A stretch of DNA of 64,000 nucleotides from Pedobacter yonginensis (GTDB lineage: Bacteria; Bacteroidota; Bacteroidia; Sphingobacteriales; Sphingobacteriaceae), in assembly GCF_003173595.1 (NCBI RefSeq), contig NZ_QGNZ01000001.1, positions 1,426,001 through 1,490,000 of the forward strand, in the 5' to 3' direction. The position numbers were made by a program, and so were the translations under genes. Below, one piece after another: positions 1 to 64,000 of this stretch. The notes beneath the pieces were generated by a model. That model had not been told where the DNA came from, searched no databases, and saw only the letters and a program-made list of their open reading frames with translations. Numbering within the stretch: the first letter of the stretch is position 1; the number at the start of each line of letters is the position of its first letter.

Positions 1-243
1 CAAAGCGATGGGGAAAATCTCGAAAAATACAGGCAAAACCTAGCCGATTTAGGCTACAACTCTTCGGCATTTATAGGTTTTGGAGGAACTGCAAATGCCA
101 TTGCAAAAATTAGCAACTCGAATAAACTAGAATTATTGGTAATGGGTGCGCATGGGCATAAAGGACTTAAAGACCTCATTTTTGGTACAACAGTAGATTC
201 GGTTAGGCACAAGGTAAACATGCCTGTTTTAATTATCAGGTAG
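1..243 (+). CDS. Universal stress protein, C-terminal part (5' end outside window)
   Basis: An open frame runs from the window edge to TAG at 241-243 and gives 80 residues. It carries the ATP-binding Usp signature G-2X-G-9X-G(S/T), seen as MGAHG followed nine residues later by FGTT, and ends in the usual MPVLII strand. This identifies the end of a UspA-family domain. In Bacteroidota such domains occur alone, as tandem pairs, or fused behind a transporter; the missing 5' end prevents a choice. It converges on the next gene with no spacer between the stop codons. Confidence 0.85.
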   Translation, partial: QSDGENLEKYRQNLADLGYNSSAFIGFGGTANAIAKISNSNKLELLVMGAHGHKGLKDLIFGTTVDSVRHKVNMPVLIIR

Positions 244-720
244 TTACTTAAGCAGTTTCATAATTTTCTGAATACCACCATCACCACTGTTGTAGAGTAA
301 AAGCTTATTATTGGTGGCGTAAAGGTACATTGCAGGGTATTTTGACGGAAGAAATGCAGGAATAAAAATTTTGTTTTTATCTTGAAGTACCATCACATTA
401 GGTTTTGTATTGAGGCCTGGGGCATAAGATTTGAAAAATTGAGGGATGATGTACGCCTCATCAAGGGTGATCATGTAAATATTTACATCTTTAAATTTAG
501 CAAAATTGGTGTTGAGCACTTTAGCTTCCCGTTGGCAATGTTCGCAGGTACAATCAAATAGAATAAACAAGTTCTTTTTTCCCTGTTTCAAATCCTTGTT
601 TGCGAATGGTTTTCCATCAAGCTTGAAAAACGTAAATTGAGGCAAAAGTGTTGGCTGTTGTGCCTTTACTTGCAGGGATATAAAAAAAATGACAGCTAAA
701 AGGATGTTTTTTAATTTCAT
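244..720 (-). CDS. Secreted or periplasmic thioredoxin-like protein
   Basis: 158 residues with an N-terminal signal peptide ending around KAQQ (residues 1-21). A TlpA/AhpC-like thioredoxin fold follows, with FILFDCTCEHCQREA holding a CxxC (Cys59-Glu-His-Cys62) plus an extra Cys57, and a likely cis-proline loop at KYPAMYLY (about residue 129). Proteins of this type reduce or transfer electrons to periplasmic disulfides; the partner is unknown. The CEHC motif and the extra upstream cysteine are unlike the WCxxC of classical thioredoxins, which fits the divergent Bacteroidota family. It stands alone, convergent with the stress-protein gene. Confidence 0.75.
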   Translation of the reverse strand: MKLKNILLAVIFFISLQVKAQQPTLLPQFTFFKLDGKPFANKDLKQGKKNLFILFDCTCEHCQREAKVLNTNFAKFKDVNIYMITLDEAYIIPQFFKSYAPGLNTKPNVMVLQDKNKIFIPAFLPSKYPAMYLYATNNKLLLYNSGDGGIQKIMKLLK

Positions 721-940
721 TGCGGTGTTTTAAAGACTTCAAACTTAAATGAATAAATGATTAACCGGCAAATAAAAATGAGGTTTTACAAACAGATGAG
801 CAAATCAGCTGTTAAATACTGCGTGTTGATTTAATTTTAAAATAATTATCACCCAATTTTTAAGATATTTGCACTCCGCATAAATTAACGGTTACTAAAA
901 GCGCAGATCTGAATTTGATTTGCAGATAGGAATATAAATT

Positions 941-1390
941 TTGAAAAACGACATCAACATAAAAAATAAAAGAGCTTATTTCGACTATAATTTAATTGAT
1001 AAATATGTAGCAGGAATAGCCCTTTTGGGAACGGAAATTAAAGCAATTAGGCAAGGTAAAGCCAACATGACGGATGCTTTCTGCATGTTTATCGGTGGAA
1101 ACCTGTACGTTAGAAACCTTCACATTTCGGAATATAGCCACAGTTCCTTTTATCACCACGACATCAAGAGAGATCGCGCACTATTGCTTCAGAAAAAAGA
1201 GATCAGAAAACTTAAACTTAAAGGAGAAGAGAAAGGTTACACCATTGTTCCGTTACGCATCTTCATTAACGAACGTGGCTTCGCAAAAATGGAAATTTCA
1301 TTGGCACAGGGTAAAAAAGAATTTGATAAACGCGACAGCTTGAAAGACAAGGACGTTAAACGCGAAATGGACAGGGCCATGAAAAGGTAA
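941..1390 (+). CDS. smpB: SsrA-binding protein SmpB
   Basis: 149 residues, the normal SmpB length. Hallmarks are the N-terminal N-KRAYFDY strand, the GTEIKAIRQGKANMTDAF segment, the YVRNLHISEYSH strand, and the basic C-terminal tail KGKKEFDKRDSLKDKDVKRE that inserts into the mRNA channel. SmpB delivers tmRNA to stalled ribosomes for trans-translation. The start is TTG at 941; no in-frame ATG lies upstream of the conserved N-terminus, so TTG is the likely initiator. The ssrA RNA itself is not visible in this window. Confidence 0.97.
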   Translation: MKNDINIKNKRAYFDYNLIDKYVAGIALLGTEIKAIRQGKANMTDAFCMFIGGNLYVRNLHISEYSHSSFYHHDIKRDRALLLQKKEIRKLKLKGEEKGYTIVPLRIFINERGFAKMEISLAQGKKEFDKRDSLKDKDVKREMDRAMKR

Positions 1391-1452
1391 TCGCCTTGCA
1401 GCCAATTAATACACATGAACTATCAATCTATTGCGTTTTGGGTAGCTTTAAG

Positions 1453-2109
1453 TTACCAAGCCTGATCGCCAACTAAAGGCACAAACCTAAAGGTATCTAA
1501 AACAATTTTTTCATAATCTGTATCGCTCACACGTATTACAGTAACCATTTTCTGGGTTTTCTCGTCCCCCACCGGAATTACTAAAATTCCACCGATTTTT
1601 AATTGTTTGAGCAATATTTCCGGAACTAACGGAGCACCTGCCGTTACAATAATTTTATCGTATGGGGCATGCTCTGCAATACCTTTTGATCCATCACCAC
1701 AATAAAATGTTGGCCTGTAACCCATTCCAGGTAAAACTTGTATGGTTCGATTAAAAATATTTTCCTGCCTTTCTATGGTAAATACATTTGCGCCGAGTTC
1801 CATCAAAATGCAGGTTTGATAGCCAGAGCCAGTACCGATTTCCAAAACCTTATCGCCCTTTTTTATGTGCAACAATTCACTTTGGTAGGCAACGGTATAT
1901 GGCTGAGAAATGGTTTGTCCATCACCTATGGGGAAAGCAATGTCTTTGTATGCTTGATTCCAAAAAGTTTCATCAAAAAAGAAATGGCGAGGAACTTTGC
2001 CAATTGCTTTCAATACATTTTCATCTTCGATACCGCGACTACTTAACAGCTCTACAAGCTTTTTTCTCGCACCACGTTCTCGGTAATTATCAACAAATTT
2101 ATAGGCCAT
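1453..2109 (-). CDS. pcm: Protein-L-isoaspartate O-methyltransferase
   Basis: 218 residues. It methylates isoaspartyl residues in aged proteins using S-adenosylmethionine, starting their repair. Motifs: PRHFF near residue 40, the family signature IGDGQTISQPYTVA (61-74), the SAM-binding motif VLEIGTGSGYQ (88-98), and DGSKG and IVTAGAP downstream. The C-terminal FVPLVGDQAW is typical of bacterial PCMTs. It converges on smpB with a 62-bp gap. Confidence 0.95.
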   Translation of the reverse strand: MAYKFVDNYRERGARKKLVELLSSRGIEDENVLKAIGKVPRHFFFDETFWNQAYKDIAFPIGDGQTISQPYTVAYQSELLHIKKGDKVLEIGTGSGYQTCILMELGANVFTIERQENIFNRTIQVLPGMGYRPTFYCGDGSKGIAEHAPYDKIIVTAGAPLVPEILLKQLKIGGILVIPVGDEKTQKMVTVIRVSDTDYEKIVLDTFRFVPLVGDQAW

Positions 2110-2228
2110 GAAGTCTCAAAATTAGCGTTTTTAAATCGTGAAACAATCTTAAAATTTTGTTTGGTCTGTAAGTAACAGTAAATCAAAACTAAAAAATATT
2201 CTAATTTCATTTATGCTTACAAAGATAT

Positions 2229-2262
2229 TTTGCAAGTTAGTAAGGAATTATTTCTACTTTTG
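2229..2262 (+). promoter_or_regulatory. Candidate Bacteroidota promoter for the 2300 gene
   Basis: TTTG at 2229-2232, a 22-bp spacer and TACTTTTG at 2255-2262 match the Bacteroidota housekeeping consensus (TTTG, about 20 bp, TAnnTTTG). The first in-frame ATG (2270) is only 7 bp from the box, while the second (2300) leaves a normal short leader, so the promoter favours the later start. Confidence 0.4.
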
Positions 2263-2299
2263 AGATTGAATGAAAATTACATCAAAAATATCCTTATCA

Positions 2300-2977
2300 A
2301 TGAAGAAAATATTACTTGGCCTCGTTCTTTTGTGTACTTCTTATACCGTGTTTGCCCAATCCAGCGCCGACTATAACTATACCATTGGCTTACGTGCATT
2401 TACTTTAATGCAATTGCCAAAAGTAATGAACCAAACTAATACCCAAGACTATTCTAAAGCATATGGAAATGGCTTGATGTTTAAATTTAATGATAATCAA
2501 ATCAGTTACCGCATTAGCGGAAATTATTACAGAAGTGATAAGGAATTCGACAATACCTGTGCGTCATGCGAGATTGGAAAAGGAAAGGTAACGGATTATT
2601 CATTCAAAATTGGTTTCGAAAAAAACTTCAATTACTCTAGAGTGCAACCTTACTTTGGCTTTGACTTAGGCTATCGCTCAAACCGTTTTACAGGAACCAT
2701 CACACCAAGAAACTCACTCGTGGCCAGTACAGAGCAAACCGTTGATGCCACCAAAAACGGTTTGGTATTGACACCAGTTTTGGGCATAAAAGTTAATGTA
2801 AATTCATTCATTAACGCGTTTGCAGAGAGCAATTTAGATTTTTACTATTCCTACGAAAAACAGGATCTTACGCAACCAAATGGCGTTGCCAGAACGGTTA
2901 CCACTTATAGGAAATGGGAATATCTTTTAAACCCTGTTTCTATTGGGATTCAATTTAGCTTAAACGAAAAAAATTAG
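2300..2977 (+). CDS. Outer-membrane beta-barrel protein of unknown function
   Basis: From ATG 2300 the product is 225 residues and begins with a clean signal peptide (MKKILLGLVLLCTSYTVFAQ). An in-frame ATG at 2270 would add ten residues ahead of it and lies almost on the predicted promoter box. The rest alternates polar and aromatic residues (YRISGNYYR, YFGFDLGYRSNR, NAFAESNLDFYYSYE, GIQFSLNEKN), as in small OmpA/OmpX-like barrels. It contains a CASC cysteine pair. Its stop codon (2975-2977) interlocks with the priA stop (2974-2976). No specific function can be assigned. Confidence 0.7.
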   Translation: MKKILLGLVLLCTSYTVFAQSSADYNYTIGLRAFTLMQLPKVMNQTNTQDYSKAYGNGLMFKFNDNQISYRISGNYYRSDKEFDNTCASCEIGKGKVTDYSFKIGFEKNFNYSRVQPYFGFDLGYRSNRFTGTITPRNSLVASTEQTVDATKNGLVLTPVLGIKVNVNSFINAFAESNLDFYYSYEKQDLTQPNGVARTVTTYRKWEYLLNPVSIGIQFSLNEKN

Positions 2978-5454
2978 TACGGATCTACGTCAATCTGAAT
3001 CATTACGCTTTTAAATTCCTTGATGGAATTGAATTCTGTAATGGTATCTTTTAGTACGTTTTTCACCTTTTGAATGGCGGTATGTTTATCGGCTTTTATA
3101 ATGATTTGTTTGATGTAGAGGTTTCTAACTCTACTTACCAAAGGTTGCTCTGGCCCTAAAACACGTGCCCCAAATTTGGCTTTCAGTGTATTTGCAAGCA
3201 TTGTAGCTGCAAGATCTAAAACGTTAGCATCTTTATGTTTAACCGATAAAAAGATCATTTTTGTAAATGGCGGATAAAGAAATTTCTCCCTTTCAGCAAT
3301 TTCATCGTTATACATCCCAACATAATCGTTGTTTACAACTTGCTTAATAATACGATTTTCGGCATCATAGGTTTGAATGCAAACATTACCTTGATCTGCA
3401 CGTCGGCCTGCCCGGCCTGCAACTTGCGCAAGCAATTGAAAACTTCTTTCATATGCTCTGAAATCTGGATAACCCAATAAAGTATCGGCATTGATTACGC
3501 CGATTAAGTTTAGGTTTTCAAAATCCAAACCTTTTGCAACCATCTGCGTACCAATTAAAATATCGGTCTTTTTATCTTGAAAATCGGTTAAAATTTGTTG
3601 GAGTCCGTTTCTGGTTCTAGTGGTATCCATATCCAACCTGGCAATCGTTACCTCTGGATAGAGCAGTTTTAGTTCTTCCTCAATTCTCTCGGTGCCAAAA
3701 CCTTTCTGCTCAACATGTACAGATCCACAGGCGGGACAAATGTTAACGCTACTTTGCTGGTAACCGCAGTAGTGACAATGGAGCTTTCCGCTGCTTTTAT
3801 GATAAGTAAGACTGACATCGCAGTTGATGCATTTGGGTGTATAGCCACAAGTTGCACAGATTAAAATGGTTGCATAGCCTCTCCTATTTTGGAAAAGCAC
3901 AATTTGTTCCTTTTTCGAAAGTGCTAAATCTATATCTTTAATTAGTACGCTAGAGAAATACGAAACCATCTTTTTCTGCTTCGTTTCTTCGGAAATGCTT
4001 ACTACCTGCTGGTTGGGTAGTTGAACACCACCGAAACGTTCTTTCATTTCTACCAATCCGTACTTCCCTTGTAAGGCATTGTAATAGCTTTCTAAGGAAG
4101 GGGTTGCAGAACCAAGTACAACTTTTGCCTGATGTAAATGGGCCAAATAAATGGCGGAATCGCGAGCTTGGTACCGTGGAGCGGGATCATATTGTTTATA
4201 AGATGGTTCATGCTCTTCATCTATAATAATCAGTTTTAAATGCTGGAAGGGCAAAAACACTGCCGATCGAGCGCCCAGAATTACTTTATAAGCACCATTT
4301 CTAACTTTGTTCCAAATTTCTACCCGCTCACTGTTGTTAAATTTAGAATGATAAACCCCAATAGAATTGCCAAAATATAGCTTAATCCGTTCAACAATTT
4401 GGGTAGTTAATGCAATTTCTGGTAATAGAAATAAAACCTGCCCATCTGTATTCTGAATGATTTCTTCAATTAATTTAATGTAAACCTGAGTTTTACCCGA
4501 GGCCGTGACCCCATGAAGCAGTGTTACATCCTTTTCGGCAAAAAAGTGCTTAATTTTTTCATAAGCTTTTTGTTGCTCATCATTTAAAGTGAAATGCACA
4601 TTAAAATCATCGTCGTGGCTTGCCAGTCGGCTAACAGGTCGTTTCATCACCACAAAAACCTCTTTATCCGTTAGCGCCTTTAAGGCAGCAGGACCACAAT
4701 TGCTTTCTTCTAAAAGTTGCTCTTTAGAAATTGGCAAGCCTGCCTTTTGTAGCTTCAAATAGGCTAGCAAAGCATCCAGCTGTTTTGGAGCCCGATCCAG
4801 AATCGAAAAAAGTTGCTTTAGATTTTCCTCTTCCGCGTAAAACTCATTTAAAAGGATGTAGGATTTTAGCAGAGGTTTGTATTTCTGAACAACTTCCTCG
4901 GCCACCAAAACCAGCTCCTTATCGAGTAAATGATTGATTATCGGGTAAACCGTTTTTTGACCAAGTAATTTCGATACATCATTTACAGTTAGTTTGTGCT
5001 GTTTTTTTAGTGCAGCAATAATAATCTCCTCTTTCTCTGTAAGTTCTGTAGTTTCATTAAAATCATCGCGTAGAATAAGAATGGTTTCACTAGCTAATTT
5101 TAAGCTTGCGGGTAAAGCTGCCGCCATTACATCGCCTTCATTGCACATGTAATATTGCGTCATCCATTCCCAAAATTTTAATTGTGTTGGGGTAATTACA
5201 GGCTCAGAATCAATTACATCGATAATGTATTTCGCTTCGTAAATTGTTGGTGGAAGCGTAGTAATTGCACTTATTAGCGCGGTATAAATTTTATGCTTAC
5301 CGAATTGAACAACCACACGCTTACCCACCTGAATTTGATGATTTAGATCAAAAGGTACCCGATATGTGTAGTTTTTAGCCAAGGATAAAGGCAAAACAAC
5401 TTCTACAAAAAGTGTTTCTCTTTCTGTGAATATATCAGCTTCAAATGTGTTCAT
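2974..5454 (-). CDS. priA: Primosomal replication restart helicase PriA
   Basis: 826 residues, full length. PriA is a 3'-5' superfamily 2 DNA helicase that reloads the replisome at collapsed forks. In order: an N-terminal 3'-DNA-binding region (ETLFVEVVLPLSLAKNYTYRVP), Walker A GVTASGKT near residue 313, Walker B with DEEH (IIIDEEHEPSYKQYDP), motif III GSATPS, a zinc-binding insert with four CxxC pairs (residues about 530-575), then helicase motifs GTQMVAKGLDF and QVAGRAGR. It is translationally coupled to the preceding DUF423 gene: the TAA of that gene and the ATG of priA share one base (TAATG). Confidence 0.97.
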   Translation of the reverse strand: MNTFEADIFTERETLFVEVVLPLSLAKNYTYRVPFDLNHQIQVGKRVVVQFGKHKIYTALISAITTLPPTIYEAKYIIDVIDSEPVITPTQLKFWEWMTQYYMCNEGDVMAAALPASLKLASETILILRDDFNETTELTEKEEIIIAALKKQHKLTVNDVSKLLGQKTVYPIINHLLDKELVLVAEEVVQKYKPLLKSYILLNEFYAEEENLKQLFSILDRAPKQLDALLAYLKLQKAGLPISKEQLLEESNCGPAALKALTDKEVFVVMKRPVSRLASHDDDFNVHFTLNDEQQKAYEKIKHFFAEKDVTLLHGVTASGKTQVYIKLIEEIIQNTDGQVLFLLPEIALTTQIVERIKLYFGNSIGVYHSKFNNSERVEIWNKVRNGAYKVILGARSAVFLPFQHLKLIIIDEEHEPSYKQYDPAPRYQARDSAIYLAHLHQAKVVLGSATPSLESYYNALQGKYGLVEMKERFGGVQLPNQQVVSISEETKQKKMVSYFSSVLIKDIDLALSKKEQIVLFQNRRGYATILICATCGYTPKCINCDVSLTYHKSSGKLHCHYCGYQQSSVNICPACGSVHVEQKGFGTERIEEELKLLYPEVTIARLDMDTTRTRNGLQQILTDFQDKKTDILIGTQMVAKGLDFENLNLIGVINADTLLGYPDFRAYERSFQLLAQVAGRAGRRADQGNVCIQTYDAENRIIKQVVNNDYVGMYNDEIAEREKFLYPPFTKMIFLSVKHKDANVLDLAATMLANTLKAKFGARVLGPEQPLVSRVRNLYIKQIIIKADKHTAIQKVKNVLKDTITEFNSIKEFKSVMIQIDVDPY

Positions 5455-5840
5455 TATTTATCTTTAATGGCAGCAAAAAACAACATAATCCATCCAAGCA
5501 CAAACAAAAGTCCGCCAATTGGCGTAACTGGGCCTATAAATTCAGTAAAGCCAATGTTTGTTAAGCTACGGGTTGCCAACAAATATAATGAACCTGAGAA
5601 TAAAACGATACCAAAGGTAAAACAGAAATATGCAATATTAATAAGCTTGTTCCTATATCTGGCAAAGGTTGAAAGATAGAGCAGGGCAAATGTATGATAG
5701 AACTGATAATCAACACCTTTTTGCCAAATTTCTAAGGATGGCCCGTCAACTAAACTTTTTAAACCATGAGCCCCAAAAGCTCCAAGTAAAACAGCAACAG
5801 CACCAAAAAAAGAAGCAGTAAGGATAATACGTTTATTCAT
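5454..5840 (-). CDS. DUF423 small inner-membrane protein (YgdD-like)
   Basis: 128 residues with four predicted membrane helices. The N-terminus AVLLGAFGAHGLK and the following YQFYHTFALL match the DUF423 (YgdD/YwdK) family. Function is unknown. It lies directly upstream of priA with a one-base stop/start overlap, so the two are probably co-transcribed; a functional link is not established. Confidence 0.88.
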   Translation of the reverse strand: MNKRIILTASFFGAVAVLLGAFGAHGLKSLVDGPSLEIWQKGVDYQFYHTFALLYLSTFARYRNKLINIAYFCFTFGIVLFSGSLYLLATRSLTNIGFTEFIGPVTPIGGLLFVLGWIMLFFAAIKDK

Positions 5841-5931
5841 AATCTTTTGCTTATAGCAATCGCTAAATTAATAAATTGACGAAGAACTTCTTACTAATCG
5901 ATGTAATAAATTAAATTTGTTGCACAGACAC

Positions 5932-7503
5932 ATGAAAAGAATCATTATTTTATTGACAGGGTTGGTGATAGGCGTGGCAACATTGGCTTATGTTTATTTT
6001 TCAAGATTAAGTAATGAGAACAATGCTAAAGACCTGGCTTTGCAATCTGCAACTAACAATGCCGCTTTGCTTTTCTCTTTTCAAAACGACAAGAGTTTTT
6101 ACCAAATTATTGAAGGGCAAGGTTTGCTCCAGCAGGTATTGGGCATAGAAAAAACCAATCTATTAAGACAACTTAAAACCCTGATTATAGACGACAAGAG
6201 CTTGAACGCCTTTATTAAAGATCAGGAGGTTTACATCAGTGTTTTACCCGACACAAATAAAAGCCTTAACTTTCTATTAACCATCCAAATACAACCGCGG
6301 CAATCGATTCAAGATTTTTATGGACAAATAAAAAGCAGATCTACGCCGGTAAAGGGTTTGAGCAATGCTTATTCTGTAAAGTTAAATGACAGTTTATCTC
6401 TATTTGTTGGGCTTCAAAATCAAGTGATTACCGCCTCCACTTCACTCAAATTAATTAAGGATGCTTCCATTAGGTTAGCAGAAAACCCTTTTACTGATTA
6501 TATAAAAGCCAATAACGTACTCAATAAGAATGTGCTGGCCCACATATACATCAACTTTAATCAGGCACCGCTGTTGCTCAAAAATATCATCGCTGGAAAT
6601 ATAAATGGAGAAATTTCAATATTTAATAAACAAAACAGCTTTGCAGCTCTAAATTATAATTTCAGCAAAGAGAAAATCCTGTTTAATGGTTATACTGAAT
6701 TAAAGGACGAAGACAATTATCTAAAGACATTCGAAAATATTGCTCCCCAAAACAGTACCCTCAACAATATACTTCCGGATAATACAGCAAACTATGTTTT
6801 ATATGCTTTTGATAATTACGGTAGTTGGGCTAAGAAACTGAGCGTTTGGCAAGAGAACAGAAAAAAAGAGGTAGATACCAAAAAGGTTGTAACACAGGTA
6901 AAAACAAATTTTAGGGTAGATTTAAACCAGATTTTTCCGGTTTATTCCAAAAATCAGTTTATCGTATTTCAACTTAGCACCACCGAAAAACTTGCTGCAA
7001 TTGCCTTAAGCGATGGGGAGAAAGTAAAACAACTTTTACTGGATGTAAGTGCCGATTATAATGAAGACATTCGCTTGTTCAAATCGTCGGATATATTGTT
7101 TAGCTTTTATGGAGAACCTTTTAAGAAATTCGGGCGACCATATTATGCTATTATTGATAATACGCTGGTTTTAGCCAATAATGCAAGTACAATACAAGCC
7201 TTTTTGAGTGATTATAGAAACAATAGACTTCTAATCCAAAATGCTGGATATCAAGATGCGCTGAATCAAATTTCTAGCACATCCAATGTAAGTTATTACA
7301 TTGGCACAAAAAATTCTACAGATATTTTTAGAAATAACATTTTATCCCCTTACTACAAGCATTTGAGCGCTAATGAGGGTTTAAAAACCTTTGACACTTT
7401 TTATTATCAAATGAGTGCAGATAAAGGAAAATTCATCACTAACTTACTTTTAAACAAATATTTAAAACCAGAAATACCAGATTCTTTAAATATCCGTTTA
7501 TAG
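5932..7503 (+). CDS. Conserved membrane-anchored protein of unknown function
   Basis: 523 residues from ATG 5932; an in-frame TTG at 5917 would add five residues but the ATG sits right before a typical anchor (MKRIIILLTGLVIGVATLAYVYF). One N-terminal transmembrane segment is followed by a large soluble, probably periplasmic domain rich in N, K and aromatic residues without a recognisable catalytic motif. It is followed 26 bp later by another envelope-protein gene, suggesting co-transcription. No family is named with confidence. Confidence 0.65.
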   Translation: MKRIIILLTGLVIGVATLAYVYFSRLSNENNAKDLALQSATNNAALLFSFQNDKSFYQIIEGQGLLQQVLGIEKTNLLRQLKTLIIDDKSLNAFIKDQEVYISVLPDTNKSLNFLLTIQIQPRQSIQDFYGQIKSRSTPVKGLSNAYSVKLNDSLSLFVGLQNQVITASTSLKLIKDASIRLAENPFTDYIKANNVLNKNVLAHIYINFNQAPLLLKNIIAGNINGEISIFNKQNSFAALNYNFSKEKILFNGYTELKDEDNYLKTFENIAPQNSTLNNILPDNTANYVLYAFDNYGSWAKKLSVWQENRKKEVDTKKVVTQVKTNFRVDLNQIFPVYSKNQFIVFQLSTTEKLAAIALSDGEKVKQLLLDVSADYNEDIRLFKSSDILFSFYGEPFKKFGRPYYAIIDNTLVLANNASTIQAFLSDYRNNRLLIQNAGYQDALNQISSTSNVSYYIGTKNSTDIFRNNILSPYYKHLSANEGLKTFDTFYYQMSADKGKFITNLLLNKYLKPEIPDSLNIRL

Positions 7504-7529
7504 ACCAAACCAAACAAAAAACAATATAC

Positions 7530-8939
7530 ATGAAGAAACTTTTACTCGCCTTTGTGGCAGTAATCAGCTTTACAGCTGTAAGCGCACAGCAATATGCCTT
7601 ATTTGGGACAAAAACCATGTTCGATGCTTTTGAAAATCCATCTCAAAAATCGTTCACGCTCGATTCTTCCAGAAAATTTTCATCTAATTTCTTTTTGCCA
7701 AACTTTGGCTTTAATGCCGCCAATAAAGGAAGTGCCGAGTACATCATCAGAAAACTTACACAAGAAGGGGTAAATGATACCAGAACTTTGCCTGTTGGAA
7801 CTGGACAGATGAACCATTTCTTTGAAAACAGCAACATCTATGTGGCTACCTTTCGTCTTTTTAAATCCTACAAATATCAAAAAGAAATGGGTTTTGCATG
7901 GCAAATTAGATCCGATGCTCAGATTGATTACCCCAATGATGCCATTGCTATTTTCGATAGTTATACCCGTTTTCCAGCGCTTACAGAACTTAACGATGTT
8001 TTAAATGTTAAGGGATACCAACAAACCTACCATCAATTTAGCTTTACCTATCGAGAGAATTACAATAAAAAACTAGCTTTCGGCGTAAAAGCAAGCTTGT
8101 TAAGTGGAATTCTTTATAATAAACTATCGGTTTCGGATTCTTATTTGTACATAAACCCCGAAACCAATTCACTCGATATTGGCTTAGCGGGCGTTTACTC
8201 TGCCAACTTTACAGATACTCAGGAAATTGATAAAAAAACATTCTTTCCTACCTTTAAAAACCCAGGGCTTTCCATAAGTTTTGGAACCAACTATACAACA
8301 AAAAAAGGATTATTTTTAATGGCCAACATTAAAGATCTTGGCTTTATTTGGTGGAGAAACAACACAACCAAAACAACAGCAAACACGTTTAAAACGATAA
8401 ACAATATTGCATTCAATCAGGGCAATACCAATCAAGAAATAAAGGATATTTTTCTTTTGTCAGAGCAGGGAAGCAAATTTTTAGCACCTACAAATGCAAA
8501 AATAGATGTTTACCTCTCTAAAAGCTATGGTTTTTACAAACCAGCGCTGGCGGTGTCAAAAAATCTTTTTTATAAAGGTGGCGATGTTGCTTTTATAAAT
8601 ACATTTAATTACAATGATTTCTCGGGAAGCGTTACTCCCCTTTACAACCTCAATAACATATTTATGGTGGGTTTACAAGCTAAATATCAAACCCCGAACT
8701 TCGAAATGTTTTTAGGAACGGATAATCTTTTATCAACGGCAAGCCAAGTAAATGGTATCATTAAGAACGACGCGAACATTGGTTCGGGTCCGAATGGAGG
8801 TTCCTTTTATATGGGCATAGGCATCAAATTCGGCGATGTAGTGAATCATCCTCAGTTTAGTGATGTAATGCCAGGCATTAACGATAACGAGGGCGGGAGC
8901 TTCTTTAAAAAATTGTTTTCTATTTTTAGCAGAAAGTAA
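7530..8939 (+). CDS. Outer-membrane protein, probably DUF5723 family
   Basis: 469 residues with signal peptide MKKLLLAFVAVISFTAVSAQ. The sequence has long alternating strands and a region (NPSQKSFTLDSSRKFSSNFFLPNFGFN) typical of Bacteroidota transport-like barrels labelled DUF5723; the family label is from memory. Segments such as GLSISFGTNYTTKKGLFLMANIKDLG and FYMGIGIKFGD look like barrel strands and turns. The short C-terminal tail is basic (FFKKLFSIFSRK). It probably works with the membrane-anchored protein encoded immediately upstream. Confidence 0.65.
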   Translation: MKKLLLAFVAVISFTAVSAQQYALFGTKTMFDAFENPSQKSFTLDSSRKFSSNFFLPNFGFNAANKGSAEYIIRKLTQEGVNDTRTLPVGTGQMNHFFENSNIYVATFRLFKSYKYQKEMGFAWQIRSDAQIDYPNDAIAIFDSYTRFPALTELNDVLNVKGYQQTYHQFSFTYRENYNKKLAFGVKASLLSGILYNKLSVSDSYLYINPETNSLDIGLAGVYSANFTDTQEIDKKTFFPTFKNPGLSISFGTNYTTKKGLFLMANIKDLGFIWWRNNTTKTTANTFKTINNIAFNQGNTNQEIKDIFLLSEQGSKFLAPTNAKIDVYLSKSYGFYKPALAVSKNLFYKGGDVAFINTFNYNDFSGSVTPLYNLNNIFMVGLQAKYQTPNFEMFLGTDNLLSTASQVNGIIKNDANIGSGPNGGSFYMGIGIKFGDVVNHPQFSDVMPGINDNEGGSFFKKLFSIFSRK

Positions 8940-8952
8940 CGTGCAGATGTGT

Positions 8953-9642
8953 TTAAGCTTTAGCCTTTTTGGGTTGAGTTACAACAAAGTCTTTTAAATA
9001 AAAAGGCTCGAAGTAGGCAACATTTTCGAAACTACCATTTTTGAAGGCCTTTTCGGCAAGTAACGACATGTAACTTGCCGAATTGAAGTTCCCCTCAGAA
9101 AAGGCTGCATTTGTGTGTGTTATGGCTTCCTTACATTTAGCAGAACCATCTCCAATAAAAGTTATTTTTTGCTGATGGAGAAAATCCGCAAAGCTTTGCT
9201 CATCGATAATTTTGGCTGTGGTTGATTCGAGCGTATTTAGATTTCTATCGAAAATGGTCGTATAAACCTCCATCCTACGAGCATCAATCATGGGGCAAAC
9301 CAAGCCCTCATAATCCGGGTTTTGGATTAAAAATCCGGCAGCCATCATTTCTAATGTTTCGATGGCGATTAAGGGGCAATCAAGCGCATAGCATAATCCC
9401 TTTGCGGTTGATACGCCTATGCGTAACCCGGTATAAGAACCGGGGCCTTTACTTACTGCAATGGCATCTAAATCGCTTAAGGCTAACCCAGCCATTTTAA
9501 CTACTTCTTCGATAAAAATCGTAAGTCTGCTTGCATGTAAATTCTGCCCTACTTCTTCTTTTAAGGCAACGGTTTTTCCATCAACGGACACTGCCACCGA
9601 ACATACTGAAGTTGCTGATTCTATCTGAAGTATTTTAGCCAT
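8953..9642 (-). CDS. tsaB: tRNA threonylcarbamoyladenosine biosynthesis protein TsaB
   Basis: 229 residues. TsaB is the inactive Kae1-like partner of TsaD in making t6A37 on tRNAs. Seen: the start MAKILQIESATSVCSVAV, GQNLHASRLT, DAIAVSKGPGSYTGLRIGVSTAKGLCYAL (the family signature), and MIDARRMEVYTTIF. It lacks the metal-binding HxxxH of TsaD, as expected. It lies downstream of yidD on the same strand with a 62-bp gap. Confidence 0.95.
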   Translation of the reverse strand: MAKILQIESATSVCSVAVSVDGKTVALKEEVGQNLHASRLTIFIEEVVKMAGLALSDLDAIAVSKGPGSYTGLRIGVSTAKGLCYALDCPLIAIETLEMMAAGFLIQNPDYEGLVCPMIDARRMEVYTTIFDRNLNTLESTTAKIIDEQSFADFLHQQKITFIGDGSAKCKEAITHTNAAFSEGNFNSASYMSLLAEKAFKNGSFENVAYFEPFYLKDFVVTQPKKAKA

Positions 9643-9704
9643 AAGGCAAAGATAAGCTTAAAGCAGAAAGGTTAAAAGCCAATTAGGCGGAATTTTTGTC
9701 TGCA

Positions 9705-9935
9705 CTAAGGAACCGGATCGTGACCATGCTTACCCCAAGGGTGGCAGCGACCGATACGCTTCAAAGCCATCCAACCTCCTTTAAAAGGCCCATACTTTCT
9801 AATTGCTTCGATACCGTACTGTGAGCATGTTGGTGTAAACCTGCAATTTGCACCCAACATAGGCGAAATTGCATATTGGTAAATGCGAATTAATCCCAAA
9901 AAAAACCAGCCGAAAATTTTATTGATGACTTTCAT
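9705..9935 (-). CDS. yidD: Membrane protein insertion efficiency factor YidD
   Basis: 76 residues. It carries the full family signature: an amphipathic N-terminus ([22 protein letters not shown]) and [19 protein letters not shown] with the conserved cysteines, ending [15 protein letters not shown]. YidD assists YidC-dependent membrane insertion. Its start overlaps the end of rnpA by 17 bp, the classic rpmH-rnpA-yidD order. yidC does not follow here, which is common in Bacteroidota. Confidence 0.97.
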
Positions 9936-10317
9936 TTGGTTGGATTAAGTTCTGAAATCGTTTGAAGGTTGCGATTAGTTTTTTTTGAATAAACTCAAAA
10001 TCGTACTTTTCCTTCCCAACAAATTGAATGGAAAACAGCAGTAAGCCTTTCCCTGCTGGTAATTGGCTATAAAACTTTTCTTGTTTGTTTAGGCGGTAGG
10101 CTTCGCGAATGCGCCGCTTGAGTAAATTGCGATCAACCGCTCTTTTGTATCTCTTTTTTGGAACATTGATCACTACTTGTGCCTGTACATCAGCAGTTTC
10201 ATCAATAAAGAGGTAAGAAACCCGAAATGGGTATAATAAAAAAGAAGAACCGTTTTTAAACAGCAGATCTAAATGTTTTCTGCTGCATAACCGTTCTTCT
10301 TTCCTGAATGTGTACAT
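9919..10317 (-). CDS. rnpA: Ribonuclease P protein component
   Basis: RnpA binds the RNase P RNA and supports 5' maturation of tRNAs. The RNR-type motif [17 protein letters not shown] and the start [20 protein letters not shown] are diagnostic. The frame stays open to a TTG at 10377, but ATG 10317 gives the conserved N-terminus and a normal 132-residue protein, so it is preferred. It sits 67 bp downstream of rpmH and overlaps yidD. Confidence 0.95.
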
Positions 10318-10384
10318 ATATTTTTGATTGATAATTGCAGAATTTGATCTGCCGATTCCGATTGCTCGGAAAAGCAATCAAAAA

Positions 10385-10543
10385 TTATGCTTTATGCTTG
10401 CGTTCGTCAGAAACTGTTAATCTTTTTCTTCCTTTAGCACGACGTGATGCTAATACTCGTCTGCCGTTAGCTGTTGCCATTCTTTCGCGGAAGCCGTGTT
10501 TGTTTCTTCTCTTTCTTTGCGAAGGTTGGTATGTTCTTTTCAT
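10385..10543 (-). CDS. rpmH: 50S ribosomal protein L34
   Basis: A 52-codon gene from ATG (10541-10543 read on the minus strand) to TAA at 10385-10387. The product starts [20 protein letters not shown] and continues [27 protein letters not shown], an unmistakable L34. It is the first gene of the rpmH-rnpA-yidD set. The oriC/dnaA neighbourhood seen next to rpmH in many bacteria is absent here. Confidence 0.97.
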
Positions 10544-10583
10544 GACTGTATATTATCTATTATAATTTCAAAATTAAGAGGTG

Positions 10584-10615
10584 CAAATATAAAGCGATTT
10601 CTCTACAATTGCAAG
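10584..10615 (-). promoter_or_regulatory. Promoter of rpmH-rnpA-yidD
   Basis: On the minus strand CTTG (10612-10615) is followed after 20 bp by TATATTTG (10584-10591), a perfect TAnnTTTG box, about 41 bp before the rpmH ATG. This is the standard Bacteroidota promoter geometry. Confidence 0.55.
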
Positions 10616-10766
10616 AGTGTTTTGTTTTTATTTTTACTATTTGAAAAGCAAATGTAGTAATTCTTTTCAGAATTTTGGCATCTGATGGAGACTGAGGGGA
10701 TCAACGAGCAAGCCGCCGAACGAAATTGTAGCCTTTGAATCGGATTTCAAATAAACCAACTCAGGC

Positions 10767-11501
10767 CTACAAACCCAATGCGGCCTTCAACTTCACATAG
10801 CCCGTTTTACTTACCGGCAACCAAATATCTGATTTGAGTAATACAACATAACTATCCTTCTCCTTAAGTTCTATTTTAGTTACCTGCGCCAGGTTTATGA
10901 TGTACGAACGATGAATACGGATAAACTGTCCGGCATCTAATGTCTGCTCGAAGAAGGCCATCGTTTTGTTTTTGTAATAATTACCCTCCACCGTGCTAAG
11001 TTTAACGTAATCATCATCTGCTTCGAGGTAGTTTATTTCAGCAATTGGGATGATCTTAATCACACCGTCTTTTTTAACCACCACCCTACTGTTTTGAGCA
11101 GGGGTTAACGCCGCCGCACTTAATATAGCATCATTATTATCTGCTTGGCTAAGTTTCGCAGGAAGCCTTTTTATTGCGGCATCAAAGCGACTTTTATCAA
11201 TCGGTTTAAGAAGGTAATCTACTGCATTAACTTCGAAGGCTTTAATGGCATACTCATCAAATGCGGTGGTAAAAATAACCGCTGGCTTCTCCTCTACCAG
11301 TTCCAGCATTTCAAATCCACTTATTTTAGGCATCTGAATATCCAAGAAAATTAAATCGGGTTTGTGTAAAGTAATTGCTTTTAAGCCTTCAAAACCATCG
11401 CAACACTCCGCTACTACCTCTATTTCTGGATAATCTGAAAGGTAGTGTTTTACAACATCTCTGGCTAAAGGCTCATCATCAATTAGTATGGTCCTGATCA
11501 T
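10767..11501 (-). CDS. LytTR-family response regulator
   Basis: 244 residues. The receiver (1-120) has the acidic pair DDE (8-10), phospho-acceptor Asp54 (FLDIQMP), the TTAF switch and Lys in LLKPID. The C-terminal LytTR DNA-binding domain (about 140-244) has the signature YLEADDDYVKLST and FIRIHRSYIINL. It regulates transcription after phosphorylation by the LytS-type kinase encoded immediately upstream, whose 3' end it overlaps by 23 bp. Confidence 0.95.
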   Translation of the reverse strand: MIRTILIDDEPLARDVVKHYLSDYPEIEVVAECCDGFEGLKAITLHKPDLIFLDIQMPKISGFEMLELVEEKPAVIFTTAFDEYAIKAFEVNAVDYLLKPIDKSRFDAAIKRLPAKLSQADNNDAILSAAALTPAQNSRVVVKKDGVIKIIPIAEINYLEADDDYVKLSTVEGNYYKNKTMAFFEQTLDAGQFIRIHRSYIINLAQVTKIELKEKDSYVVLLKSDIWLPVSKTGYVKLKAALGL

Positions 11502-12540
11502 TTTTTTGTGGAATTTTTAGAGTGGTAATATATAAATTATTTGCCTCAATTTCAGTTTGCAATAAATGTGGGTTAGCAAATAAAAGATATAATCGCCGCT
11601 TAATTGAAGTTAAGCCGAAGCCAGTTCCACCGGTCGCTTTCATTTCTGGATCGAAAGGGTTTTCTACTCGAAGCTTTAAAAGCTGCTCATCTACAGTTAC
11701 ATCTACCTTTATGGTAATTTTTGAGGAGGTATTGTATAAACCAAACTTAATGGCATTTTCTACAATGGGTTGCAATAACGTGCCAGGCAAACGTAAGTTC
11801 AAGGTATCATCCGCTACGTTAACTTCGATGTTAAGGCGGTGGCTAAATCGAACTTTCTCAATATCTAAATACAACTGGATGTACTCCATTTCTTCTTCTA
11901 CCGAAACCCACAATTCATCATCCCGCTTTAAGGTACCCCGTAAAAAGGAGGCCAACTTGGTAATCATCACGCCCGCCTCTTTTGAGTTTACCATCGTAAG
12001 GGCAAATACCGAATTTAAGCTGTTAAATAAAAAATGAGGTTGTAATTGATGTCTGAGCTTGTTTAATTCAGCTTCTTTTGCCAAACCTTTCGCGGCAGAA
12101 AGTCTCTCTTGTGTTTCAGATTGTTCCTCTAGCCTATACCATAAAATATTTGCCAAAGCACACCAGCCTAAGCACATGAAAGAAATCAATCCCCGAAAGG
12201 GAAATGAGAAATTGTAAAAGTCGATGTAGTCTTTATAATCAACAAAAATGTACTGCATCGTATATTTCGCCAGGTAGATGATTACAAAGGTGAGCGCCAG
12301 TGTTACGATTAATACGTATAAGATCCTTTCGTTTTTTGGTTGATAATAGCCCAGCATGTTGCTGATGCTGATGCAGGCCAATGCCAAAAGAAAATTATTG
12401 ACGAAACTATCTGTAAAAGAAATTGACCATGAATAGTTTACAAAATAATGCAAACCAATGGCACACAGAAAAACCCAAACGATGATGAAGGCTAATGATG
12501 TTTTCTGTATTTTAGGGATGGTTAAAGGTCTGGTAATCAA
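11479..12540 (-). CDS. LytS-type sensor histidine kinase
   Basis: 353 residues. Four membrane helices (about 17-35, 47-66, 74-93, 115-134) precede a His_kinase domain with the phospho-accepting QPHFLFNSLN (His169) and an ATPase region with N-box LLQPIVENAIKFGL and the glycine-rich GGTGFGLTSIKRRL. It lacks an extracellular sensor domain, so the signal is probably sensed in the membrane. It overlaps the LytTR regulator gene, its likely partner, and lies 41 bp downstream of the LiaF-like gene. Confidence 0.93.
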   Translation of the reverse strand: MITRPLTIPKIQKTSLAFIIVWVFLCAIGLHYFVNYSWSISFTDSFVNNFLLALACISISNMLGYYQPKNERILYVLIVTLALTFVIIYLAKYTMQYIFVDYKDYIDFYNFSFPFRGLISFMCLGWCALANILWYRLEEQSETQERLSAAKGLAKEAELNKLRHQLQPHFLFNSLNSVFALTMVNSKEAGVMITKLASFLRGTLKRDDELWVSVEEEMEYIQLYLDIEKVRFSHRLNIEVNVADDTLNLRLPGTLLQPIVENAIKFGLYNTSSKITIKVDVTVDEQLLKLRVENPFDPEMKATGGTGFGLTSIKRRLYLLFANPHLLQTEIEANNLYITTLKIPQKNDQDHTN

Positions 12541-12581
12541 AGCTGTTTAGTTAGTTTTGGTAAACAATTTTCTTTGGCGTT

Positions 12582-13352
12582 CTAAAAACTTCTAATTTCG
12601 ATACCGCCAAACATGGCTGTACCATCTAATACTAAGGTTTTATGTATCTCTCCGTTTGGCATCATGTGTGCTCTTTTGTCTTCTACACTTCCAAACAAGG
12701 CGGTAACATTTGATTTGATGGCCCAATTTTGCGGAACAACCAATTTTATTCCACCAAACACAGCAGTAACATCTAGCGAAACAGTATCCACAAAATCAGT
12801 TTGGGTCAGGTTGATATCTGCACCACCAAAAACTGCAGTAATATCCCCTCCCTGAAAATCTTTCGAATAAACGATTTGATGACTACCGCCAAAAACTGCC
12901 GTTACATCAAGAACATCGTTATTCATCATATTTTTTTCTTTGCCTTTAAATGTTGAGGGTTCATCAGTTTCCGCCAATTGATCATTGAAATTAGCCTTGA
13001 ATTTCTTCTTTTCGAAATTGGATTTGGGCCTAAGAATTAGAAATGCGCCAACGATTACCAAGCCAAAACCCAGTGCATATTTAGAGATATCAACATCAAG
13101 ACCGGGGATGCGTTGGAGCGTGTTGTAAATACCAACCAAGAGTACCACTAACCAGCCTATGCCCTTAAAATTTCTCCTTAAACCAAGAAACAAACCCAGT
13201 ACAATTAAAAAGGTGTGCCAGCTAAATATCCACCTCGGAATATCTAATCCGATATTATTGAGTAGAAAAGCCAATCCGATGATGACAATTATTGCTCCGC
13301 TCCATACCCGACCAGAGTTTTTGTTTATATTATTTAGATTTTCCATTTGCAT
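12582..13352 (-). CDS. LiaF-like membrane protein
   Basis: 256 residues. The N-terminal half holds about four membrane helices (GAIIVIIGLAFLLNNIG, HTFLIVLGLFLGL, GWLVVLLVGIYNT, GFGLVIVGAFLIL). The C-terminal half has repeated D-V/I-TAVFGG motifs, the beta-helix signature of LiaF/DUF2154 domains. In Firmicutes LiaF restrains the LiaSR envelope-stress system. The position ahead of a LytS/LytTR pair suggests an analogous accessory role, which is inference. Confidence 0.85.
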   Translation of the reverse strand: MQMENLNNINKNSGRVWSGAIIVIIGLAFLLNNIGLDIPRWIFSWHTFLIVLGLFLGLRRNFKGIGWLVVLLVGIYNTLQRIPGLDVDISKYALGFGLVIVGAFLILRPKSNFEKKKFKANFNDQLAETDEPSTFKGKEKNMMNNDVLDVTAVFGGSHQIVYSKDFQGGDITAVFGGADINLTQTDFVDTVSLDVTAVFGGIKLVVPQNWAIKSNVTALFGSVEDKRAHMMPNGEIHKTLVLDGTAMFGGIEIRSF

Positions 13353-13476
13353 TTATATTGATAATCAAAAGTATTTATAAAAATTAAGCGGTTAAACGGA
13401 GAACCTTTAAGAAATGGTTAAAACACGGTAAGCGTAGTCATTTCATCGGTGAAATTTATTTTCTTATTTTGAGGGC

Positions 13477-14349
13477 ATGAAAATCCTTGTTTTAATGGTC
13501 GCATTTATGCTGCCGAGTATAGTTTATGCCCAAAATATAAATACCACTTTTAAGGTTTACGATGTAAAAAAGCAAAAAACCATCTCATTGGATGATATTG
13601 TATTAGACGTTGAAAAAGCGGATGTTTTATTTTTTGGAGAAGAGCATAACGATTCCATCGGGCATATTTTGGAGGCAGAACTATTTAAAAAACTGAATGA
13701 AAAATATCCTAAACAGATTGCCCTAAGTCTCGAAATGTTTCATACTGATGTTCAGCCCATTGTAAATGAATACCTAGCGGGTGTAATCTCAGAGAAAAAC
13801 TTTATCAAAGAAAGCAGGGCATGGGGAAACTATATAGATTATCGCCCAGCGGTTGAATATGCAAAACTAAATCAGCTACAGGTAATTGCCGCAAATGCTG
13901 CCGCCCGATATAGTAATGCGGTAACGGTGAGCGGTTTAGGGGCACTAAACAACTTTCCTGAAACTTCCAAGGCATTTTTACCGCCTCTCCCAATAGACAC
14001 TGCAACAGGTAGATACAACGAAAAGTTTATTGAAACTTTGGGCGGGCATAACATGGGCACAATGAAAGTTTATCAAACCCAAAATTTTTGGGATGCTACT
14101 ATGGCTTGGTCAATTGCAAAGTTTGCAAAAGCGCATAAAGGAATCAAAATTTTGCAACTAAACGGCCGTTTTCATAGCGACGAAAAACTGGGCACATTGG
14201 CAAAGCTTAAAATGTACGCGCCTAAGTTAAAAATTTTAAATATTTCTTCATTTTCTGACGAAAGTCTTGAAAAACCAGATTGGGAAAAATTCAAAATTTT
14301 AGGCGATTATATCATTTTAACAAAGCCGAAAAGCAAAAAAAGTGAGTAA
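13477..14349 (+). CDS. ChaN-like (haem-binding uptake) family protein
   Basis: 290 residues with signal peptide MKILVLMVAFMLPSIVYAQ. The core matches the ChaN/Cofac_haem_bdg domain: DVLFFGEEHNDSIGHILE, IALSLEMFHTDVQPIVNEYL, and the downstream GRFHSDEKLGTLAKL. ChaN of Campylobacter binds haem at the outer membrane; whether this protein does is unknown. It ends next to a MITE-like element, which separates it from convergent mscL. Confidence 0.82.
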   Translation: MKILVLMVAFMLPSIVYAQNINTTFKVYDVKKQKTISLDDIVLDVEKADVLFFGEEHNDSIGHILEAELFKKLNEKYPKQIALSLEMFHTDVQPIVNEYLAGVISEKNFIKESRAWGNYIDYRPAVEYAKLNQLQVIAANAAARYSNAVTVSGLGALNNFPETSKAFLPPLPIDTATGRYNEKFIETLGGHNMGTMKVYQTQNFWDATMAWSIAKFAKAHKGIKILQLNGRFHSDEKLGTLAKLKMYAPKLKILNISSFSDESLEKPDWEKFKILGDYIILTKPKSKKSE

Positions 14350-14350
14350 G

Positions 14351-14531
14351 AGAGGCTGCATCATAGTTCAATTCACGTCTGAGGTCGCTAAATAATATTT
14401 TACAACAAAAAGCCCAATTGATTTTAAATTCAAATTTGCGTGTGAATTTTCTATCGCTCCTGGTGTGTCTTATACGGTTCAAAATAAAATTTTGTTTGCC
14501 ACACTTATTTGTGGTTTATGACACAGCCTCT
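14351..14531. repeat. MITE-like element with imperfect terminal inverted repeats
   Basis: 181 bp bounded by AGAGGCTGCATCATA (14351-14365) and TATGACACAGCCTCT (14517-14531); the ends are inverted repeats matching at 13 of 15 positions. The end sequence resembles insertion-sequence termini, and no coding sequence lies inside. It fills the gap between the stops of chaN and mscL. No target-site duplication is obvious. Confidence 0.5.
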
Positions 14532-14539
14532 TCCAAATA

Positions 14540-14929
14540 TTATGCCTTAGTTTTAAGCAAATCTCTTATTTCTGTTAGAAGGATTTCTTCTTTTGTTGGT
14601 GCAGGAGGAGCAGTAGGAGCTGCTACTTCTTTTTTCTTCATGTTATTTACCACTTTGATGATGATAAACAGCACCAAGGCAACAATAATAAATGTGATAA
14701 CCTGAGATAAGAAGTTACCATACTTAATAGCCGTTCCAGGTATGACCAGTTTAGTCAAATCTTCCAACTTGGCAGCCTTTAGCGCGGGGCCCAGTACGGC
14801 TGGAGTGATAATATCCTCTACTAATGAACTTACAATTTTACCAAATGCGGCTCCAATAATAACACCGACTGCTAAATCGATAACATTGCCTTTTACGGCA
14901 AAATCTTTAAATTCTTTTACAAATCCCAT
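14540..14929 (-). CDS. mscL: Large-conductance mechanosensitive channel MscL
   Basis: 129 residues. Start GFVKEFKDFAVKGNVIDLAVGVIIGAAFGKIV is the conserved amphipathic helix and first membrane helix; the second helix is FLSQVITFIIVALVLFIIIKVV. The C-terminal helix KEEILLTEIRDLL is also typical. MscL opens under membrane tension to release solutes on osmotic downshock. Confidence 0.97.
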   Translation of the reverse strand: MGFVKEFKDFAVKGNVIDLAVGVIIGAAFGKIVSSLVEDIITPAVLGPALKAAKLEDLTKLVIPGTAIKYGNFLSQVITFIIVALVLFIIIKVVNNMKKKEVAAPTAPPAPTKEEILLTEIRDLLKTKA

Positions 14930-15095
14930 AATTGAACGAAGTTTAGAATGATTTATTTACTAAAGTAGCAAACATTAAAGTTATTACAAACGTTTTAGCA
15001 AAAATTTAAATCAGCCATTAAGTCAGCATTTATGCTATTCTGGAAAATATCTGAGATGATTTGTTTATTTTTGCTCCAATTCTTTTATACATAAT

Positions 15096-16568
15096 ATGCT
15101 AAAGCAACATTTACAACAAAAATTATTACAGAAGTTATCGCCTCAACAAATACAATTTATAAAGTTGTTGCAAGTACCGACTGTTGCCTTAGATACCCGT
15201 GTAAAAGAAGAATTAGAAGATAATCCGGCACTCGAAGATCCGAGTTTAATGACGGCAGATGAGCCTAAAGGCGAGTATGACGATTTAAATGATGGGCCAG
15301 ATGATTACGAAAAATCGTCGGAAGAAACGAGCATAGATGAGTTTAATGTAGATGATTATCTACAGGATGACAATACCAACGATTACAGCACCAATTACAA
15401 TAATGGCGATGATGATGATGAGAAAAAAGAAACCCCAATTGCGATTGAGAGTACTTTTTTCGAAAGTTTGCAAGAACAGCTCGATTTAGTTCCATTATCC
15501 GATCAGGATTTTATCATTGGTAAACAAATTATTGGAAGTTTAGATGATGATGGTTATTTACGTCGTCCGCTAGGCTCGATGATTGATGATTTGGCCTTCT
15601 CTCAGAACGTAATTGTTGAGGAAGAGGATGTGGTTGAAATGTTGCGTTTGATACAGAGTTTTGATCCTCCGGGAATTGGCGCAAGAGATTTGAAAGAGTG
15701 CTTGGTGATTCAGTTAAAGCGCAAAGATGCCAATAACCCAATTATTGTGAAAGCCATGAATGTGGTTGAAAATTATTTGGATGAATTTACCCGAAAACAT
15801 TACGATAAATTAGAAAAAAGCCTAGGCTTAGATAGCGAAGAACTTAAGGAGGTGGTTAATGAAATATTGCGCTTAAACCCTAAACCGGGTGATGCCAATC
15901 AAATAACAACCAAGCAAATGCAAATTATTCCTGATTTTCACATCAGCAATAATGATGGAATTTTAACACTCACGCTAAATTCTAAAAATGCACCAGAACT
16001 GAAAGTAAGTCGCTCTTATCAAGAAATGTTTGAGCACTATGATAAAGCCTCATCAAAAGATAAAAAACTTAAGGAGGCGGTTCAGTTTGTGAAGCAAAAG
16101 CTAGATTCGGCAAAATGGTTTATTGACGCCATAAAACAAAGACAGCAAACCTTACTTAAAACCATGAATGCGATTATGCACTATCAGTATGAGTATTTTC
16201 TCACTGCTGATGAGCGCAAAATGCGCCCGATGATTTTGAAAGACATAGCTGATAAAATCGATATGGATATTTCAACCGTATCGAGGGTGGCCAACTCCAA
16301 ATACGTACAAACCGAATTTGGAACTTTCTTATTGAAATCTTTCTTCTCTGAAGCCATTCAAACCGAAAATGGCGAGGAAGTATCCAACAAGGAAGTGAAA
16401 AAAATTCTTGAAGATTGCATTGGAAACGAAGATAAACGCAGACCCTTGGCTGATGAAAAACTAACTGATATTTTGAAAGAAAGAGGTTACAACATCGCCA
16501 GACGAACGGTTGCGAAATATCGCGAACAAATGAATATTCCGGTAGCACGTTTAAGAAAAGAATTATAA
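15096..16568 (+). CDS. rpoN: RNA polymerase sigma-54 factor
   Basis: 490 residues. Region I (MLKQHLQQKLLQKLSPQQIQ), an acidic region II (about 45-115, rich in D and E), the core-binding domain, the HTH (KDIADKIDMDISTVSRVANSKYVQT) and the RpoN box ARRTVAKYRE (468-477) are all present. Sigma-54 needs AAA+ activators; none is encoded in this window. A TATTTTTG box at 15066-15073 is a plausible promoter element. Confidence 0.97.
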   Translation: MLKQHLQQKLLQKLSPQQIQFIKLLQVPTVALDTRVKEELEDNPALEDPSLMTADEPKGEYDDLNDGPDDYEKSSEETSIDEFNVDDYLQDDNTNDYSTNYNNGDDDDEKKETPIAIESTFFESLQEQLDLVPLSDQDFIIGKQIIGSLDDDGYLRRPLGSMIDDLAFSQNVIVEEEDVVEMLRLIQSFDPPGIGARDLKECLVIQLKRKDANNPIIVKAMNVVENYLDEFTRKHYDKLEKSLGLDSEELKEVVNEILRLNPKPGDANQITTKQMQIIPDFHISNNDGILTLTLNSKNAPELKVSRSYQEMFEHYDKASSKDKKLKEAVQFVKQKLDSAKWFIDAIKQRQQTLLKTMNAIMHYQYEYFLTADERKMRPMILKDIADKIDMDISTVSRVANSKYVQTEFGTFLLKSFFSEAIQTENGEEVSNKEVKKILEDCIGNEDKRRPLADEKLTDILKERGYNIARRTVAKYREQMNIPVARLRKEL

Positions 16569-16613
16569 CGTTAAACGGCTTCTATTGATTAATCCATAAA
16601 ATTTGAATCGGTT

Positions 16614-17627
16614 TTACCACATTTTGATGTAAGACGGAACTTTGTAGATGTTGTTTAGCAATAAACCTAAAACAATCTCATGACTACCGTTGCTTACCTG
16701 ATTTAATTCGGATGTGGTAAAATCGTATGAGTAAGTAAGATTGACCATTTTACCGATGTTAAATCCGGCCATTGCAGCAAAGGAATCACCTTTACGATAA
16801 CTTCCACCAAGCCACACCTTATCTTTAAAAGCAAATTTCATATTTAAATCTACCGATGCAGGTGTTGGAGAGGCAAATTTGACCATAAATGAAGGGATGG
16901 CTGCAATCTCATTATCTACATAGAATTTATAACCAGCAGTTGCAAAGATATGGGGAATTTCTTTTCCCTGATTATAAGAAGCATCTCCAGTGAAGCTTAA
17001 TTTTTGAGGTAAAATTTGCTGTGCTGACAAACCAGCAAACAAGCGAGCACCATAGAGCCACAACCCAACACTTACATCGGGTTTAATTTGTGTTACCAAG
17101 GCTCTTGATAAAATAGGCTCGTTTGGGTTTTCGAACGTAAGTGCATTTACATCTAGGCTAATTCTAGAAATCCCTGCTGCAACACCTACTGATAGGTTAA
17201 AATTATTACTTAGTTGTAAATGATAAGCATAAGTTAAATTTGCATCTAACCGTGATATTGGACCGGTTTTATCGAGTACGCCTGTAACCCCCATGCCATG
17301 ATGAGATGGAGAGGAAGTGTAATTTTGAGTATAATTTCGATCCATTGGATTTCCAGTTTGCTCAGGAAAGGAGGTTAAGGCATTGCTCCAGAGCTGATTA
17401 TCGCCAAGCGCCCAGTTCGCAGAAACAAAAGATGTTTGTGGAGCATCAGAAATTCCGGCCCATTGCTTACGATAGCCCGCTTTAAAATCAACATAATTTT
17501 CTATGCCAGACAATGCAGGATTAAGCAAATACTGGTTAAATATATATTGCGTGTATTGTGGCTTTTGTTGAGAAAAGCCAGTTATTGAGAGAATAGTGAG
17601 GGATAATAGTAAAATTAATTTTTTCAA
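16614..17627 (-). CDS. PorP/SprF-family type IX secretion membrane protein
   Basis: 337 residues with signal peptide ending FSQQ. The N-terminus QKPQYTQYIFNQYLLNPALSGIENYVDFKAGYRKQW is the PorP/SprF signature, followed by outer-membrane barrel strands. Such proteins help attach or secrete partner adhesins through the type IX system. It lies 2 bp downstream of a large cargo with a matching C-terminal signal, the usual cargo-then-SprF arrangement. Confidence 0.92.
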   Translation of the reverse strand: MKKLILLLSLTILSITGFSQQKPQYTQYIFNQYLLNPALSGIENYVDFKAGYRKQWAGISDAPQTSFVSANWALGDNQLWSNALTSFPEQTGNPMDRNYTQNYTSSPSHHGMGVTGVLDKTGPISRLDANLTYAYHLQLSNNFNLSVGVAAGISRISLDVNALTFENPNEPILSRALVTQIKPDVSVGLWLYGARLFAGLSAQQILPQKLSFTGDASYNQGKEIPHIFATAGYKFYVDNEIAAIPSFMVKFASPTPASVDLNMKFAFKDKVWLGGSYRKGDSFAAMAGFNIGKMVNLTYSYDFTTSELNQVSNGSHEIVLGLLLNNIYKVPSYIKMW

Positions 17628-17629
17628 TT

Positions 17630-20600
17630 TTATCTGATTATAGTGAGCGGTCCTGTTACTGATTTACGTCCATTTCTGGGATTAATGACAAAATAATAAA
17701 CTCCCACAGGTAAAGATACATTTTGGAAATTACCATCAAAAGGAATTTTATAACCATTACTAAAGAACACCCTTGTTCCTAGTCTGTTGAAAATTTCAAC
17801 AGTGGCATTCGGGTAGCTGTCTAGATATTGGATGTTCCATACATCATTAATATTATCGCCATTTGGCGAGAAAGAATTTGGCGGAGTTAAAGCCTGCAAA
17901 ACTTTTATGGTAATGGTTGAAGTAGCCGTACAACCCTGATCAGTAGAAACGACGAGTGTATATTCGGTGTCTTTTACTGGTGAGGCTACTGGATTCAAAA
18001 CCCGATCGCTACTTAGCCCCAAAGCTGGTGTCCATTTATAAGTTAGGTTATCGCCTTCGGCAGATGCCTGAATGGTTGTTTCGCCACCAGATAGAATATA
18101 GGTGGTGAATCCGGCATTGGCCCTTGGAGATTTATAAACCACTATCGTTTGGCTGATAGAGGCTGGGCAGCCATTATCAGCCGTAAAGGTATAAGTAATG
18201 GTATGTGTGCCTATATTTACTTTTTTAGGATCGAACTTCCCAGTAGCATCAATGCCTTCGCCAGTATAAACGCCCTTCCCTAAAATACCGGACGTTTCCC
18301 TTGCTTGATTGATGATTACATCGCCATCAGCCTGACAAACGGAAGCAAGCTCCGTAAACTCTAACTGAGGTGTGGGTTTAATCGTGATCTCTGCATCTTT
18401 GATCTTAAAACAGGTTTCTCCAGAGTAAGCTACCAATCTAATGGTGTATTTTTTATCCGTTAAACCTCCAAATGACGGGTAGCTTAATCGAATATCATCA
18501 CTTGTAGGATAATTAATGGTGATAAAATCTCCCGGCGCATTAAGAAAGTCCTTGTAAATATAAATTTTGGTAATCTTTCCAAAAAATGCATTGGATGTAT
18601 TATTGATGACCACATCCGCGCTGCTGCATAGATTCGCCTCGTTTTGGATGGTGAATTCGGCATTCTCTACTGCTCCATTCACCGTAAAGTCTTGATTTTT
18701 AGTTGAAATGCAACCATTTGCATTGGAAATTTCTAATGTTACTTTATAGGTGCCTGCTACCGAATAATTGTGCTTACCATCCTTAGTCGTGCTGGTATTC
18801 GGGTTGGATGGGGTTGAATTGACAGCATCACCGAAAGTCCACTTGTAGGTAAAGGCACCATTACCACCCGTGGCGTCAACAGATTTATTTACAAAAAGGG
18901 CAAAAGCATCATTCAAGCATATATCAGGGATCGAAAAATCTGCGGAAGGTAAATTGGTAATGGTAATGCTAGCGCTTACTACATTACTCACGCAATCACG
19001 TGCCGAAGTTGTTGTTAAAGAGATGGTGTAAGTACCTGGCGTGGCGTACTGATGCGCAAACGCTGCAGGTGTTGTTTGATCTACAGGCGGCGTTCCATCG
19101 CCAAAATCCCAATGCCAATTTATGATGGTATTGGGCGTTTTTGCACTGCTGATTGTAGATTGATCTGTAATCAATACATCTGTATTTATACAACTTATTG
19201 CTGGGGCACTAAAGGCAGAAACAGGCAATGGATAAATGCTTACCACAGTAACTGGTGTTGGATCTGAATAGCAGCCTGTTCCCGATTTAACAGATAGCGT
19301 TACGTTATAATCTCCCTCTTCATCGTATTGATGTTTTGGGTTTTGCTCTGTTGATGTTTTACCATCACCAAAATCCCAAAACCAATTGGTTATCCCGAAA
19401 TCGGGATTATTTGATGTACTTTGATCGGTAAAAGTAACATCAGATTTGGCGCAACTTGTGGGCGAAACTGTAAATTTAGCAGTAGGCAAATCGTAAATGG
19501 TAAACACATAATTCGTGACCAAATCTCCGCTCACGCAATTAGATGCATTGTTGGGGACATGCGCCACCACACCCAAATGATATTCGCCTGTTATTGTGTA
19601 GGTTTTATTGGCTGGGTAACGATAAATGTAGGTTTTCTGTCCGTTTGTGGTTTTAACTTCGGGAACAGGGTTTAGTGTAATCACATCTGGCTCCCCATCT
19701 AAACTCCAAGTAATTTTATCAGGTTGATAGGGTAAATTAATCTTAAAATCGACTTCAGTACCGATACAACCATTTGGATATTCCTCTTTTTTTGCTTCAT
19801 TAACAACCGTTAAATAATTGTTAGAGGATAAGTTTGTTCCGGCAGAATACGAATAAGATTCTGCCTGGCCAAAGCCGTAGGCAATTGCATTGAATCCTTC
19901 ATCGGCTGTGAGTGTTAAACTATTAGAGCTTACCGGAATTTGTGCATAGGCATAGGTAGGATTACTGGTTAGTGGTTTCCAAGCCACAACTGGCGCTACA
20001 CCATTTATTTTGAAAGTGCCAGTTTTATTTGCACGGATTAAGATGTTAAGATACCGAACCGCAATGGCTTGTAGTGAGGAAGAAAACACGGTGACCGCTT
20101 TAATGTTAAACTCAATTGGATTTAGAATAACCATTTCCGGATCGCCAATTAAATTTGTTCCATTCACCGAGGAGCAGCCTTGGGTTAATGAATACTGCGC
20201 AACACTAATTAATTTATCAGAGGTGATAAAAGTTGGTTCGACTAAAATTGTGCTTTCGTAGAATTCTCCCTTTTTAAGCGTAATTGTTTGTCCGGCGAAA
20301 TTGACAATCGTATTATCGTCTTGTGCCAAGATTCTTAAGATATACCGTCTATCAATAAAAGGAACAACGCCATAATTTCTACCCCAGCTTACCGTTGGAT
20401 AAAGTTGTTGGTACAATGGATCTTGAGAGCCAGTACAGGCAATCATCACAACGGAGGTGCCAGAAAAAGCGGCAAAACGCTTACACGATGATGTTGCTGG
20501 ATCAGATTCTACATAAACCCCAGTTAAATCTGCATTTCCTGTGCCTACATATTCGTAAACATCACCGGCATTAGCAAGCGTAATCGTTTTTACAGTTCCC

Positions 20601-21124
20601 GTTTTTTCATGTATGAGTAAGGTTGTGTTTGCTTCTGCCGCCACCAATGCAAGAAAATTATTTCCTCCTGTCGATTGCGTGTAGTTCATCGAATAATAGG
20701 TTTGCCCAAGTGTTTCAAATGGCAAAATCAATGAAGCGGCTGATCTTGCACCCGCATATATATGGGTATAGGCCGATACTTTCGGTTTTCCATCTGTAAC
20801 CTTAATATGTATTCCCCTGTTAATCAGATTGATATTGGCTTCACCCAAACTTATATAGGCCGCATTGCGATCAACATCAAACTGAACAGCTGTATTTGCA
20901 GGGATGGCTTTGGTAGCCGTGTATGTTCCGCAGCTTACGGTTACTTCGGTATCAAATTTTGAAGTTACAAAAACGGCAAGATTTGCAAGTGTTGACGGGC
21001 TATTCGGAACATGGGTTGGAAAAACAGCCCAAAAATCTGTTCCTTCATTTGAAATATTTTGACCAAATACGCGAGTGGTAATGGATACAAATAGAATAAA
21101 AATAAAGATTAAGACCTTATTCAT
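17630..21124 (-). CDS. Secreted PKD-repeat protein with type IX (gliding-motility type) C-terminal domain
   Basis: 1164 residues. A signal peptide (ending VFGQ) is followed by an IgGFc-binding-like N-terminal region (GTDFWAVFPTHVPNS onward, about 25-430), at least three PKD domains with WDFGDG or WTFGD cores (about 555-825), and further beta-sandwich segments. The last 85 residues form a CHU_C/gliding-motility C-terminal domain (NSFSPNGDNINDVW, IFNRLGTRVF, LPVGVYYFVI). This marks a type B cargo for type IX secretion, displayed at or released from the cell surface. The adjacent PorP/SprF-like gene is its likely dedicated partner. Confidence 0.92.
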   Translation of the reverse strand: MNKVLIFIFILFVSITTRVFGQNISNEGTDFWAVFPTHVPNSPSTLANLAVFVTSKFDTEVTVSCGTYTATKAIPANTAVQFDVDRNAAYISLGEANINLINRGIHIKVTDGKPKVSAYTHIYAGARSAASLILPFETLGQTYYSMNYTQSTGGNNFLALVAAEANTTLLIHEKTGTVKTITLANAGDVYEYVGTGNADLTGVYVESDPATSSCKRFAAFSGTSVVMIACTGSQDPLYQQLYPTVSWGRNYGVVPFIDRRYILRILAQDDNTIVNFAGQTITLKKGEFYESTILVEPTFITSDKLISVAQYSLTQGCSSVNGTNLIGDPEMVILNPIEFNIKAVTVFSSSLQAIAVRYLNILIRANKTGTFKINGVAPVVAWKPLTSNPTYAYAQIPVSSNSLTLTADEGFNAIAYGFGQAESYSYSAGTNLSSNNYLTVVNEAKKEEYPNGCIGTEVDFKINLPYQPDKITWSLDGEPDVITLNPVPEVKTTNGQKTYIYRYPANKTYTITGEYHLGVVAHVPNNASNCVSGDLVTNYVFTIYDLPTAKFTVSPTSCAKSDVTFTDQSTSNNPDFGITNWFWDFGDGKTSTEQNPKHQYDEEGDYNVTLSVKSGTGCYSDPTPVTVVSIYPLPVSAFSAPAISCINTDVLITDQSTISSAKTPNTIINWHWDFGDGTPPVDQTTPAAFAHQYATPGTYTISLTTTSARDCVSNVVSASITITNLPSADFSIPDICLNDAFALFVNKSVDATGGNGAFTYKWTFGDAVNSTPSNPNTSTTKDGKHNYSVAGTYKVTLEISNANGCISTKNQDFTVNGAVENAEFTIQNEANLCSSADVVINNTSNAFFGKITKIYIYKDFLNAPGDFITINYPTSDDIRLSYPSFGGLTDKKYTIRLVAYSGETCFKIKDAEITIKPTPQLEFTELASVCQADGDVIINQARETSGILGKGVYTGEGIDATGKFDPKKVNIGTHTITYTFTADNGCPASISQTIVVYKSPRANAGFTTYILSGGETTIQASAEGDNLTYKWTPALGLSSDRVLNPVASPVKDTEYTLVVSTDQGCTATSTITIKVLQALTPPNSFSPNGDNINDVWNIQYLDSYPNATVEIFNRLGTRVFFSNGYKIPFDGNFQNVSLPVGVYYFVINPRNGRKSVTGPLTIIR

Positions 21125-21369
21125 TTCTTGTTTGTATTGTTTGGGGAATATTGCATTTCATCAAAATCGGAATGCAATATACTATTTATGAAATACAACA
21201 AAAAACAAGTTGCTATAAATTAACCATTTAAATTCAAAAAAATGAGTTTGGTGTAAAATTCACAGGGGTTGATGTAAAAAAATATTTACAAAGACTTTGT
21301 CAAGATACAAGTTTATTCAGATTTCAGACAAGACATCTGAAAACTAGATGGGATGTTCCAAATCAATTT

Positions 21370-21579
21370 TTATTTACCATCATCGTCAGACTGATCTCCG
21401 CTTCCGAATTTCTTGGAAAAGTCTTCCGCTTTTTCGTCGGCAGCAACATCATTATGATCTGTTGGTTCTAAATTCTCATCCAATCGATCGTTCCAATCGT
21501 TAATGCCTTTAGCAGGGTTTTCCACTTTTAAATTAGAATTTTCTTGTTTAATCGTTTCGGCGTTCTCTTTGGCATCCAT
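21370..21579 (-). CDS. Small acidic hydrophilic protein of unknown function
   Basis: 69 residues, highly charged and acidic (KGINDWNDRLDENLEPTDHND, ending GSGDQSDDDGK), with no signal peptide or membrane segment; probably disordered. It lies 58 bp downstream of tatA on the same strand. A real gene is likely from its ATG and clean spacing, but no family is recognised. Confidence 0.55.
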   Translation of the reverse strand: MDAKENAETIKQENSNLKVENPAKGINDWNDRLDENLEPTDHNDVAADEKAEDFSKKFGSGDQSDDDGK

Positions 21580-21637
21580 AATTTTAGATTTAATTCAAAT
21601 TAACAACAGCTGGAATGGGATAAAGTTTGTAGGCATT

Positions 21638-21778
21638 TTATTTGCCATTGGGTTCGTCCTTACCTTCTTTAAAAGATCTAACACTTTTACCAATTCCCCG
21701 CATAAGTTCCGGCAATTTTTTACCACCAAAAATTAATATAATAACGGCTCCAACTAAAATGATTTCTAAAACTGACAT
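21638..21778 (-). CDS. tatA: Sec-independent translocase subunit TatA/E
   Basis: A 46-codon gene from ATG (21776-21778 on the minus strand) to TAA at 21638-21640. The product begins MSVLEIILVGAVIILIFGGK, a single membrane helix ending in the FG hinge. The hinge leads into the amphipathic helix KLPELMRGIGKSVRSFKEG, the TatA hallmark. TatA forms the twin-arginine translocation pore with TatC, which is not in the window. The protein is short but includes both essential helices. Confidence 0.93.
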   Translation of the reverse strand: MSVLEIILVGAVIILIFGGKKLPELMRGIGKSVRSFKEGKDEPNGK

Positions 21779-21829
21779 GGCTCTTCTTTTTTACAATATA
21801 CGCCAAATAAATAATATGGTTTTATTTCA

Positions 21830-22684
21830 TCAGGCAACTAATACTTTTAAGGTTCTATCTTTTACTTTGGGAACTGCCCCATGCCGCATAAATTCGGCAA
21901 ATCCACGAAGTTGCTTGATTGATTTTATGGCTTCATAGCCTGCAAAATTACTTCTTATCTTATTGAGCAGCATGGTATCCGTTTTAAAAAGGTCGCTTTG
22001 AGTTAAAACACCCTTTTGGATTAAATCCTTAATCAACTCGGCCATTTTGCCATTTGCATATAAATAAATGGGAAGCTTAAAAACTTCGTTATTCAGTTTT
22101 TTGAAAGATTGATTAATCCAATCGGCATCAACTTCATTTGTAACCGCAATTTTTCCATCCTTTAGTTTTATAGAATTTAAAAATTCCCGAGCACGTTGCC
22201 TGGAAATTATGCCTGCATACACGCCATCTCTAAGCGTATAATCTAGTCGATCTGCACAGAGCAATGGCAAAGGTTGTTCAAGGATGCTAAATCTGCCTGA
22301 GACAATTTGATCAATTGTATATCCATGATGAATTAAAACCTGCGGAATTTCGGAATTTGAAAGCACTTCATCAAAGATCTGTTCATGGTAGTTTTCATCT
22401 ACATTGTCAAAAACATAATCGCCCACGTGAGAAAATGCCGTATGCGAAACATCGTGTAACAACCCTGCAATTTGCTCTAGCTCTGAGCCGCCAAGCATTC
22501 GTATCAACATCATCACACCAATTGCATGCTCCAATCGAGAATGACAAATATCTGGATTTACCAAATAAATTGCTCCACTTTGATGTACGCCAGCTAAGCG
22601 TTTTAATGCATCTGTATTTAACAAATCGTGAAAGACTTTTGGCACTTGCATATTGCCGTATAAAAAATCGTTTAGCTGTACCAT
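21830..22684 (-). CDS. HD-superfamily phosphohydrolase (COG1078/dNTPase-like)
   Basis: 284 residues from ATG 22684. A TTG at 22717 would add 11 residues but lies inside the predicted promoter box (22715-22722), so ATG is preferred. Metal ligands of the H..HD..D type are visible: CHSRLEHAIGV, AGLLHDVSHTAFSH, and LCADRLDYTLRDGVYAG. The start (IYGNMQ-like VPKVFHDLLNTDALKRLAGVHQ) matches the COG1078 group of dGTPase-like enzymes; the substrate is unknown. Its promoter carries a palindrome that recurs upstream of umuDC. Confidence 0.85.
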   Translation of the reverse strand: MVQLNDFLYGNMQVPKVFHDLLNTDALKRLAGVHQSGAIYLVNPDICHSRLEHAIGVMMLIRMLGGSELEQIAGLLHDVSHTAFSHVGDYVFDNVDENYHEQIFDEVLSNSEIPQVLIHHGYTIDQIVSGRFSILEQPLPLLCADRLDYTLRDGVYAGIISRQRAREFLNSIKLKDGKIAVTNEVDADWINQSFKKLNNEVFKLPIYLYANGKMAELIKDLIQKGVLTQSDLFKTDTMLLNKIRSNFAGYEAIKSIKQLRGFAEFMRHGAVPKVKDRTLKVLVA

Positions 22685-22714
22685 ATCCCCTAATTTATTC
22701 CATTTAACGTTACA

Positions 22715-22738
22715 CAAACTTACTAATATTTTTAGTAA
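22715..22738 (-). promoter_or_regulatory. Promoter box with overlapping palindromic operator (HD gene)
   Basis: A perfect inverted repeat TTACTAA-N5-TTAGTAA occupies 22720-22738. Read leftwards it runs into TAAGTTTG (22715-22722), a TAnnTTTG promoter box about 31 bp before the HD-gene ATG. The arrangement, a dyad overlapping the box, suggests repression. The same core occurs at the same offset upstream of umuD. Confidence 0.5.
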
Positions 22739-22800
22739 TTAGTTCGGTTATTTTTCAACAAAAGCATTCAAAATCGAATACGAACGACTTGTAAATAAAC

Positions 22801-22817
22801 TTTCAAATATTTTGAAA
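22801..22817. promoter_or_regulatory. Perfect 17-bp palindrome, candidate TetR operator
   Basis: TTTCAAA-TAT-TTTGAAA, 7-bp arms with a 3-bp centre, lies 88 bp before the ATG of the TetR-family gene in the divergent promoter region. Size and position suit a TetR dimer site controlling its own operon. Confidence 0.4.
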
Positions 22818-22905
22818 ATGATTATTACAATGCAATGATTGATAAAACATACACAAGCAAAACCAAGTTTGTAAATTGTCCGTTATTAATAAAAAAAGAA
22901 TCAAA

Positions 22906-23559
22906 ATGGCAACGGCTCAACAAATTAGAACTGCATATCTCGATTATGTTTTAACACATAATGAGAAACCAAAAACTGTTTACAGTTTTGTTAAGAAATT
23001 GAAAATTACAGAGGCTGATTTTTACCAGTTTTTTTCTTCCTTTGAAAGTATTGAGAAAACAATCTGGTTTGAGCTTACTCACGATACTATTAATAAGGTT
23101 AAAGAGCAAGAGGTTTGGAACCAATACACTTCCAGAGAAAAGATGCTTTCTTTCTTTTATAGTTATTTAGAAAACCTTAAAAACGAACGAAGCTTTATTA
23201 TTTACAGCTTAAAGCATTTTAAAGGCAAATTTTCTACTCCTGATGTGCTTGCTGGTGTTAAACCAATTTTCGAAAACTTTGCCGAAGATATTATAAATGA
23301 AGGACTTGAAAGCGGCGAATTGGCCGAGCGTAGGTTTTTAAGTAAGCGATACAAAGATGCCCTTTGGATTCAGTTTGCCTTTATCGTTAATTTTTGGGTT
23401 AATGATGAGAGCGAGGCTTTTGAGAAAAGCGATGAGGCTATAGAAAAAGGCATCAATGTAACTTTTGATCTTTTCCAACACTCTCCTATTGATAATTTAC
23501 TGGAGTACGGAAAATTTTTGTCTAGAAATGGAAAATTTAAAGAGAGAATGGGGTTTTAA
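22906..23559 (+). CDS. TetR-family transcriptional regulator
   Basis: 217 residues from ATG 22906; the frame extends to a TTG at 22876, but MATAQQIRTAYLDYVL starts the helix-turn-helix domain in the usual place. The HTH (KTVYSFVKKLKITEADFYQFFSSFESIEKTIW, about 30-60) is a divergent TetR type. The C-terminal all-alpha domain likely binds a ligand. The gene ends 6 bp before the UbiB-like kinase gene and is almost certainly its operon partner. Confidence 0.85.
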   Translation: MATAQQIRTAYLDYVLTHNEKPKTVYSFVKKLKITEADFYQFFSSFESIEKTIWFELTHDTINKVKEQEVWNQYTSREKMLSFFYSYLENLKNERSFIIYSLKHFKGKFSTPDVLAGVKPIFENFAEDIINEGLESGELAERRFLSKRYKDALWIQFAFIVNFWVNDESEAFEKSDEAIEKGINVTFDLFQHSPIDNLLEYGKFLSRNGKFKERMGF

Positions 23560-23565
23560 AATTTA

Positions 23566-24876
23566 ATGAAAGCACAAGAGAGTATTCCAACAACAAAAGT
23601 AGAGCGTTCGGCGAAATTTGTAAAAACAGGTTTTCAAATCGGCGGAAATTACATTAAACATTATTCTAAAAAGCTTTTTAATCCAGATTTGGACAGAGCG
23701 CAGCTGAATGAAGATAATGCCACTGACATTTATAAATCGTTAAGTGAGTTAAAGGGCAGTGCACTTAAAATTGCTCAAATGCTGAGCATGGATAAAAACA
23801 TCCTGCCAAAATCCTACGTTGATAAGTTTACACAATCGCAATACAATGCGCCGCCTTTATCTGGGCCGCTAATTGTTAGAACTTTTACCAAGAACTTCGG
23901 AAAAACACCCGAAAACATTTACGACAGCTTCAATCTCGTTTCCAGCAATGCGGCTTCTATCGGACAGGTGCATCAAGCCACCTTAAACGGAAAAAAATTA
24001 GCCGTCAAAATTCAATATCCTGGTGTTGGCGATAGCATTTCATCTGATTTAAAATTGGTTAAGCCTTTTGCCTTTCGCTTGCTTGGCATGTCAGAAAAGG
24101 AATTAAATATTTACATCAAAGAGGTTGAAGAGCGATTGCTGGAAGAAACAGATTACGAGTTGGAGGTTAAACGATCTATCGAGTTTTCTGAGGCTTGTAG
24201 CAATCTCGATCATGTTGTGTTTCCGAGATATTACCCAGAGCTATCGGGTAAGCGGATTATAACAATGGATTGGATTGATGGTTTGCATTTGAAAGAGTTT
24301 TTAAAAACAAATCCTTCACAAGAATTGAGGAATAAAATCGGACAGGCATTGTGGGATTTCTACAATTTTCAGCAGCATGAGTTAAGGGCTGTACATGCCG
24401 ATCCACATCCAGGCAACTTTATGATTACGCCAGAGGAGAACTTAGGTGTAATCGATTTTGGCTGTATAAAAGAAATGCCTGATGATTTTTATTACCCTTT
24501 TTTCTCGCTAATATCTACTGATGTTATTAATGATCGGGATAAAACGATAGATGCTTTTAGAAAACTGGATATGATCCATAAGGAAGATACCCCAGCACAA
24601 ATAGAGTTCTATTATAAATCGTACAGAGAAATGATTGAGCTTTTTGCTAAACCTTACATCAGCAAATCTTTCGATTTTAGTAAGCCAGAATTTTTTGAGC
24701 AGTTGTATGCTTATGGAGAAAAAATATCAAAAATGCCTGAATTTAAACAAGCTAGAGGTGTTAAACACTTTATTTATGTAAACCGAACCAACTTTGGGTT
24801 ATATACGATATTACATGAGCTAAACGCCACTGTAAACACCGATACGTTTAAACCGACTTTAGAGAAAGCGGTTTAA
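23566..24876 (+). CDS. AarF/UbiB (ABC1) atypical kinase family protein
   Basis: 436 residues. Seen: NAASIGQVHQATLNGKKLAVKIQYPGV (Ala-rich loop and catalytic Lys region), VHADPHPGNF (catalytic loop) and VIDFGCIKEMP (metal-binding DFG). The KxGQ motif reads KIAQ (68-71). UbiB-like proteins influence quinone or lipid metabolism. Coupling to a TetR regulator suggests lipid- or membrane-responsive expression, which is inference. Its stop interlocks with that of the convergent receiver gene. Confidence 0.9.
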   Translation: MKAQESIPTTKVERSAKFVKTGFQIGGNYIKHYSKKLFNPDLDRAQLNEDNATDIYKSLSELKGSALKIAQMLSMDKNILPKSYVDKFTQSQYNAPPLSGPLIVRTFTKNFGKTPENIYDSFNLVSSNAASIGQVHQATLNGKKLAVKIQYPGVGDSISSDLKLVKPFAFRLLGMSEKELNIYIKEVEERLLEETDYELEVKRSIEFSEACSNLDHVVFPRYYPELSGKRIITMDWIDGLHLKEFLKTNPSQELRNKIGQALWDFYNFQQHELRAVHADPHPGNFMITPEENLGVIDFGCIKEMPDDFYYPFFSLISTDVINDRDKTIDAFRKLDMIHKEDTPAQIEFYYKSYREMIELFAKPYISKSFDFSKPEFFEQLYAYGEKISKMPEFKQARGVKHFIYVNRTNFGLYTILHELNATVNTDTFKPTLEKAV

Positions 24877-25229
24877 ACGTTTTTCTTAACTACATCAACC
24901 ATGTGATCGATATCAAAAGGTTTCTCTATGTAATCATCAGCATTGCAGTCTTCGGCCTGCTGTGGTAATTTGTTTGATGTAGAGGTTAATACGGCAGGAA
25001 TATCTTCAGTTTCAGGGTCAGATTTTAATTCGTTAATAATTTCTGATCCTTTTTTTGTGCCTTTAATATGGTCGTCAATAACGATGATATCGGGTTCAAT
25101 CTCATCTATATTTTCTATCGGTTCGGTTGTTAATGATGCGGTAACATCAAATCCCTCCTCATCCAAAACTTGATCCATAATGTCTAGGATGTCTTTGTTA
25201 TCCTGAACAAGAACAACTTTTTTCTTCAT
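24873..25229 (-). CDS. Stand-alone response-regulator receiver
   Basis: 118 residues, one receiver domain only. VQDNKD (8-13) replaces the usual DD pair; Asp52/Asp53 in IVIDDHIKG is the likely phospho-acceptor and the Lys of IEKPFD is present. No output domain, so it likely acts by protein contact. No kinase gene is adjacent. Confidence 0.85.
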   Translation of the reverse strand: MKKKVVLVQDNKDILDIMDQVLDEEGFDVTASLTTEPIENIDEIEPDIIVIDDHIKGTKKGSEIINELKSDPETEDIPAVLTSTSNKLPQQAEDCNADDYIEKPFDIDHMVDVVKKNV

Positions 25230-25599
25230 AAGATTTTATAGGGCTAATAATCTTTAAAGATAATAAAAAGTACGTTCTGAAAATACATCTCTAATTTTTT
25301 TACAAACCTAATATAATTAAAGGCTTAGCGTAGGTATGTTCAGTTAAGGTGCTTCAACTTTCAGTACAAGGCTAAAAGAGATGAAATTTTGCTGTTCCGT
25401 ATATTCTGTGTTTCAGTGGCAAATATTGAGTTTAAATAATCTTCATCGACGTTTTACAAATGAGAGACAAAATTGAAAGGACGAATTTTAAAAAATATTT
25501 TTGTACGCCCGCATTTTCATTAAAACCAAAACCCTGCTATCATCATCTTCAGCATTTCTTCAGAATCAATTTGTACATTAGCGCAAATCCAAACAATTA
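25230..25599. other. Intergenic region, 370 bp
   Basis: No open frame of substance on either strand; a 31-codon frame starting at 25381 has no supporting signal. It holds the putative promoter of the LtaS-like gene at 25473-25503 and the promoter region of the divergent receiver gene. Confidence 0.6.
25473..25503 (+). promoter_or_regulatory. Candidate promoter of the LtaS-like gene
   Basis: TTG at 25473-25475, a 20-bp spacer and TATTTTTG at 25496-25503 match the Bacteroidota consensus with the same spacing as the rpmH promoter. The leader to the ATG at 25600 would be about 90 nt. Confidence 0.4.
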
Positions 25600-27549
25600 A
25601 TGAACCAAATATTTAAGGGCAGATACTCAATTCTATTGGGTTTCTTAATTTATTTCATCGTATTTTCTTTCATCATCCGAACAATTTTATTTGTTTCTGC
25701 AGCGCAAAAGGCAGAATTTCAATTTTTAGAGGTTATGAGATTTTACCTGGTTGGGTTTCTTTTCGACTTGGGCACTGGATTAATCCTAACCACCCTTTAC
25801 TCCATATATCTGTTGGTAATCCCTCATCGCTTTTATGTTAAAAAGTGGAATCGCGTTTTAACACTTTCTATATTTTTTCTATTCTTAGTCATTACCCTTT
25901 TTTCTTTCTTTGCTGAACTTACGTTTTGGCAAGAATTTGAGAGCCGATTTAATTTTATTGCGGTAGATTATCTCATCTATACCTATGAGGTGATTCATAA
26001 CATTAACGAATCTTATCCTTTACCCCTACTGGTTGGCGGAATCTTGTTAATTGCTTTAGGCCTTACTTATCTTTTTTATAAACTCAAAATTTTCAGCAGC
26101 AGTTTTAAAAGCCATAATCGATTTAAAAACAGATTGTTATATGCTACTTTAACCGTTGTACCGGCATTGCTTTTTTTATTCATTGTTAAAAATAACTGGG
26201 CAGAACAGGGTAATAATCGATATACAAATGAACTTAGTAAAGCGGGTATCTATTCTTTCTTCGCTGCCTTTAAAAACAACGAATTAAACTACCACGATTT
26301 TTACAGCTTAATTGCCAACAAAGATGCTTTTGCATTGGTTAGGAAAGAACTTACCGAAAGCAATTCGAGCTTCAAAAATGATCGCTTTTCTATTTTAAGA
26401 AACTTAAAAGGAACAGATTCTGCCTATAAACCTAACGTAATTACGATTACAGTGGAAAGTTTAAGTGCCGATTTTTTGGCGCATTATGGCAATACACAAA
26501 ACATTACGCCAAGGCTTGATTCTTTTGCCAACCACAGCGTTTTCTTTAGCAATATGTATGCAACCGGAACCCGGACCGTTAGAGGCATGGAAGCTCTAAC
26601 GTTGGGCATCCCGCCTACGCCAGGAAGCAGTATAGTTAGGCGCATGGATAATGAGCACCTCTACACTGTTGGGCATGTATTTGAGGAAAAGGGCTATGTG
26701 AACACTTTTTTTTATGGTGGTGATGGATATTTTGATAACATGAATCATTTCTTCGGCAATAATGGTTACAACATTGTTGATCGGGGAAGAAAGTTATTGA
26801 ATGAAACTTACGATGGTACCAGAACCTTAATATCAGACGATGCAGTTACTTTCGAAAATGCATGGGGAATTTGCGATGGGGATATTTTTAATGTGGTCAT
26901 TAAAGATGCGGATGAGAAATATAAAAAAGGTCAGTTGTTTAACAATTTTATTATGACTACCTCCAACCACCGACCCTTTACTTTCCCAAATAACAAGATA
27001 GATATTCCTTCTGGCAGCAGAGAGGGTGCTGTTAAATATACCGATTTTGCCATTGGGCAGTTTATAGATCAGATTAAAAAGAAACCTTGGTTTAAAAACA
27101 CGGTAATCATCATCGTTGCTGACCATTGCGCCAGCAGTGCTGGTAAGAACGAAATTGATATTTCTAAGTATCAAATTCCCTGTATGATCTTAAATTTGAA
27201 AAACACCGAAAATAGGAACATTTCAAAAATGACTTCTCAAATTGATTTGTTCCCTACCTTGTGGAGTTTATTGGGTTGGAATTATACCAGTGAATTTTAT
27301 GGGAAAAATGTACTGGATCAGAAATATGAATCACGGGTTTTTTTAGGCACTTACCAGAAATTGGTTTACATGAAAGGCGATAGTTTGGTTATTTTGAGTC
27401 CGCATAGAAAGATTGACACCTACCTGTATAACAAAAGTAAAAACGAACAGAAACCCTTTGCTTTACCAAAGAAAATTGTAAATCAGGGTATTGCGAATTA
27501 TCAAACTGCTTTCGATTTGTTTAGAGATGGTAAACTAAGGTACAAATAG
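25600..27549 (+). CDS. LtaS-like membrane sulfatase/phosphotransferase
   Basis: 649 residues. Five N-terminal membrane helices (within 1-200) anchor a periplasmic alkaline-phosphatase-superfamily domain. Catalytic features: ITVESLSADFLAHYGN with the metal-binding Glu, YATGTRTVRG with the nucleophilic Thr (about 320), FFYGGDGYFDNMNHFF, and the metal ligands in IVADHCASS. In Firmicutes such enzymes polymerise glycerol phosphate from phosphatidylglycerol. Bacteroidota homologues probably transfer phospho-groups to envelope glycans or lipids; the substrate here is unknown. A hairpin terminator follows. Confidence 0.88.
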   Translation: MNQIFKGRYSILLGFLIYFIVFSFIIRTILFVSAAQKAEFQFLEVMRFYLVGFLFDLGTGLILTTLYSIYLLVIPHRFYVKKWNRVLTLSIFFLFLVITLFSFFAELTFWQEFESRFNFIAVDYLIYTYEVIHNINESYPLPLLVGGILLIALGLTYLFYKLKIFSSSFKSHNRFKNRLLYATLTVVPALLFLFIVKNNWAEQGNNRYTNELSKAGIYSFFAAFKNNELNYHDFYSLIANKDAFALVRKELTESNSSFKNDRFSILRNLKGTDSAYKPNVITITVESLSADFLAHYGNTQNITPRLDSFANHSVFFSNMYATGTRTVRGMEALTLGIPPTPGSSIVRRMDNEHLYTVGHVFEEKGYVNTFFYGGDGYFDNMNHFFGNNGYNIVDRGRKLLNETYDGTRTLISDDAVTFENAWGICDGDIFNVVIKDADEKYKKGQLFNNFIMTTSNHRPFTFPNNKIDIPSGSREGAVKYTDFAIGQFIDQIKKKPWFKNTVIIIVADHCASSAGKNEIDISKYQIPCMILNLKNTENRNISKMTSQIDLFPTLWSLLGWNYTSEFYGKNVLDQKYESRVFLGTYQKLVYMKGDSLVILSPHRKIDTYLYNKSKNEQKPFALPKKIVNQGIANYQTAFDLFRDGKLRYK

Positions 27550-27611
27550 ACTGAATTGTTTAATTTTTCGAATGCCGTTGAAAACTAAAAGCAAATCAAC
27601 ATCCATTAAGG

Positions 27612-27630
27612 TGCTGAAATAAATTCAGCA
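27612..27630. repeat. Short perfect inverted repeat
   Basis: TGCTGAA-N5-TTCAGCA between the LtaS-like stop and the terminator. It is not followed by a T-run, so it is not an intrinsic terminator itself; it could stabilise the mRNA 3' end. Confidence 0.3.
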
Positions 27631-27638
27631 TTAAAGAA

Positions 27639-27677
27639 AACCCCGCAGCTTATAGAAACTGCGAGGTTATATTTTTT
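27639..27677 (+). terminator. Rho-independent terminator of the LtaS-like gene
   Basis: Ten-base arms AACCCCGCAG (27639-27648) and CTGCGAGGTT (27659-27668), with one mismatch and a ten-base loop, followed by a T-run at 27672-27677. It is followed by a run of nine G. Confidence 0.75.
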
Positions 27678-27699
27678 AGGGGGGGGGTATGAAGGTTTT

Positions 27700-30108
27700 C
27701 TACAATTGTTTTTGAAGTTCCCTTTCAATCAAATCCACATCAATGGGTTTAATTTCTTTGGGTTTCTTCTCCGTAACGTATTTAACGCCAACTCTTAAAG
27801 CTTTTAAGCCCGAAACACCTTGCAACTCATCCAATTCCAAAAGTTCTAAATCATCGTTTAGCAAACCTTGATCTTGCATGTAGGTGATGTATTCCATGTA
27901 TTCTTTTGCTTCTTCGGCATTGAAGTAAACCATAGAAATTTTATGGGGTTGTGTTAAACGCTCATTTTTGTTTTTGATTAAAACTTTATCAATGCGCTTT
28001 TTAACTACCTCATAACGAATATTATACGCTCCTTCCACATCAAATCTACGCTCATCGTTTCTAAAGCTAATATCAATTGCATTAGAGTGGATAAATATCA
28101 AATGTGTGGTTTCTAATGGTCTTGGCATTTCGCCTATTAAGCCTTTAGACAGGCGAGCAATCTCTACCATGGATGTTAATTGCCATAAGCGGATGTTTTT
28201 TAAATACATCAAATCGAATGGCTTATCTGGTGCAATTTCTTGACCGATATAAATGTCGTACTCTACACCATCTGTTCTAAACTTGGCAAAATAACAAGGA
28301 TAAGAGCTTTGAAGATTTTGCTGAGCGGTTTCTAAATACTGACTCACTTCGGTGTTGATCAACTGCATAGAAACTTCCAGTTGACGTCTATTTTTGAAAC
28401 CATCGCCCGTTTCAGGAACAATAACTTCAAAATATTTTTCAATGATGTCGGCAGTTTTTGGATAATTCCCTTTTATGATGGATAAAAATGGGTAAACTTC
28501 TGACTCTAAAAACTCTTTTAGTAAATTTTCTTCGTTTGATGATGCAAAATCACAGATGCGTTTAATCCAATCCTTACAATTGAACAACAACTTATCGGTT
28601 AGCTCTAAATAAACATGCTTGCGAATGGCTTTTAAAGTCGAGATAAGGCTGTTCAGCTGAATTTCCATATCGTCTTTCAAGGCCTTATTACGCTCGACGG
28701 TTGAGTTACGAATATCAATAGCCCCAAATAATGGGTACATGTGTTTAAAGGTAACGGTTTCTATCTCCTTTAATTTATGGTAGCTTTTATTTTTGTTTTG
28801 CTGAAGGAAATGCCAAATGGCTTCGTTAAACTTCCATTCTACAGAGGGTTGAAGCGCAGTGAATTTATCCATCAAAACTTCGTCCATTTTGGCATCAAAT
28901 TCTTCTATGCTGTACTGAAAAAGTTGGCCGATAAGTGGCATTGCGGGACGCAACCTGGATAATAATTTATCATCAACCAAAACTTCTTTGCTCGAATATA
29001 CTTCTAAAACACCCGCTAATTGAGTATTGTAATAAACTGGCAATACCGAATAAGAACAAACACCTGCTGCTTTTAACACGCGTAAAAACGGGTCTTTATC
29101 AATTTGATCGTCGTTAATAGAACTGACAAAAATGGCTCTTGGGTTTTCTTTATACTTATCTACCAGTGAATAGAATACCTCTTCTTCCAAATTGGATGCC
29201 TTTGCCGAATTGATGAGCATGCTTTGAGAAAACTCTTTATTGTCAAATACCAGCTTTTTGTTAACGGTTAAAAATGGCATTAAACCAAATTCTAGGTTTC
29301 CATTTCCACCCAATGTTTTTAGGGCTTGTATAACATGGGTATAGGCTTCGGTTTGATAATTATGGTTAACCAAGGCATCTCTAATGCCATCAATTGCATG
29401 TTGAAGGGTAACATCGGTAATCGAAATTACGCTGAAACCTTCAAAGAGGAAGTTTGATAGTGGCAAAACTTCTGTTAAATATTCTAACTCTGAATTGTCT
29501 TGGAAATGCTGACCAAGCTCTTCAAAATTAATTTCAGGCAAATCGCCTTTGTGTAAAATTTCTACAAATTTAGTATCGGTTTGGATGTTATAGTACGAAG
29601 TTAACTTAGTTTCGGTATCGATATGGGCATAGATGATCTCGTTTTTTAATACGGAACTGAAATTATAGAAACGACCTAAAATTAGGTTATAAATAAATTT
29701 CAACTGCTTTTTTTCTACGGGCTCGTTATCTTTTGATACTTTGTTTTTAGGATCGTGATCTTTAAAAAAGTTGTAAAATGCGTTTGTACTAAAGAAAATC
29801 TGATCGGGAATTGGCGTACTCAGGGCCCAATAAAGATCATCTTCATTTGCCATCAAAGGGGTTAGAATGGTAAAAATTAATTCTAATGTATCTTGATATT
29901 TCGATAATTCTTCTGCCGGAATGTTGCCTAGAAGCGCTTCATTTTTCTCAATTTTTTCTAACAAAAACCTATAAAACTCTGATTTTACAGATTGCTCGGT
30001 TTTCAATCTGGTTTTGAGGTATTCAACAAGTGGGCGGAATGACAGATTGGATTCCACCTGGCAATGAATACATTCGTTTTTATTAATCTGTATTACATTG
30101 GTGTTCAT
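27700..30108 (-). CDS. Large cytoplasmic protein with a GAF-like domain
   Basis: 802 residues without signal peptide or membrane segment. A region around residues 330-395 (FLRVLKAAGVCSYSVLPVYYNTQLAGVLEVYSS) has the pattern of a GAF domain core; the rest is mostly helical with no catalytic motif recognised. The N-terminus has CIHC. It may sense a small molecule, but the role and output are unknown. Its upstream spacer of 144 bp argues for its own promoter. Confidence 0.65.
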   Translation of the reverse strand: MNTNVIQINKNECIHCQVESNLSFRPLVEYLKTRLKTEQSVKSEFYRFLLEKIEKNEALLGNIPAEELSKYQDTLELIFTILTPLMANEDDLYWALSTPIPDQIFFSTNAFYNFFKDHDPKNKVSKDNEPVEKKQLKFIYNLILGRFYNFSSVLKNEIIYAHIDTETKLTSYYNIQTDTKFVEILHKGDLPEINFEELGQHFQDNSELEYLTEVLPLSNFLFEGFSVISITDVTLQHAIDGIRDALVNHNYQTEAYTHVIQALKTLGGNGNLEFGLMPFLTVNKKLVFDNKEFSQSMLINSAKASNLEEEVFYSLVDKYKENPRAIFVSSINDDQIDKDPFLRVLKAAGVCSYSVLPVYYNTQLAGVLEVYSSKEVLVDDKLLSRLRPAMPLIGQLFQYSIEEFDAKMDEVLMDKFTALQPSVEWKFNEAIWHFLQQNKNKSYHKLKEIETVTFKHMYPLFGAIDIRNSTVERNKALKDDMEIQLNSLISTLKAIRKHVYLELTDKLLFNCKDWIKRICDFASSNEENLLKEFLESEVYPFLSIIKGNYPKTADIIEKYFEVIVPETGDGFKNRRQLEVSMQLINTEVSQYLETAQQNLQSSYPCYFAKFRTDGVEYDIYIGQEIAPDKPFDLMYLKNIRLWQLTSMVEIARLSKGLIGEMPRPLETTHLIFIHSNAIDISFRNDERRFDVEGAYNIRYEVVKKRIDKVLIKNKNERLTQPHKISMVYFNAEEAKEYMEYITYMQDQGLLNDDLELLELDELQGVSGLKALRVGVKYVTEKKPKEIKPIDVDLIERELQKQL

Positions 30109-30252
30109 TGTATTTGTTTATTATGGGATGTGAATTATAGGGTGAATATGCTTACTGGATGATTATTCTACAAAGATACATACAGGTTAAAATAAAATTA
30201 GTCTGATAAACGTAATACTTGGATAATCTCTCTATAAGTATGTTACACAAAT

Positions 30253-33200
30253 TTAGTACCTAAAATTTATAGAAACGTATGGATACCAACCATCTGTGGA
30301 GTGTCCCATAACAAATCGCACAACTGTGAGTGATGCCGGAGCGAAATACACCCCCCCACCTACTCCATGGTGCCAAGTGGTAGAGGCTTCATCCCGTTTC
30401 CAAACTCTCCCTACATCATAAAAACCCAATAAGCCAACTTGTCCGGGTAAGATATAACTGACCAAATCGCCTATTTTAGCCCTCAGTTCTAAATTGTTGT
30501 AGAACATATGCTCTCCTGCAAACCTAAATTGGCGATAGCCTAGCAAATTCCCCTGCCCACCAAGATAAAGCGCTTGGTAAAAGGCTGGTTTTCCAACGGT
30601 TACCCCTCCTCCAAAACGATCTGCCAAGATAAATGCTTTCCTACCATCTAAGTTTTTATACAGCGAAATGCTGGCGGTTAATTGTCCGAATGAATTTGAA
30701 TATTTATTGATGCCTTTGTAACCGACCAATTTAAAATCGACATAACTGCCAAGTGTTGGTAGTAAGTCGTTGTCGCGGGTGTTGTTGGTAAAGTTTACAA
30801 TAGCACCGGCAAACATCTTCTCATTATCAATGGTTAAACTATCTGATGAGTGGAGTTGTGCTGTGTTTCTAATGAAGCGACCGTTATTATCATCTGCATC
30901 GAGCTTATAGTATTGTAAAGATGGCCCGAAACTGAAGGTTGATTTCGGTCTTCTCCAACGCATTAAGGGGTCTATTTGATAGAGGTTGAATCTTGTTCTG
31001 TAGTATCTAATTTCATCGCCATGCTCATCGAAGCGGGTATCGTTACCCAAACCAAAAAAGTTTTGTGTATTGTTGGGTGCATAGGCATCGGCTTTCAAAA
31101 TAAAATCGCCTTTACCCAATGCCTTGAGCCACTCGCCTCTGTAGTTAAACCTAAATGCTGAGGTAGAAAATGAATGCAGAAATGAAACGGTTTGCGAATT
31201 GCCATACGGTTGTTTCCTAAAGCCTGGGTTGGTTTGCTTGTACACCAAGCCCAATAATAATCCATCATCGTTATTGAAACCTGCATTTAAGTTTAATGAG
31301 GCTCTCTTATACATGTCTTTTGGAATGTAGCTGAAGTTTGAGGTATCGTTAGAGATGATCTTTCTCACCCGATCTGCATCCTCACCTTTATAAGTAGCCT
31401 TATCTTTTCGTCCATAGAGCGTTACAGAGGCATTGCTGTTTTCAAAATCATAATATTTGGTGCCTTTGCCGCCAATAATGCGCAATTTAATTTTTGAGGT
31501 TTTGTTGTTCAAAATTAAACTATCGTTGCCATTGTGCATGTAAACACGAATTTCTTTGGTTATCTTCGGATCGAAAACGCGATTGTACAGCTCTTCTTTG
31601 ATGTTTCCTTCTTTGGATATTTTATTGATTTTGATGGCCATACCATTATCGGGCGCATCAGCAATGTGTATCAATTCATTTTTATTGGTTACTTCTATAT
31701 CTACAATGCGATTGAAGAAATGATAGTAATCGTTCATCAGTTTTGGCAACATCTCAATCCTTGTTCTCATTTGAGCCAAAAGCTCATCGTGATGAAGCGA
31801 ATAACTAGGCTCTGGGAGTTTTTTCAATGCTTTTTCGAATACTGCATCGTTATAATTCGCACAGAAATCTTTTATAATCTCATCCCATTCTTTTTCATCA
31901 ATGTCGGCTGTCCAACGGCTGCTGAGTTCTCTTCCTTCCCACAAAAACCAATCGATATTTTGAATTTTACGTTCGTAGCCTTGCATCATTGGCAGTAGCG
32001 AAGAGCTTTGGGTAAAACGTTGTAATTTACCGTCTGACCGGAAGAAAACTTGATCTCGATCTCTTGGAATTGGGCTGTAACGGGAGCCTCCATCTTTTTT
32101 GGTTTCTTTCCATCGCCATTGATCTTCGTGCCTATCCCAATCTCCGAGCAATACATCCAAGGCTCTGGCGCGAAGCCAAGCTGGCCCATCTAGTGTGTTG
32201 TCGTTATCATCAGTTAGTTTTTTATCCATTTTTGGCGAGCTATCCGATTCGCCTGTGGGTTCTCTTTCTTCTAAAAGACAAAGGGTATTTGCAAAAGCGG
32301 GTTCAAATTCGCCTAAATTATCATCTGGCGATACCCAACCAATAATTGGGTTGGTATGTGGCACTCCGCCTGCTTTTGCTAATTCTGGAACCACTAAGGC
32401 AGAAAATGGATGTTGGGCAGACATGTTGTCCTTAATGATGTCTTTAGCAAAGGTTTCTCGCAATTGTGCGGGCAGAAGCACTTCGGGAAACTTTTCTACG
32501 CTTCGAAGCACGTATTCCTTGCCGTTTTTATCTTCTAAACGAAGCGAACGTGATTGATTACCTCCTCCGCGTTGGGTGGCTTTTAACCCTCCAAAAAGTT
32601 TAGATATCCTTAAAACGGGAACGGTGGTTTTCTGTGCATATTCTTTACGGTAATTTTCGCCAAATATATATCTGTGGAAACGGCCTACACTATCGTATTC
32701 GGGTTTTATTCTGATGGTTATGCTGTCGGCTAAAATTGGCTTATCTCGGTTTCTCGCCTTTTGAGTGATGGTTTCGAATTTTTTGGTGTAGCTGAAAACG
32801 CGTTGCACGCCAGAGTCGGCATAAATATAATACTCGTAGCGCATATCATTGTTCATCAACTGATCTGCAACCACATAGCCTTGCTGCATTTCGTGGAATA
32901 GGGAATTTTTACCTTCCTTGTTGGGCGAAACCTTTGATCCAGAACCACTTACAATTTGGAGTTGTTTGCTTTTTATTAATTGCAAACCATGTTCGTGCCC
33001 GGATACATAGGTAACATTTGGGTAATCGCCAAAAACACCATTTACAGATTTGATGAGATCTTTATAGGCAGGATGGTTTAAATCTTCAGGACTGAGTAAG
33101 GTTGACCTTAAAATTGGATATACCGAGCCTAAAACAGGCAATGGGATGTATAAATTTTTGTTTAAGGAAGTTAATGGAAACAGGTGATTGCGAAGATTGA

Positions 33201-33858
33201 AGTATCCACCGTGTGGCCCGTAACTTTGAAACGGGTGATGCGAAGCCAACAAAATAACTTTGCCTTTATTTTGTTCTAGGAGGTCTTCCATTTTTACTAA
33301 AACCTCGTCCTTGGTATTGCAATCGCATTCGCCATTTGGATTTTGTTTGTTATAGGGGAACAACCACCATTCGCTATCGTACGCGATGATGGTTAATTTA
33401 TCGGTAAGTTGGATGGCAACGGGATCTGGACAACCATTTTGGGGTATCAATTTAAGCAATGGATCGTTTTGCGCTTTTAAAAAATCATCTTGTGCTTTAA
33501 TTTTAGCCAATCCTTTTGGTCCTGATTTATCCCAATCGTGGTTACCCGGAATAAAATAAACCGCAGCGCCCATTTTGCGCATTGGCTCGAACTGCGATTG
33601 AAGGATTTTTTTAGTATCCTCCTCTTCTAAACTGCCTGGCAAGCCCATCCCTGTGGGGTAAATGTTATCGCCGAGATAAACTACTGTCGTTTTTTTAGGG
33701 ATGATTTGTTTGGCGGCATTTTTTAAATCCTGCATTTGTGCAGTATTCATTTCGCCTGCATCGCCGAATAAAATTACTCGGTACTTAACATCTTTTTGTG
33801 CCGATGCAGTGAAAAAAAATAATAGTAAAATTGAAAATAGGGTAAAATTTTTAATCAT
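30253..33858 (-). CDS. Outer-membrane metallophosphoesterase fused to a BamA-like beta-barrel
   Basis: 1201 residues. A signal peptide is followed by a calcineurin-like phosphoesterase (about 25-340) with FGDAGE, YLGDNIYP, GNHDWD, ASHHPF and GHEHGL, a complete dimetal site. A middle region (about 440-720) has LLGDWDRHEDQW and PIPRDRDQVF, reminiscent of CotH/HipA-like kinase motifs. From about 850 a bacterial surface-antigen barrel runs to a C-terminal aromatic (SINFRY). The phosphoesterase is probably presented at the cell surface or the periplasmic face. Last gene of the polyphosphate kinase operon, 33 bp after the propeller lipoprotein. Confidence 0.88.
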   Translation of the reverse strand: MIKNFTLFSILLLFFFTASAQKDVKYRVILFGDAGEMNTAQMQDLKNAAKQIIPKKTTVVYLGDNIYPTGMGLPGSLEEEDTKKILQSQFEPMRKMGAAVYFIPGNHDWDKSGPKGLAKIKAQDDFLKAQNDPLLKLIPQNGCPDPVAIQLTDKLTIIAYDSEWWLFPYNKQNPNGECDCNTKDEVLVKMEDLLEQNKGKVILLASHHPFQSYGPHGGYFNLRNHLFPLTSLNKNLYIPLPVLGSVYPILRSTLLSPEDLNHPAYKDLIKSVNGVFGDYPNVTYVSGHEHGLQLIKSKQLQIVSGSGSKVSPNKEGKNSLFHEMQQGYVVADQLMNNDMRYEYYIYADSGVQRVFSYTKKFETITQKARNRDKPILADSITIRIKPEYDSVGRFHRYIFGENYRKEYAQKTTVPVLRISKLFGGLKATQRGGGNQSRSLRLEDKNGKEYVLRSVEKFPEVLLPAQLRETFAKDIIKDNMSAQHPFSALVVPELAKAGGVPHTNPIIGWVSPDDNLGEFEPAFANTLCLLEEREPTGESDSSPKMDKKLTDDNDNTLDGPAWLRARALDVLLGDWDRHEDQWRWKETKKDGGSRYSPIPRDRDQVFFRSDGKLQRFTQSSSLLPMMQGYERKIQNIDWFLWEGRELSSRWTADIDEKEWDEIIKDFCANYNDAVFEKALKKLPEPSYSLHHDELLAQMRTRIEMLPKLMNDYYHFFNRIVDIEVTNKNELIHIADAPDNGMAIKINKISKEGNIKEELYNRVFDPKITKEIRVYMHNGNDSLILNNKTSKIKLRIIGGKGTKYYDFENSNASVTLYGRKDKATYKGEDADRVRKIISNDTSNFSYIPKDMYKRASLNLNAGFNNDDGLLLGLVYKQTNPGFRKQPYGNSQTVSFLHSFSTSAFRFNYRGEWLKALGKGDFILKADAYAPNNTQNFFGLGNDTRFDEHGDEIRYYRTRFNLYQIDPLMRWRRPKSTFSFGPSLQYYKLDADDNNGRFIRNTAQLHSSDSLTIDNEKMFAGAIVNFTNNTRDNDLLPTLGSYVDFKLVGYKGINKYSNSFGQLTASISLYKNLDGRKAFILADRFGGGVTVGKPAFYQALYLGGQGNLLGYRQFRFAGEHMFYNNLELRAKIGDLVSYILPGQVGLLGFYDVGRVWKRDEASTTWHHGVGGGVYFAPASLTVVRFVMGHSTDGWYPYVSINFRY

Positions 33859-33891
33859 AGCAGGGCATTTATCAATGATCGTAAAGCTAAT

Positions 33892-34800
33892 TTACGGTTT
33901 CTTATTTTTAAACATTAAAATATTTCCGGCGGCTAATGTTCCGCCTTCGTTTGAGATGTAAAGGTTGTTATTGTTATCGAATGCAATACCTTCGGGTTGG
34001 TTAAATAAACTTCCATTTAATGGGTAAGTTGCTTTAACTTTAAAGTTTTCATCGGTTACCACCAATAGTTTATTTACGGAAGAAAGGATGTACCACTCGT
34101 TGGTTTTCAAGTTTTTAGCTAAGGCTGATGGGCGGAATCTGGTTTTATCGCTTCCTGCTGATGCAGCAATATCTTTATGTGATAAACCAAATGTTCCGCT
34201 TGCTTTGAAGCTGCCGTCTGCCGCAAAACTAAAGGCGTAAATGCTTGATTCTTTTGCTTTTGAATCGCCTTTACTGTCTTTGGTTAAGATGTAAATTAAG
34301 CCTGTTTTTTCATCTGCTGCTAAGCCTTCATATTCTGCTTTTGGTACCAAATCTTTGGTTTTAATTACATTTCCGGCTTCTGGTTTATTGATTTCGGAAA
34401 TTGGGAAGGTGTGCAGCTCGCCGTTGCTTTTTAGTACCACGACGTGGTTTTTGATGATGGTTACATCTTCATAATCGCCTTTACCTCCAAATTTTGTGAA
34501 CTTCGATTTCTTATCGCTTAAGCCCAAATGAAATACATCCCCATCTTCATCTTGTATGGCAAAAACTTCTTTCGCATCTCCATTGTGAAACACGATGCCT
34601 GATATTTCAAAAAGATTTTGTGGCATGTTGTATTTTACAGGATTTTCCAAATCATACGGCAAATCGCCTTTTGGTTGCAGCGAGTTTGAGGCAGTATCTT
34701 CATTCTTGTCTTTATGTTCTGCATTTACACAAGAAATACCGAAAAAAGCAATAGCCGTTAATACAAATAGTAAGGATATGGTGATTTTTGTAATTTTCAT
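33892..34800 (-). CDS. SdiA-regulated-like beta-propeller lipoprotein
   Basis: 302 residues. A lipoprotein signal ends FFGISC. The mature part begins after a charged linker with FEISGIVFHN and contains propeller blades (EVFAIQDEDGDVFHLGL, EYEGLAADEKTGLIYILTK, QPEGIAFDNNNNLYISNEGG) as in the SdiA-regulated family. Catalytic function is not shown; related propellers include phytase-like folds. It is 6 bp downstream of ppk1, in the same operon. A related EISG(L/I)V propeller is encoded at 38774-39676. Confidence 0.75.
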   Translation of the reverse strand: MKITKITISLLFVLTAIAFFGISCVNAEHKDKNEDTASNSLQPKGDLPYDLENPVKYNMPQNLFEISGIVFHNGDAKEVFAIQDEDGDVFHLGLSDKKSKFTKFGGKGDYEDVTIIKNHVVVLKSNGELHTFPISEINKPEAGNVIKTKDLVPKAEYEGLAADEKTGLIYILTKDSKGDSKAKESSIYAFSFAADGSFKASGTFGLSHKDIAASAGSDKTRFRPSALAKNLKTNEWYILSSVNKLLVVTDENFKVKATYPLNGSLFNQPEGIAFDNNNNLYISNEGGTLAAGNILMFKNKKP

Positions 34801-34806
34801 AAGGTG

Positions 34807-36840
34807 TTAAATTTTGTTTTTTAGATACTGATAAATTTCCTTTTGAGATTGAAAAGGAACTTTTCCTTTTTTTACAGGGATATTTTCCATTTGCTCGTTT
34901 ATAATAACAGCTTGGATGTTATCCTGTTTTTGGATATTCATAATTTCTAAAATTTCGGCTTTAATGCGCTCATCATAAATGGGAAAGCATACTTCTATTC
35001 GGCGGTAAATGTTTCTGTTCATCCAATCTGCCGAGCCTAAATACACCTCTTCTTTGCCTAAATTATGAAAGACGAAAATTCGGCCATGCTCTAAATAACG
35101 ATCGACAATTCTGGTTATGCGAATGTTCTCGCTCATGCCCTTTACGCCTGGAATTAACCTGCAAATGCTTCGAACAATCATTTCAATTTTTACGCCTGCC
35201 TCTGATGCCTCGTAAAGTTTGTTGATTAAAACTTTTTCTTCGAGGTTGTTCATTTTAATGGTAATGTGTGCCGGCTTACCTGCTTTGGCATGTTCAATTT
35301 CTCGATCGATTAGATTGATAAATGCTGACTGAAGATTAAACTGTGCGACCAAGAGGTGTTGGAATTTGATTAAATCGGCGGAGGTGGGCTTTACCCTCTT
35401 TCGCAGAAAAATGAATAGCAACTCCACTTCGCGAAGCATATCTTTATTGGCCGTCATTAAAATATGATCGGTATAAAATGCTGCTGTACTTTCGTTAAAA
35501 TTTCCTGTGGCAAAGAGGCCAACATTGCGGGTTCTATCTCCAATTTTTCTTTTAACGAGGGCTACTTTTGCATGTACTTTTAGTGCGGTTACGCTGTAAA
35601 TAATTTCTACACCTACGGCCTTCATTTTTTTTGCCCACTTAATGTTGTTGGCTTCATCAAATCGGGCTTTTAATTCGACCAAAACGGAAACTTTTTTGCC
35701 ATTTTTGGCTGCGCTGATTAGGGCGTTTACAATTTTAGAATCGCTGGCTACACGGTAAAGGGTTACACAAATTTCTTCTACGCTTTCATCAATTGCGGCT
35801 TCATTAAAGAAACGCAAAATGCTATCGTAACTTTGGTAAGGCGTATGGATGATGATGTCGTTTTTATAAATCTCTTCGGTTAGGGTTCCTCCTATTGCAT
35901 CGGTATTGCATATTTTCGACCATTTATCGTTTGATAGATTAGGAACATTTACTGGAAATGCCATCAAATCTTTAAGATTATGGTATTGCCCACCTTCTAC
36001 CATATTCGCTTTCTTTAAATTGAAAAGCTTTTTAAGTAGATCTAGAATGGGTGCTGGGATGCCTGGTTGATGCAGGAAACGGGTTGCCAAGCCGAAATCT
36101 CTTTTGAGGAGTTGCTTCTCTAACTGATCGGATAGGTTACCCGAATATTCGTCTTTTAAATCAATCTCCGCATCTCTAGTTACCTTAAAACTAAAGCAGC
36201 CTAACACTTCATCGTGAGGAAAAACCTGATGCAGGTGGTGGCGCAAAATATCGTCTAGAAAAACAATAAAGGTTTGCTTATCCTGCTCAATTTTTAAAAA
36301 GCGTGGGAGCTCGTTCGATGGAATATTTAAAATGACCACCTTATTTTTTGATCCATTTTTAAGGTTGATTAAAAAATAAAGCTCGTTATTGGATGGGAAG
36401 AAATCTGTTTTTTCATCTACATACACAGGTTGCAAAAATGCCATTACCTGACTTAAAAAGTATCGGTTTACTTCTTCTTCAATCTCTTCGGGAAATGGCT
36501 CTGCATAAATCAGGTTGATGTGGTTCTGCTTGAGCTGTGGAATGATATCGGTTTTTAGGACTTGCCCATAGCGCTGTTGCTGACTGGCAATGAGCTGATT
36601 GGCGGTAACCAACAGATCATCAGCGATTTGTATATCGTTATTGTCTTTATTGCTCAGCTTCTGCAAGGCTAAAAGAACTGGCATCCGCACGCGGTAAAAT
36701 TCATCTAGATTGGATGAAAAAATAGACAGAAATTTTATTCGCTCCAATAAGGGAACGGTATTTGTTTCGGCTTCGGCCAAAATTCGTTCGTTAAATTTTA
36801 ACCAGCTTAAATCTCTGTTAAAAAGGGATGTTGCAATCAT
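34807..36840 (-). CDS. ppk1: Polyphosphate kinase 1
   Basis: 677 residues. PPK1 reversibly makes long-chain polyphosphate from ATP. Motifs: NRDLSWLKFNERIL (8-21), FSSNLDEFYRVRM, and the phospholipase-D-like catalytic halves with His423 (LKVHAKVALVKRK) and His585 (VDRYLEHGRIFVFHN). GLFATGNFNESTA is also conserved. Its start is 8 bp after the HD-Pycsar gene, and two downstream genes follow with gaps of 6 and 33 bp, so it sits within a four-gene operon concerned with phosphate. Confidence 0.97.
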   Translation of the reverse strand: MIATSLFNRDLSWLKFNERILAEAETNTVPLLERIKFLSIFSSNLDEFYRVRMPVLLALQKLSNKDNNDIQIADDLLVTANQLIASQQQRYGQVLKTDIIPQLKQNHINLIYAEPFPEEIEEEVNRYFLSQVMAFLQPVYVDEKTDFFPSNNELYFLINLKNGSKNKVVILNIPSNELPRFLKIEQDKQTFIVFLDDILRHHLHQVFPHDEVLGCFSFKVTRDAEIDLKDEYSGNLSDQLEKQLLKRDFGLATRFLHQPGIPAPILDLLKKLFNLKKANMVEGGQYHNLKDLMAFPVNVPNLSNDKWSKICNTDAIGGTLTEEIYKNDIIIHTPYQSYDSILRFFNEAAIDESVEEICVTLYRVASDSKIVNALISAAKNGKKVSVLVELKARFDEANNIKWAKKMKAVGVEIIYSVTALKVHAKVALVKRKIGDRTRNVGLFATGNFNESTAAFYTDHILMTANKDMLREVELLFIFLRKRVKPTSADLIKFQHLLVAQFNLQSAFINLIDREIEHAKAGKPAHITIKMNNLEEKVLINKLYEASEAGVKIEMIVRSICRLIPGVKGMSENIRITRIVDRYLEHGRIFVFHNLGKEEVYLGSADWMNRNIYRRIEVCFPIYDERIKAEILEIMNIQKQDNIQAVIINEQMENIPVKKGKVPFQSQKEIYQYLKNKI

Positions 36841-36848
36841 TTGGGTGA

Positions 36849-38069
36849 TTAAAGTTTACCGTAAACGGCGTATGCGATAACAAATGCAAATACGGCTGCT
36901 ATTAAACCAAACATAAAAATATTGTAGGCTAAACGGATGAGCTTGTATTTTCTCCCCAAAACAACGCCCTGCGAGTACACATCGGTTATTAATGTTCCAT
37001 ACAAGAAATCTTTATCGTTCATTACCTTAACCATGCCATCGGTATAGCTTGGCAAACTCATTTTATAAAAGTTACCGAAGAAAAGCAGGTTTACTTTTTT
37101 GTTGTCCATATCTTCTTGGGTAAATTCTCCCTTTGGGATGGATGGACGGGTTGACAATATAGATACCACCACACAGGTTAAACTTACCATTAGGAGGATA
37201 AAGGTTGGGATAATAAGGTTCCCATGATCTTCTAACCGCCTTAAAAGCAAACTTACGATTAAGGACAACATAATGGAGTTAACGGTGATGAGGATGTGTG
37301 CTTTGTTATCGGCCATATCGCTCAGGCGCTGGTTGTTTGCCGATGTAATCCTGAACATGGTTTCTATGCCTTTATCGGGTCTGCTATCTTTAGATTTTTT
37401 ATTGCCGTTTTTTACCACTTCTGGGGCAAAGTTTTTGGGTTCTGCAATCTCTGTGGCGATTACTTCTTGTGAGGTTAGCTTGCTTTTAAGCTTTTCGATG
37501 TTTTTCTGTTTCTGATCGTTAAGCAATAATGCGGCATAATCGGTATGGTAATGGTGCGACTCCATAAATTGGATGTCTTTCTTGCGCCATTCTTTTTTAT
37601 TGATGTCTTTTTTATAAATCTGCTCTACTTCTTTGTGCATCAATTTGCCTTTTTCTCTAAAATCTGACAGTCCTAAATGAAAAAGGTCTGCATCGCATAA
37701 AATTTTATCGAGCTGGGTATTTGGCTTTTGTGGGATTTTGGTGCTCAAGATGGCTTCGCTTACGCTTTTTCTAATTTCTGCGTTCACTTTGTGCTTGCTT
37801 AGGTACTCTTCTGCCAGTTCTGCGCCTTTTGCTTCGTGGTTTAGCGCGTCTTCAAAGTATCCGGTATCGTGAAAATAGGCCGCAACGGTAACTACAAAGA
37901 AATCTTCTTCGCTAAGTTGATAGTGATTGGCAATTTGCTGTGCTGCGTTAACTACTTCTTTGGTGTGTTTATAGTTGTGGTAAACCAATCGTGGATCGCT
38001 GTGGGTATCGAAGTATTGGCTTACGTGTTGCTCTACATCTTCTTGGAGTTGCTTATAATTCATGAGCAT
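36849..38069 (-). CDS. HD phosphohydrolase fused to a Pycsar-effector-type (PycTM) membrane domain
   Basis: 406 residues. The N-terminal HD domain (1-190) has YHNYKHT (His35), FHDTGY (His67-Asp68) and CDADLFHLG (Asp126), a complete H..HD..D metal site. A charged linker (195-235) leads to a membrane domain (238-406) with ADNKAHILITVNSIMLSL and three helices (about 258-278, 285-305, 383-403), matching the PycTM/DUF5706 family. In Pycsar defence PycTM proteins respond to cyclic pyrimidine nucleotides by damaging the membrane. No cyclase is nearby and this protein heads the ppk1 operon, so a housekeeping nucleotide or phosphate role is at least as likely. Confidence 0.85.
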   Translation of the reverse strand: MLMNYKQLQEDVEQHVSQYFDTHSDPRLVYHNYKHTKEVVNAAQQIANHYQLSEEDFFVVTVAAYFHDTGYFEDALNHEAKGAELAEEYLSKHKVNAEIRKSVSEAILSTKIPQKPNTQLDKILCDADLFHLGLSDFREKGKLMHKEVEQIYKKDINKKEWRKKDIQFMESHHYHTDYAALLLNDQKQKNIEKLKSKLTSQEVIATEIAEPKNFAPEVVKNGNKKSKDSRPDKGIETMFRITSANNQRLSDMADNKAHILITVNSIMLSLIVSLLLRRLEDHGNLIIPTFILLMVSLTCVVVSILSTRPSIPKGEFTQEDMDNKKVNLLFFGNFYKMSLPSYTDGMVKVMNDKDFLYGTLITDVYSQGVVLGRKYKLIRLAYNIFMFGLIAAVFAFVIAYAVYGKL

Positions 38070-38480
38070 ATGTGTTGAAAATGTTTGGGGTAATGGGGAA
38101 TGATGTCATTTTGAATCTAATCTGAGGATAATTTTCTGATTGAGGTTAAAATTAAGCTAAATTTCATAAAATATTAAGCACATCTTGCATCAATCAGTTT
38201 ATACGCTACTATTTTACTTTTGAGTTATGTGTTGGCTTGTATGCTGACTGTGGTTTTAATTGCCTGAAAAACTTATTATTTCTGCTCCTTTATTTTGTTT
38301 TAACGATAAACAATGAAAGGGCAAATAGGTTTATGCTGTGCCAAATTAAATTTGATTTAACTTATAATCTATTGAAAATGAGTTATTATTTATATTTATT
38401 TAATTTTTAGGGCAAATCTTTTTCGAAATTTGAATGCAAATTTGTAACATTGCACTCGCAAAAAACAAATGTTTTTTCCG
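38070..38480. other. Intergenic region, 411 bp
   Basis: AT-rich, with no credible open frame. It separates the leftward HD-Pycsar operon from the rightward tRNA gene and must hold both promoters. No exact TAnnTTTG box stands out; TAACATTG about 30 bp before the tRNA is a weak candidate. Confidence 0.5.
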
Positions 38481-38554
38481 GGGCCTATAGCTCAGTTGGT
38501 TAGAGTAGAAGACTCATAATCTTTTGGTCGCTGGTTCGAGCCCAGCTGGGCCCA
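38481..38554 (+). tRNA. tRNA-Met (anticodon CAT)
   Basis: A full cloverleaf of 74 nt: acceptor GGGCCTA/TGGGCCC with discriminator A, D-arm GCTC...GAGT, anticodon stem GAAGA/TCTTT with loop CTCATAA (anticodon 38515-38517), and T-arm GCTGG-TTCGAGC-CCAGC. The 3' CCA is not encoded. The anticodon stem lacks the three G-C pairs of initiators, so it is elongator Met, or less likely the lysidine-modified Ile tRNA. Confidence 0.92.
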
Positions 38555-38555
38555 C

Positions 38556-38587
38556 AAACCCTTCAGTGAAAACTGGAGGGTTTTTTT
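38556..38587 (+). terminator. Rho-independent terminator of the tRNA gene
   Basis: Arms AAACCCTTCAG (38556-38566) and CTGGAGGGTTT (38573-38583) with one G-T pair, a six-base loop, and a T-run to 38587, right after the tRNA. Confidence 0.88.
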
Positions 38588-38773
38588 GTGGATTTTAATT
38601 TTTGATTGATGGTAGTTTTTTGGCTGATGGGTATAAGTTAGAAAAACTTAATGGTTGAGGTGATTTATTAGTTAAAATTAGTTTTTTGAGAACATTTAAT
38701 TTGAACCCCCTAAGTTGTGTAAGGTATGAAAGGCGGGGCTCTTAGATTTTTTCTTAATTAAGAATGTCTAATT

Positions 38774-39676
38774 TCATTTAGCAGGGAGCGCATACTTGTA
38801 AATTATAGCGTTTTTTCCTTCGCTTATGCAGTAGTATGACTTTCCATCTGGAGTAAAACCAATGGCCTCCCCTTGTCGCTCTAGTGTGTAGGGTAGTTTT
38901 GTGGGCGTCCGTTTTAAGGTTTCAGCAATTGGTTCGTTTCCCTTTCTTAACCAATAATACACAGTCGTATAAGTTTTTATGATGATTTGCTGCCCATCAC
39001 GGGAGATATCACCTGCAACAATATACTTCAGCAAACCTTTGCCTGGAAGAAAAAGACCGCCTTGCTTTTTCATGGTAACGGTATCATTTTTTTTAAACTT
39101 TAGTGATGCCGAATAAATGCCAACTGTATCTTGTCGTTTGGATATGATGAGAAGCTCATTCGTAATGGGATCAACCATCAGTGTTTCGGCATCTTGCGGT
39201 CCATTTGGATATTTTAGATGGATTGCTTCTCCTACGATTTGCATCTTCTTGGTAAAGTTGCTCGGCTCTGGCAATCTATATACGGTAACATAAGGACGAT
39301 TAGAGGCGTTGTCTCCGATGTCGCCTAAATAGATATAACTCTTATTTTTTATTGGGCCAGGGCCAGCAGCGATGTCTTCGCAATCGGCAACGCCAAGTTG
39401 TTTTATCGATGGATCGCCCTTAAAGTATATTGTAGATACCAAATTGCCTTTGGCATCCATGGCAAAGATGCGCGAGGTGTCTCCGCTATCGTTATGTACG
39501 TAAAAAAGGTTGTTTTTAGAGATCACCAAGCCTGAGATTTCGCTGAGTTCTGCCGGAATAACTTTGGTTACGGTATTCTGCGCATCTGCACCTTTAAGAA
39601 AGCATAGCATCATAAAAATAGGTGCTACAATTCTGGATGGCGTTAATACGCGTAATCTATTTTTTTTGATGCTCAT
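38774..39676 (-). CDS. Secreted beta-propeller-like protein of unknown function
   Basis: From ATG 39676 the product has 300 residues and a signal peptide ending GADAQ. The open frame continues upstream to 39844, but that extension is the translation of the adjacent repeat array, so it is rejected. Motifs: ELSEISGLVISKNNLFYVHNDSGDTSRIFAMD, VADCEDIAAGPG, YIYLGDIGDN and QDAETLMVDPITNELLIISKR, which look like propeller blades and acidic calcium-type loops. It resembles the propeller lipoprotein at 33892 in its EISG(L/I)V start. Function unknown. Confidence 0.7.
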   Translation of the reverse strand: MSIKKNRLRVLTPSRIVAPIFMMLCFLKGADAQNTVTKVIPAELSEISGLVISKNNLFYVHNDSGDTSRIFAMDAKGNLVSTIYFKGDPSIKQLGVADCEDIAAGPGPIKNKSYIYLGDIGDNASNRPYVTVYRLPEPSNFTKKMQIVGEAIHLKYPNGPQDAETLMVDPITNELLIISKRQDTVGIYSASLKFKKNDTVTMKKQGGLFLPGKGLLKYIVAGDISRDGQQIIIKTYTTVYYWLRKGNEPIAETLKRTPTKLPYTLERQGEAIGFTPDGKSYYCISEGKNAIIYKYALPAK

Positions 39677-39767
39677 GGTGTTTCTAAGGGGTTGATTTCC
39701 AATGACGAATTTGAACATCCTTTTCCAAACTATCAAGATAATTGATAAAAAGACAGCATTTAAAAAG

Positions 39768-40761
39768 ACGGAATTGCAAATCCCGATTAGCAGATTTGGT
39801 GGAGATAGGCAATCTCGTCCATAGAGCTGTGGATCGCAATCCACTGATATAAGTATTTATGAAGGATTAAAAATCCTTAGTTCCCAAGACGGGATTACAA
39901 ATCCCGACTAGCAAAAGCTGGTCGAGATTTGCAATCCACTAACACAATCATTTATGAAGGATTAAAAATCCTTAGTTCCCAAGACGGGATTGCAAATCCC
40001 GACTAGCAAAAGCTGGTCGAGATTTGCAATCTCGTCCGTAGAGCTGTGGATTTGCAATCCACTAATACAATCATTTATGAAGGATTAAAAATCCTTAGTT
40101 CCCAAGACGGGATTGCAAATCCCGACTGGCAGATTGGTCGAGGTTGGCAATCTCGTCCATAGAGCTGTGGATCGCAATCCACTGATATAAGTATTTATGA
40201 AGGATTAAAAATCCTTAGTTCCCAAGACGGGATTACAAATCCCGAATAGCAAAAGCTGGTCGAGATTTGCAATCTCGTCCTTAGAGCTGTGGATTTGCAA
40301 TCCACTGATACAATCATTTATAAAGGATTAAAAATCCTTAGTTCCCAAGACGGGATTACAAATCCCGAATAGCAGATTGGTCGAGATTTGCAATCTCGTC
40401 CATAGAGCTGTGGATTTGCAATCCACTGATACAAGTATTTATGAAGGATTAAAAATCCTTAGTTCCCAAGACGGGATTGCAAATCCCGACTAGCAAAAGC
40501 TGGACGAGATTTGCAATCTCGTCCGTAGAGCTGTGGATTTGCAATCCACTGATACAATCATTTATGAAGGATTAAAAATCCTTAGTTCCCAAGACGGGAT
40601 TGCAAATCCCGACTAGCAAAAAATCTCGTCCATAGAGCTGTGGATTTGCAATCCACTGGTACAATCATTTATAAAGGATTAAAAATCCTTAGTTCCCAAG
40701 ACGGTCTTGCAAATCCCGACTAGCTTGAGGGATTGCAAATACCGACTAGCAGAATTTACAA
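39768..40761. repeat. Tandem array of ~122-bp units, each with four hairpins
   Basis: The anchor AAGGATTAAAAATCCTT starts at 39862, 39957, 40080, 40200, 40323, 40444, 40567 and 40674: eight copies spaced 95, 123, 120, 123, 121, 123 and 107 bp. Each full unit carries four palindromes with a common GATT-N3-AATC core but different outer stems: AAGG...CCTT, GG...CC, GACGA...TCGTC and GTG...CAC. The short intervals come from internal deletions. The array fills the whole region between the SRAP gene and the propeller gene and contains no gene. Confidence 0.93.
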
Positions 40762-41460
40762 ATCCTCGTCCGTATTCAAAGGCAATAACAAATCGGAATC
40801 GTTGTTTGGTTTTTTTAAGGTTGAAACCGCATTAACGCGTTTGCTCACCATTTCTCGTTTCATTAACTCTTGCGGGAACGTATCGAGCACAGTAAGCTTG
40901 GTATTAAGCGGTAAAGTTTTGCTCAACCAAATTTCTTCTTCGGCTTTGGTTAAAATTACGGACATGCGTTTTTTAGCATGTATTTCTGCAACCAGAGGGT
41001 TAGCCTCGGTTGTTAAAATGCCGTAGGTACGGAATTTCTCTTTCGTTTCAGGATCAACCCATTGCGACCATAAACCTGCGAAACAGAATAACTTTCTGTC
41101 TTTTACGGTAAAGCGGTAAGGTTGCTTATCGCCTACCCCAAGTTCTTTCCATTCGTAAAAGCTATCGGCCATAACCAAACAGGTTTTATGATTGACCAAA
41201 AGTGGCCGCCAGAGCTTGCTTTCCATTGCCGTTTCGCTTTTAATGTTCCAAGTGTCGCGCGTTAGCTTTAAGCTATCGGCAAAGTAAGGTACAATACCAA
41301 AAGTCATCTGCTGGATGATGTCAGGCTCATCCGCAGTAATTACTAATCCTTTCTGTGTAATGGCGAGGTTATAGTTTGGGGTCCACTCACCTTGAATTTG
41401 GTGTGGATGGCTTTTTAGGATTTCCTTTTCTTCGGCTGTTAATGTATATCTGGCGCACAT
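40756..41460 (-). CDS. SOS response-associated peptidase (SRAP, YedK/HMCES-like)
   Basis: 234 residues. SRAP proteins covalently cap abasic sites in single-stranded DNA through Cys2. Seen: MCARYT with Cys2, the NIKSET segment (active-site Asn region), ADSFYEWK (Glu) and EIHAKKRMSVIL (His). The last residues, TDEDL and the stop, are encoded by DNA that continues the neighbouring repeat array. The gene follows umuC and a small ORF on the same strand, consistent with a DNA-damage operon. Confidence 0.93.
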   Translation of the reverse strand: MCARYTLTAEEKEILKSHPHQIQGEWTPNYNLAITQKGLVITADEPDIIQQMTFGIVPYFADSLKLTRDTWNIKSETAMESKLWRPLLVNHKTCLVMADSFYEWKELGVGDKQPYRFTVKDRKLFCFAGLWSQWVDPETKEKFRTYGILTTEANPLVAEIHAKKRMSVILTKAEEEIWLSKTLPLNTKLTVLDTFPQELMKREMVSKRVNAVSTLKKPNNDSDLLLPLNTDEDL

Positions 41461-41502
41461 GTTTTACATTTAATGGATAACACGCCAACCAGTGCTATAG
41501 TT

Positions 41503-41601
41503 TTACGGCTTGCCTTTAGGCTTAGGTTTATCGTTAATTTGGTTAAGGGTTGATGCTTCCTTTAATAAGTACTGTTTAATTAATTCGATTAATGCTTCCA
41601 T
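41503..41601 (-). CDS. Possible 32-residue small protein coupled to umuC
   Basis: An ATG (41599-41601 on the minus strand) begins one base after the umuC stop and opens 32 codons to TAA at 41503-41505. The product starts MEALIELIKQYLLKEAS, a probable amphipathic helix, and ends in a basic, proline-rich tail (KPKPKGKP). The tight spacing suggests translational coupling with umuC. No family is recognised; it may be non-coding spacer. Confidence 0.4.
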   Translation of the reverse strand: MEALIELIKQYLLKEASTLNQINDKPKPKGKP

Positions 41602-41602
41602 C

Positions 41603-42847
41603 TTATTTAACTTTTATAATGTCGTTCCAATTGGTTGTATAGCTGGGTCTTAGAAATTCTCGCTTCATCGTCCATTCTTGCGCTTTACCTTCGCCAGCCA
41701 TTCTTAAGGTTCCTGAGCCATAGTGTAAATTAAGTCGATCTAATACTTTCGATACCTGATCGTGTTTTACGCCCTTAAATGCCGTAAAAATATTCAGCTG
41801 TACTTCGGTTTCTGGAAGCAAGCCTGTGGCGGTAACTTCTACCTTTTGAAAGAGATAACCGCGGAGGTAAATTTTTTTTAAGCCGAACAATGCGGTGTTT
41901 ACGAGATTGACCGTGTTGTTAACCGGATGGGCTAAGGGGATGGTAATGGCTGGGTAGGCTTGCAAAGCTTCGGGACCAAATTTGTTGGTTAACAAACGAA
42001 CCGAAATTACACTGGCACAGAGCTTTTCGCGTCGGAGTTTAACGCCTAAGCGTGCTGCATAACTTGATGTGGCTTCTTTAAGTTGGTTGTAATCTGTGGT
42101 CAATTTTCCGAAGGCTCTGCTGGTGCACATGCCTTTTTTTGGATCGAGTACGGTTTTTAGCGGAATGCAACTTTCGCCCCAAAGTTCTCGCCACATTCTT
42201 AAGCCCACAATGGTCATGTTGCTCTGCACCCAATCCATAGGCAAGGCTCTAAACTGTGCGGCTGTTTCTATTCCGCCTTTAATCAGTTTGTGCGCAAACT
42301 GCCTACCCACGCCCCATAAATCTTCTACAGGGTAATCGCTAAGGGCATTTGCAATTTGTGCTTCGGTTTGAAGCACCATTACGCCATTGTGTTTTTTTGA
42401 GGTTTTATTTGCCACCTTGGCCAGCACTTTGGTTGGGGCTATGCCCACGCTAATGGGAATCCCAGTATTTTTAATTACGGTTTCTCTAATCTCCTTTCCA
42501 TACTCGTATAAATTATCGAAACCACTTAAACCCAGAAAGCATTCGTCTATGCTGTACACCTCCACATCGGGGGTAAACCGTGCCAAATTAGTCATTACCC
42601 TTGCGCTAATGTCTCCGTAGAGGGTATAGTGACTGCTGAATACGGCAATCTTGTGCTTCTCAATTTCTGATTTAATTTTGAAAAACGGTGCGCCCATTGC
42701 AATACCACATGCCTTCGCCTCGTTGCTACGGGCAATTACACAGCCATCATTATTGCTCAACACCACTACCGGAAGGCCGTTGTACTGTGGTTCGAAGAGC
42801 CTGTGGCAGCTTGCATAGAAATTATTACAATCGGCCAGTGCGAACAT
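41603..42847 (-). CDS. umuC: Y-family DNA polymerase (UmuC, Pol V catalytic subunit)
   Basis: 414 residues from ATG 42847; the frame extends to 42892 inside umuD, but MFALADCNNFYASCHRLFEP is the conserved family start. Catalytic acidic residues lie in FALADCN and YSIDECF; GVGRQFAHKL is the helix-hairpin-helix region, and the C-terminal little-finger domain follows. It performs error-prone translesion synthesis. The start overlaps umuD by 23 bp, indicating coupled translation. Confidence 0.95.
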   Translation of the reverse strand: MFALADCNNFYASCHRLFEPQYNGLPVVVLSNNDGCVIARSNEAKACGIAMGAPFFKIKSEIEKHKIAVFSSHYTLYGDISARVMTNLARFTPDVEVYSIDECFLGLSGFDNLYEYGKEIRETVIKNTGIPISVGIAPTKVLAKVANKTSKKHNGVMVLQTEAQIANALSDYPVEDLWGVGRQFAHKLIKGGIETAAQFRALPMDWVQSNMTIVGLRMWRELWGESCIPLKTVLDPKKGMCTSRAFGKLTTDYNQLKEATSSYAARLGVKLRREKLCASVISVRLLTNKFGPEALQAYPAITIPLAHPVNNTVNLVNTALFGLKKIYLRGYLFQKVEVTATGLLPETEVQLNIFTAFKGVKHDQVSKVLDRLNLHYGSGTLRMAGEGKAQEWTMKREFLRPSYTTNWNDIIKVK

Positions 42848-43271
42848 GGTTCTGATTTGAATGGGGTAAACAGGTCCATGTAACTGCTCCAAATACGGTG
42901 ATGTTTTTACCTGTAATGTTCATGCAGGCGTCCATCCCATCGTTAATGCACAGATAAGTATGGGCACCATTTACAAGAAGCTTTCGGGTAAGCCATTCAT
43001 CATCTACGCAGCAAACGATTAACATACCAGATTTTACTTGGATAGATTTATCTACAATGATGATGCTGCCTTTCATAATGCCGAAATACCTCATGTGATC
43101 GTCGTCGGCTTCAAAATAAAAAGTGTTTGTTGGATCGCTCACAATCCGCTGTGCAATATGCAATCTTCTTTGTTTGTAATCCTCTGCGGGAGATATGAAG
43201 CCTGAAACACGGCCTGGATTGTCAAGCGTATCAAGTACATTATTTTTGGGTATCTCTAGTTCTCTAATCAT
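42825..43271 (-). CDS. umuD: UmuD-like S24 protein lacking the catalytic serine
   Basis: 148 residues, near the 139 of E. coli UmuD. The region around the cleavage site reads RVSGFISPAEDYKQRRL, with Ser23-Gly24 where Cys-Gly or Ala-Gly is usual. Aligning the active-site block, the expected GDSM becomes DDHM, putting His59 in place of the catalytic Ser. The expected VKRL becomes TRKL, putting Arg96 at the catalytic Lys, although Lys97 is adjacent. It probably cannot self-cleave in the usual way, yet partners UmuC by position. Confidence 0.88.
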   Translation of the reverse strand: MIRELEIPKNNVLDTLDNPGRVSGFISPAEDYKQRRLHIAQRIVSDPTNTFYFEADDDHMRYFGIMKGSIIIVDKSIQVKSGMLIVCCVDDEWLTRKLLVNGAHTYLCINDGMDACMNITGKNITVFGAVTWTCLPHSNQNHVRTGRL

Positions 43272-43740
43272 AACAGGGTTGAATTATAGATCAAAAATAC
43301 TAAAAATATTAGCAAAATAAAGAGATGTGGATACTTTGCTTACAACCAAAGCTAATAGGCTGTTAATGATGAATTTAATAATCTTTATTTTTGTTTATAA
43401 CTTGTTTTAAAAGATGGCAAATAGCTCAAATCTTATCTGTATGTGATTGATATTTTAGTTGACCTTTCACTACATGCCGATTAAAATATGTGTAAGGATA
43501 TCAAAACTTGATGGCTGGTAGAGCGACCGCTAGGGAAAAATTCTGATGCCATTTATTTAAATAAAAAAATACAACCTGCGTAAAAAATTATTTATTTTGT
43601 AGAAAATTAACCCTTTCAAACAAACTCAAACGCTCCAGATGATCGATAGCATATAAAGGCTAATATCGTTTCCGTAAAACGAATGTATAAATCGGCTCGA
43701 AATTAAGGCTATTTAATACCAAACAACTTCCCTATCTTCT
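43272..43740. other. Intergenic region, 469 bp
   Basis: AT-rich and without a credible gene. The left end holds the umuDC promoter and operator (43292-43314). A TATTTTTG box at 43386-43393 points rightwards but is about 350 bp from the next gene. Nothing else is recognised. Confidence 0.55.
43292..43314 (-). promoter_or_regulatory. umuDC promoter box with overlapping palindromic operator
   Basis: TATTTTTG (43292-43299 on the minus strand) is a TAnnTTTG box about 21 bp before the umuD ATG. It overlaps a near-perfect dyad TGCTAA-N5-TTAGTA (43298-43314). The dyad centre is 14 bp from the box end, exactly as at the HD-gene promoter (22715-22738). No clear upstream TTTG at normal spacing is seen. 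Confidence 0.5.
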
Positions 43741-44370
43741 ATGAAATCAATGACAGAAACTAAGGCGCTGCTCGAATCGTCTAATTATTTTTATATCATT
43801 ATCGCCGGTATGGATGGAAATTACGCTTATGTAAATCCACACTATGCTGAACAATTCTCTTACATATCTGACGACTTCGTGGGCCAACCCTATCACGTTA
43901 CGATGCACGAAGACGACCGCCAAACCTGTCAGGAGGTATCCATAAAATGCTTTGAAAACCCAGGTCACCTTTACCCGGCTACAATCCGCAAGCACGATGG
44001 TAAAGGAGGTTATCTTTATACCCAATGGGAGTACAAGGCCATTTTTGATGATGCGGGGCAACCACTCGGTATTTTTTGCTTAGGTTACAACATCACCCAA
44101 TTTGTGTCCGATCGCGAGCATCTGGAAGGTGCAATCAATAAAATTGAGCAAACAAATTCTCTTTTGAACAAAATTTCCTATCAGCAAGCCCATTTAATTC
44201 GTGCTCCCTTAACCAACATCCTTGCCCTTACCGAGATATTGGAGAAACGCTCTGATAGCGAGGAGTTAAAATCAATATGTACGATGATTGTAGAAAGTGC
44301 AATTAAGCTTGATGGCGTGGTAAAAGGGATTGTAGATGACATTGGCACCGGCCAAGAAAATAAATCCTAA
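43741..44370 (+). CDS. PAS-domain protein with a histidine-kinase DHp helix but no ATPase domain
   Basis: 209 residues. A PAS domain (about 10-122; YAYVNPHYAEQFSYISDDFVGQ and LGIFCLGYNITQ) is followed by a coiled coil and an H-box-like segment YQQAHLIRAPLTNILALTEIL (His151). The protein ends at 209 with a clean stop, without N, G1 or G2 boxes. It may be a receptor or phosphotransfer partner used by other kinases. A receiver gene follows 93 bp downstream. Confidence 0.82.
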   Translation: MKSMTETKALLESSNYFYIIIAGMDGNYAYVNPHYAEQFSYISDDFVGQPYHVTMHEDDRQTCQEVSIKCFENPGHLYPATIRKHDGKGGYLYTQWEYKAIFDDAGQPLGIFCLGYNITQFVSDREHLEGAINKIEQTNSLLNKISYQQAHLIRAPLTNILALTEILEKRSDSEELKSICTMIVESAIKLDGVVKGIVDDIGTGQENKS

Positions 44371-44463
44371 TCAAAAATGGCTTCGACAAAACAACAGGCG
44401 CAAAAGTAGTGTTCTATTGATGTTAGTTGTCTTATCTATAACCCTCAAATTTGTCGAAGCCAA

Positions 44464-44871
44464 TTGAAAAAGATTTATAAAATCATGATTATTGATGATG
44501 ATAATATCGCACTCTTTTTACATTCAACCATATTAAACGATTATGGCATGGTAACCGAACCTGAGGTATTCAATTCGGCACTGCCGGCGCTAAAACATTT
44601 CGAAAAAGATGATGACAATGTGGCTAACCTCATATTCTTAGACATTAACATGCCGGTAATGAATGGATGGTCGTTTTTAGAAGCGATAAAAGATCATGCT
44701 AATGACAACAATACAAAAGTGGTTATTGTAACTTCATCTACAGAAGCTAGCGAAAGAGAAAAAGCAAACGCTTACAGCTTGGTTAAAGGTTTCTGCACCA
44801 AGCCACTTAACGAACAGCAATTGATTAAACTTCAAGCTGATGCTCAACTGGCACCTTTTTTCCGCCTCTAG
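44464..44871 (+). CDS. Stand-alone response-regulator receiver
   Basis: 135 residues from TTG 44464; an ATG at 44485 would remove the first beta-strand, so TTG is preferred. Acidic triad DDD (11-13), phospho-acceptor Asp60 (IFLDINMPVMNGW), VTSS switch and Lys in CTKPLN are all present. No output domain. Probably works with the PAS/DHp protein encoded upstream. Confidence 0.88.
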   Translation: MKKIYKIMIIDDDNIALFLHSTILNDYGMVTEPEVFNSALPALKHFEKDDDNVANLIFLDINMPVMNGWSFLEAIKDHANDNNTKVVIVTSSTEASEREKANAYSLVKGFCTKPLNEQQLIKLQADAQLAPFFRL

Positions 44872-45034
44872 GTTTTAACATTTCTATTCAGCTTAAAAAA
44901 AATTGCGTTTATGGATGTTATGGGCCATCTTGTTGCACCACATCTAATCATACGAAACGTGAATATAACCGATCGGTGAAGTTTAATCTAAATTTTGTAG
45001 CAGGCATTATTTTCGATGCGATTGTAATCGAAAT

Positions 45035-45463
45035 TTATTCTCCGCTATCTGATAATGCAATTAAAATGGCTCCCCCGAGCATCACGGTTCCTCCAACTAC
45101 AATTTGCCAGGTAAGTTTTTCTTTCAAAAAAATTACAGAGAGCACAATTGCCACCACCAACGACATGCGCTCGATGGTAGCCACGTATGAAGCAGGCCCC
45201 ATACTCAATGCCTTATAAGAAAACAAGGTTGAAAGCGTAGTAAACACACCAGCTGAAAGTAGAAAAATCCATGCGTTTTTTTCTATCCCTCTCCACGATT
45301 CAAAGTTTCCTTGATACAGCACTACTGCCCAGGTAATGAATACAATAAGCAGCGCCTGAATGGCAAATGCTAAACTAGGATCTACATTTTTTAATCCAGC
45401 TTTTGTTAATACGATAACAAGTGCAGCAGATATTGCCGCAAGCACCGCCCATAAAATCCACAT
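45035..45463 (-). CDS. Single-domain EamA-family (DMT) transporter
   Basis: 142 residues with five hydrophobic helices and the EamA motifs (ALSMGPASYVATIERMSLVVAIVLSVIFLKEKLTWQ; VMLGGAILIAL). It has one EamA unit rather than the usual two, so it would act as a dimer, as small multidrug-resistance-like proteins do. Substrate unknown. It is 98 bp downstream of the DUF421 gene on the same strand. Confidence 0.88.
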   Translation of the reverse strand: MWILWAVLAAISAALVIVLTKAGLKNVDPSLAFAIQALLIVFITWAVVLYQGNFESWRGIEKNAWIFLLSAGVFTTLSTLFSYKALSMGPASYVATIERMSLVVAIVLSVIFLKEKLTWQIVVGGTVMLGGAILIALSDSGE

Positions 45464-45561
45464 ATATTTTTCTTTTTATATATAACATTAAAACCGCCCA
45501 AAGGATTGTAACAAAGAACATGAGCCTTGAAATGGAGCAAATTAATGCCGATTAAGATGCG

Positions 45562-46248
45562 CTAAACCGTACGGATAGTGTTTATTGCTGGTACCCATTC
45601 GTGTTTGCCACAGCGCGTACATTGCTGTTTACTTTCCAGCTCCTCCACATTTCCACAGCGGGTACAGGCATACAAACCCTTTTGTGCAATATGCTCCGAC
45701 CTAAGACTATAGGGCTTAGGGAATATGGGAAGCCCTTGCTTGGTTTCTTTCACATCATAGTATAAAAAACTCACTTGGCCGTTGGTTTCTAGCACGGCTA
45801 TTCTAACCTGCCCCAAGTGCTCAATATTCTGCACGCGCATCTCCGCAAAAAATTCATCCTTTGCAAAGTTGGAATCGCCCGCTTCCGAAAGACTAAATTT
45901 ACCTTCTTCTATGATGTACATCGGTTCACCTTCCAGTAAACGTTCTACTTTTTCGCTCTTTGATGTGAGATAGGTAATTAACCTGTAAACCATTAAGATA
46001 ACCGCAAATACCACCAATGCCGGCAATATCGCAACATCTTGATTAAACATCGGGTCGCCCGCGGCCGAGCCCAGCGCAATGATAATGGCAACCTCAAATA
46101 TACTTAACTGACGCACACCTTTCTTGCCTGTGGAGCGGAGAAATAATAGCACTAACACGAACATGATTACAGTTCTAATTACAATCTCTAAGGTTAGCGA
46201 AAGATCAAGGTCGTTTAAAAAGATGGTGGTCCATTCGGGTTTATTCAT
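45562..46248 (-). CDS. DUF421 (YetF-like) membrane protein with a C-terminal zinc ribbon
   Basis: 228 residues. Three N-terminal helices and the soluble domain (EPMYIIEEGKFSLSEA, LGQVRIAVLETNGQVSFLYY) match DUF421/YetF. The C-terminus adds a ribbon with CTRC (195-198) and CTRC (210-213), likely binding zinc. This tail is not part of the YetF core. Function is unknown; Bacillus YetF homologues have been linked to spore germination, which does not transfer here. Confidence 0.88.
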   Translation of the reverse strand: MNKPEWTTIFLNDLDLSLTLEIVIRTVIMFVLVLLFLRSTGKKGVRQLSIFEVAIIIALGSAAGDPMFNQDVAILPALVVFAVILMVYRLITYLTSKSEKVERLLEGEPMYIIEEGKFSLSEAGDSNFAKDEFFAEMRVQNIEHLGQVRIAVLETNGQVSFLYYDVKETKQGLPIFPKPYSLRSEHIAQKGLYACTRCGNVEELESKQQCTRCGKHEWVPAINTIRTV

Positions 46249-46573
46249 TTTCCTTTTTTATAAACCAACACTAGAAAAAGAAAATTGTTGTACTTGGTTA
46301 GAGCATATCGGCAAATAGTTTCGAATAATAGTGCTTTTCGACTAAACCTTTTGCCCCTATAAATAACATTTTTATACATTTTGAGGGAAGGAATTGGCCC
46401 ACAATTGATTACCTAGCTGATTTACTGGTAAAAAACGCACCTACCTGTAAAGCTTACGTTTTTATCACATGGATTGGAAAACACAACATGAAGGATATGA
46501 TTGGCGAAAAATTAAACAATCGCAAGATTTCGGAGTTAATAAAGGTAAAGATCAATTATACTCCACCTACAAT
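46249..46573. other. Divergent intergenic region, 325 bp
   Basis: It separates the leftward DUF421 gene from the rightward GT4 gene. The GT4 frame is open from 46469, but the conserved start is at 46574. No convincing promoter box, RNA or repeat is seen. Confidence 0.5.
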
Positions 46574-47659
46574 ATGAAAATCGGCATTATCGCTCATTTA
46601 AAACATCCAATAAAAACACCCTTTGCAGGTGGCTTAGAAGTCTTCACCCATCAAATTACAACATTATTAGTCGAACAAGGGCATGAAGTGCTACTATTTG
46701 CCAGTTCCAAATCAGACGAAACCCTGCCTGTACATGCTATTCTATCGGATGACGATTATGATGAGGATAGCGGATTCAGGATTAAGAGAAAAGATCTTCC
46801 TTCAGAATATATTGCAGAACATCATGCTTATTTCAAACTGATGAACTCGATTGATGATTTTGGGTTCGACGTTATTTTTAACAACTCCCTTCACTATATT
46901 CCAATTACAATGGCAAATACCATAAAAACGCCAATGTTAACGGTTCTGCATACCCCACCATTTTACGAACTCGGTTTAGCCATTCAAGCCGAACGTAAAC
47001 ACCCGGTAATAAATTACGTAACCGTTTCGGAGCAAAGTGCCATTAATTGGAAACATTTAATTGAAAGTTGCCCTGTAATACCGAATGGAATTATGATTGA
47101 CGATTGGACAAGCAGTTTGCATCCAAATGAAGAGTGTTATGCAGTATGGTTTGGAAGAATACACCCTGATAAAGGTTTGCACTTCGCTATTGAAGCTTGC
47201 AAAAAAGCGGGCATCAAATTAAAAGTTGCAGGCGGAATTGCAGATCGCGATTATCATAGACATAAAATTCTTCCATTGGTTGATGAAAATGTCGAATTCC
47301 TAGGACTCTTAAATCAAAAGGAATTGAATAAACTAATTTGCGGCGCACGCGTTTGCGTAATTACCCCTTGTTGGCAAGAACCTTTCGGTTTAGTGGTGGC
47401 TGAAGCCATGGCATGCGGTACGCCAATTGCTGGCTTTAAAATGGGTGCTCTTCCAGAATTAATCGATGAATTTTCGGGGATATTGGTTGATTTTAAAGAT
47501 TCAACAGCCTTAGCCGAAGCCATTAATAAATCGCAATTATTGGACAGAAAAAAGGTGGCAGCGGCTGCACAACAATACGACATCAAAAAAATGACAGCTA
47601 GATACGAGCAACTGCTTGAACAAGTAGCGAATAAACAAATGGCCATGACCGCATCCTAA
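46574..47659 (+). CDS. Glycosyltransferase family 4
   Basis: 361 residues from ATG 46574, where MKIGIIAHLKHPIKTPFAGGLEVF begins the GT-B N-terminal domain; an upstream ATG at 46469 adds 35 non-conserved residues. C-terminal features: FGRIHPDKGLHFAIEA and the nucleotide-sugar motif PCWQEPFGLVVAEAMACGTPIAGF with its ExxxxxxxE. It transfers a sugar from a nucleotide donor; the acceptor is unknown. First gene of a four-gene cluster; its stop shares one base with the next start (TAATG). Confidence 0.92.
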   Translation: MKIGIIAHLKHPIKTPFAGGLEVFTHQITTLLVEQGHEVLLFASSKSDETLPVHAILSDDDYDEDSGFRIKRKDLPSEYIAEHHAYFKLMNSIDDFGFDVIFNNSLHYIPITMANTIKTPMLTVLHTPPFYELGLAIQAERKHPVINYVTVSEQSAINWKHLIESCPVIPNGIMIDDWTSSLHPNEECYAVWFGRIHPDKGLHFAIEACKKAGIKLKVAGGIADRDYHRHKILPLVDENVEFLGLLNQKELNKLICGARVCVITPCWQEPFGLVVAEAMACGTPIAGFKMGALPELIDEFSGILVDFKDSTALAEAINKSQLLDRKKVAAAAQQYDIKKMTARYEQLLEQVANKQMAMTAS

Positions 47660-48807
47660 TGATTGAGATAGAACAACAATATACAAGCAAAACCTACCTT
47701 TTGGAGGGCCTTAGAGAAACCCTAAAGGAAATTGAGGCGCATGCTGCTGCATCAGAACATGATCCAGAGGGACTAAAAAAAGAGTTTCAATGGCTTAAAA
47801 AGAGTGGCCTGTTGGCTGTAGTATTGCCTGGAGAACCATTGGATTTTAATTTCCCCAATATGACTGCAATGCTCGAGCTATTGAAAGAGGTAGGTAAAGC
47901 AAACCTTTCGGTGGGGCGAATTTTTGAAGGACACATTAATACGTTGTATTTGATTCATCTTTATGCCAGCCCCGAGCAACGCACCAAGTGGTACGATGGC
48001 GTTAGAGACCATGGGCATCTCTTTGGCGTATGGAACACCCAAGCCCAAAATGGCATCGTGTTTTTAAAGAATGAAGAGCAATTCCAAATACAGGGAAGCA
48101 AAACCTTCTGCTCTGGCGTGGGTATAGTTGACCGTGCACTGGTTACCGGAAATATAGATAGCGAGGATAGAAAAGGCTGGCAAATGAGCATTGTTGATAT
48201 GTCTAAAATTGGCATTGATAGAGTCGATCAAGACAGTTGGAAACCATTGGGCATGAAGGCATCAAGAAGTTATACAGTTGATTTTTCTGGCTATGTAATT
48301 GATGCATCAGACTTTATATCTCCGCCAGGAACATACCTCACACAGCCTTACTTTAGTGGTGGAGCCATTCGATTTGCTGCCGTGCACCTTGGTGGTGCGG
48401 AAGCCGTTGCCGAGCATACCATTACCTATTTAAAGGAGTTGGGCAGGACCGAAGATCCAATTCAGCGAATGAGAATTGCTAAAATAATGATGCAATTGGT
48501 TTCTGGCAGGCTTTGGTTGGAAAAAGCTGGACACAATTACGATGAATGGTCCAACACAAGCGGGGAAAGTGAAAAACTTATTGCCTTTGCAAATATGACA
48601 AGGGTAAGCATTGAAGATATCTGTTTGCAGATTATGGACGAAAGCAATAAGTGCGTGGGTGCTAGAGGACTTATGGCGCCCTACCAACTGGAACGCATTT
48701 TTAGAGATCTTACTTTCTATCTCCGCCAGCCGGCACCAGATGCCACCCGATTAAACGTAGCCGATTTTTTCATCAAACAAAAGAAAACCTATGGATTCGG
48801 CATTTAA
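47659..48807 (+). CDS. Acyl-CoA dehydrogenase family flavoprotein
   Basis: 382 residues. It has the ACAD layout: an alpha domain, a beta domain (LFGVWNTQAQNGI, GSKTFCSGVGIVDRALV, WKPLGMKASRSYTVDFSGYVI) and a C-terminal helical bundle (DESNKCVGARGLMAPYQLERIFRDLTFYLRQ). Members oxidise acyl-thioesters or act as flavin oxidases or monooxygenases. Its place among glycosyltransferases suggests modification of a small molecule rather than fatty-acid breakdown. The end overlaps the next gene by 17 bp. Confidence 0.85.
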   Translation: MIEIEQQYTSKTYLLEGLRETLKEIEAHAAASEHDPEGLKKEFQWLKKSGLLAVVLPGEPLDFNFPNMTAMLELLKEVGKANLSVGRIFEGHINTLYLIHLYASPEQRTKWYDGVRDHGHLFGVWNTQAQNGIVFLKNEEQFQIQGSKTFCSGVGIVDRALVTGNIDSEDRKGWQMSIVDMSKIGIDRVDQDSWKPLGMKASRSYTVDFSGYVIDASDFISPPGTYLTQPYFSGGAIRFAAVHLGGAEAVAEHTITYLKELGRTEDPIQRMRIAKIMMQLVSGRLWLEKAGHNYDEWSNTSGESEKLIAFANMTRVSIEDICLQIMDESNKCVGARGLMAPYQLERIFRDLTFYLRQPAPDATRLNVADFFIKQKKTYGFGI

Positions 48808-50116
48808 GATAGAAAGCTTCGAGCAGTCTGCTAAAGAAATCAGTGTGTCAGATTTAAAATCCATAAATCGATGCTTAGTATTGGTTCCGCATCCTGACGA
48901 TGAATCATTGGCTTGCGCAGGCTTAATTGCGAAACTAAATAAGCAGGGGGCGCAGGTGAAATTTATTTTAACCACAGATGGTAGCCAATCGCATCCAAAT
49001 TCAAAGTTGTATCCCGCACAAAGATTGGCGAAGCTCCGCGAAGAAGAACTCAAGGAAGCCATTACTCTATTGGGATTGAGCCCCAATACCATAAGCTTTT
49101 ACAAAGGTCGAGATTCTGCATTGCCAGCCCGCGGTGAAGATGGCTTTGAAAATTTGGTATCCCGTTTGGCTACAGATTTGGATGGATTTAAACCCGATTT
49201 GGTGTTGGTGCCTTACGAGCTCGACCCACATCGCGATCACCGTGCAACTTGGCAAATGCTGATGGCGGCATTAGAACGGGGAAATGTTAACCGACCAAGA
49301 ATTTGGGAATATCCAATATGGCTTTACGAACTTGCCGATGAAAGGGATTTACCCAAACTCGGAAATGACGAACTAAAGTACCTGAACATCGCATCAGAAA
49401 TTGAATTAAAAAAGAAATGCATTAATGCGCATAGCTCTCAAACCACAAAATTGATTGACGATGATCCGACTGGATTTATATTAAGTGAAAAAATGATCGC
49501 CAATTTTACTACAGGGCGAGAATATTTCATGGAAAGAGGCAAGATCAATCCCAATGCAAGCCTCTCCGAAGATTATTTTGAGACGCTTTATAGCAGTAAC
49601 ATCGATCCTTGGAACTTTGAAAAAAGTGAATACGAACGCGAAAAATATGCTACATCCATACAGGCAATCCCACAAAGACAGTATGAAATGGGTTTGGAAA
49701 TCGGCTGTTCGATAGGTATTTTCACCAATATGATTCAGGCGCTTTGTAGCAAGCTCATCGCGATGGACATTAGCGGCACCGCTTTGCAAGAAGCGAAAAT
49801 CCGCTTGGCAAATCAAAATCATGTGGAATTTAGGCTTGGTGGCATTCCTCAAAATTTTCCTTCAGAACACTTCGATTTGATGGTGATGAGTGAAGTTGGC
49901 TATTATCTATCCATGGACGATTTGATGGTGACCAAAAATTTGATTGAAAAACAATTGAATGCAGGCGGAATTTTACTTTTGGTACACTGGACGCACTTTG
50001 TAGTGGATTATCCTTTATCTGGTGATGAAGTACACGCCTGTTTTTTAAATTCTTCTTTAAAACATTTAAATGGCTCCCGAACGCCAGATTACCGAATAGA
50101 TGTTTTCCAAAAATAA
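48791..50116 (+). CDS. Bifunctional PIG-L deacetylase / SAM-dependent methyltransferase
   Basis: 441 residues. The first half (about 25-240) is a PIG-L/LmbE zinc deacetylase: LVPHPDDESLACAG (HPDDE, about 34-38) and ELDPHRDHRATW. The second half (about 255-440) is a class I methyltransferase of the NodS type, with GLEIGCSIGIFT (near 298), AMDISGTALQEAK and MSEVGYY. It could remove an N-acetyl group from a sugar and then methylate the product. The parallel with mycothiol and bacillithiol pathways (GT4 plus PIG-L) is suggestive only. Confidence 0.9.
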   Translation: MDSAFKIESFEQSAKEISVSDLKSINRCLVLVPHPDDESLACAGLIAKLNKQGAQVKFILTTDGSQSHPNSKLYPAQRLAKLREEELKEAITLLGLSPNTISFYKGRDSALPARGEDGFENLVSRLATDLDGFKPDLVLVPYELDPHRDHRATWQMLMAALERGNVNRPRIWEYPIWLYELADERDLPKLGNDELKYLNIASEIELKKKCINAHSSQTTKLIDDDPTGFILSEKMIANFTTGREYFMERGKINPNASLSEDYFETLYSSNIDPWNFEKSEYEREKYATSIQAIPQRQYEMGLEIGCSIGIFTNMIQALCSKLIAMDISGTALQEAKIRLANQNHVEFRLGGIPQNFPSEHFDLMVMSEVGYYLSMDDLMVTKNLIEKQLNAGGILLLVHWTHFVVDYPLSGDEVHACFLNSSLKHLNGSRTPDYRIDVFQK

Positions 50117-50123
50117 TTACGAA

Positions 50124-51179
50124 ATGGCTACCTCCATTGCATTTTACATCCACCACCATGGTTCTGGTCATTTAATGAGGGCTTTGCAAATTGTTAAAGC
50201 CCTGGGTGATGTTCCAATAATCTTGATGGGAAGTGGACTATCAAATGTTAAAGATTTGCCCGTAAATGTATCGATTGTGCATTTACCATTTGATACAGCC
50301 CAAAATGATGATGAACAATTGGTTTTGGAAGACACATCCATGGGTTTTCATTACGCTCCAATTGGTGTAAAGGGAATTAGAGAAAGAGCGGCAATGATGA
50401 CGGCCATTTTTCGAGAAGCTTATCCATTAATTTTAGTGGTAGATGTTTCGGTAGAAGTTGCGTTGCTCGCACGCCTCTCAGGAATTCCGACAATCATCAT
50501 GCGTCAGCATGGTAAACGCGACGACCTACCCCATGTATTGGCCTACCGCAGTGCGGAACTGCTGGTTGCCCCATTTTCCGAATCGATGTACCAGGGCCAG
50601 AAAGACGAAAACTATCAAAAAACCTTTTTTACGGGTGGCTTTTCGAGGTTTGACCAGCTGGGGCCTACGGATAAAACTGATGGAAAAACGGTTTCAATCT
50701 TAATTGGCAAAGGTGGCACTTCATTTAACTTATCTGTTATAGAATATATCGCAAAATGTTGCCCATCTTATCGCTTTCATGTAATCGGACTGCAAGCAAG
50801 TCAAGATTTGGGGCTGAACAATGTTGTTTTCCACGGACAAACGACAAAGCCAATTGAGTTGATGAATGCATCTGATTTGATTATTGGCAACACGGGTCAT
50901 AATACGGTTATGGAAGTAGCCACATTAAATAAGCGCTTTATTGGCGTACCCGAAAATCGCCCATTTGATGAGCAGGTGTGTAAAGGAGAAGCTATTCGCC
51001 ACCTTTCTGGTATTGCGATTTTATCTCCTGATGAACTTTTATCTGCAAATTGGTTCGGCTTAATAACGGAATTAAAAGCGAAAAAGGTAAACTGGGAAGA
51101 AACCATAAACCCAAAGGCATTGGAAGAGCTGGCTCAAGTGATTTTGACTACAGCGCAAAAGCTATTTTCGGGGCATTAA
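50124..51179 (+). CDS. GT28/MurG-like glycosyltransferase
   Basis: 351 residues from ATG 50124, where MATSIAFYIHHHGSGHLMRA starts the first GT-B strand with its HHHGSGH loop; an ATG at 50100 would overlap the previous gene. The C-terminal half has ILIGKGGTSFNL, ELMNASDLIIGNTGHNTVMEVATLNKRFIGVPE and a donor-binding region like MurG. Fourth gene of the cluster; its stop interlocks with that of the convergent GT2 gene. Confidence 0.82.
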   Translation: MATSIAFYIHHHGSGHLMRALQIVKALGDVPIILMGSGLSNVKDLPVNVSIVHLPFDTAQNDDEQLVLEDTSMGFHYAPIGVKGIRERAAMMTAIFREAYPLILVVDVSVEVALLARLSGIPTIIMRQHGKRDDLPHVLAYRSAELLVAPFSESMYQGQKDENYQKTFFTGGFSRFDQLGPTDKTDGKTVSILIGKGGTSFNLSVIEYIAKCCPSYRFHVIGLQASQDLGLNNVVFHGQTTKPIELMNASDLIIGNTGHNTVMEVATLNKRFIGVPENRPFDEQVCKGEAIRHLSGIAILSPDELLSANWFGLITELKAKKVNWEETINPKALEELAQVILTTAQKLFSGH

Positions 51180-52000
51180 TCTTTAACGGCCTGTTCAATT
51201 TGCAAGGGTTTCGGAAGTCTCAGCACCTCGATTTTATCAGGCTTCCTGATCACCAACCCCATTTCTTCAAATTTATTAATCCAACCCTCCATAGGCCAGA
51301 TTTTCCATTTTTGGTAAAAGCATTCAGCATTGGAAATGATATCCCTAAAATGATTTAAGGGTGGCGAATAGCTTGGATGATGCTGGTGAAATGCAAGTGC
51401 ATCAATTGTTTTTAATGGGATTTGTACGGCCCTCGCCTTGAAAGCAAAATCGGTATCCTCACCGCCGTAGCCTATAAAATCTTCATCAAAACCTCCAATT
51501 GAATTAAAGATTGATTTGCTACAGGCGAAATTAAGCGACCAAAACAATTCATAGGGAAGAGGATTTACACCCGCCCGAATGGGATCGGGCCTGCTTAAAG
51601 CAATGAGTTGTTTTAAAAATTGAGGATGCTCATCGGCGTTATTCTGCAAATATCTAACTTGGCCAACCAACAAACTTTCTGATTGCTTGGCAGATGCATA
51701 ATTAGCGATTAGGTTGGCATCTGCGATACAGTCAACATCCAAGAAAATCAACAAATCTCCACTCGCCTCTTTTGCCGCACGGTTACGCGCAGAAGCAAGC
51801 GGTAGCGTACCTGTGTGGTTAAGCCGAATGGTTTTAACTTGAAATGGTAACACTTCAATTGCGCAGGGCTCTTGGTTCATGAACACCACAATAACTTCAT
51901 GGGGTGGCGTTGTGCTTTGTTTTAATCCCTCTACAAAATTACGGAAGGCCTTTTCCCTCCCGCTCACCAACGTTAAAACCGAAATAAGTAATTTGTCCAT
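51176..52000 (-). CDS. Glycosyltransferase family 2
   Basis: 274 residues from ATG 52000, one base after the stop of the upstream gene; the frame continues to 52039 but MDKLLISVLTLVSGREKAF is the normal GT-A start. DxD is DVDCIAD (near 96-102), and ASGDLLIFLDVDC, GGFDEDFIGYGGEDTDFAFKA (the acceptor-binding ED motif) are typical. Cytoplasmic, no membrane helix. Likely modifies the same product as the convergent cluster. Confidence 0.9.
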   Translation of the reverse strand: MDKLLISVLTLVSGREKAFRNFVEGLKQSTTPPHEVIVVFMNQEPCAIEVLPFQVKTIRLNHTGTLPLASARNRAAKEASGDLLIFLDVDCIADANLIANYASAKQSESLLVGQVRYLQNNADEHPQFLKQLIALSRPDPIRAGVNPLPYELFWSLNFACSKSIFNSIGGFDEDFIGYGGEDTDFAFKARAVQIPLKTIDALAFHQHHPSYSPPLNHFRDIISNAECFYQKWKIWPMEGWINKFEEMGLVIRKPDKIEVLRLPKPLQIEQAVKD

Positions 52001-52001
52001 C

Positions 52002-53204
52002 CTACCCTGCCATAGCGCCAGTGCCCTGTAATAATTCACCTTCCAGTTTCCTTAAACGGGGCGTGCTTTTCTGATTAAAATGCATCCGCATGGTTTTGAT
52101 GGCCGAGTCGATAGATTCTAATGCCAATGCCGGGTGATCGAGTTGTAAGAGCAATTGATCAACCTTTTCCCAAAGCGATTCAAAATACACGCTTTCATCA
52201 AAAACCTTAAGTAATTCGCTATCGTTTACCTTTGCCCAGCTTGCCAACCTTGTAATATTTATCATGGAACATCCACCAGTACTTGCAAGTTTCCAAATGC
52301 TTCGTAAACGATTTTTAAATTCAAATTTAAACATCAGTGTAGCCAACGATTCTACCTTTTGCTGTTCGCTTCTCAAACTCATATCAGACCATTGCTGTAA
52401 CTGAACGGAGAATCCGAATTCTACACGCCCCTCTAACCTCCCTGATGTATAAATGCGAACCTTTGGCGAGTGGCGAATTTTGGCATCAATTCTATTCAAT
52501 GCTTTCCTAAATTCTTCATCTTCCAGATATGGGATAACGGGTAATCGTCCAGCTTTATCATAAATTTCGCAAGTAACCGCCAAACTTGGCCCATAACATT
52601 GAAAATGGCGTGGCCACGGATCGGTTTCTCTGGGATCGATAACAGATTCTAACCGCGTTTTTAAGAAACGATAGGTTACATCTCTTAAATGCTGGCGCTT
52701 GCTAATTGCAGGTGTGTTTTTGGGTAAAATTCGACCACCGATAACATCTGCACCGCCATCAATTTCAGATGTGATATGATGCACCCAATCTGGAGCAACC
52801 TCACTATCTGCATCTGTAGATACAATGATTCCTTTTGCGCCAGCAACGCTCATCAACCTACGATAAGCGGCATCCATTAGCAAACGTCTTGCAGTACCGA
52901 TGTGTGCATATGGCGCTTCAAGCTGAATGCATGCAGCAAAAAGATTAAAATCAGGATGCTGTTTTTTATATTCCATGCAAATTGCATAGGTGCTATCGCT
53001 GCAATTATTAGCCAAAACCAACACTTCGTAGGTAGAAGCATTAATGGGCATACCCTGTTCATCTACCTGCATCCGCAAGGCATCAAGCGCCTGAACGATG
53101 AAGTCAGCTTCGTTTTTTGCCGGCACAATAACGGATAGGCGTAGTGAAGTATTCGGTTCTGAGCAAAAAAGATGGTCAGCCTGAATGGGTAAATTTTGAT
53201 TCAT
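52002..53204 (-). CDS. Glycosyltransferase family 2, larger paralogue
   Basis: 400 residues. GT-A features: LRLSVIVPAKNEADFIVQALDAL, VLVLANNCSDSTYAI, GIIVSTDADSEVAPDW (DxD), GGRILPKNT and LEDEEFRKALN. A C-terminal helical extension (about 280-400) contains no recognised motif. It is the first gene of a two-gene GT2 unit facing the GT4 cluster. Acceptor unknown. Confidence 0.88.
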   Translation of the reverse strand: MNQNLPIQADHLFCSEPNTSLRLSVIVPAKNEADFIVQALDALRMQVDEQGMPINASTYEVLVLANNCSDSTYAICMEYKKQHPDFNLFAACIQLEAPYAHIGTARRLLMDAAYRRLMSVAGAKGIIVSTDADSEVAPDWVHHITSEIDGGADVIGGRILPKNTPAISKRQHLRDVTYRFLKTRLESVIDPRETDPWPRHFQCYGPSLAVTCEIYDKAGRLPVIPYLEDEEFRKALNRIDAKIRHSPKVRIYTSGRLEGRVEFGFSVQLQQWSDMSLRSEQQKVESLATLMFKFEFKNRLRSIWKLASTGGCSMINITRLASWAKVNDSELLKVFDESVYFESLWEKVDQLLLQLDHPALALESIDSAIKTMRMHFNQKSTPRLRKLEGELLQGTGAMAG

Positions 53205-53486
53205 AGGTTTTGATTGAGTTGGCGTTACAGTTTCAGCTAGAGTATAATCTTTTTGATAAATGATGTGTGATTGAGCGTCATATCAACAACACTACATTTT
53301 GATTATTTGTTTAGCCTATTTATTCATTAAGAATTTATGCCATCTCCTTAAGACTGAATGTAGAATCTCCATCAGCGAAGCCAATGCCAAGATTACCGAC
53401 CATGATACACCTATAAGTTTTAAAGTTTTTGGAGACACGCTCACTTTCATTAAGAAATTAATATAGTTTTGGTAAAAAACAAGTTT

Positions 53487-53945
53487 ATGCTTATTGTAGA
53501 GAGTTTTGAGGAATATGAGTCGTATTTGGGCAAGCAACTTGGTATTTCCCAATGGCATAAAATTGACCAGGAACAGATCAATAGATTTGCTGATGCGACT
53601 TTAGATCATCAATGGATTCATGTAGATAAGACTAAAGCGGAAAACGAAGGTCCGTTTAAATCTACAATTGCCCATGGCTATCTAACCTTGTCGCTCATTC
53701 CGTACTTATGGAAGCAGATTGCAGACATTCGCAATACCAAAATGGAAATCAACTATGGCATAGAATATTTTAAATTTGGCCAGCCTGTTTTGGTCGATCA
53801 CGAAGTTCAACTTAAGGCCAAACTCATTTCTATTACTAACTTAAGAGGCATTACTAAAGTGGTTATCGAATCTATTTTATGCATTAAAGATCAGCCAAAG
53901 CCGGCATACACTGGCGAGGTGGTTTTTCTGTATCACTTTAACTAG
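53487..53945 (+). CDS. MaoC-family (R)-specific enoyl-CoA hydratase-like protein
   Basis: 152 residues from ATG 53487; the TTG at 53469 is less likely. The hydratase-2 motif ATLDHQWIHVDKTKAENEGPF followed by STIAHGYLTLSL gives the catalytic Asp and His. Hot-dog fold, hydrating trans-2-enoyl-CoA to (R)-3-hydroxyacyl-CoA. It stands alone between the glycosyltransferase cluster and a repeat region. Confidence 0.9.
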   Translation: MLIVESFEEYESYLGKQLGISQWHKIDQEQINRFADATLDHQWIHVDKTKAENEGPFKSTIAHGYLTLSLIPYLWKQIADIRNTKMEINYGIEYFKFGQPVLVDHEVQLKAKLISITNLRGITKVVIESILCIKDQPKPAYTGEVVFLYHFN

Positions 53946-54283
53946 TTAGAGATTTAGAGATTTAATAAAAACATCTTTGAATGATTTCTTAGATAATATC
54001 GAAAGAATCCCTCAGTGATCCGTCTCCTCTACTGGAGCGAAGCGGAATGGAGAGATCCTTGAAATTACCAAAGTTCAAGGATTTCTCCACTACGGTCGAA
54101 ATGAACGTCCCTTTAATACGGTCGCAAGAACCCCTCAGCAATCCGTCTTCTCGACTGGAGCGCAGCGGAATGGAGAGATCCTTGAAGCTAAAAACAAAAA
54201 TCCGGGTGTTGGTCGGGAAATGTTTTCTCTACCTTTGAGCTGTGGATTCTTAATTCCAACAAACAAATCCAACCTAATGCTGA
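53946..54283. other. Intergenic region with two copies of a dispersed-type repeat
   Basis: Holds the repeat at 54009-54185 and nothing that looks like a gene; open frames here are translations of the repeat. The ends of the MaoC gene and egtD face each other across it. Confidence 0.6.
54009..54185. repeat. Two direct copies of a ~54-bp repeat with internal dyad
   Basis: CCCTCAG at 54009 and again at 54132 starts two copies, 123 bp apart, that share GCGGAATGGAGAGATCCTTG. Between them ATCCTTGAA and TTCAAGGAT form a 9-bp inverted repeat. The style (GGTCGAAATGAAC) is typical of dispersed intergenic repeats in Bacteroidota genomes. Confidence 0.7.
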
Positions 54284-55261
54284 CTAATTTAACGTCCAAA
54301 CTGCATCTACAAAATAGCCTTTAGCATCAGAGAAATGTGTAAGCACATTAAAACCTGACGATTTTGCCAATTGCTCAATTTCTTTTAAAGAATACTTTTG
54401 AGAAATTTCCATAAAGATATATTCATTTGCCGCAAAGCTGATGCGTTCCTTTTGGCCGATTTTTACCTCTTGATTTTTCAAACTAATAAGATAGCTTTTG
54501 CAAGCGCCGGTTTCAGGATCGTAAGAAGCATAGTGTTCAAAACCATCCAAATCAAAATCGCCCTCCAACTCCCTGTTAATGCGTTGTAACAGATTCAAGT
54601 TAAAAGAACTTGTTATCCCTGCCTCATCATCATAAGCGGCTAAAATTTGCTGTGGATTTTTCTTTAAATCGAAGCCAACAATAAGCATATCGCCTTTCGA
54701 AAGCAGATTTCTAAGGTCGATGCAAAAATCGCGGGCTTCATCTACATTCATATTCCCAATGTTTGCCCCCATAAACAACATTACTTTTCGGCGACTAGAA
54801 ATTTCAGTTGCCCGTTTAAGCATCGCAAAATAATCTCCATTTAAGCCTTGTAAATTTAGTGTTGGGAGTTTCAAAGGCAGATTTTCTTCCAAATCTGCTA
54901 TGACGTGTTCAGAAATATCAATTGGAAAATAGGTAAAATCATGCTTTTGCTCGATTAACGCTTTAAGTAGATGTACGGATTTTGTTGCATCACCCGCTCC
55001 AAGTTCAATTAAATCAAATGGGTCGCCTGGTGCGGTAATCACCTTCGCCAATTGGGCAGTTTGATTGGAAAGAATATCCATTTCCGCATCGGTTAGGTAA
55101 TATTCTTCCATATTCATAATCTGTTGGAAGATGTAATCGCCTTTTTCATCGTAAAAATATTTGGACTGCATAAACTTCGGTTCAGATTTTAAGCCGATTA
55201 ATGTTTCTTCCAAAAATTGTGTTTTGTTTGTTGTTGTTGTTTCAGTGGTAATCGTGCTCAT
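54284..55261 (-). CDS. egtD: L-histidine N-alpha-methyltransferase (EgtD-like)
   Basis: 325 residues, the usual EgtD length. It trimethylates histidine to hercynine with SAM. Motifs: MQSKYFYDEKGDYIFQQI and MEEYYLTDAE, the EgtD signature; LIELGAGDATKS for SAM; FMGANIGNM; GFDLKKNP; and the C-terminal ISQKYSLKEIEQLA. The N-terminus is Thr-rich low complexity. It is 9 bp downstream of the EgtB-like gene, in a five-gene operon. The reaction product feeds that enzyme. Confidence 0.92.
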   Translation of the reverse strand: MSTITTETTTTNKTQFLEETLIGLKSEPKFMQSKYFYDEKGDYIFQQIMNMEEYYLTDAEMDILSNQTAQLAKVITAPGDPFDLIELGAGDATKSVHLLKALIEQKHDFTYFPIDISEHVIADLEENLPLKLPTLNLQGLNGDYFAMLKRATEISSRRKVMLFMGANIGNMNVDEARDFCIDLRNLLSKGDMLIVGFDLKKNPQQILAAYDDEAGITSSFNLNLLQRINRELEGDFDLDGFEHYASYDPETGACKSYLISLKNQEVKIGQKERISFAANEYIFMEISQKYSLKEIEQLAKSSGFNVLTHFSDAKGYFVDAVWTLN

Positions 55262-55270
55262 AAAATTTGA

Positions 55271-56419
55271 TTATTTAACCAAGCGAATGCCTGTGAATTG
55301 CCACCTTAGGGGTGGATGAAAAAAATTGCGATACGTAATGCGACTGTGATTTTCGGGTGTAGCTACAGATGCACCACGCAAAACCTTCTGATTAACCATA
55401 AATTTTCCATTGTATTCGCCGATTGCTCCCGGCGCTTTACTAAAACCTGGATAAGGTAAATATGCGCTTTCTGTCCACTCCCACCGTTGCCCCCAATTGA
55501 AGTGCTTTGCCGCAATTTCCCATTCAAATTCTGTTGGTAATCTCATACCCTTCCAGCTTGCAAAAGCATAGGCTTCGTAATAGCTTACATGGGCTAAGGC
55601 TTGGTTCGGGTTTAACTTTTCTAAACCTGCAAAAGTATAATTATGCCACGCTCCATCAATATTATGCCAATACATAGGTGAAACTACATGATTGGTTTTC
55701 ACCCAGTCCCAACCTTCTGCATGCCAATAGTTAAAGTTCTGATAGCCACCTGCATCAATAAATTCTAAATATTCGGCATTGGTAATCAAAGTTGTGCTTA
55801 TGGAAAAAGCGTTCAGATAAACCTTATGCCTGTTAAGTTCGTTATCAAAATGGAAATCGTTTCCTTGATAACCAATTTCATAAACTCCCTCTTCAATGTT
55901 AATAAAACCGACTTCTGGTTTAAGTAAATCTACTTCCTTCCAATTTGTATCGTAAGCAGGGAAAAGTGGATTGTTGCCTAAAATGTATTTAATATCTGTA
56001 ATTAGAAGTTCCTGATGTTGCTGTTCATGATTAAAACCCAATAAAATTAGTTCTATCAGAGTGGCATCAATGTCGGAATTTAAAAATTTAGTCATGGCTT
56101 CATCCACGTATGCCCGGTATCGATACACATCGGCTACGCTTGGTCGGCTTAAATTTCCCCGATCGGTACGAATCACGCGATTGCCTACAGTTTCATAATA
56201 GCTATTGAAAACGTAATTGTAATTTTCATCAAATTCTTGATAGGCTGGCGCGTGTGGTTTAAGAATGAAAGTTTCGAAAAACCAAGTGGTGTGCCCCAAA
56301 TGCCATTTCGGCGGACTTACATCCACAATTGGCTGAACCACATAATCTTCAGTGGCTAATGGCGCACAAATTTTTTCGGAATATTTCCTGATCTGAGTGT
56401 ATTGTTCGGCCAGATTCAT
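55271..56419 (-). CDS. egtB: Ergothioneine sulfoxide synthase-like non-haem iron enzyme (EgtB-like)
   Basis: 382 residues. A DinB-like N-terminal domain supplies the iron triad: His43 in KWHLGHT and His131/His135 in NHEQQHQE. A formylglycine-generating-enzyme (FGE) type domain follows (GMRLPTEFEWEIAA, WEWTESAYLPYPGF, VLRGASVATPENHSRITYRNFF). It joins a sulfur donor to hercynine using oxygen. Without nearby egtA or egtC, use of cysteine directly (type II) is likely, an inference. It lacks the C-terminal methyltransferase of OvoA. Its start shares one base with the transporter stop. Confidence 0.9.
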   Translation of the reverse strand: MNLAEQYTQIRKYSEKICAPLATEDYVVQPIVDVSPPKWHLGHTTWFFETFILKPHAPAYQEFDENYNYVFNSYYETVGNRVIRTDRGNLSRPSVADVYRYRAYVDEAMTKFLNSDIDATLIELILLGFNHEQQHQELLITDIKYILGNNPLFPAYDTNWKEVDLLKPEVGFINIEEGVYEIGYQGNDFHFDNELNRHKVYLNAFSISTTLITNAEYLEFIDAGGYQNFNYWHAEGWDWVKTNHVVSPMYWHNIDGAWHNYTFAGLEKLNPNQALAHVSYYEAYAFASWKGMRLPTEFEWEIAAKHFNWGQRWEWTESAYLPYPGFSKAPGAIGEYNGKFMVNQKVLRGASVATPENHSRITYRNFFHPPLRWQFTGIRLVK

Positions 56420-57990
56420 TAATTTTTATCTTGATAGTTTGCTAGGTCTGTAATGGTATTAACATTTAAGGCTTTTGATTGTTTTTGCCTCATCATAAGC
56501 GCATAAGAATTGTTAAATCCTATCGGCTTTAACCATTTTATTTTGAATTTGTTTGCAAATTCTCGGCTTACGTAATTGTAGGTTCGGTCTTTATCGTGTG
56601 CAATTTCTTTTGATAATTTCGGATTTGGCTGCAAGAGCACTAAAAGCCCCGTTCCGGTGTATTCCGGATAGAAATCAATTTGGTCGTTCACCAAAGCATC
56701 AAAGCAAATTTTTGTACCGCCTAAACCTGTTTTGGTAGAAACGCCATAAGCCGTATTGCCCTGAATCAACATGCTGTACATTTCTGCTAAAATATATTGC
56801 TCTCCAAAAATTTTAGAACCAATTCTCACCGTACCTTCTTTGCCATTTCTTGGCGCTTTGTACAAGTTGTTACGAACCAAAAAATCTTTTGCCACACGTT
56901 CTGGTGCCTGATGAAGATAATCAGTTCGATAATTTAAATCGGTCATAATCGAATCGGTAATCTTTCCGGATAAGAGATTGAGCACCTTTTCCAATTCGGG
57001 AAACTTATTTAAAGAGCTTGTGCGTACAATTGGTGCCGCGTAGTAGGGCGGAAAAATTCCCTTGTCATCTTTTAAAATTGTTAGGTCAAAGGCTTTCAAT
57101 CTGCCGTCTGTTGAGTAACCGCTAATCACATCAAGTTCTTTTGCATAAGCCGCCTTGTACATTACAGCATCGCTAATCACAATGGTATGGATTTTAAGTC
57201 CGTATTCAGATTTCAATCCCAAATCTCCATCTTGCCTACCCATAAATTCGGGCGTAAAACCTGCGGTTAGTTTCGAGCCATATGCCGAAGGTAAAATGTA
57301 AAATATACTTAACACAATAATCAGCAAAGGAAAAACATAGAGCACTTTTTTGAGCTTTTTAAAATCGAGTTTCTGGATGATGGATAAAAGAAAATCCAAG
57401 ATCACGGCCAACAGCGCTGCCGGGATTGCACCTGCTAAAATCATATTGGTGTTATTTAAGGATATACCTCCAAAAATAAATTCGCCCAATCCACCCGCAG
57501 CAATGTACGATGCCAAAGTAGCTACCCCCACATTAATTACAGTTGCGGTGCGAATGCCAGCAAGAATTACGGGCATAGCCAAGGGCAATTCTACTTTGAA
57601 TAAAATTTGCATTTTGCTCATGCCAAGCGCTCTTGCCGATTCAATAATGTGCCGATCTATCCCGATAATGCCCGTATAAGTATTTCTGATGATGGGCAGC
57701 AGGGCATAAATTAATAGCGCTACAATGGCTGGCTTCGCGCCAATGCCTAATACAGGAATCATAAAACCCAATAATGCAATGCTCGGTATGGTTTGCAAAA
57801 TGCCTGCCAAGCCCAAAATGCTACTGGATAACTTTCGTTTTCGGGCAATTAAAATGCCTAAGGGAAGACCGATGATAATGGCAAATAACAAGGAAATAAA
57901 GGTTAAACCCAGATGCTGTAAAGTTTGATTAAACAGTTTATCGGATTGCTCATGCATGAAGCTCCATAAACTTTGCTGTTGCTCATTCAT
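56419..57990 (-). CDS. ABC permease fused to a circularly permuted OpuCC-type binding domain (EgtU-like)
   Basis: 523 residues. The permease (1-208) has five to six helices and the ATPase-contact motif ESARALGMSKMQILFKVELPLAMP (117-140). A further helix (about 214-234) leads to a binding domain. Its motif order is unusual: FTPEFMGRQDG (245), YSTDGRLKAFDL (292), KDDKGIFPPY (307) and VAKDFL come first, then IGSKIFGEQYI (390), YPEYTGT (441), GFNNSYAL (491) and ITDLA (513). In OpuCC/OsmF the second block precedes the first. The family carries betaines, and EgtU variants carry ergothioneine; position next to egtBD favours ergothioneine. Confidence 0.88.
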   Translation of the reverse strand: MNEQQQSLWSFMHEQSDKLFNQTLQHLGLTFISLLFAIIIGLPLGILIARKRKLSSSILGLAGILQTIPSIALLGFMIPVLGIGAKPAIVALLIYALLPIIRNTYTGIIGIDRHIIESARALGMSKMQILFKVELPLAMPVILAGIRTATVINVGVATLASYIAAGGLGEFIFGGISLNNTNMILAGAIPAALLAVILDFLLSIIQKLDFKKLKKVLYVFPLLIIVLSIFYILPSAYGSKLTAGFTPEFMGRQDGDLGLKSEYGLKIHTIVISDAVMYKAAYAKELDVISGYSTDGRLKAFDLTILKDDKGIFPPYYAAPIVRTSSLNKFPELEKVLNLLSGKITDSIMTDLNYRTDYLHQAPERVAKDFLVRNNLYKAPRNGKEGTVRIGSKIFGEQYILAEMYSMLIQGNTAYGVSTKTGLGGTKICFDALVNDQIDFYPEYTGTGLLVLLQPNPKLSKEIAHDKDRTYNYVSREFANKFKIKWLKPIGFNNSYALMMRQKQSKALNVNTITDLANYQDKN

Positions 57991-58945
57991 GGGCCTTATG
58001 GTATTTATATTGATTAAAGGCTTGTGTTAATTGCTGAAAATCAATCGTTTTATGTTCGCTTTGTATATTTGCGACTTGAATTTTGCCTGATTCTACCTTG
58101 CGGATGCTTTCCATTGCATCCCAAATGCTTGGGTTCAATTGGTCTGCCTTTTCTGTTTCTAAACTTTGTTGTTTGGGTAAGAAATCCCACAAATCGTTAA
58201 TCTTAATCACTTTAAACTCGAGCGCCAAACGCTGCCCATCTAAAAATTTTCTTGCAAAATCATTTGTGGGATGGTACAGTAATTCTTTGGGTGTGCCTAT
58301 TTGAACAATTTCGCCCTTATCCATCAAGCAAATGCGATCGGCGAGTTCAAACGCTTCCTGAACATCGTGCGTAACCATCACAATGGTTTTTCTCTTTAAT
58401 TCTTCTAAGGCTTTAAATTCTGCTTGAATGCTCGATCGGGTTACATTATCAAGGGCACCAAAGGGTTCATCCATTAAAAGTACCGCCGGATCTGTAACCA
58501 AGGCGCGGGCCAAACCCACCCTTTGTTGTTGCCCCCCACTTAACTCATGCGGAAACATGGTTAAGCACTGTTTTGGCAAGTGTAGTTTTTCAACCAATTC
58601 TGTAATCCGTTGATTGGTTTTTATAGCATCCCATTTCAATAATTTAGGTACAACGGCAATATTTTCGGATACGTTATAATGCGGAAAAAGACCGATATTT
58701 TGCATCACATAGCCAATGCCTCGACGTAAAATTTCGGGGTTTTGGTGGGTGATGTTTTGACCGCCGATTATGATTTCGCCAGCATCGGGTTCAATTAGGC
58801 GATTAATCATTTTAAGCGTTGTTGTTTTACCACAACCGCTGGTGCCTAGCAATACCAAATTTTCCTTTTCGTTAACTTTAAAAGAAATTTGTTTCACAGC
58901 CTGTGTGTGCCCAAAACTTTTACTAACGCCTTTTAGTTCAATCAT
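57983..58945 (-). CDS. ABC transporter ATPase, OpuCA/EgtV-like
   Basis: 320 residues. Walker A LGTSGCGKTTTLKMI, Q-loop VMQNIGLFPHYNV, signature LSGGQQQRVGLARAL, Walker B VLLMDEPFGALD and switch His VTHDVQEAF are complete. A C-terminal extension (about 240-320) has no clear CBS domain. It energises the permease encoded next, overlapping it by 8 bp. The osmoprotectant-type ATPase group includes ergothioneine transporter EgtV. Confidence 0.92.
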   Translation of the reverse strand: MIELKGVSKSFGHTQAVKQISFKVNEKENLVLLGTSGCGKTTTLKMINRLIEPDAGEIIIGGQNITHQNPEILRRGIGYVMQNIGLFPHYNVSENIAVVPKLLKWDAIKTNQRITELVEKLHLPKQCLTMFPHELSGGQQQRVGLARALVTDPAVLLMDEPFGALDNVTRSSIQAEFKALEELKRKTIVMVTHDVQEAFELADRICLMDKGEIVQIGTPKELLYHPTNDFARKFLDGQRLALEFKVIKINDLWDFLPKQQSLETEKADQLNPSIWDAMESIRKVESGKIQVANIQSEHKTIDFQQLTQAFNQYKYHKAHE

Positions 58946-58953
58946 TTGTTTGG

Positions 58954-60339
58954 TTAATCTTCTATTTTCATAAATAGATTGTTTAACGATTCGGAATAGG
59001 TTGGATGCGCAAATACACAGTACCTAATCCGATCATACGTAATTCCGCCTTCGATAGCCAATTGGAGCACCGACATAATTTCGCCACCTTCTGGCGCAAG
59101 AATAGAGGCACCCAATATTTTTTTTGTATCTGGATCTACAATGGCCTTCATCACACCCAAAGTTTCATTGGTTTCTATCCCTCTTGCCACTTGCGACATT
59201 GGAAGTTTAGCCACTTTATATTTAATTCCTTTTTCTTTCGCTTCGTTTTCCGATAGTCCGATTCGCCCCAATTGTGGGTCGGTAAACATACAGTAAGGCA
59301 CTGGCCTATTGGAAATGCTGTAATTTGTTTTTTCGATTAAGTTACGATAAACTATGGTGTAATCGTTGTAGGCAATATGGGTAAAAGCTGGTCCACCTTT
59401 AACATCGCCCAAGGCGAAAACGCCATCAACATTGGTTTCTAGTTTCTTATTTACAACAATGTAGCCTTTTTCATCGGTTTTTATTCCCGCCAAATCCAAA
59501 CCTAATTTTTCGGTTTGAGGTGCCCTACCTGTGGCAATTAGTACATGACTGCATATTATTTTATCGCTTTTTGTTCCAGATTTTACATCAATAATCAGAT
59601 GATTTTTCTTTTCACTTTCGATGTGTGCAATGTGAGTTTCGGTTAAAATGTCGATGCCCTCTCCTTTTAAAATTTCACTCAATTCATCCGAAATATCTTC
59701 ATCTTCGCGAGACATGATGCGTTTAGATTTTTCGATGATGGTTACTTTACTTCCAAAACGGCGGAACATTTGGCCAAATTCTAAACCAATGTAATTACCG
59801 CCTAAAACCACTAAATGTTCGGGAATTTCTTCTAAATCGAGAATACTGGTTGAGGTTAGGTAATCTACTGATTCGAGGCCATCTACCTCTGGAATAACGG
59901 TTTTAGCACCTGTATCAATAAAAATCCAATCTGCAGTGAGTTTTTCTTCGGTACCATCCTGTGCGGTAACCGTAATTTCTTTAGGGGCCGAAAATCTGGC
60001 TTCGCCGAAAATAATTTTGAGGCCCTTTGTAGTTTCTAAGCCTTTTTGCGCACCGTTTCTAAATGAGTTAACGATTTCATCTTTACGTCCTTTTATTTTC
60101 TTTAAATTAACCTTAATTTGTCCAATCTCTACACCCAATTCATTAGCCTTTCTGGCTTGATATACGGCACGGGCACAGGCAACCATGGCCTTTGTTGGGG
60201 TACAACCCACATTTATGCAGGTACCACCGATATTATTTTTTTCAATTATTGCAGTTTTCTTTCCGGCTTGTGCTAGTTTTTTAGCTAGGGGAACTCCAGC
60301 CTGACCTGAACCGATTATAATGGCATCAAAGTGTTTCAT
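58954..60339 (-). CDS. FAD-dependent pyridine-nucleotide disulfide oxidoreductase
   Basis: 461 residues. FAD-binding IIGSGQAGVPLAKKLAQAGKK, redox pair GGTCINVGCTPTKAM (CxxxxC), NAD(P)-binding VVLGGNYIGLEFGQMF, FALGDVKGGPAFTHIAY and the catalytic HPTYSESLNNLF base are all present. It lacks both the N-terminal metal domain and the C-terminal Cys pair of mercuric reductase, so a low-molecular-weight disulfide substrate is more likely. First gene of the ergothioneine-type operon, 8 bp before the ATPase gene. Reduction of an ergothioneine-linked disulfide is a hypothesis. Confidence 0.88.
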   Translation of the reverse strand: MKHFDAIIIGSGQAGVPLAKKLAQAGKKTAIIEKNNIGGTCINVGCTPTKAMVACARAVYQARKANELGVEIGQIKVNLKKIKGRKDEIVNSFRNGAQKGLETTKGLKIIFGEARFSAPKEITVTAQDGTEEKLTADWIFIDTGAKTVIPEVDGLESVDYLTSTSILDLEEIPEHLVVLGGNYIGLEFGQMFRRFGSKVTIIEKSKRIMSREDEDISDELSEILKGEGIDILTETHIAHIESEKKNHLIIDVKSGTKSDKIICSHVLIATGRAPQTEKLGLDLAGIKTDEKGYIVVNKKLETNVDGVFALGDVKGGPAFTHIAYNDYTIVYRNLIEKTNYSISNRPVPYCMFTDPQLGRIGLSENEAKEKGIKYKVAKLPMSQVARGIETNETLGVMKAIVDPDTKKILGASILAPEGGEIMSVLQLAIEGGITYDRIRYCVFAHPTYSESLNNLFMKIED

Positions 60340-60376
60340 ATTTTGTTATAGTAAGGTAACCGAAAATAACGGAAAT

Positions 60377-60384
60377 CAAAAATA
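60377..60384 (-). promoter_or_regulatory. Candidate promoter box of the egt operon
   Basis: TATTTTTG on the minus strand, 37 bp before the reductase ATG, matches TAnnTTTG. The upstream element is weak (a TTGG about 20 bp further). No other promoter is apparent within the five-gene operon. Confidence 0.35.
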
Positions 60385-60462
60385 TAACAGCAAGATAATG
60401 CCAATGTTTGATGTGAAGACAACTTAAGCTCAAACTTAACTAAATGATAACCCAGAATGAAA

Positions 60463-60873
60463 CTAACTTTGATTATTGGGTTTTCGGGCGAGTTTTTTCT
60501 CGCGAAGAATAATCTCGTTTATGGCATTTAAAAATTCGGCGAAAAGCACTGGCTTAACGAGATATTTATCACAGTCAACTGTAAAGGCATCGAGTGCATA
60601 TTCTGGATAACTGGTTACGAATATTAAATATTTAACCTTATTGCGTAGCACTTTTGCCACGTCTATTCCAGAAATATCCATCCTAATATCAAGAAATAGG
60701 AAATCGATTAAATCACGCTCAGCGATTTGATTGATGGCTTCTTTTGGGTCGGTAAATGTGTATGTTATCTCTAATTTATCAATTTTAGAAATGTAATTGC
60801 TCAGGATATCAACAGTCATTCGGTCATCATCAATAACTGCACATCTATATTTGGGTGAGGTTGAGGCTTTCAT
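60463..60873 (-). CDS. Stand-alone response-regulator receiver
   Basis: 136 residues. Acidic DDD (15-17), phospho-acceptor Asp62 (FLFLDIRMDISGI), VTSYPEYALDAF and the Lys in LVKPV are present; the sequence resembles receivers of LytTR regulators but no LytTR domain follows. It is 154 bp upstream-clear of its neighbours and no kinase is adjacent. Confidence 0.88.
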   Translation of the reverse strand: MKASTSPKYRCAVIDDDRMTVDILSNYISKIDKLEITYTFTDPKEAINQIAERDLIDFLFLDIRMDISGIDVAKVLRNKVKYLIFVTSYPEYALDAFTVDCDKYLVKPVLFAEFLNAINEIILREKKLARKPNNQS

Positions 60874-61028
60874 CTATTCGGTTATATGCTGCCAAAAAGC
60901 AAAGCGCGAGCCAAGAACCGCAAAACAACTTATAAGAATCCTTAATTGGCTCAATAGCTAGGGAGAATCGATTTTATCATCTTGGCCGACCTTTAAACAA
61001 GTCTTTCAAATGCCTTTGATAACATGGC

Positions 61029-61547
61029 TTAATTGTTAACGCCAACATTATAATTCTTGAGCATCTTTTTCAGCAAAATTCTGGCAACATGGATTTTGGT
61101 TTTCACCGTACCCAATGGGATTTTCATTTCATCTGCAATTTCATGGTATTTGTAACCCTCAAAATATCGGGTAAAACAAATTCTGCCATCTTCGGGCAAA
61201 AGTGAAAGTGCCTTTTGGATGTCTTCCATCATAAACTTATTCGTACCCTTATTGATGGTTGCGCTTTGAAAAAGCTGTACCGACGTGAGTTCTTCACCTT
61301 GAGTAACCACCTCATTTTTACGCTTAACTTTATGATAATGATTTAGGAAAGTGTTTTTTAGAATGGTAAAAAGCCAAGCCCTTACATTACTGCCCAACTC
61401 AAATTTATTGGAAAAGCGAAATGCTTTCATAAAGGTATCTTGCACTAAGTCTGCTGCATCATCTTCATCTTTGGTATAAGCAAAAGCACGATCAAAAAGA
61501 GATTGTTTGTACTGATAGATGTCCAGTTTAAAGTTTAAGCTTTCCAT
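61029..61547 (-). CDS. ECF-type RNA polymerase sigma factor
   Basis: 172 residues. Region 2 (DRAFAYTKDEDDAADLVQDTFMKAFRF; RAWLFTILKNTFLNHYHK) and region 4 (ALSLLPEDGRICFTRYFEGYKYHEIADEMKIPLGTVKTKIHVARILLKKML) are complete. No anti-sigma gene is adjacent; Bacteroidota ECF factors of this style often stand alone. Target promoters unknown. Confidence 0.94.
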   Translation of the reverse strand: MESLNFKLDIYQYKQSLFDRAFAYTKDEDDAADLVQDTFMKAFRFSNKFELGSNVRAWLFTILKNTFLNHYHKVKRKNEVVTQGEELTSVQLFQSATINKGTNKFMMEDIQKALSLLPEDGRICFTRYFEGYKYHEIADEMKIPLGTVKTKIHVARILLKKMLKNYNVGVNN

Positions 61548-61679
61548 AGGTATATTCTTTTGATTGAATACCTAACAACTACTAAACTGTTTTAGTTAAG
61601 GGAGAAATACCCGTTTTTTTACGGAATATTTTTTCATCCTAAAAAAGGGGCAAAAAACGGGGGTATTTTGAATAGAAAT

Positions 61680-62330
61680 TTACTGAATGTAACCATTTCT
61701 CATGGCAAAACGGATTAAGGAGACTGAGTTTTTTGTCCCGGTTTTGTTAATCAATGCCTCTCTTTGACTCTCTACCGTTCGCCTGCTAAGGTAAAGCTGA
61801 TTGGCAATTTCTTGGTTGGTTAAACCATCGGCTATAAGCTTAAGTACGTTAATTTCGCGCTCCGAGAAATCGATGTGATGGTTCGAATTTTCGGATAATC
61901 TGCCCAAATATTTATTAAATCTTTCGAGTATAGATATGCACAAATTGGACGATAAATAGCGTTTGCCCTTCATAACATGTTGCAGGCAAAACAGCAATTC
62001 ATCCGCTTCAACATTCTTGGTTAAGTAACCAAAAGCCCCTGAAACAAAAGCATTTGAAGCATATTTATCTTCTTCTAAAATGGAAAGTAAAACCACTTTT
62101 GTTTCATTTCCTTTTTCCTTTAACGCTTTGATTAAACTTAGCCCATCCATCTCCGGCATCACCACATCTGATAAAATAATGTCAGCTTCTACACCCTCAT
62201 CCAAAACCCTTAAAACTTCGAAGCCATTTTCTACTTCTGCTACTACTTTTATGCCCTCAAATTTTTCTAAAAGTGCGTGTAACGAAGTACGAATAATGTG
62301 GTGGTCATCCACTAGGATAATTTTAATCAT
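61680..62330 (-). CDS. NarL/LuxR-type response regulator
   Basis: 216 residues. Receiver with VDDHH (7-11), Asp55 in ILSDVVMPEMDG and a Lys in LTKNVEADE; C-terminal LuxR HTH (FSEREINVLKLIADGLTNQEIANQLYLSRRTVESQREALINKTG). The N-terminal DDHHIIR fits this subgroup. It is 39 bp downstream of the PAS kinase gene, its likely partner. Confidence 0.95.
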   Translation of the reverse strand: MIKIILVDDHHIIRTSLHALLEKFEGIKVVAEVENGFEVLRVLDEGVEADIILSDVVMPEMDGLSLIKALKEKGNETKVVLLSILEEDKYASNAFVSGAFGYLTKNVEADELLFCLQHVMKGKRYLSSNLCISILERFNKYLGRLSENSNHHIDFSEREINVLKLIADGLTNQEIANQLYLSRRTVESQREALINKTGTKNSVSLIRFAMRNGYIQ

Positions 62331-62369
62331 AACCCAAATTTAATTACGGATTTTTGAATATTAAAATGC

Positions 62370-63449
62370 CTACTTTGGAAGCTCGATGTAAAAGGTGGTT
62401 CCGGTGCCAACTTTACTCTTAAACCAAATTTTCCCTCGGTGTAAATCAACAATTGCTTTAATAATTCGCATTCCGAAACCGCCACTTTCTTCTCCCTTTA
62501 AACCGGGTCTGAGTGCTTCTTGAATTCGATCGAAAAGTCCATCTTGTACTTCTTCCGGAATACCAATACCATTATCTGCCACAGATATAATTACCGAATT
62601 GGGATGTTCTTCGATGTGAACGTGGATGGCTCCATTATCATCTGTAAATTTTAATGAATTGGAGATTAGATTGTTAATCACCTGAAGAAATTTCATGCTG
62701 TCCACATGAATGTAAATTTTATCCGCAGAAGTAGTAAAGCTAAATTGTTTGGTATCGCTCAATCTAGATCTTTTGTAAAACCGAACCACATCCCTAAGTT
62801 CCCAAACCAAATCGGCCCGCTCTTTTCCAATTTCTATCTCCGCTGATTTTAAGAACTCCTTATTAATCATGCTTCTAACCAAAAGTAAGTTTCTGGAGCA
62901 CATATCCTTAATAAATTCTAGCGAGTTCATCATGTAGCGATCGCCTGTTTGGGCTATGCCATCTTCCATTGATGACGCCGCTAAACTCATCATGCCAAGG
63001 GGTTCTTTAAGGTCGTGAGCCAATACTTCTAAGGTGATGTTTTTTCGGGCGTTAATTTGCTCAATATGAATTTTGTTGTGGCGCATTACGGTTATATCTT
63101 CTACCGTACCTACTAAAACGAGCTTATGATCCGCAGCAATTGGCGCAACATTTACACGTACATATTTTTCTCTATTGATTTCATGTAGTAAACGAAATTC
63201 ATATTTTTTTGAAATTCCATCTGTTAAACATTCTTCGTAACAGCTAATCACATGCTCTACATCTTCGGGGTGAATTTTTGCGAGCAGGGATTGCGCTTTA
63301 TACTTAAAATCAATTGTTTGCGTTTCAAATATCCTTGAAAAGGCATCGTTAACGTATTCAAATTGCTTTATAGAATGGTTGTAAATAAAATATCCATCAT
63401 TGGAAAGTTCACCTAGCTTATAAAAGAGGTCGTTGCTAAATTCAGACAT
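62370..63449 (-). CDS. PAS sensor histidine kinase
   Basis: 359 residues, no membrane segment, so a cytoplasmic sensor. PAS/PAC domain (about 10-125; GYFIYNHSIKQFEYVND, YVRVNVAPIAADHKLVLVGTVEDIT), H-box EVLAHDLKEPLGMM (His145), N-box LQVINNLISNSLKFTDD, G1 VADNGIGIP and G2 GGFGMRIIKAIVDLH. The PAS ligand is unknown. Next gene is its LuxR-type regulator. Confidence 0.95.
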   Translation of the reverse strand: MSEFSNDLFYKLGELSNDGYFIYNHSIKQFEYVNDAFSRIFETQTIDFKYKAQSLLAKIHPEDVEHVISCYEECLTDGISKKYEFRLLHEINREKYVRVNVAPIAADHKLVLVGTVEDITVMRHNKIHIEQINARKNITLEVLAHDLKEPLGMMSLAASSMEDGIAQTGDRYMMNSLEFIKDMCSRNLLLVRSMINKEFLKSAEIEIGKERADLVWELRDVVRFYKRSRLSDTKQFSFTTSADKIYIHVDSMKFLQVINNLISNSLKFTDDNGAIHVHIEEHPNSVIISVADNGIGIPEEVQDGLFDRIQEALRPGLKGEESGGFGMRIIKAIVDLHRGKIWFKSKVGTGTTFYIELPK

Positions 63450-63849
63450 GTTTATTTGTTTTGGTTAAGATGATTTTATACTCACTCATGCAAAACAGGA
63501 AACTGTTTAAAAGGTTTGAGAATTTTTATGAAAACACGGTGCTTATTTTATAACGAGAGATGGGCCCAAGAAAGGTATCTTTTGAATAAGCATCAATTTT
63601 TGCACATCATTTTTATCTATTTGCTATTGAATTATAGCTCACGAAACATTCGAAAACACATATTTTCGCCACAAAATCGCACAACACACAGAATTGATGA
63701 ATTTAATTACCGCTAACTTCAATTGCTTTTTACATTGTATTTGTAGAGCGATAAGGGCTTTTTTGTGGAGGGGATGAGGATATCTATCACCTAAAAAGCC
63801 CGATGAAATTTCCATCGGGCTAATGAATAAAAAGTTTATTATAAATTAT
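63450..63849. other. Intergenic region, 400 bp
   Basis: Contains the terminator at 63791-63821 and the leftward promoter region of the PAS kinase gene. An open frame at 63516-63716 has no initiation signal or family resemblance and is not accepted as a gene. Confidence 0.55.
63791..63821 (-). terminator. Rho-independent terminator of the alpha/beta hydrolase gene
   Basis: AGCCCGATG (63797-63805) and CATCGGGCT (63813-63821) form a perfect 9-bp stem with a 7-base loop; read on the minus strand the hairpin is followed by TTTTTAG. It sits 29 bp beyond the hydrolase stop. Confidence 0.8.
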
Positions 63850-64000
63850 TTAAGACGCTGTTATGTAGTCATTAGTTCCTACTCCTTGAGCATCTAGCCA
63901 GTTATTGATATAAGTGGCAACCTCTTCCCATCCTGGCTCGTTGCAAATGAAATGACTTCTGTTAGGAAACTCTTGTATTTCAGTTACACTGGCTACATCT
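63850..64000 (-). CDS. Alpha/beta hydrolase, C-terminal part (5' end outside window)
   Basis: An open frame from the window edge to TAA at 63850-63852 gives 49 residues. It includes FPNRSHFICNEPGWEEVATY followed by INNWL, matching the C-terminal end of alpha/beta hydrolases where the His of the catalytic triad lies in (S/G)RSHF. The nucleophile and full length are outside the window, so the substrate class is open. Confidence 0.75.
   Translation of the reverse strand, partial: DVASVTEIQEFPNRSHFICNEPGWEEVATYINNWLDAQGVGTNDYITAS

Follow-up and report, generated by a model that had tools for sequence, protein, structure and literature searches.

Described ergothioneine systems and the Pedobacter block

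Among the described systems closest to the genes presented here is the EgtB–EgtD pathway for biosynthesis of the antioxidant ergothioneine, known from Mycobacterium and, for EgtB, from Chloracidobacterium (Cth EgtB). Ergothioneine importers are EgtUV in Helicobacter (we suspect that PDB entries 8dp6 and 8dp7 are H. pylori EgtU) and EgtU (EgtUBC/EgtUA) in Streptococcus, Listeria, and Enterococcus. According to a review, the Chloracidobacterium enzyme prefers cysteine, and the role of its Tyr93-94 is treated in the same source (PMC10903977). EgtE releases ergothioneine sulfenic acid, which is reduced to ergothioneine if a reductant is available (PMC4493562), and the paper on EgtU reports homologs of SpEgtU nearly only in Firmicutes (PMC9732360).

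We analyzed a 64,000-nt stretch from the genome of a soil-dwelling Pedobacter (hereafter the window), which contains five tightly packed, ATG-started open reading frames, all on the minus strand and with intergenic gaps of 8, -8, -1, and 9 bp. They encode a flavin disulfide reductase (58954..60339, 461 aa; Pfam Pyr_redox_2 and Pyr_redox_dim), an ABC transporter ATPase of the ProV/OpuCA kind (57983..58945, 320 aa; ABC_tran), a fused permease and binding domain (56419..57990, 523 aa; BPD_transp_1 and OpuAC) whose gene overlaps that of the ATPase by 8 bp, a predicted ergothioneine sulfoxide synthase, EgtB (55271..56419, 382 aa; DinB_2 and FGE-sulfatase), and an EgtD-type histidine N-alpha-methyltransferase (54284..55261, 325 aa; Methyltransf_33, PF10017). 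The coordinates agree with a sequence-only reading that had described five minus-strand genes with these gaps, and the Pfam domains match the labels it gave to all five proteins. Compared with the EgtB–EgtD pathway, the block comes without egtA, egtC, and egtE and includes a reductase and an ABC importer. The five genes would share one transcript. A scan for promoters and terminators was not above shuffles (20 sites against a mean of 21.4, and 6 against 7.7) and is thus uninformative on transcripts. At Rfam gathering thresholds a tRNA was the sole match in the window.

EgtB, EgtD, and the predicted product

The 382-aa protein is clearly predicted to be EgtB. It scores 543.4 bits against TIGR03440, over the NCBI equivalog cut-off of 360, and matches PDB entries 8qf6, 6qki, and 6o6l with E values of 3e-118 to 4e-118, the closest solved structure being an entry named EgtB (Cabther). 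The iron ligands His43, His131, and His135, which the sequence-only reading had listed for an EgtB-like enzyme, correspond to residues 62, 153, and 157 of the 8qf6 chain, which we take to be the histidine numbering in Cth EgtB, and Tyr74-Tyr75 align with positions 93-94, the place of Cth Tyr93-Tyr94; score and alignment both support the earlier identification. Compared with 8qf6, the protein lacks about 22 residues, the gap in the alignment falling between its residues 306 and 308. Selenoneine was also considered as the product, with the EgtB-like enzyme acting as SenA, a model that covers nearly all 382 residues of a protein that is itself of SenA length. However, the SenA score (357.1 bits) is under the cut-off of 420 while that of EgtB is far exceeded, and the solved SenA was matched at only 1e-36 compared to 3e-118 for the solved EgtBs. 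We rejected SenA for this protein and regard selenoneine as very improbable, keeping ergothioneine as the predicted product.

The 325-aa protein falls 3.8 bits under the NCBI equivalog cut-off of TIGR03438 (287.1 against 290.9) and passes the Pfam cut-off of PF10017 (328.4 bits against 23). All six PDB sequences matched are histidine methyltransferase entries of the EgtD type, and the motifs IGN, YDDxAGxT..FN, and ExS.K, which we take to hold the histidine contacts, are kept in the alignment with 4uy6, so that family and motifs support the earlier assignment to EgtD even with TIGR03438 just under its cut-off. The EgtD family and motifs, the three histidines, and the Cth tyrosine pair are what the block has in common with the described pathway. 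A search for EgtA in the genome through GCS2 matched only a carboxylate-amine ligase of the YbdK type (PRK13515, 543.4 bits, cut-off 371), which, together with EgtB (Cabther) being nearest, gives indirect support to the suggestion that this EgtB may use cysteine directly.

Conservation and co-occurrence of the block

We searched 60 genomes of the genus, 38 of them EgtB-positive and 22 EgtB-negative. All five genes appear in one order in 32 of the 38 (the window itself is one of these, and another, G002, has egtB split over two frames), which indicates that the block is more than chance. The full block was found in the same order in all six EgtB-positive genomes from other genera of the family, within a phylum sample where only the best 3–4 candidates per genome were scored and a few misses are possible. 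Within the genus, a full-length homolog of the 523-aa transporter protein is present in 35/38 EgtB-positive and 0/22 EgtB-negative genomes, and the reductase ortholog in 36/38 and 1/22, respectively; the Fisher tests behind these comparisons are uncorrected for phylogeny. Functional coupling of all five genes, claimed earlier from the window, is supported by this kept order and co-occurrence. Extended across Bacteroidota, the neighborhood comparison is more divided, the block being kept in the genus and family while the majority of the other egtB loci read in the phylum are without both partners: outside the genus, the reductase adjoins 7 of the 60 loci read and the transporter 11 of 60.

It seems improbable to us that the block is just a neighborhood inherited in one family, by common descent or horizontal transfer and not through function. 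Such inheritance would fit the Fisher values ignoring phylogeny, most rows coming from one genus, and the full block being found only within the family. Nevertheless, gene order is retained down to 54–57% identity while the flanking genes differ (the response regulator, sigma factor, LuxR, and MaoC genes flanking the block in the window were found together, among 28 loci, only in the nearest relative, G007), and other families have the block in partial and rearranged forms. In addition, three genomes (G012, G028, and G461) have the reductase and transporter at one site and EgtB on a separate contig, which shows that the tie to EgtB survives loss of linkage. Functional coupling is the reading that we retain. 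A single sigma-factor match, at L041, was seen among the 28 loci checked for the flanks of the window. An egtB-egtD-transporter-reductase operon was not found in the literature searched, which comprised titles and starts of abstracts, with most subscription journals outside coverage.

A permuted binding domain in the transporter

The ATPase scores 302.4 bits against TIGR01186 (proV), under the cut-off of 326.6. As in EgtU, an ATPase is paired with a fused permease and binding domain, and the closest solved sequence to the binding domain is EgtUC. The EgtU domain order (permease, D1 start, D2, D1 end) is, however, not that of the 523-aa protein, where residues 240–378 (56857..57273, minus strand) resemble the C-terminal half of SpEgtUC (chain 138–276, 122.5 bits) and residues 388–523 (56422..56829, minus strand) its N-terminal half (chain 8–134), i.e., the C-terminal half comes first and the N-terminal half last. 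This swapped order had gone without mention in the sequence-only reading. By its sequence, the binding domain is of the EgtU/ProX type in an OpuA-type (circularly permuted) order, a permutation deduced mainly from the two-block alignment. The fold predicted for the protein has a mean pLDDT of 70, a middling value, and the absence of EgtU/ProX among the 50 VIA-align matches listed for it is not evidence of difference. With the OpuA glycine betaine importer, the binding domain has only 16% sequence identity, and it has a Tyr-type aromatic cage, compared to the Trp type of OpuAC (PMC9732360).

Ten of the 14 ergothioneine-contacting or switch positions are identical to SpEgtU, and the nine contacts tested from the aromatic cage, carboxylate, and imidazole (K242, T275, T296, N339, Y341, E375, R379, Y419, and Y443) are identical without exception. 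I243 and N339 are kept as in EgtU, where AfProX has P and D. Residues K393, I394, F395, T426, Y444, T447, F492, N494, and Y496 fall within the 388–523 part. Three residues that switch between EgtU and ProX are as in the glycine betaine protein ProX (G244 to F395, F293 to Y444, and Y337 to F492), all invariant in 46 aligned sequences, and T274 of SpEgtU is G. In SpEgtU, the G244F mutant loses affinity about 100-fold and F293Y about 10-fold (PMC9732360). Because of these switch residues we have not filed the protein as EgtU, only as one working like it; the earlier description as an EgtUV-like importer fits the matching positions but not the switch residues and domain order.

These ProX states could mean that the biosynthetic part is correct and what the transporter takes up is not ergothioneine but glycine betaine, choline, hercynine, or some other betaine, and two genomes (G136 and G419) in which egtD is linked with the transporter and EgtB was not found among the best 3–4 candidates scored could be taken in the same way. 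We judge this doubtful, though well worth keeping in mind. Every one of the 35 transporter-positive genomes of the genus has EgtB, the binding domain is nearest to EgtUC with I243, N339, E375, and R379 kept, and EgtU-type genes of two different layouts adjoin egtB-egtD, one with swapped halves behind the permease and another with the usual order ahead of it. At L054, L058, L059, L096, L107, L134, and L135, EgtU-like genes arranged in other ways were found beside or near egtB-egtD. An ergothioneine importer is the likely assignment, in a host that, unlike Streptococcus, Listeria, and Enterococcus, is predicted to make ergothioneine itself.

A flavin disulfide reductase that tracks egtB-egtD

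The reductase has Cys41-Cys46 (CxxxxC) and His445/Glu450, presumably the redox pair and the C-terminal His-Glu dyad of a class I flavin disulfide reductase, all four invariant in 22 aligned homologues and shared, along with full-length homology, with the class of RclA, mercuric reductase, and dihydrolipoamide dehydrogenase. Its best PDB match is 6kgy, which we take to be RclA, followed lower down by 8uub, 8ajj, and 8ajk, to which we attribute a hypothiocyanite role. The best model is the unnamed PRK06370.1-4 (546.7 bits, under its cut-off of 629), and the scores for RclA (396.2, cut-off 740), MerA (385.1, cut-off 454.45), and hypothiocyanous acid reductase (380.3, cut-off 650) are all too low. 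Only TIGR01350, lipoamide dehydrogenase, is passed, with 411.1 bits or 2.3 over its cut-off of 408.8; we have not filed the protein as a dihydrolipoyl dehydrogenase because the egtB-linked orthologs L067 (381.3) and L043 (401.6) fail this cut-off and another model scores 136 bits higher. Many orthologs are publicly named mercuric reductase, an identity that was also rejected, the protein being under the MerA cut-off and without the C-terminal cysteine pair that marks MerA.

These scores, with 6kgy as best match, leave some room for an enzyme that is not ergothioneine-specific, i.e., a lipoamide-dehydrogenase-like, RclA/hypothiocyanite-reductase-like, or other low-molecular-weight disulfide reductase co-regulated with an oxidative-stress operon. 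Free-standing relatives in EgtB-negative genomes would fit it as well: homologues at E<=1e-100 occur in 37 genomes, seven of them EgtB-negative (best 3–4 candidates per genome scored), and G452 has the ortholog with EgtB absent. We consider this possible but the less likely case, given the near restriction of the ortholog to EgtB-positive genomes of the genus, where it has at least 52% identity and the next best, more distant homologue 35%. At an identity of at least 50%, 12 EgtB-positive and no EgtB-negative genomes were found among 395 (best 3–4 candidates per genome scored). Moreover, the reductase adjoins egtB-egtD with no transporter alongside in two families, in G032 (L043), a genome without the transporter, and in G426 (L067, other family), where the transporter is on another contig (best 3–4 candidates scored). 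No common theme was found among the neighbors of the free-standing relatives L136, L144, L139, L140, and L130 and one neighbor of the G032 reductase.

Conservation thus establishes that the reductase tracks egtB-egtD, and the same five genes in most EgtB-carrying genomes of the genus and family suggest a likely dedicated bacterial ergothioneine reductase, whose substrate we infer to be oxidized ergothioneine, including the sulfenic acid from a C-S lyase. A flavin disulfide reductase acting on oxidized ergothioneine is chemically possible by analogy with the mammalian selenium thioredoxin reductase, which acts on ergothioneine disulfide in a reportedly selenium-dependent manner; non-selenium thioredoxin reductases gave little or no reduction and glutathione reductase works only with GSH (PMC8868364). 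The reductase described here is without such a C-terminal selenium centre.

Candidate C-S lyases

The sequence-only reading had found no egtE nearby, which is true of the window, although class-V PLP genes adjoin the block in some relatives and one is located elsewhere in the genome (G000:C1:468700-469758). EgtE itself (TIGR04343) was not found over its cut-off of 400 in this genome, the best score being 52.4 bits. The family of the PLP candidate is present in 33/38 EgtB-positive and 4/22 EgtB-negative genomes of the genus. Of the five EgtB-positive genomes without it, three have an EgtE-like PLP gene that lies upstream of the reductase at a distance of 14 bp, and one more has a 43% homologue at another site. 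Like EgtE, both candidate lyases belong to the class-V PLP family, but against its 400-bit cut-off the 389-aa type scores 136.6 and the 359-aa type has no match at E 0.001, and the closest solved proteins of both are cysteine desulfurases (with C-DES for the candidate in this genome). The C-S lyase role of the PLP candidate is a putative one.

Proposed route and significance

On balance we lean toward a conserved block that is predicted to make ergothioneine, likely recaptures it, and likely keeps it reduced. EgtD would trimethylate histidine to hercynine, EgtB would join hercynine, cysteine, and O2 into the sulfoxide, and the PLP C-S lyase from elsewhere in the genome would cleave this, releasing ergothioneine sulfenic acid. 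Reduction of the sulfenic acid to ergothioneine, and at a later stage that of the disulfide, might be the task of the NAD(P)H-dependent reductase, and the EgtU/ProX-type ABC importer may return leaked or environmental ergothioneine to the cell. The sequences themselves show which genes are present, in what order, how far they are conserved and co-occur, the catalytic residues, and the swapped domain order; from these we infer every reaction, the substrates of transporter and reductase, the role given to the lyase, and a transcript common to the five genes. More tentatively, the locus could be part of a closed ergothioneine economy, with synthesis, recapture through a permuted EgtU/ProX hybrid, the first dedicated bacterial reductase, and a new non-orthologous C-S lyase, where the reductase would complete biosynthesis at the sulfenic acid and afterwards recycle the disulfide.

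The means by which cells keep ergothioneine reduced are an open question: in the literature consulted, the mammalian selenium thioredoxin reductase is the only enzyme acting directly on ergothioneine disulfide (PMC8868364), and EgtE-type chemistry leaves a sulfenic acid in need of a reductant (PMC4493562). A reductase that tracks egtB-egtD, once with no importer in the genome, makes both ergothioneine reduction and the fate of the sulfenic acid testable with one purified enzyme. The swapped binding domain is a natural test of the residues that set specificity for ergothioneine or betaine, and if a producer also retains an importer gene within this block, recapture would matter even for a home-made thiol.

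Gene Layout and Protein Identity

The five minus-strand ORFs (window 54284–60339) are separated by 8, -8, -1, and 9 bp and encode a reductase, an ATPase, a fused permease/binding protein, EgtB and EgtD. ORF positions, gaps and families (the last by Pfam) all agree with the sequence-only reading, and the best-matching named proteins come from Pedobacter. The observation of that reading is confirmed; its interpretation, one operon making, importing and possibly re-reducing ergothioneine, is borne out in part. Upstream (window 60463–63449) lie a response regulator, identified by Pfam, and a sigma-factor-like gene, a LuxR-type regulator and a sensor kinase, identified by reading the sequence; in a set of 28 loci compared, the first three are found with the block in no relative but the nearest one, G007. 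The window also carries a tRNA-Met (38481–38555).

The window EgtB scores 543.4 bits against TIGR03440 (cut-off 360) and 357.1 against the SenA model (cut-off 420). It matches three solved EgtB sequences, one of them named EgtB (Cabther), with E-values of 3e-118 to 4e-118, and retains their iron histidines and tyrosine pair. The Chloracidobacterium enzyme favors cysteine, according to a review (PMC10903977). EgtD is recognized by PF10017 at 328 bits and falls 3.8 bits below the TIGR03438 cut-off, and the motifs of solved EgtD align with it.

The reductase belongs to class I of the flavin disulfide reductases. Among the 25 NCBI models listed it exceeds a single cut-off, that of lipoamide dehydrogenase, by 2.3 bits; the top model is the unnamed PRK06370.1-4, whose cut-off is not reached. 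Cys41, Cys46, His445, and Glu450 are unchanged across 22 aligned homologues, and orthologs within the genus share 52–100% identity, with the next matches at 35% or below.

Conservation in the Genus and the Phylum

Of 60 genus genomes searched, 54 reach a completeness of 90% or more with contamination no higher than 5%. EgtB was present in 38 of the 60 (27/36 and 11/24 in the two sets); for these counts the broken egtB of G002 was scored as present and weak partial matches as absent. In that genome egtB is split into two frames (L029, 7792–8954) and the rest of the block is complete. The transporter occurs in 35/60 genomes, all 35 of which also contain EgtB and the reductase, i.e., in 35/38 genomes with EgtB versus 0/22 without it. 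The corresponding figures for the reductase ortholog (37/60) are 36/38 versus 1/22. The complete five-gene block, in a single order, is found in 32 of the 38. Other arrangements are reductase-egtB-egtD in a genome lacking the transporter (G032), reductase-transporter separate from egtB-egtD (G012 and G028), and reductase-transporter-egtD together with EgtB on a different contig (G461). The genome search found neither reductase nor transporter in G026 and G454, which have egtB-egtD only.

Among 395 sampled phylum genomes, 112 contain EgtB. Reductase homologues at E ≤ 1e-100 appear in 37, 30 of them with EgtB, and the swapped-order transporter, with the halves of its binding domain exchanged relative to SpEgtU, in 22, 19 of them with EgtB. 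Outside the genus there are 109 EgtB loci; flanks were examined for 60 of these, some ending at a contig edge, and the G403 and G341 loci were added because a transporter was located near. Six of the 60 hold the full block, and they represent all six EgtB-containing genomes sampled from the family's other genera. The transporter adjoins EgtB at 11 of the 60 loci. The reductase does so at 7, namely those six and G426, whose transporter is on another contig. The full block is thus characteristic of the family, and partial versions turn up in other lineages. A tree was built from 54 reductases of the retrieved loci, mostly of one genus; in it the G426 copy, which adjoins egtB-egtD, sits on a long branch outside the main linked group, and the linked state requires four changes, at least three of them forced by well-supported branches.

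In two distant phylum relatives (L096, 5497–10127; L107, 6097–10879) egtB-egtD is paired with an EgtU-like gene in which the binding domain precedes the permease, a layout unlike both SpEgtU and the window protein. Two further loci, L126 of G419 (6614–14388) and L127 of G136 (3913–8210), place egtD, at 407 and 395 bits and above cut-off, beside the gene for a DUF427 protein and that for an EgtU-like transporter of swapped order, and the phylum genome search found no EgtB in either genome. These loci would imply either another sulfur enzyme or the handling of hercynine. DUF427 also adjoins egtD in L134 (G403), and a Sortilin/Vps10-like repeat protein of about 1050 aa separates egtD and transporter in L126 (9528–12677) and L134 (6917–10069).

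Candidate C-S Lyases

Six relatives carry an EgtE/SufS-like class-V PLP gene of 389 aa (L022, 3094–4263, with equivalents in L021, L023, L024, L046, and L047) upstream of the reductase and in the same orientation. The spacing is 14 bp in G013, G019, and G023 and between 54 and 74 bp in G006 and G024; in G018 a small ORF intervenes and the distance is about 360 bp. The PLP gene is likely a sixth member of the block in its sub-lineage. The one protein scanned scores 136.6 bits for EgtE, level with SufS at 137.1.

A second class-V PLP type, of about 360 aa, is convergent with egtD in 19 genomes and occurs in 33/38 genus genomes with EgtB versus 4/22 without. Among the five EgtB-containing genomes lacking it, the 389-aa type adjoins the reductase in three and is represented in G460 by a 43% homologue at another site; in G454 the genome search found neither type. 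The copy of P. yonginensis (358 aa; C1:468700–469758, L146:6698–7774) is unlinked to the block and retains the SGYKW lysine motif; the profile scan gave no match to the EgtE model. Both types have cysteine desulfurases as their nearest relatives of solved structure, and the C-S lyase role that we propose for these two types is inferred. On another contig (C10; L145, 417–3434), a YbdK-type carboxylate-amine ligase lies between genes judged by eye to be ATP-grasp-like and amidotransferase-like, possibly a small peptide or thiol pathway.

Proposed Working of the Block

The EgtE product is described in one study as ergothioneine sulfenic acid, which without reductant disproportionates, finally to ergothioneine and its sulfinic acid (PMC4493562). 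The reductase would supply the reduction of the sulfenic acid released by a C-S lyase, and disulfide recycling would fit too; both are compatible with a reductase that accompanies egtB-egtD whether or not the importer is adjacent. Another study reports that ergothioneine disulfide is not reduced by glutathione reductase unless GSH is present, and that non-selenium thioredoxin reductases barely act on it (PMC8868364); these results count against a reductase acting on oxidized ergothioneine. Considering everything jointly, we lean slightly towards a block that makes ergothioneine, with an importer and a reductase that likely serve this same thiol.
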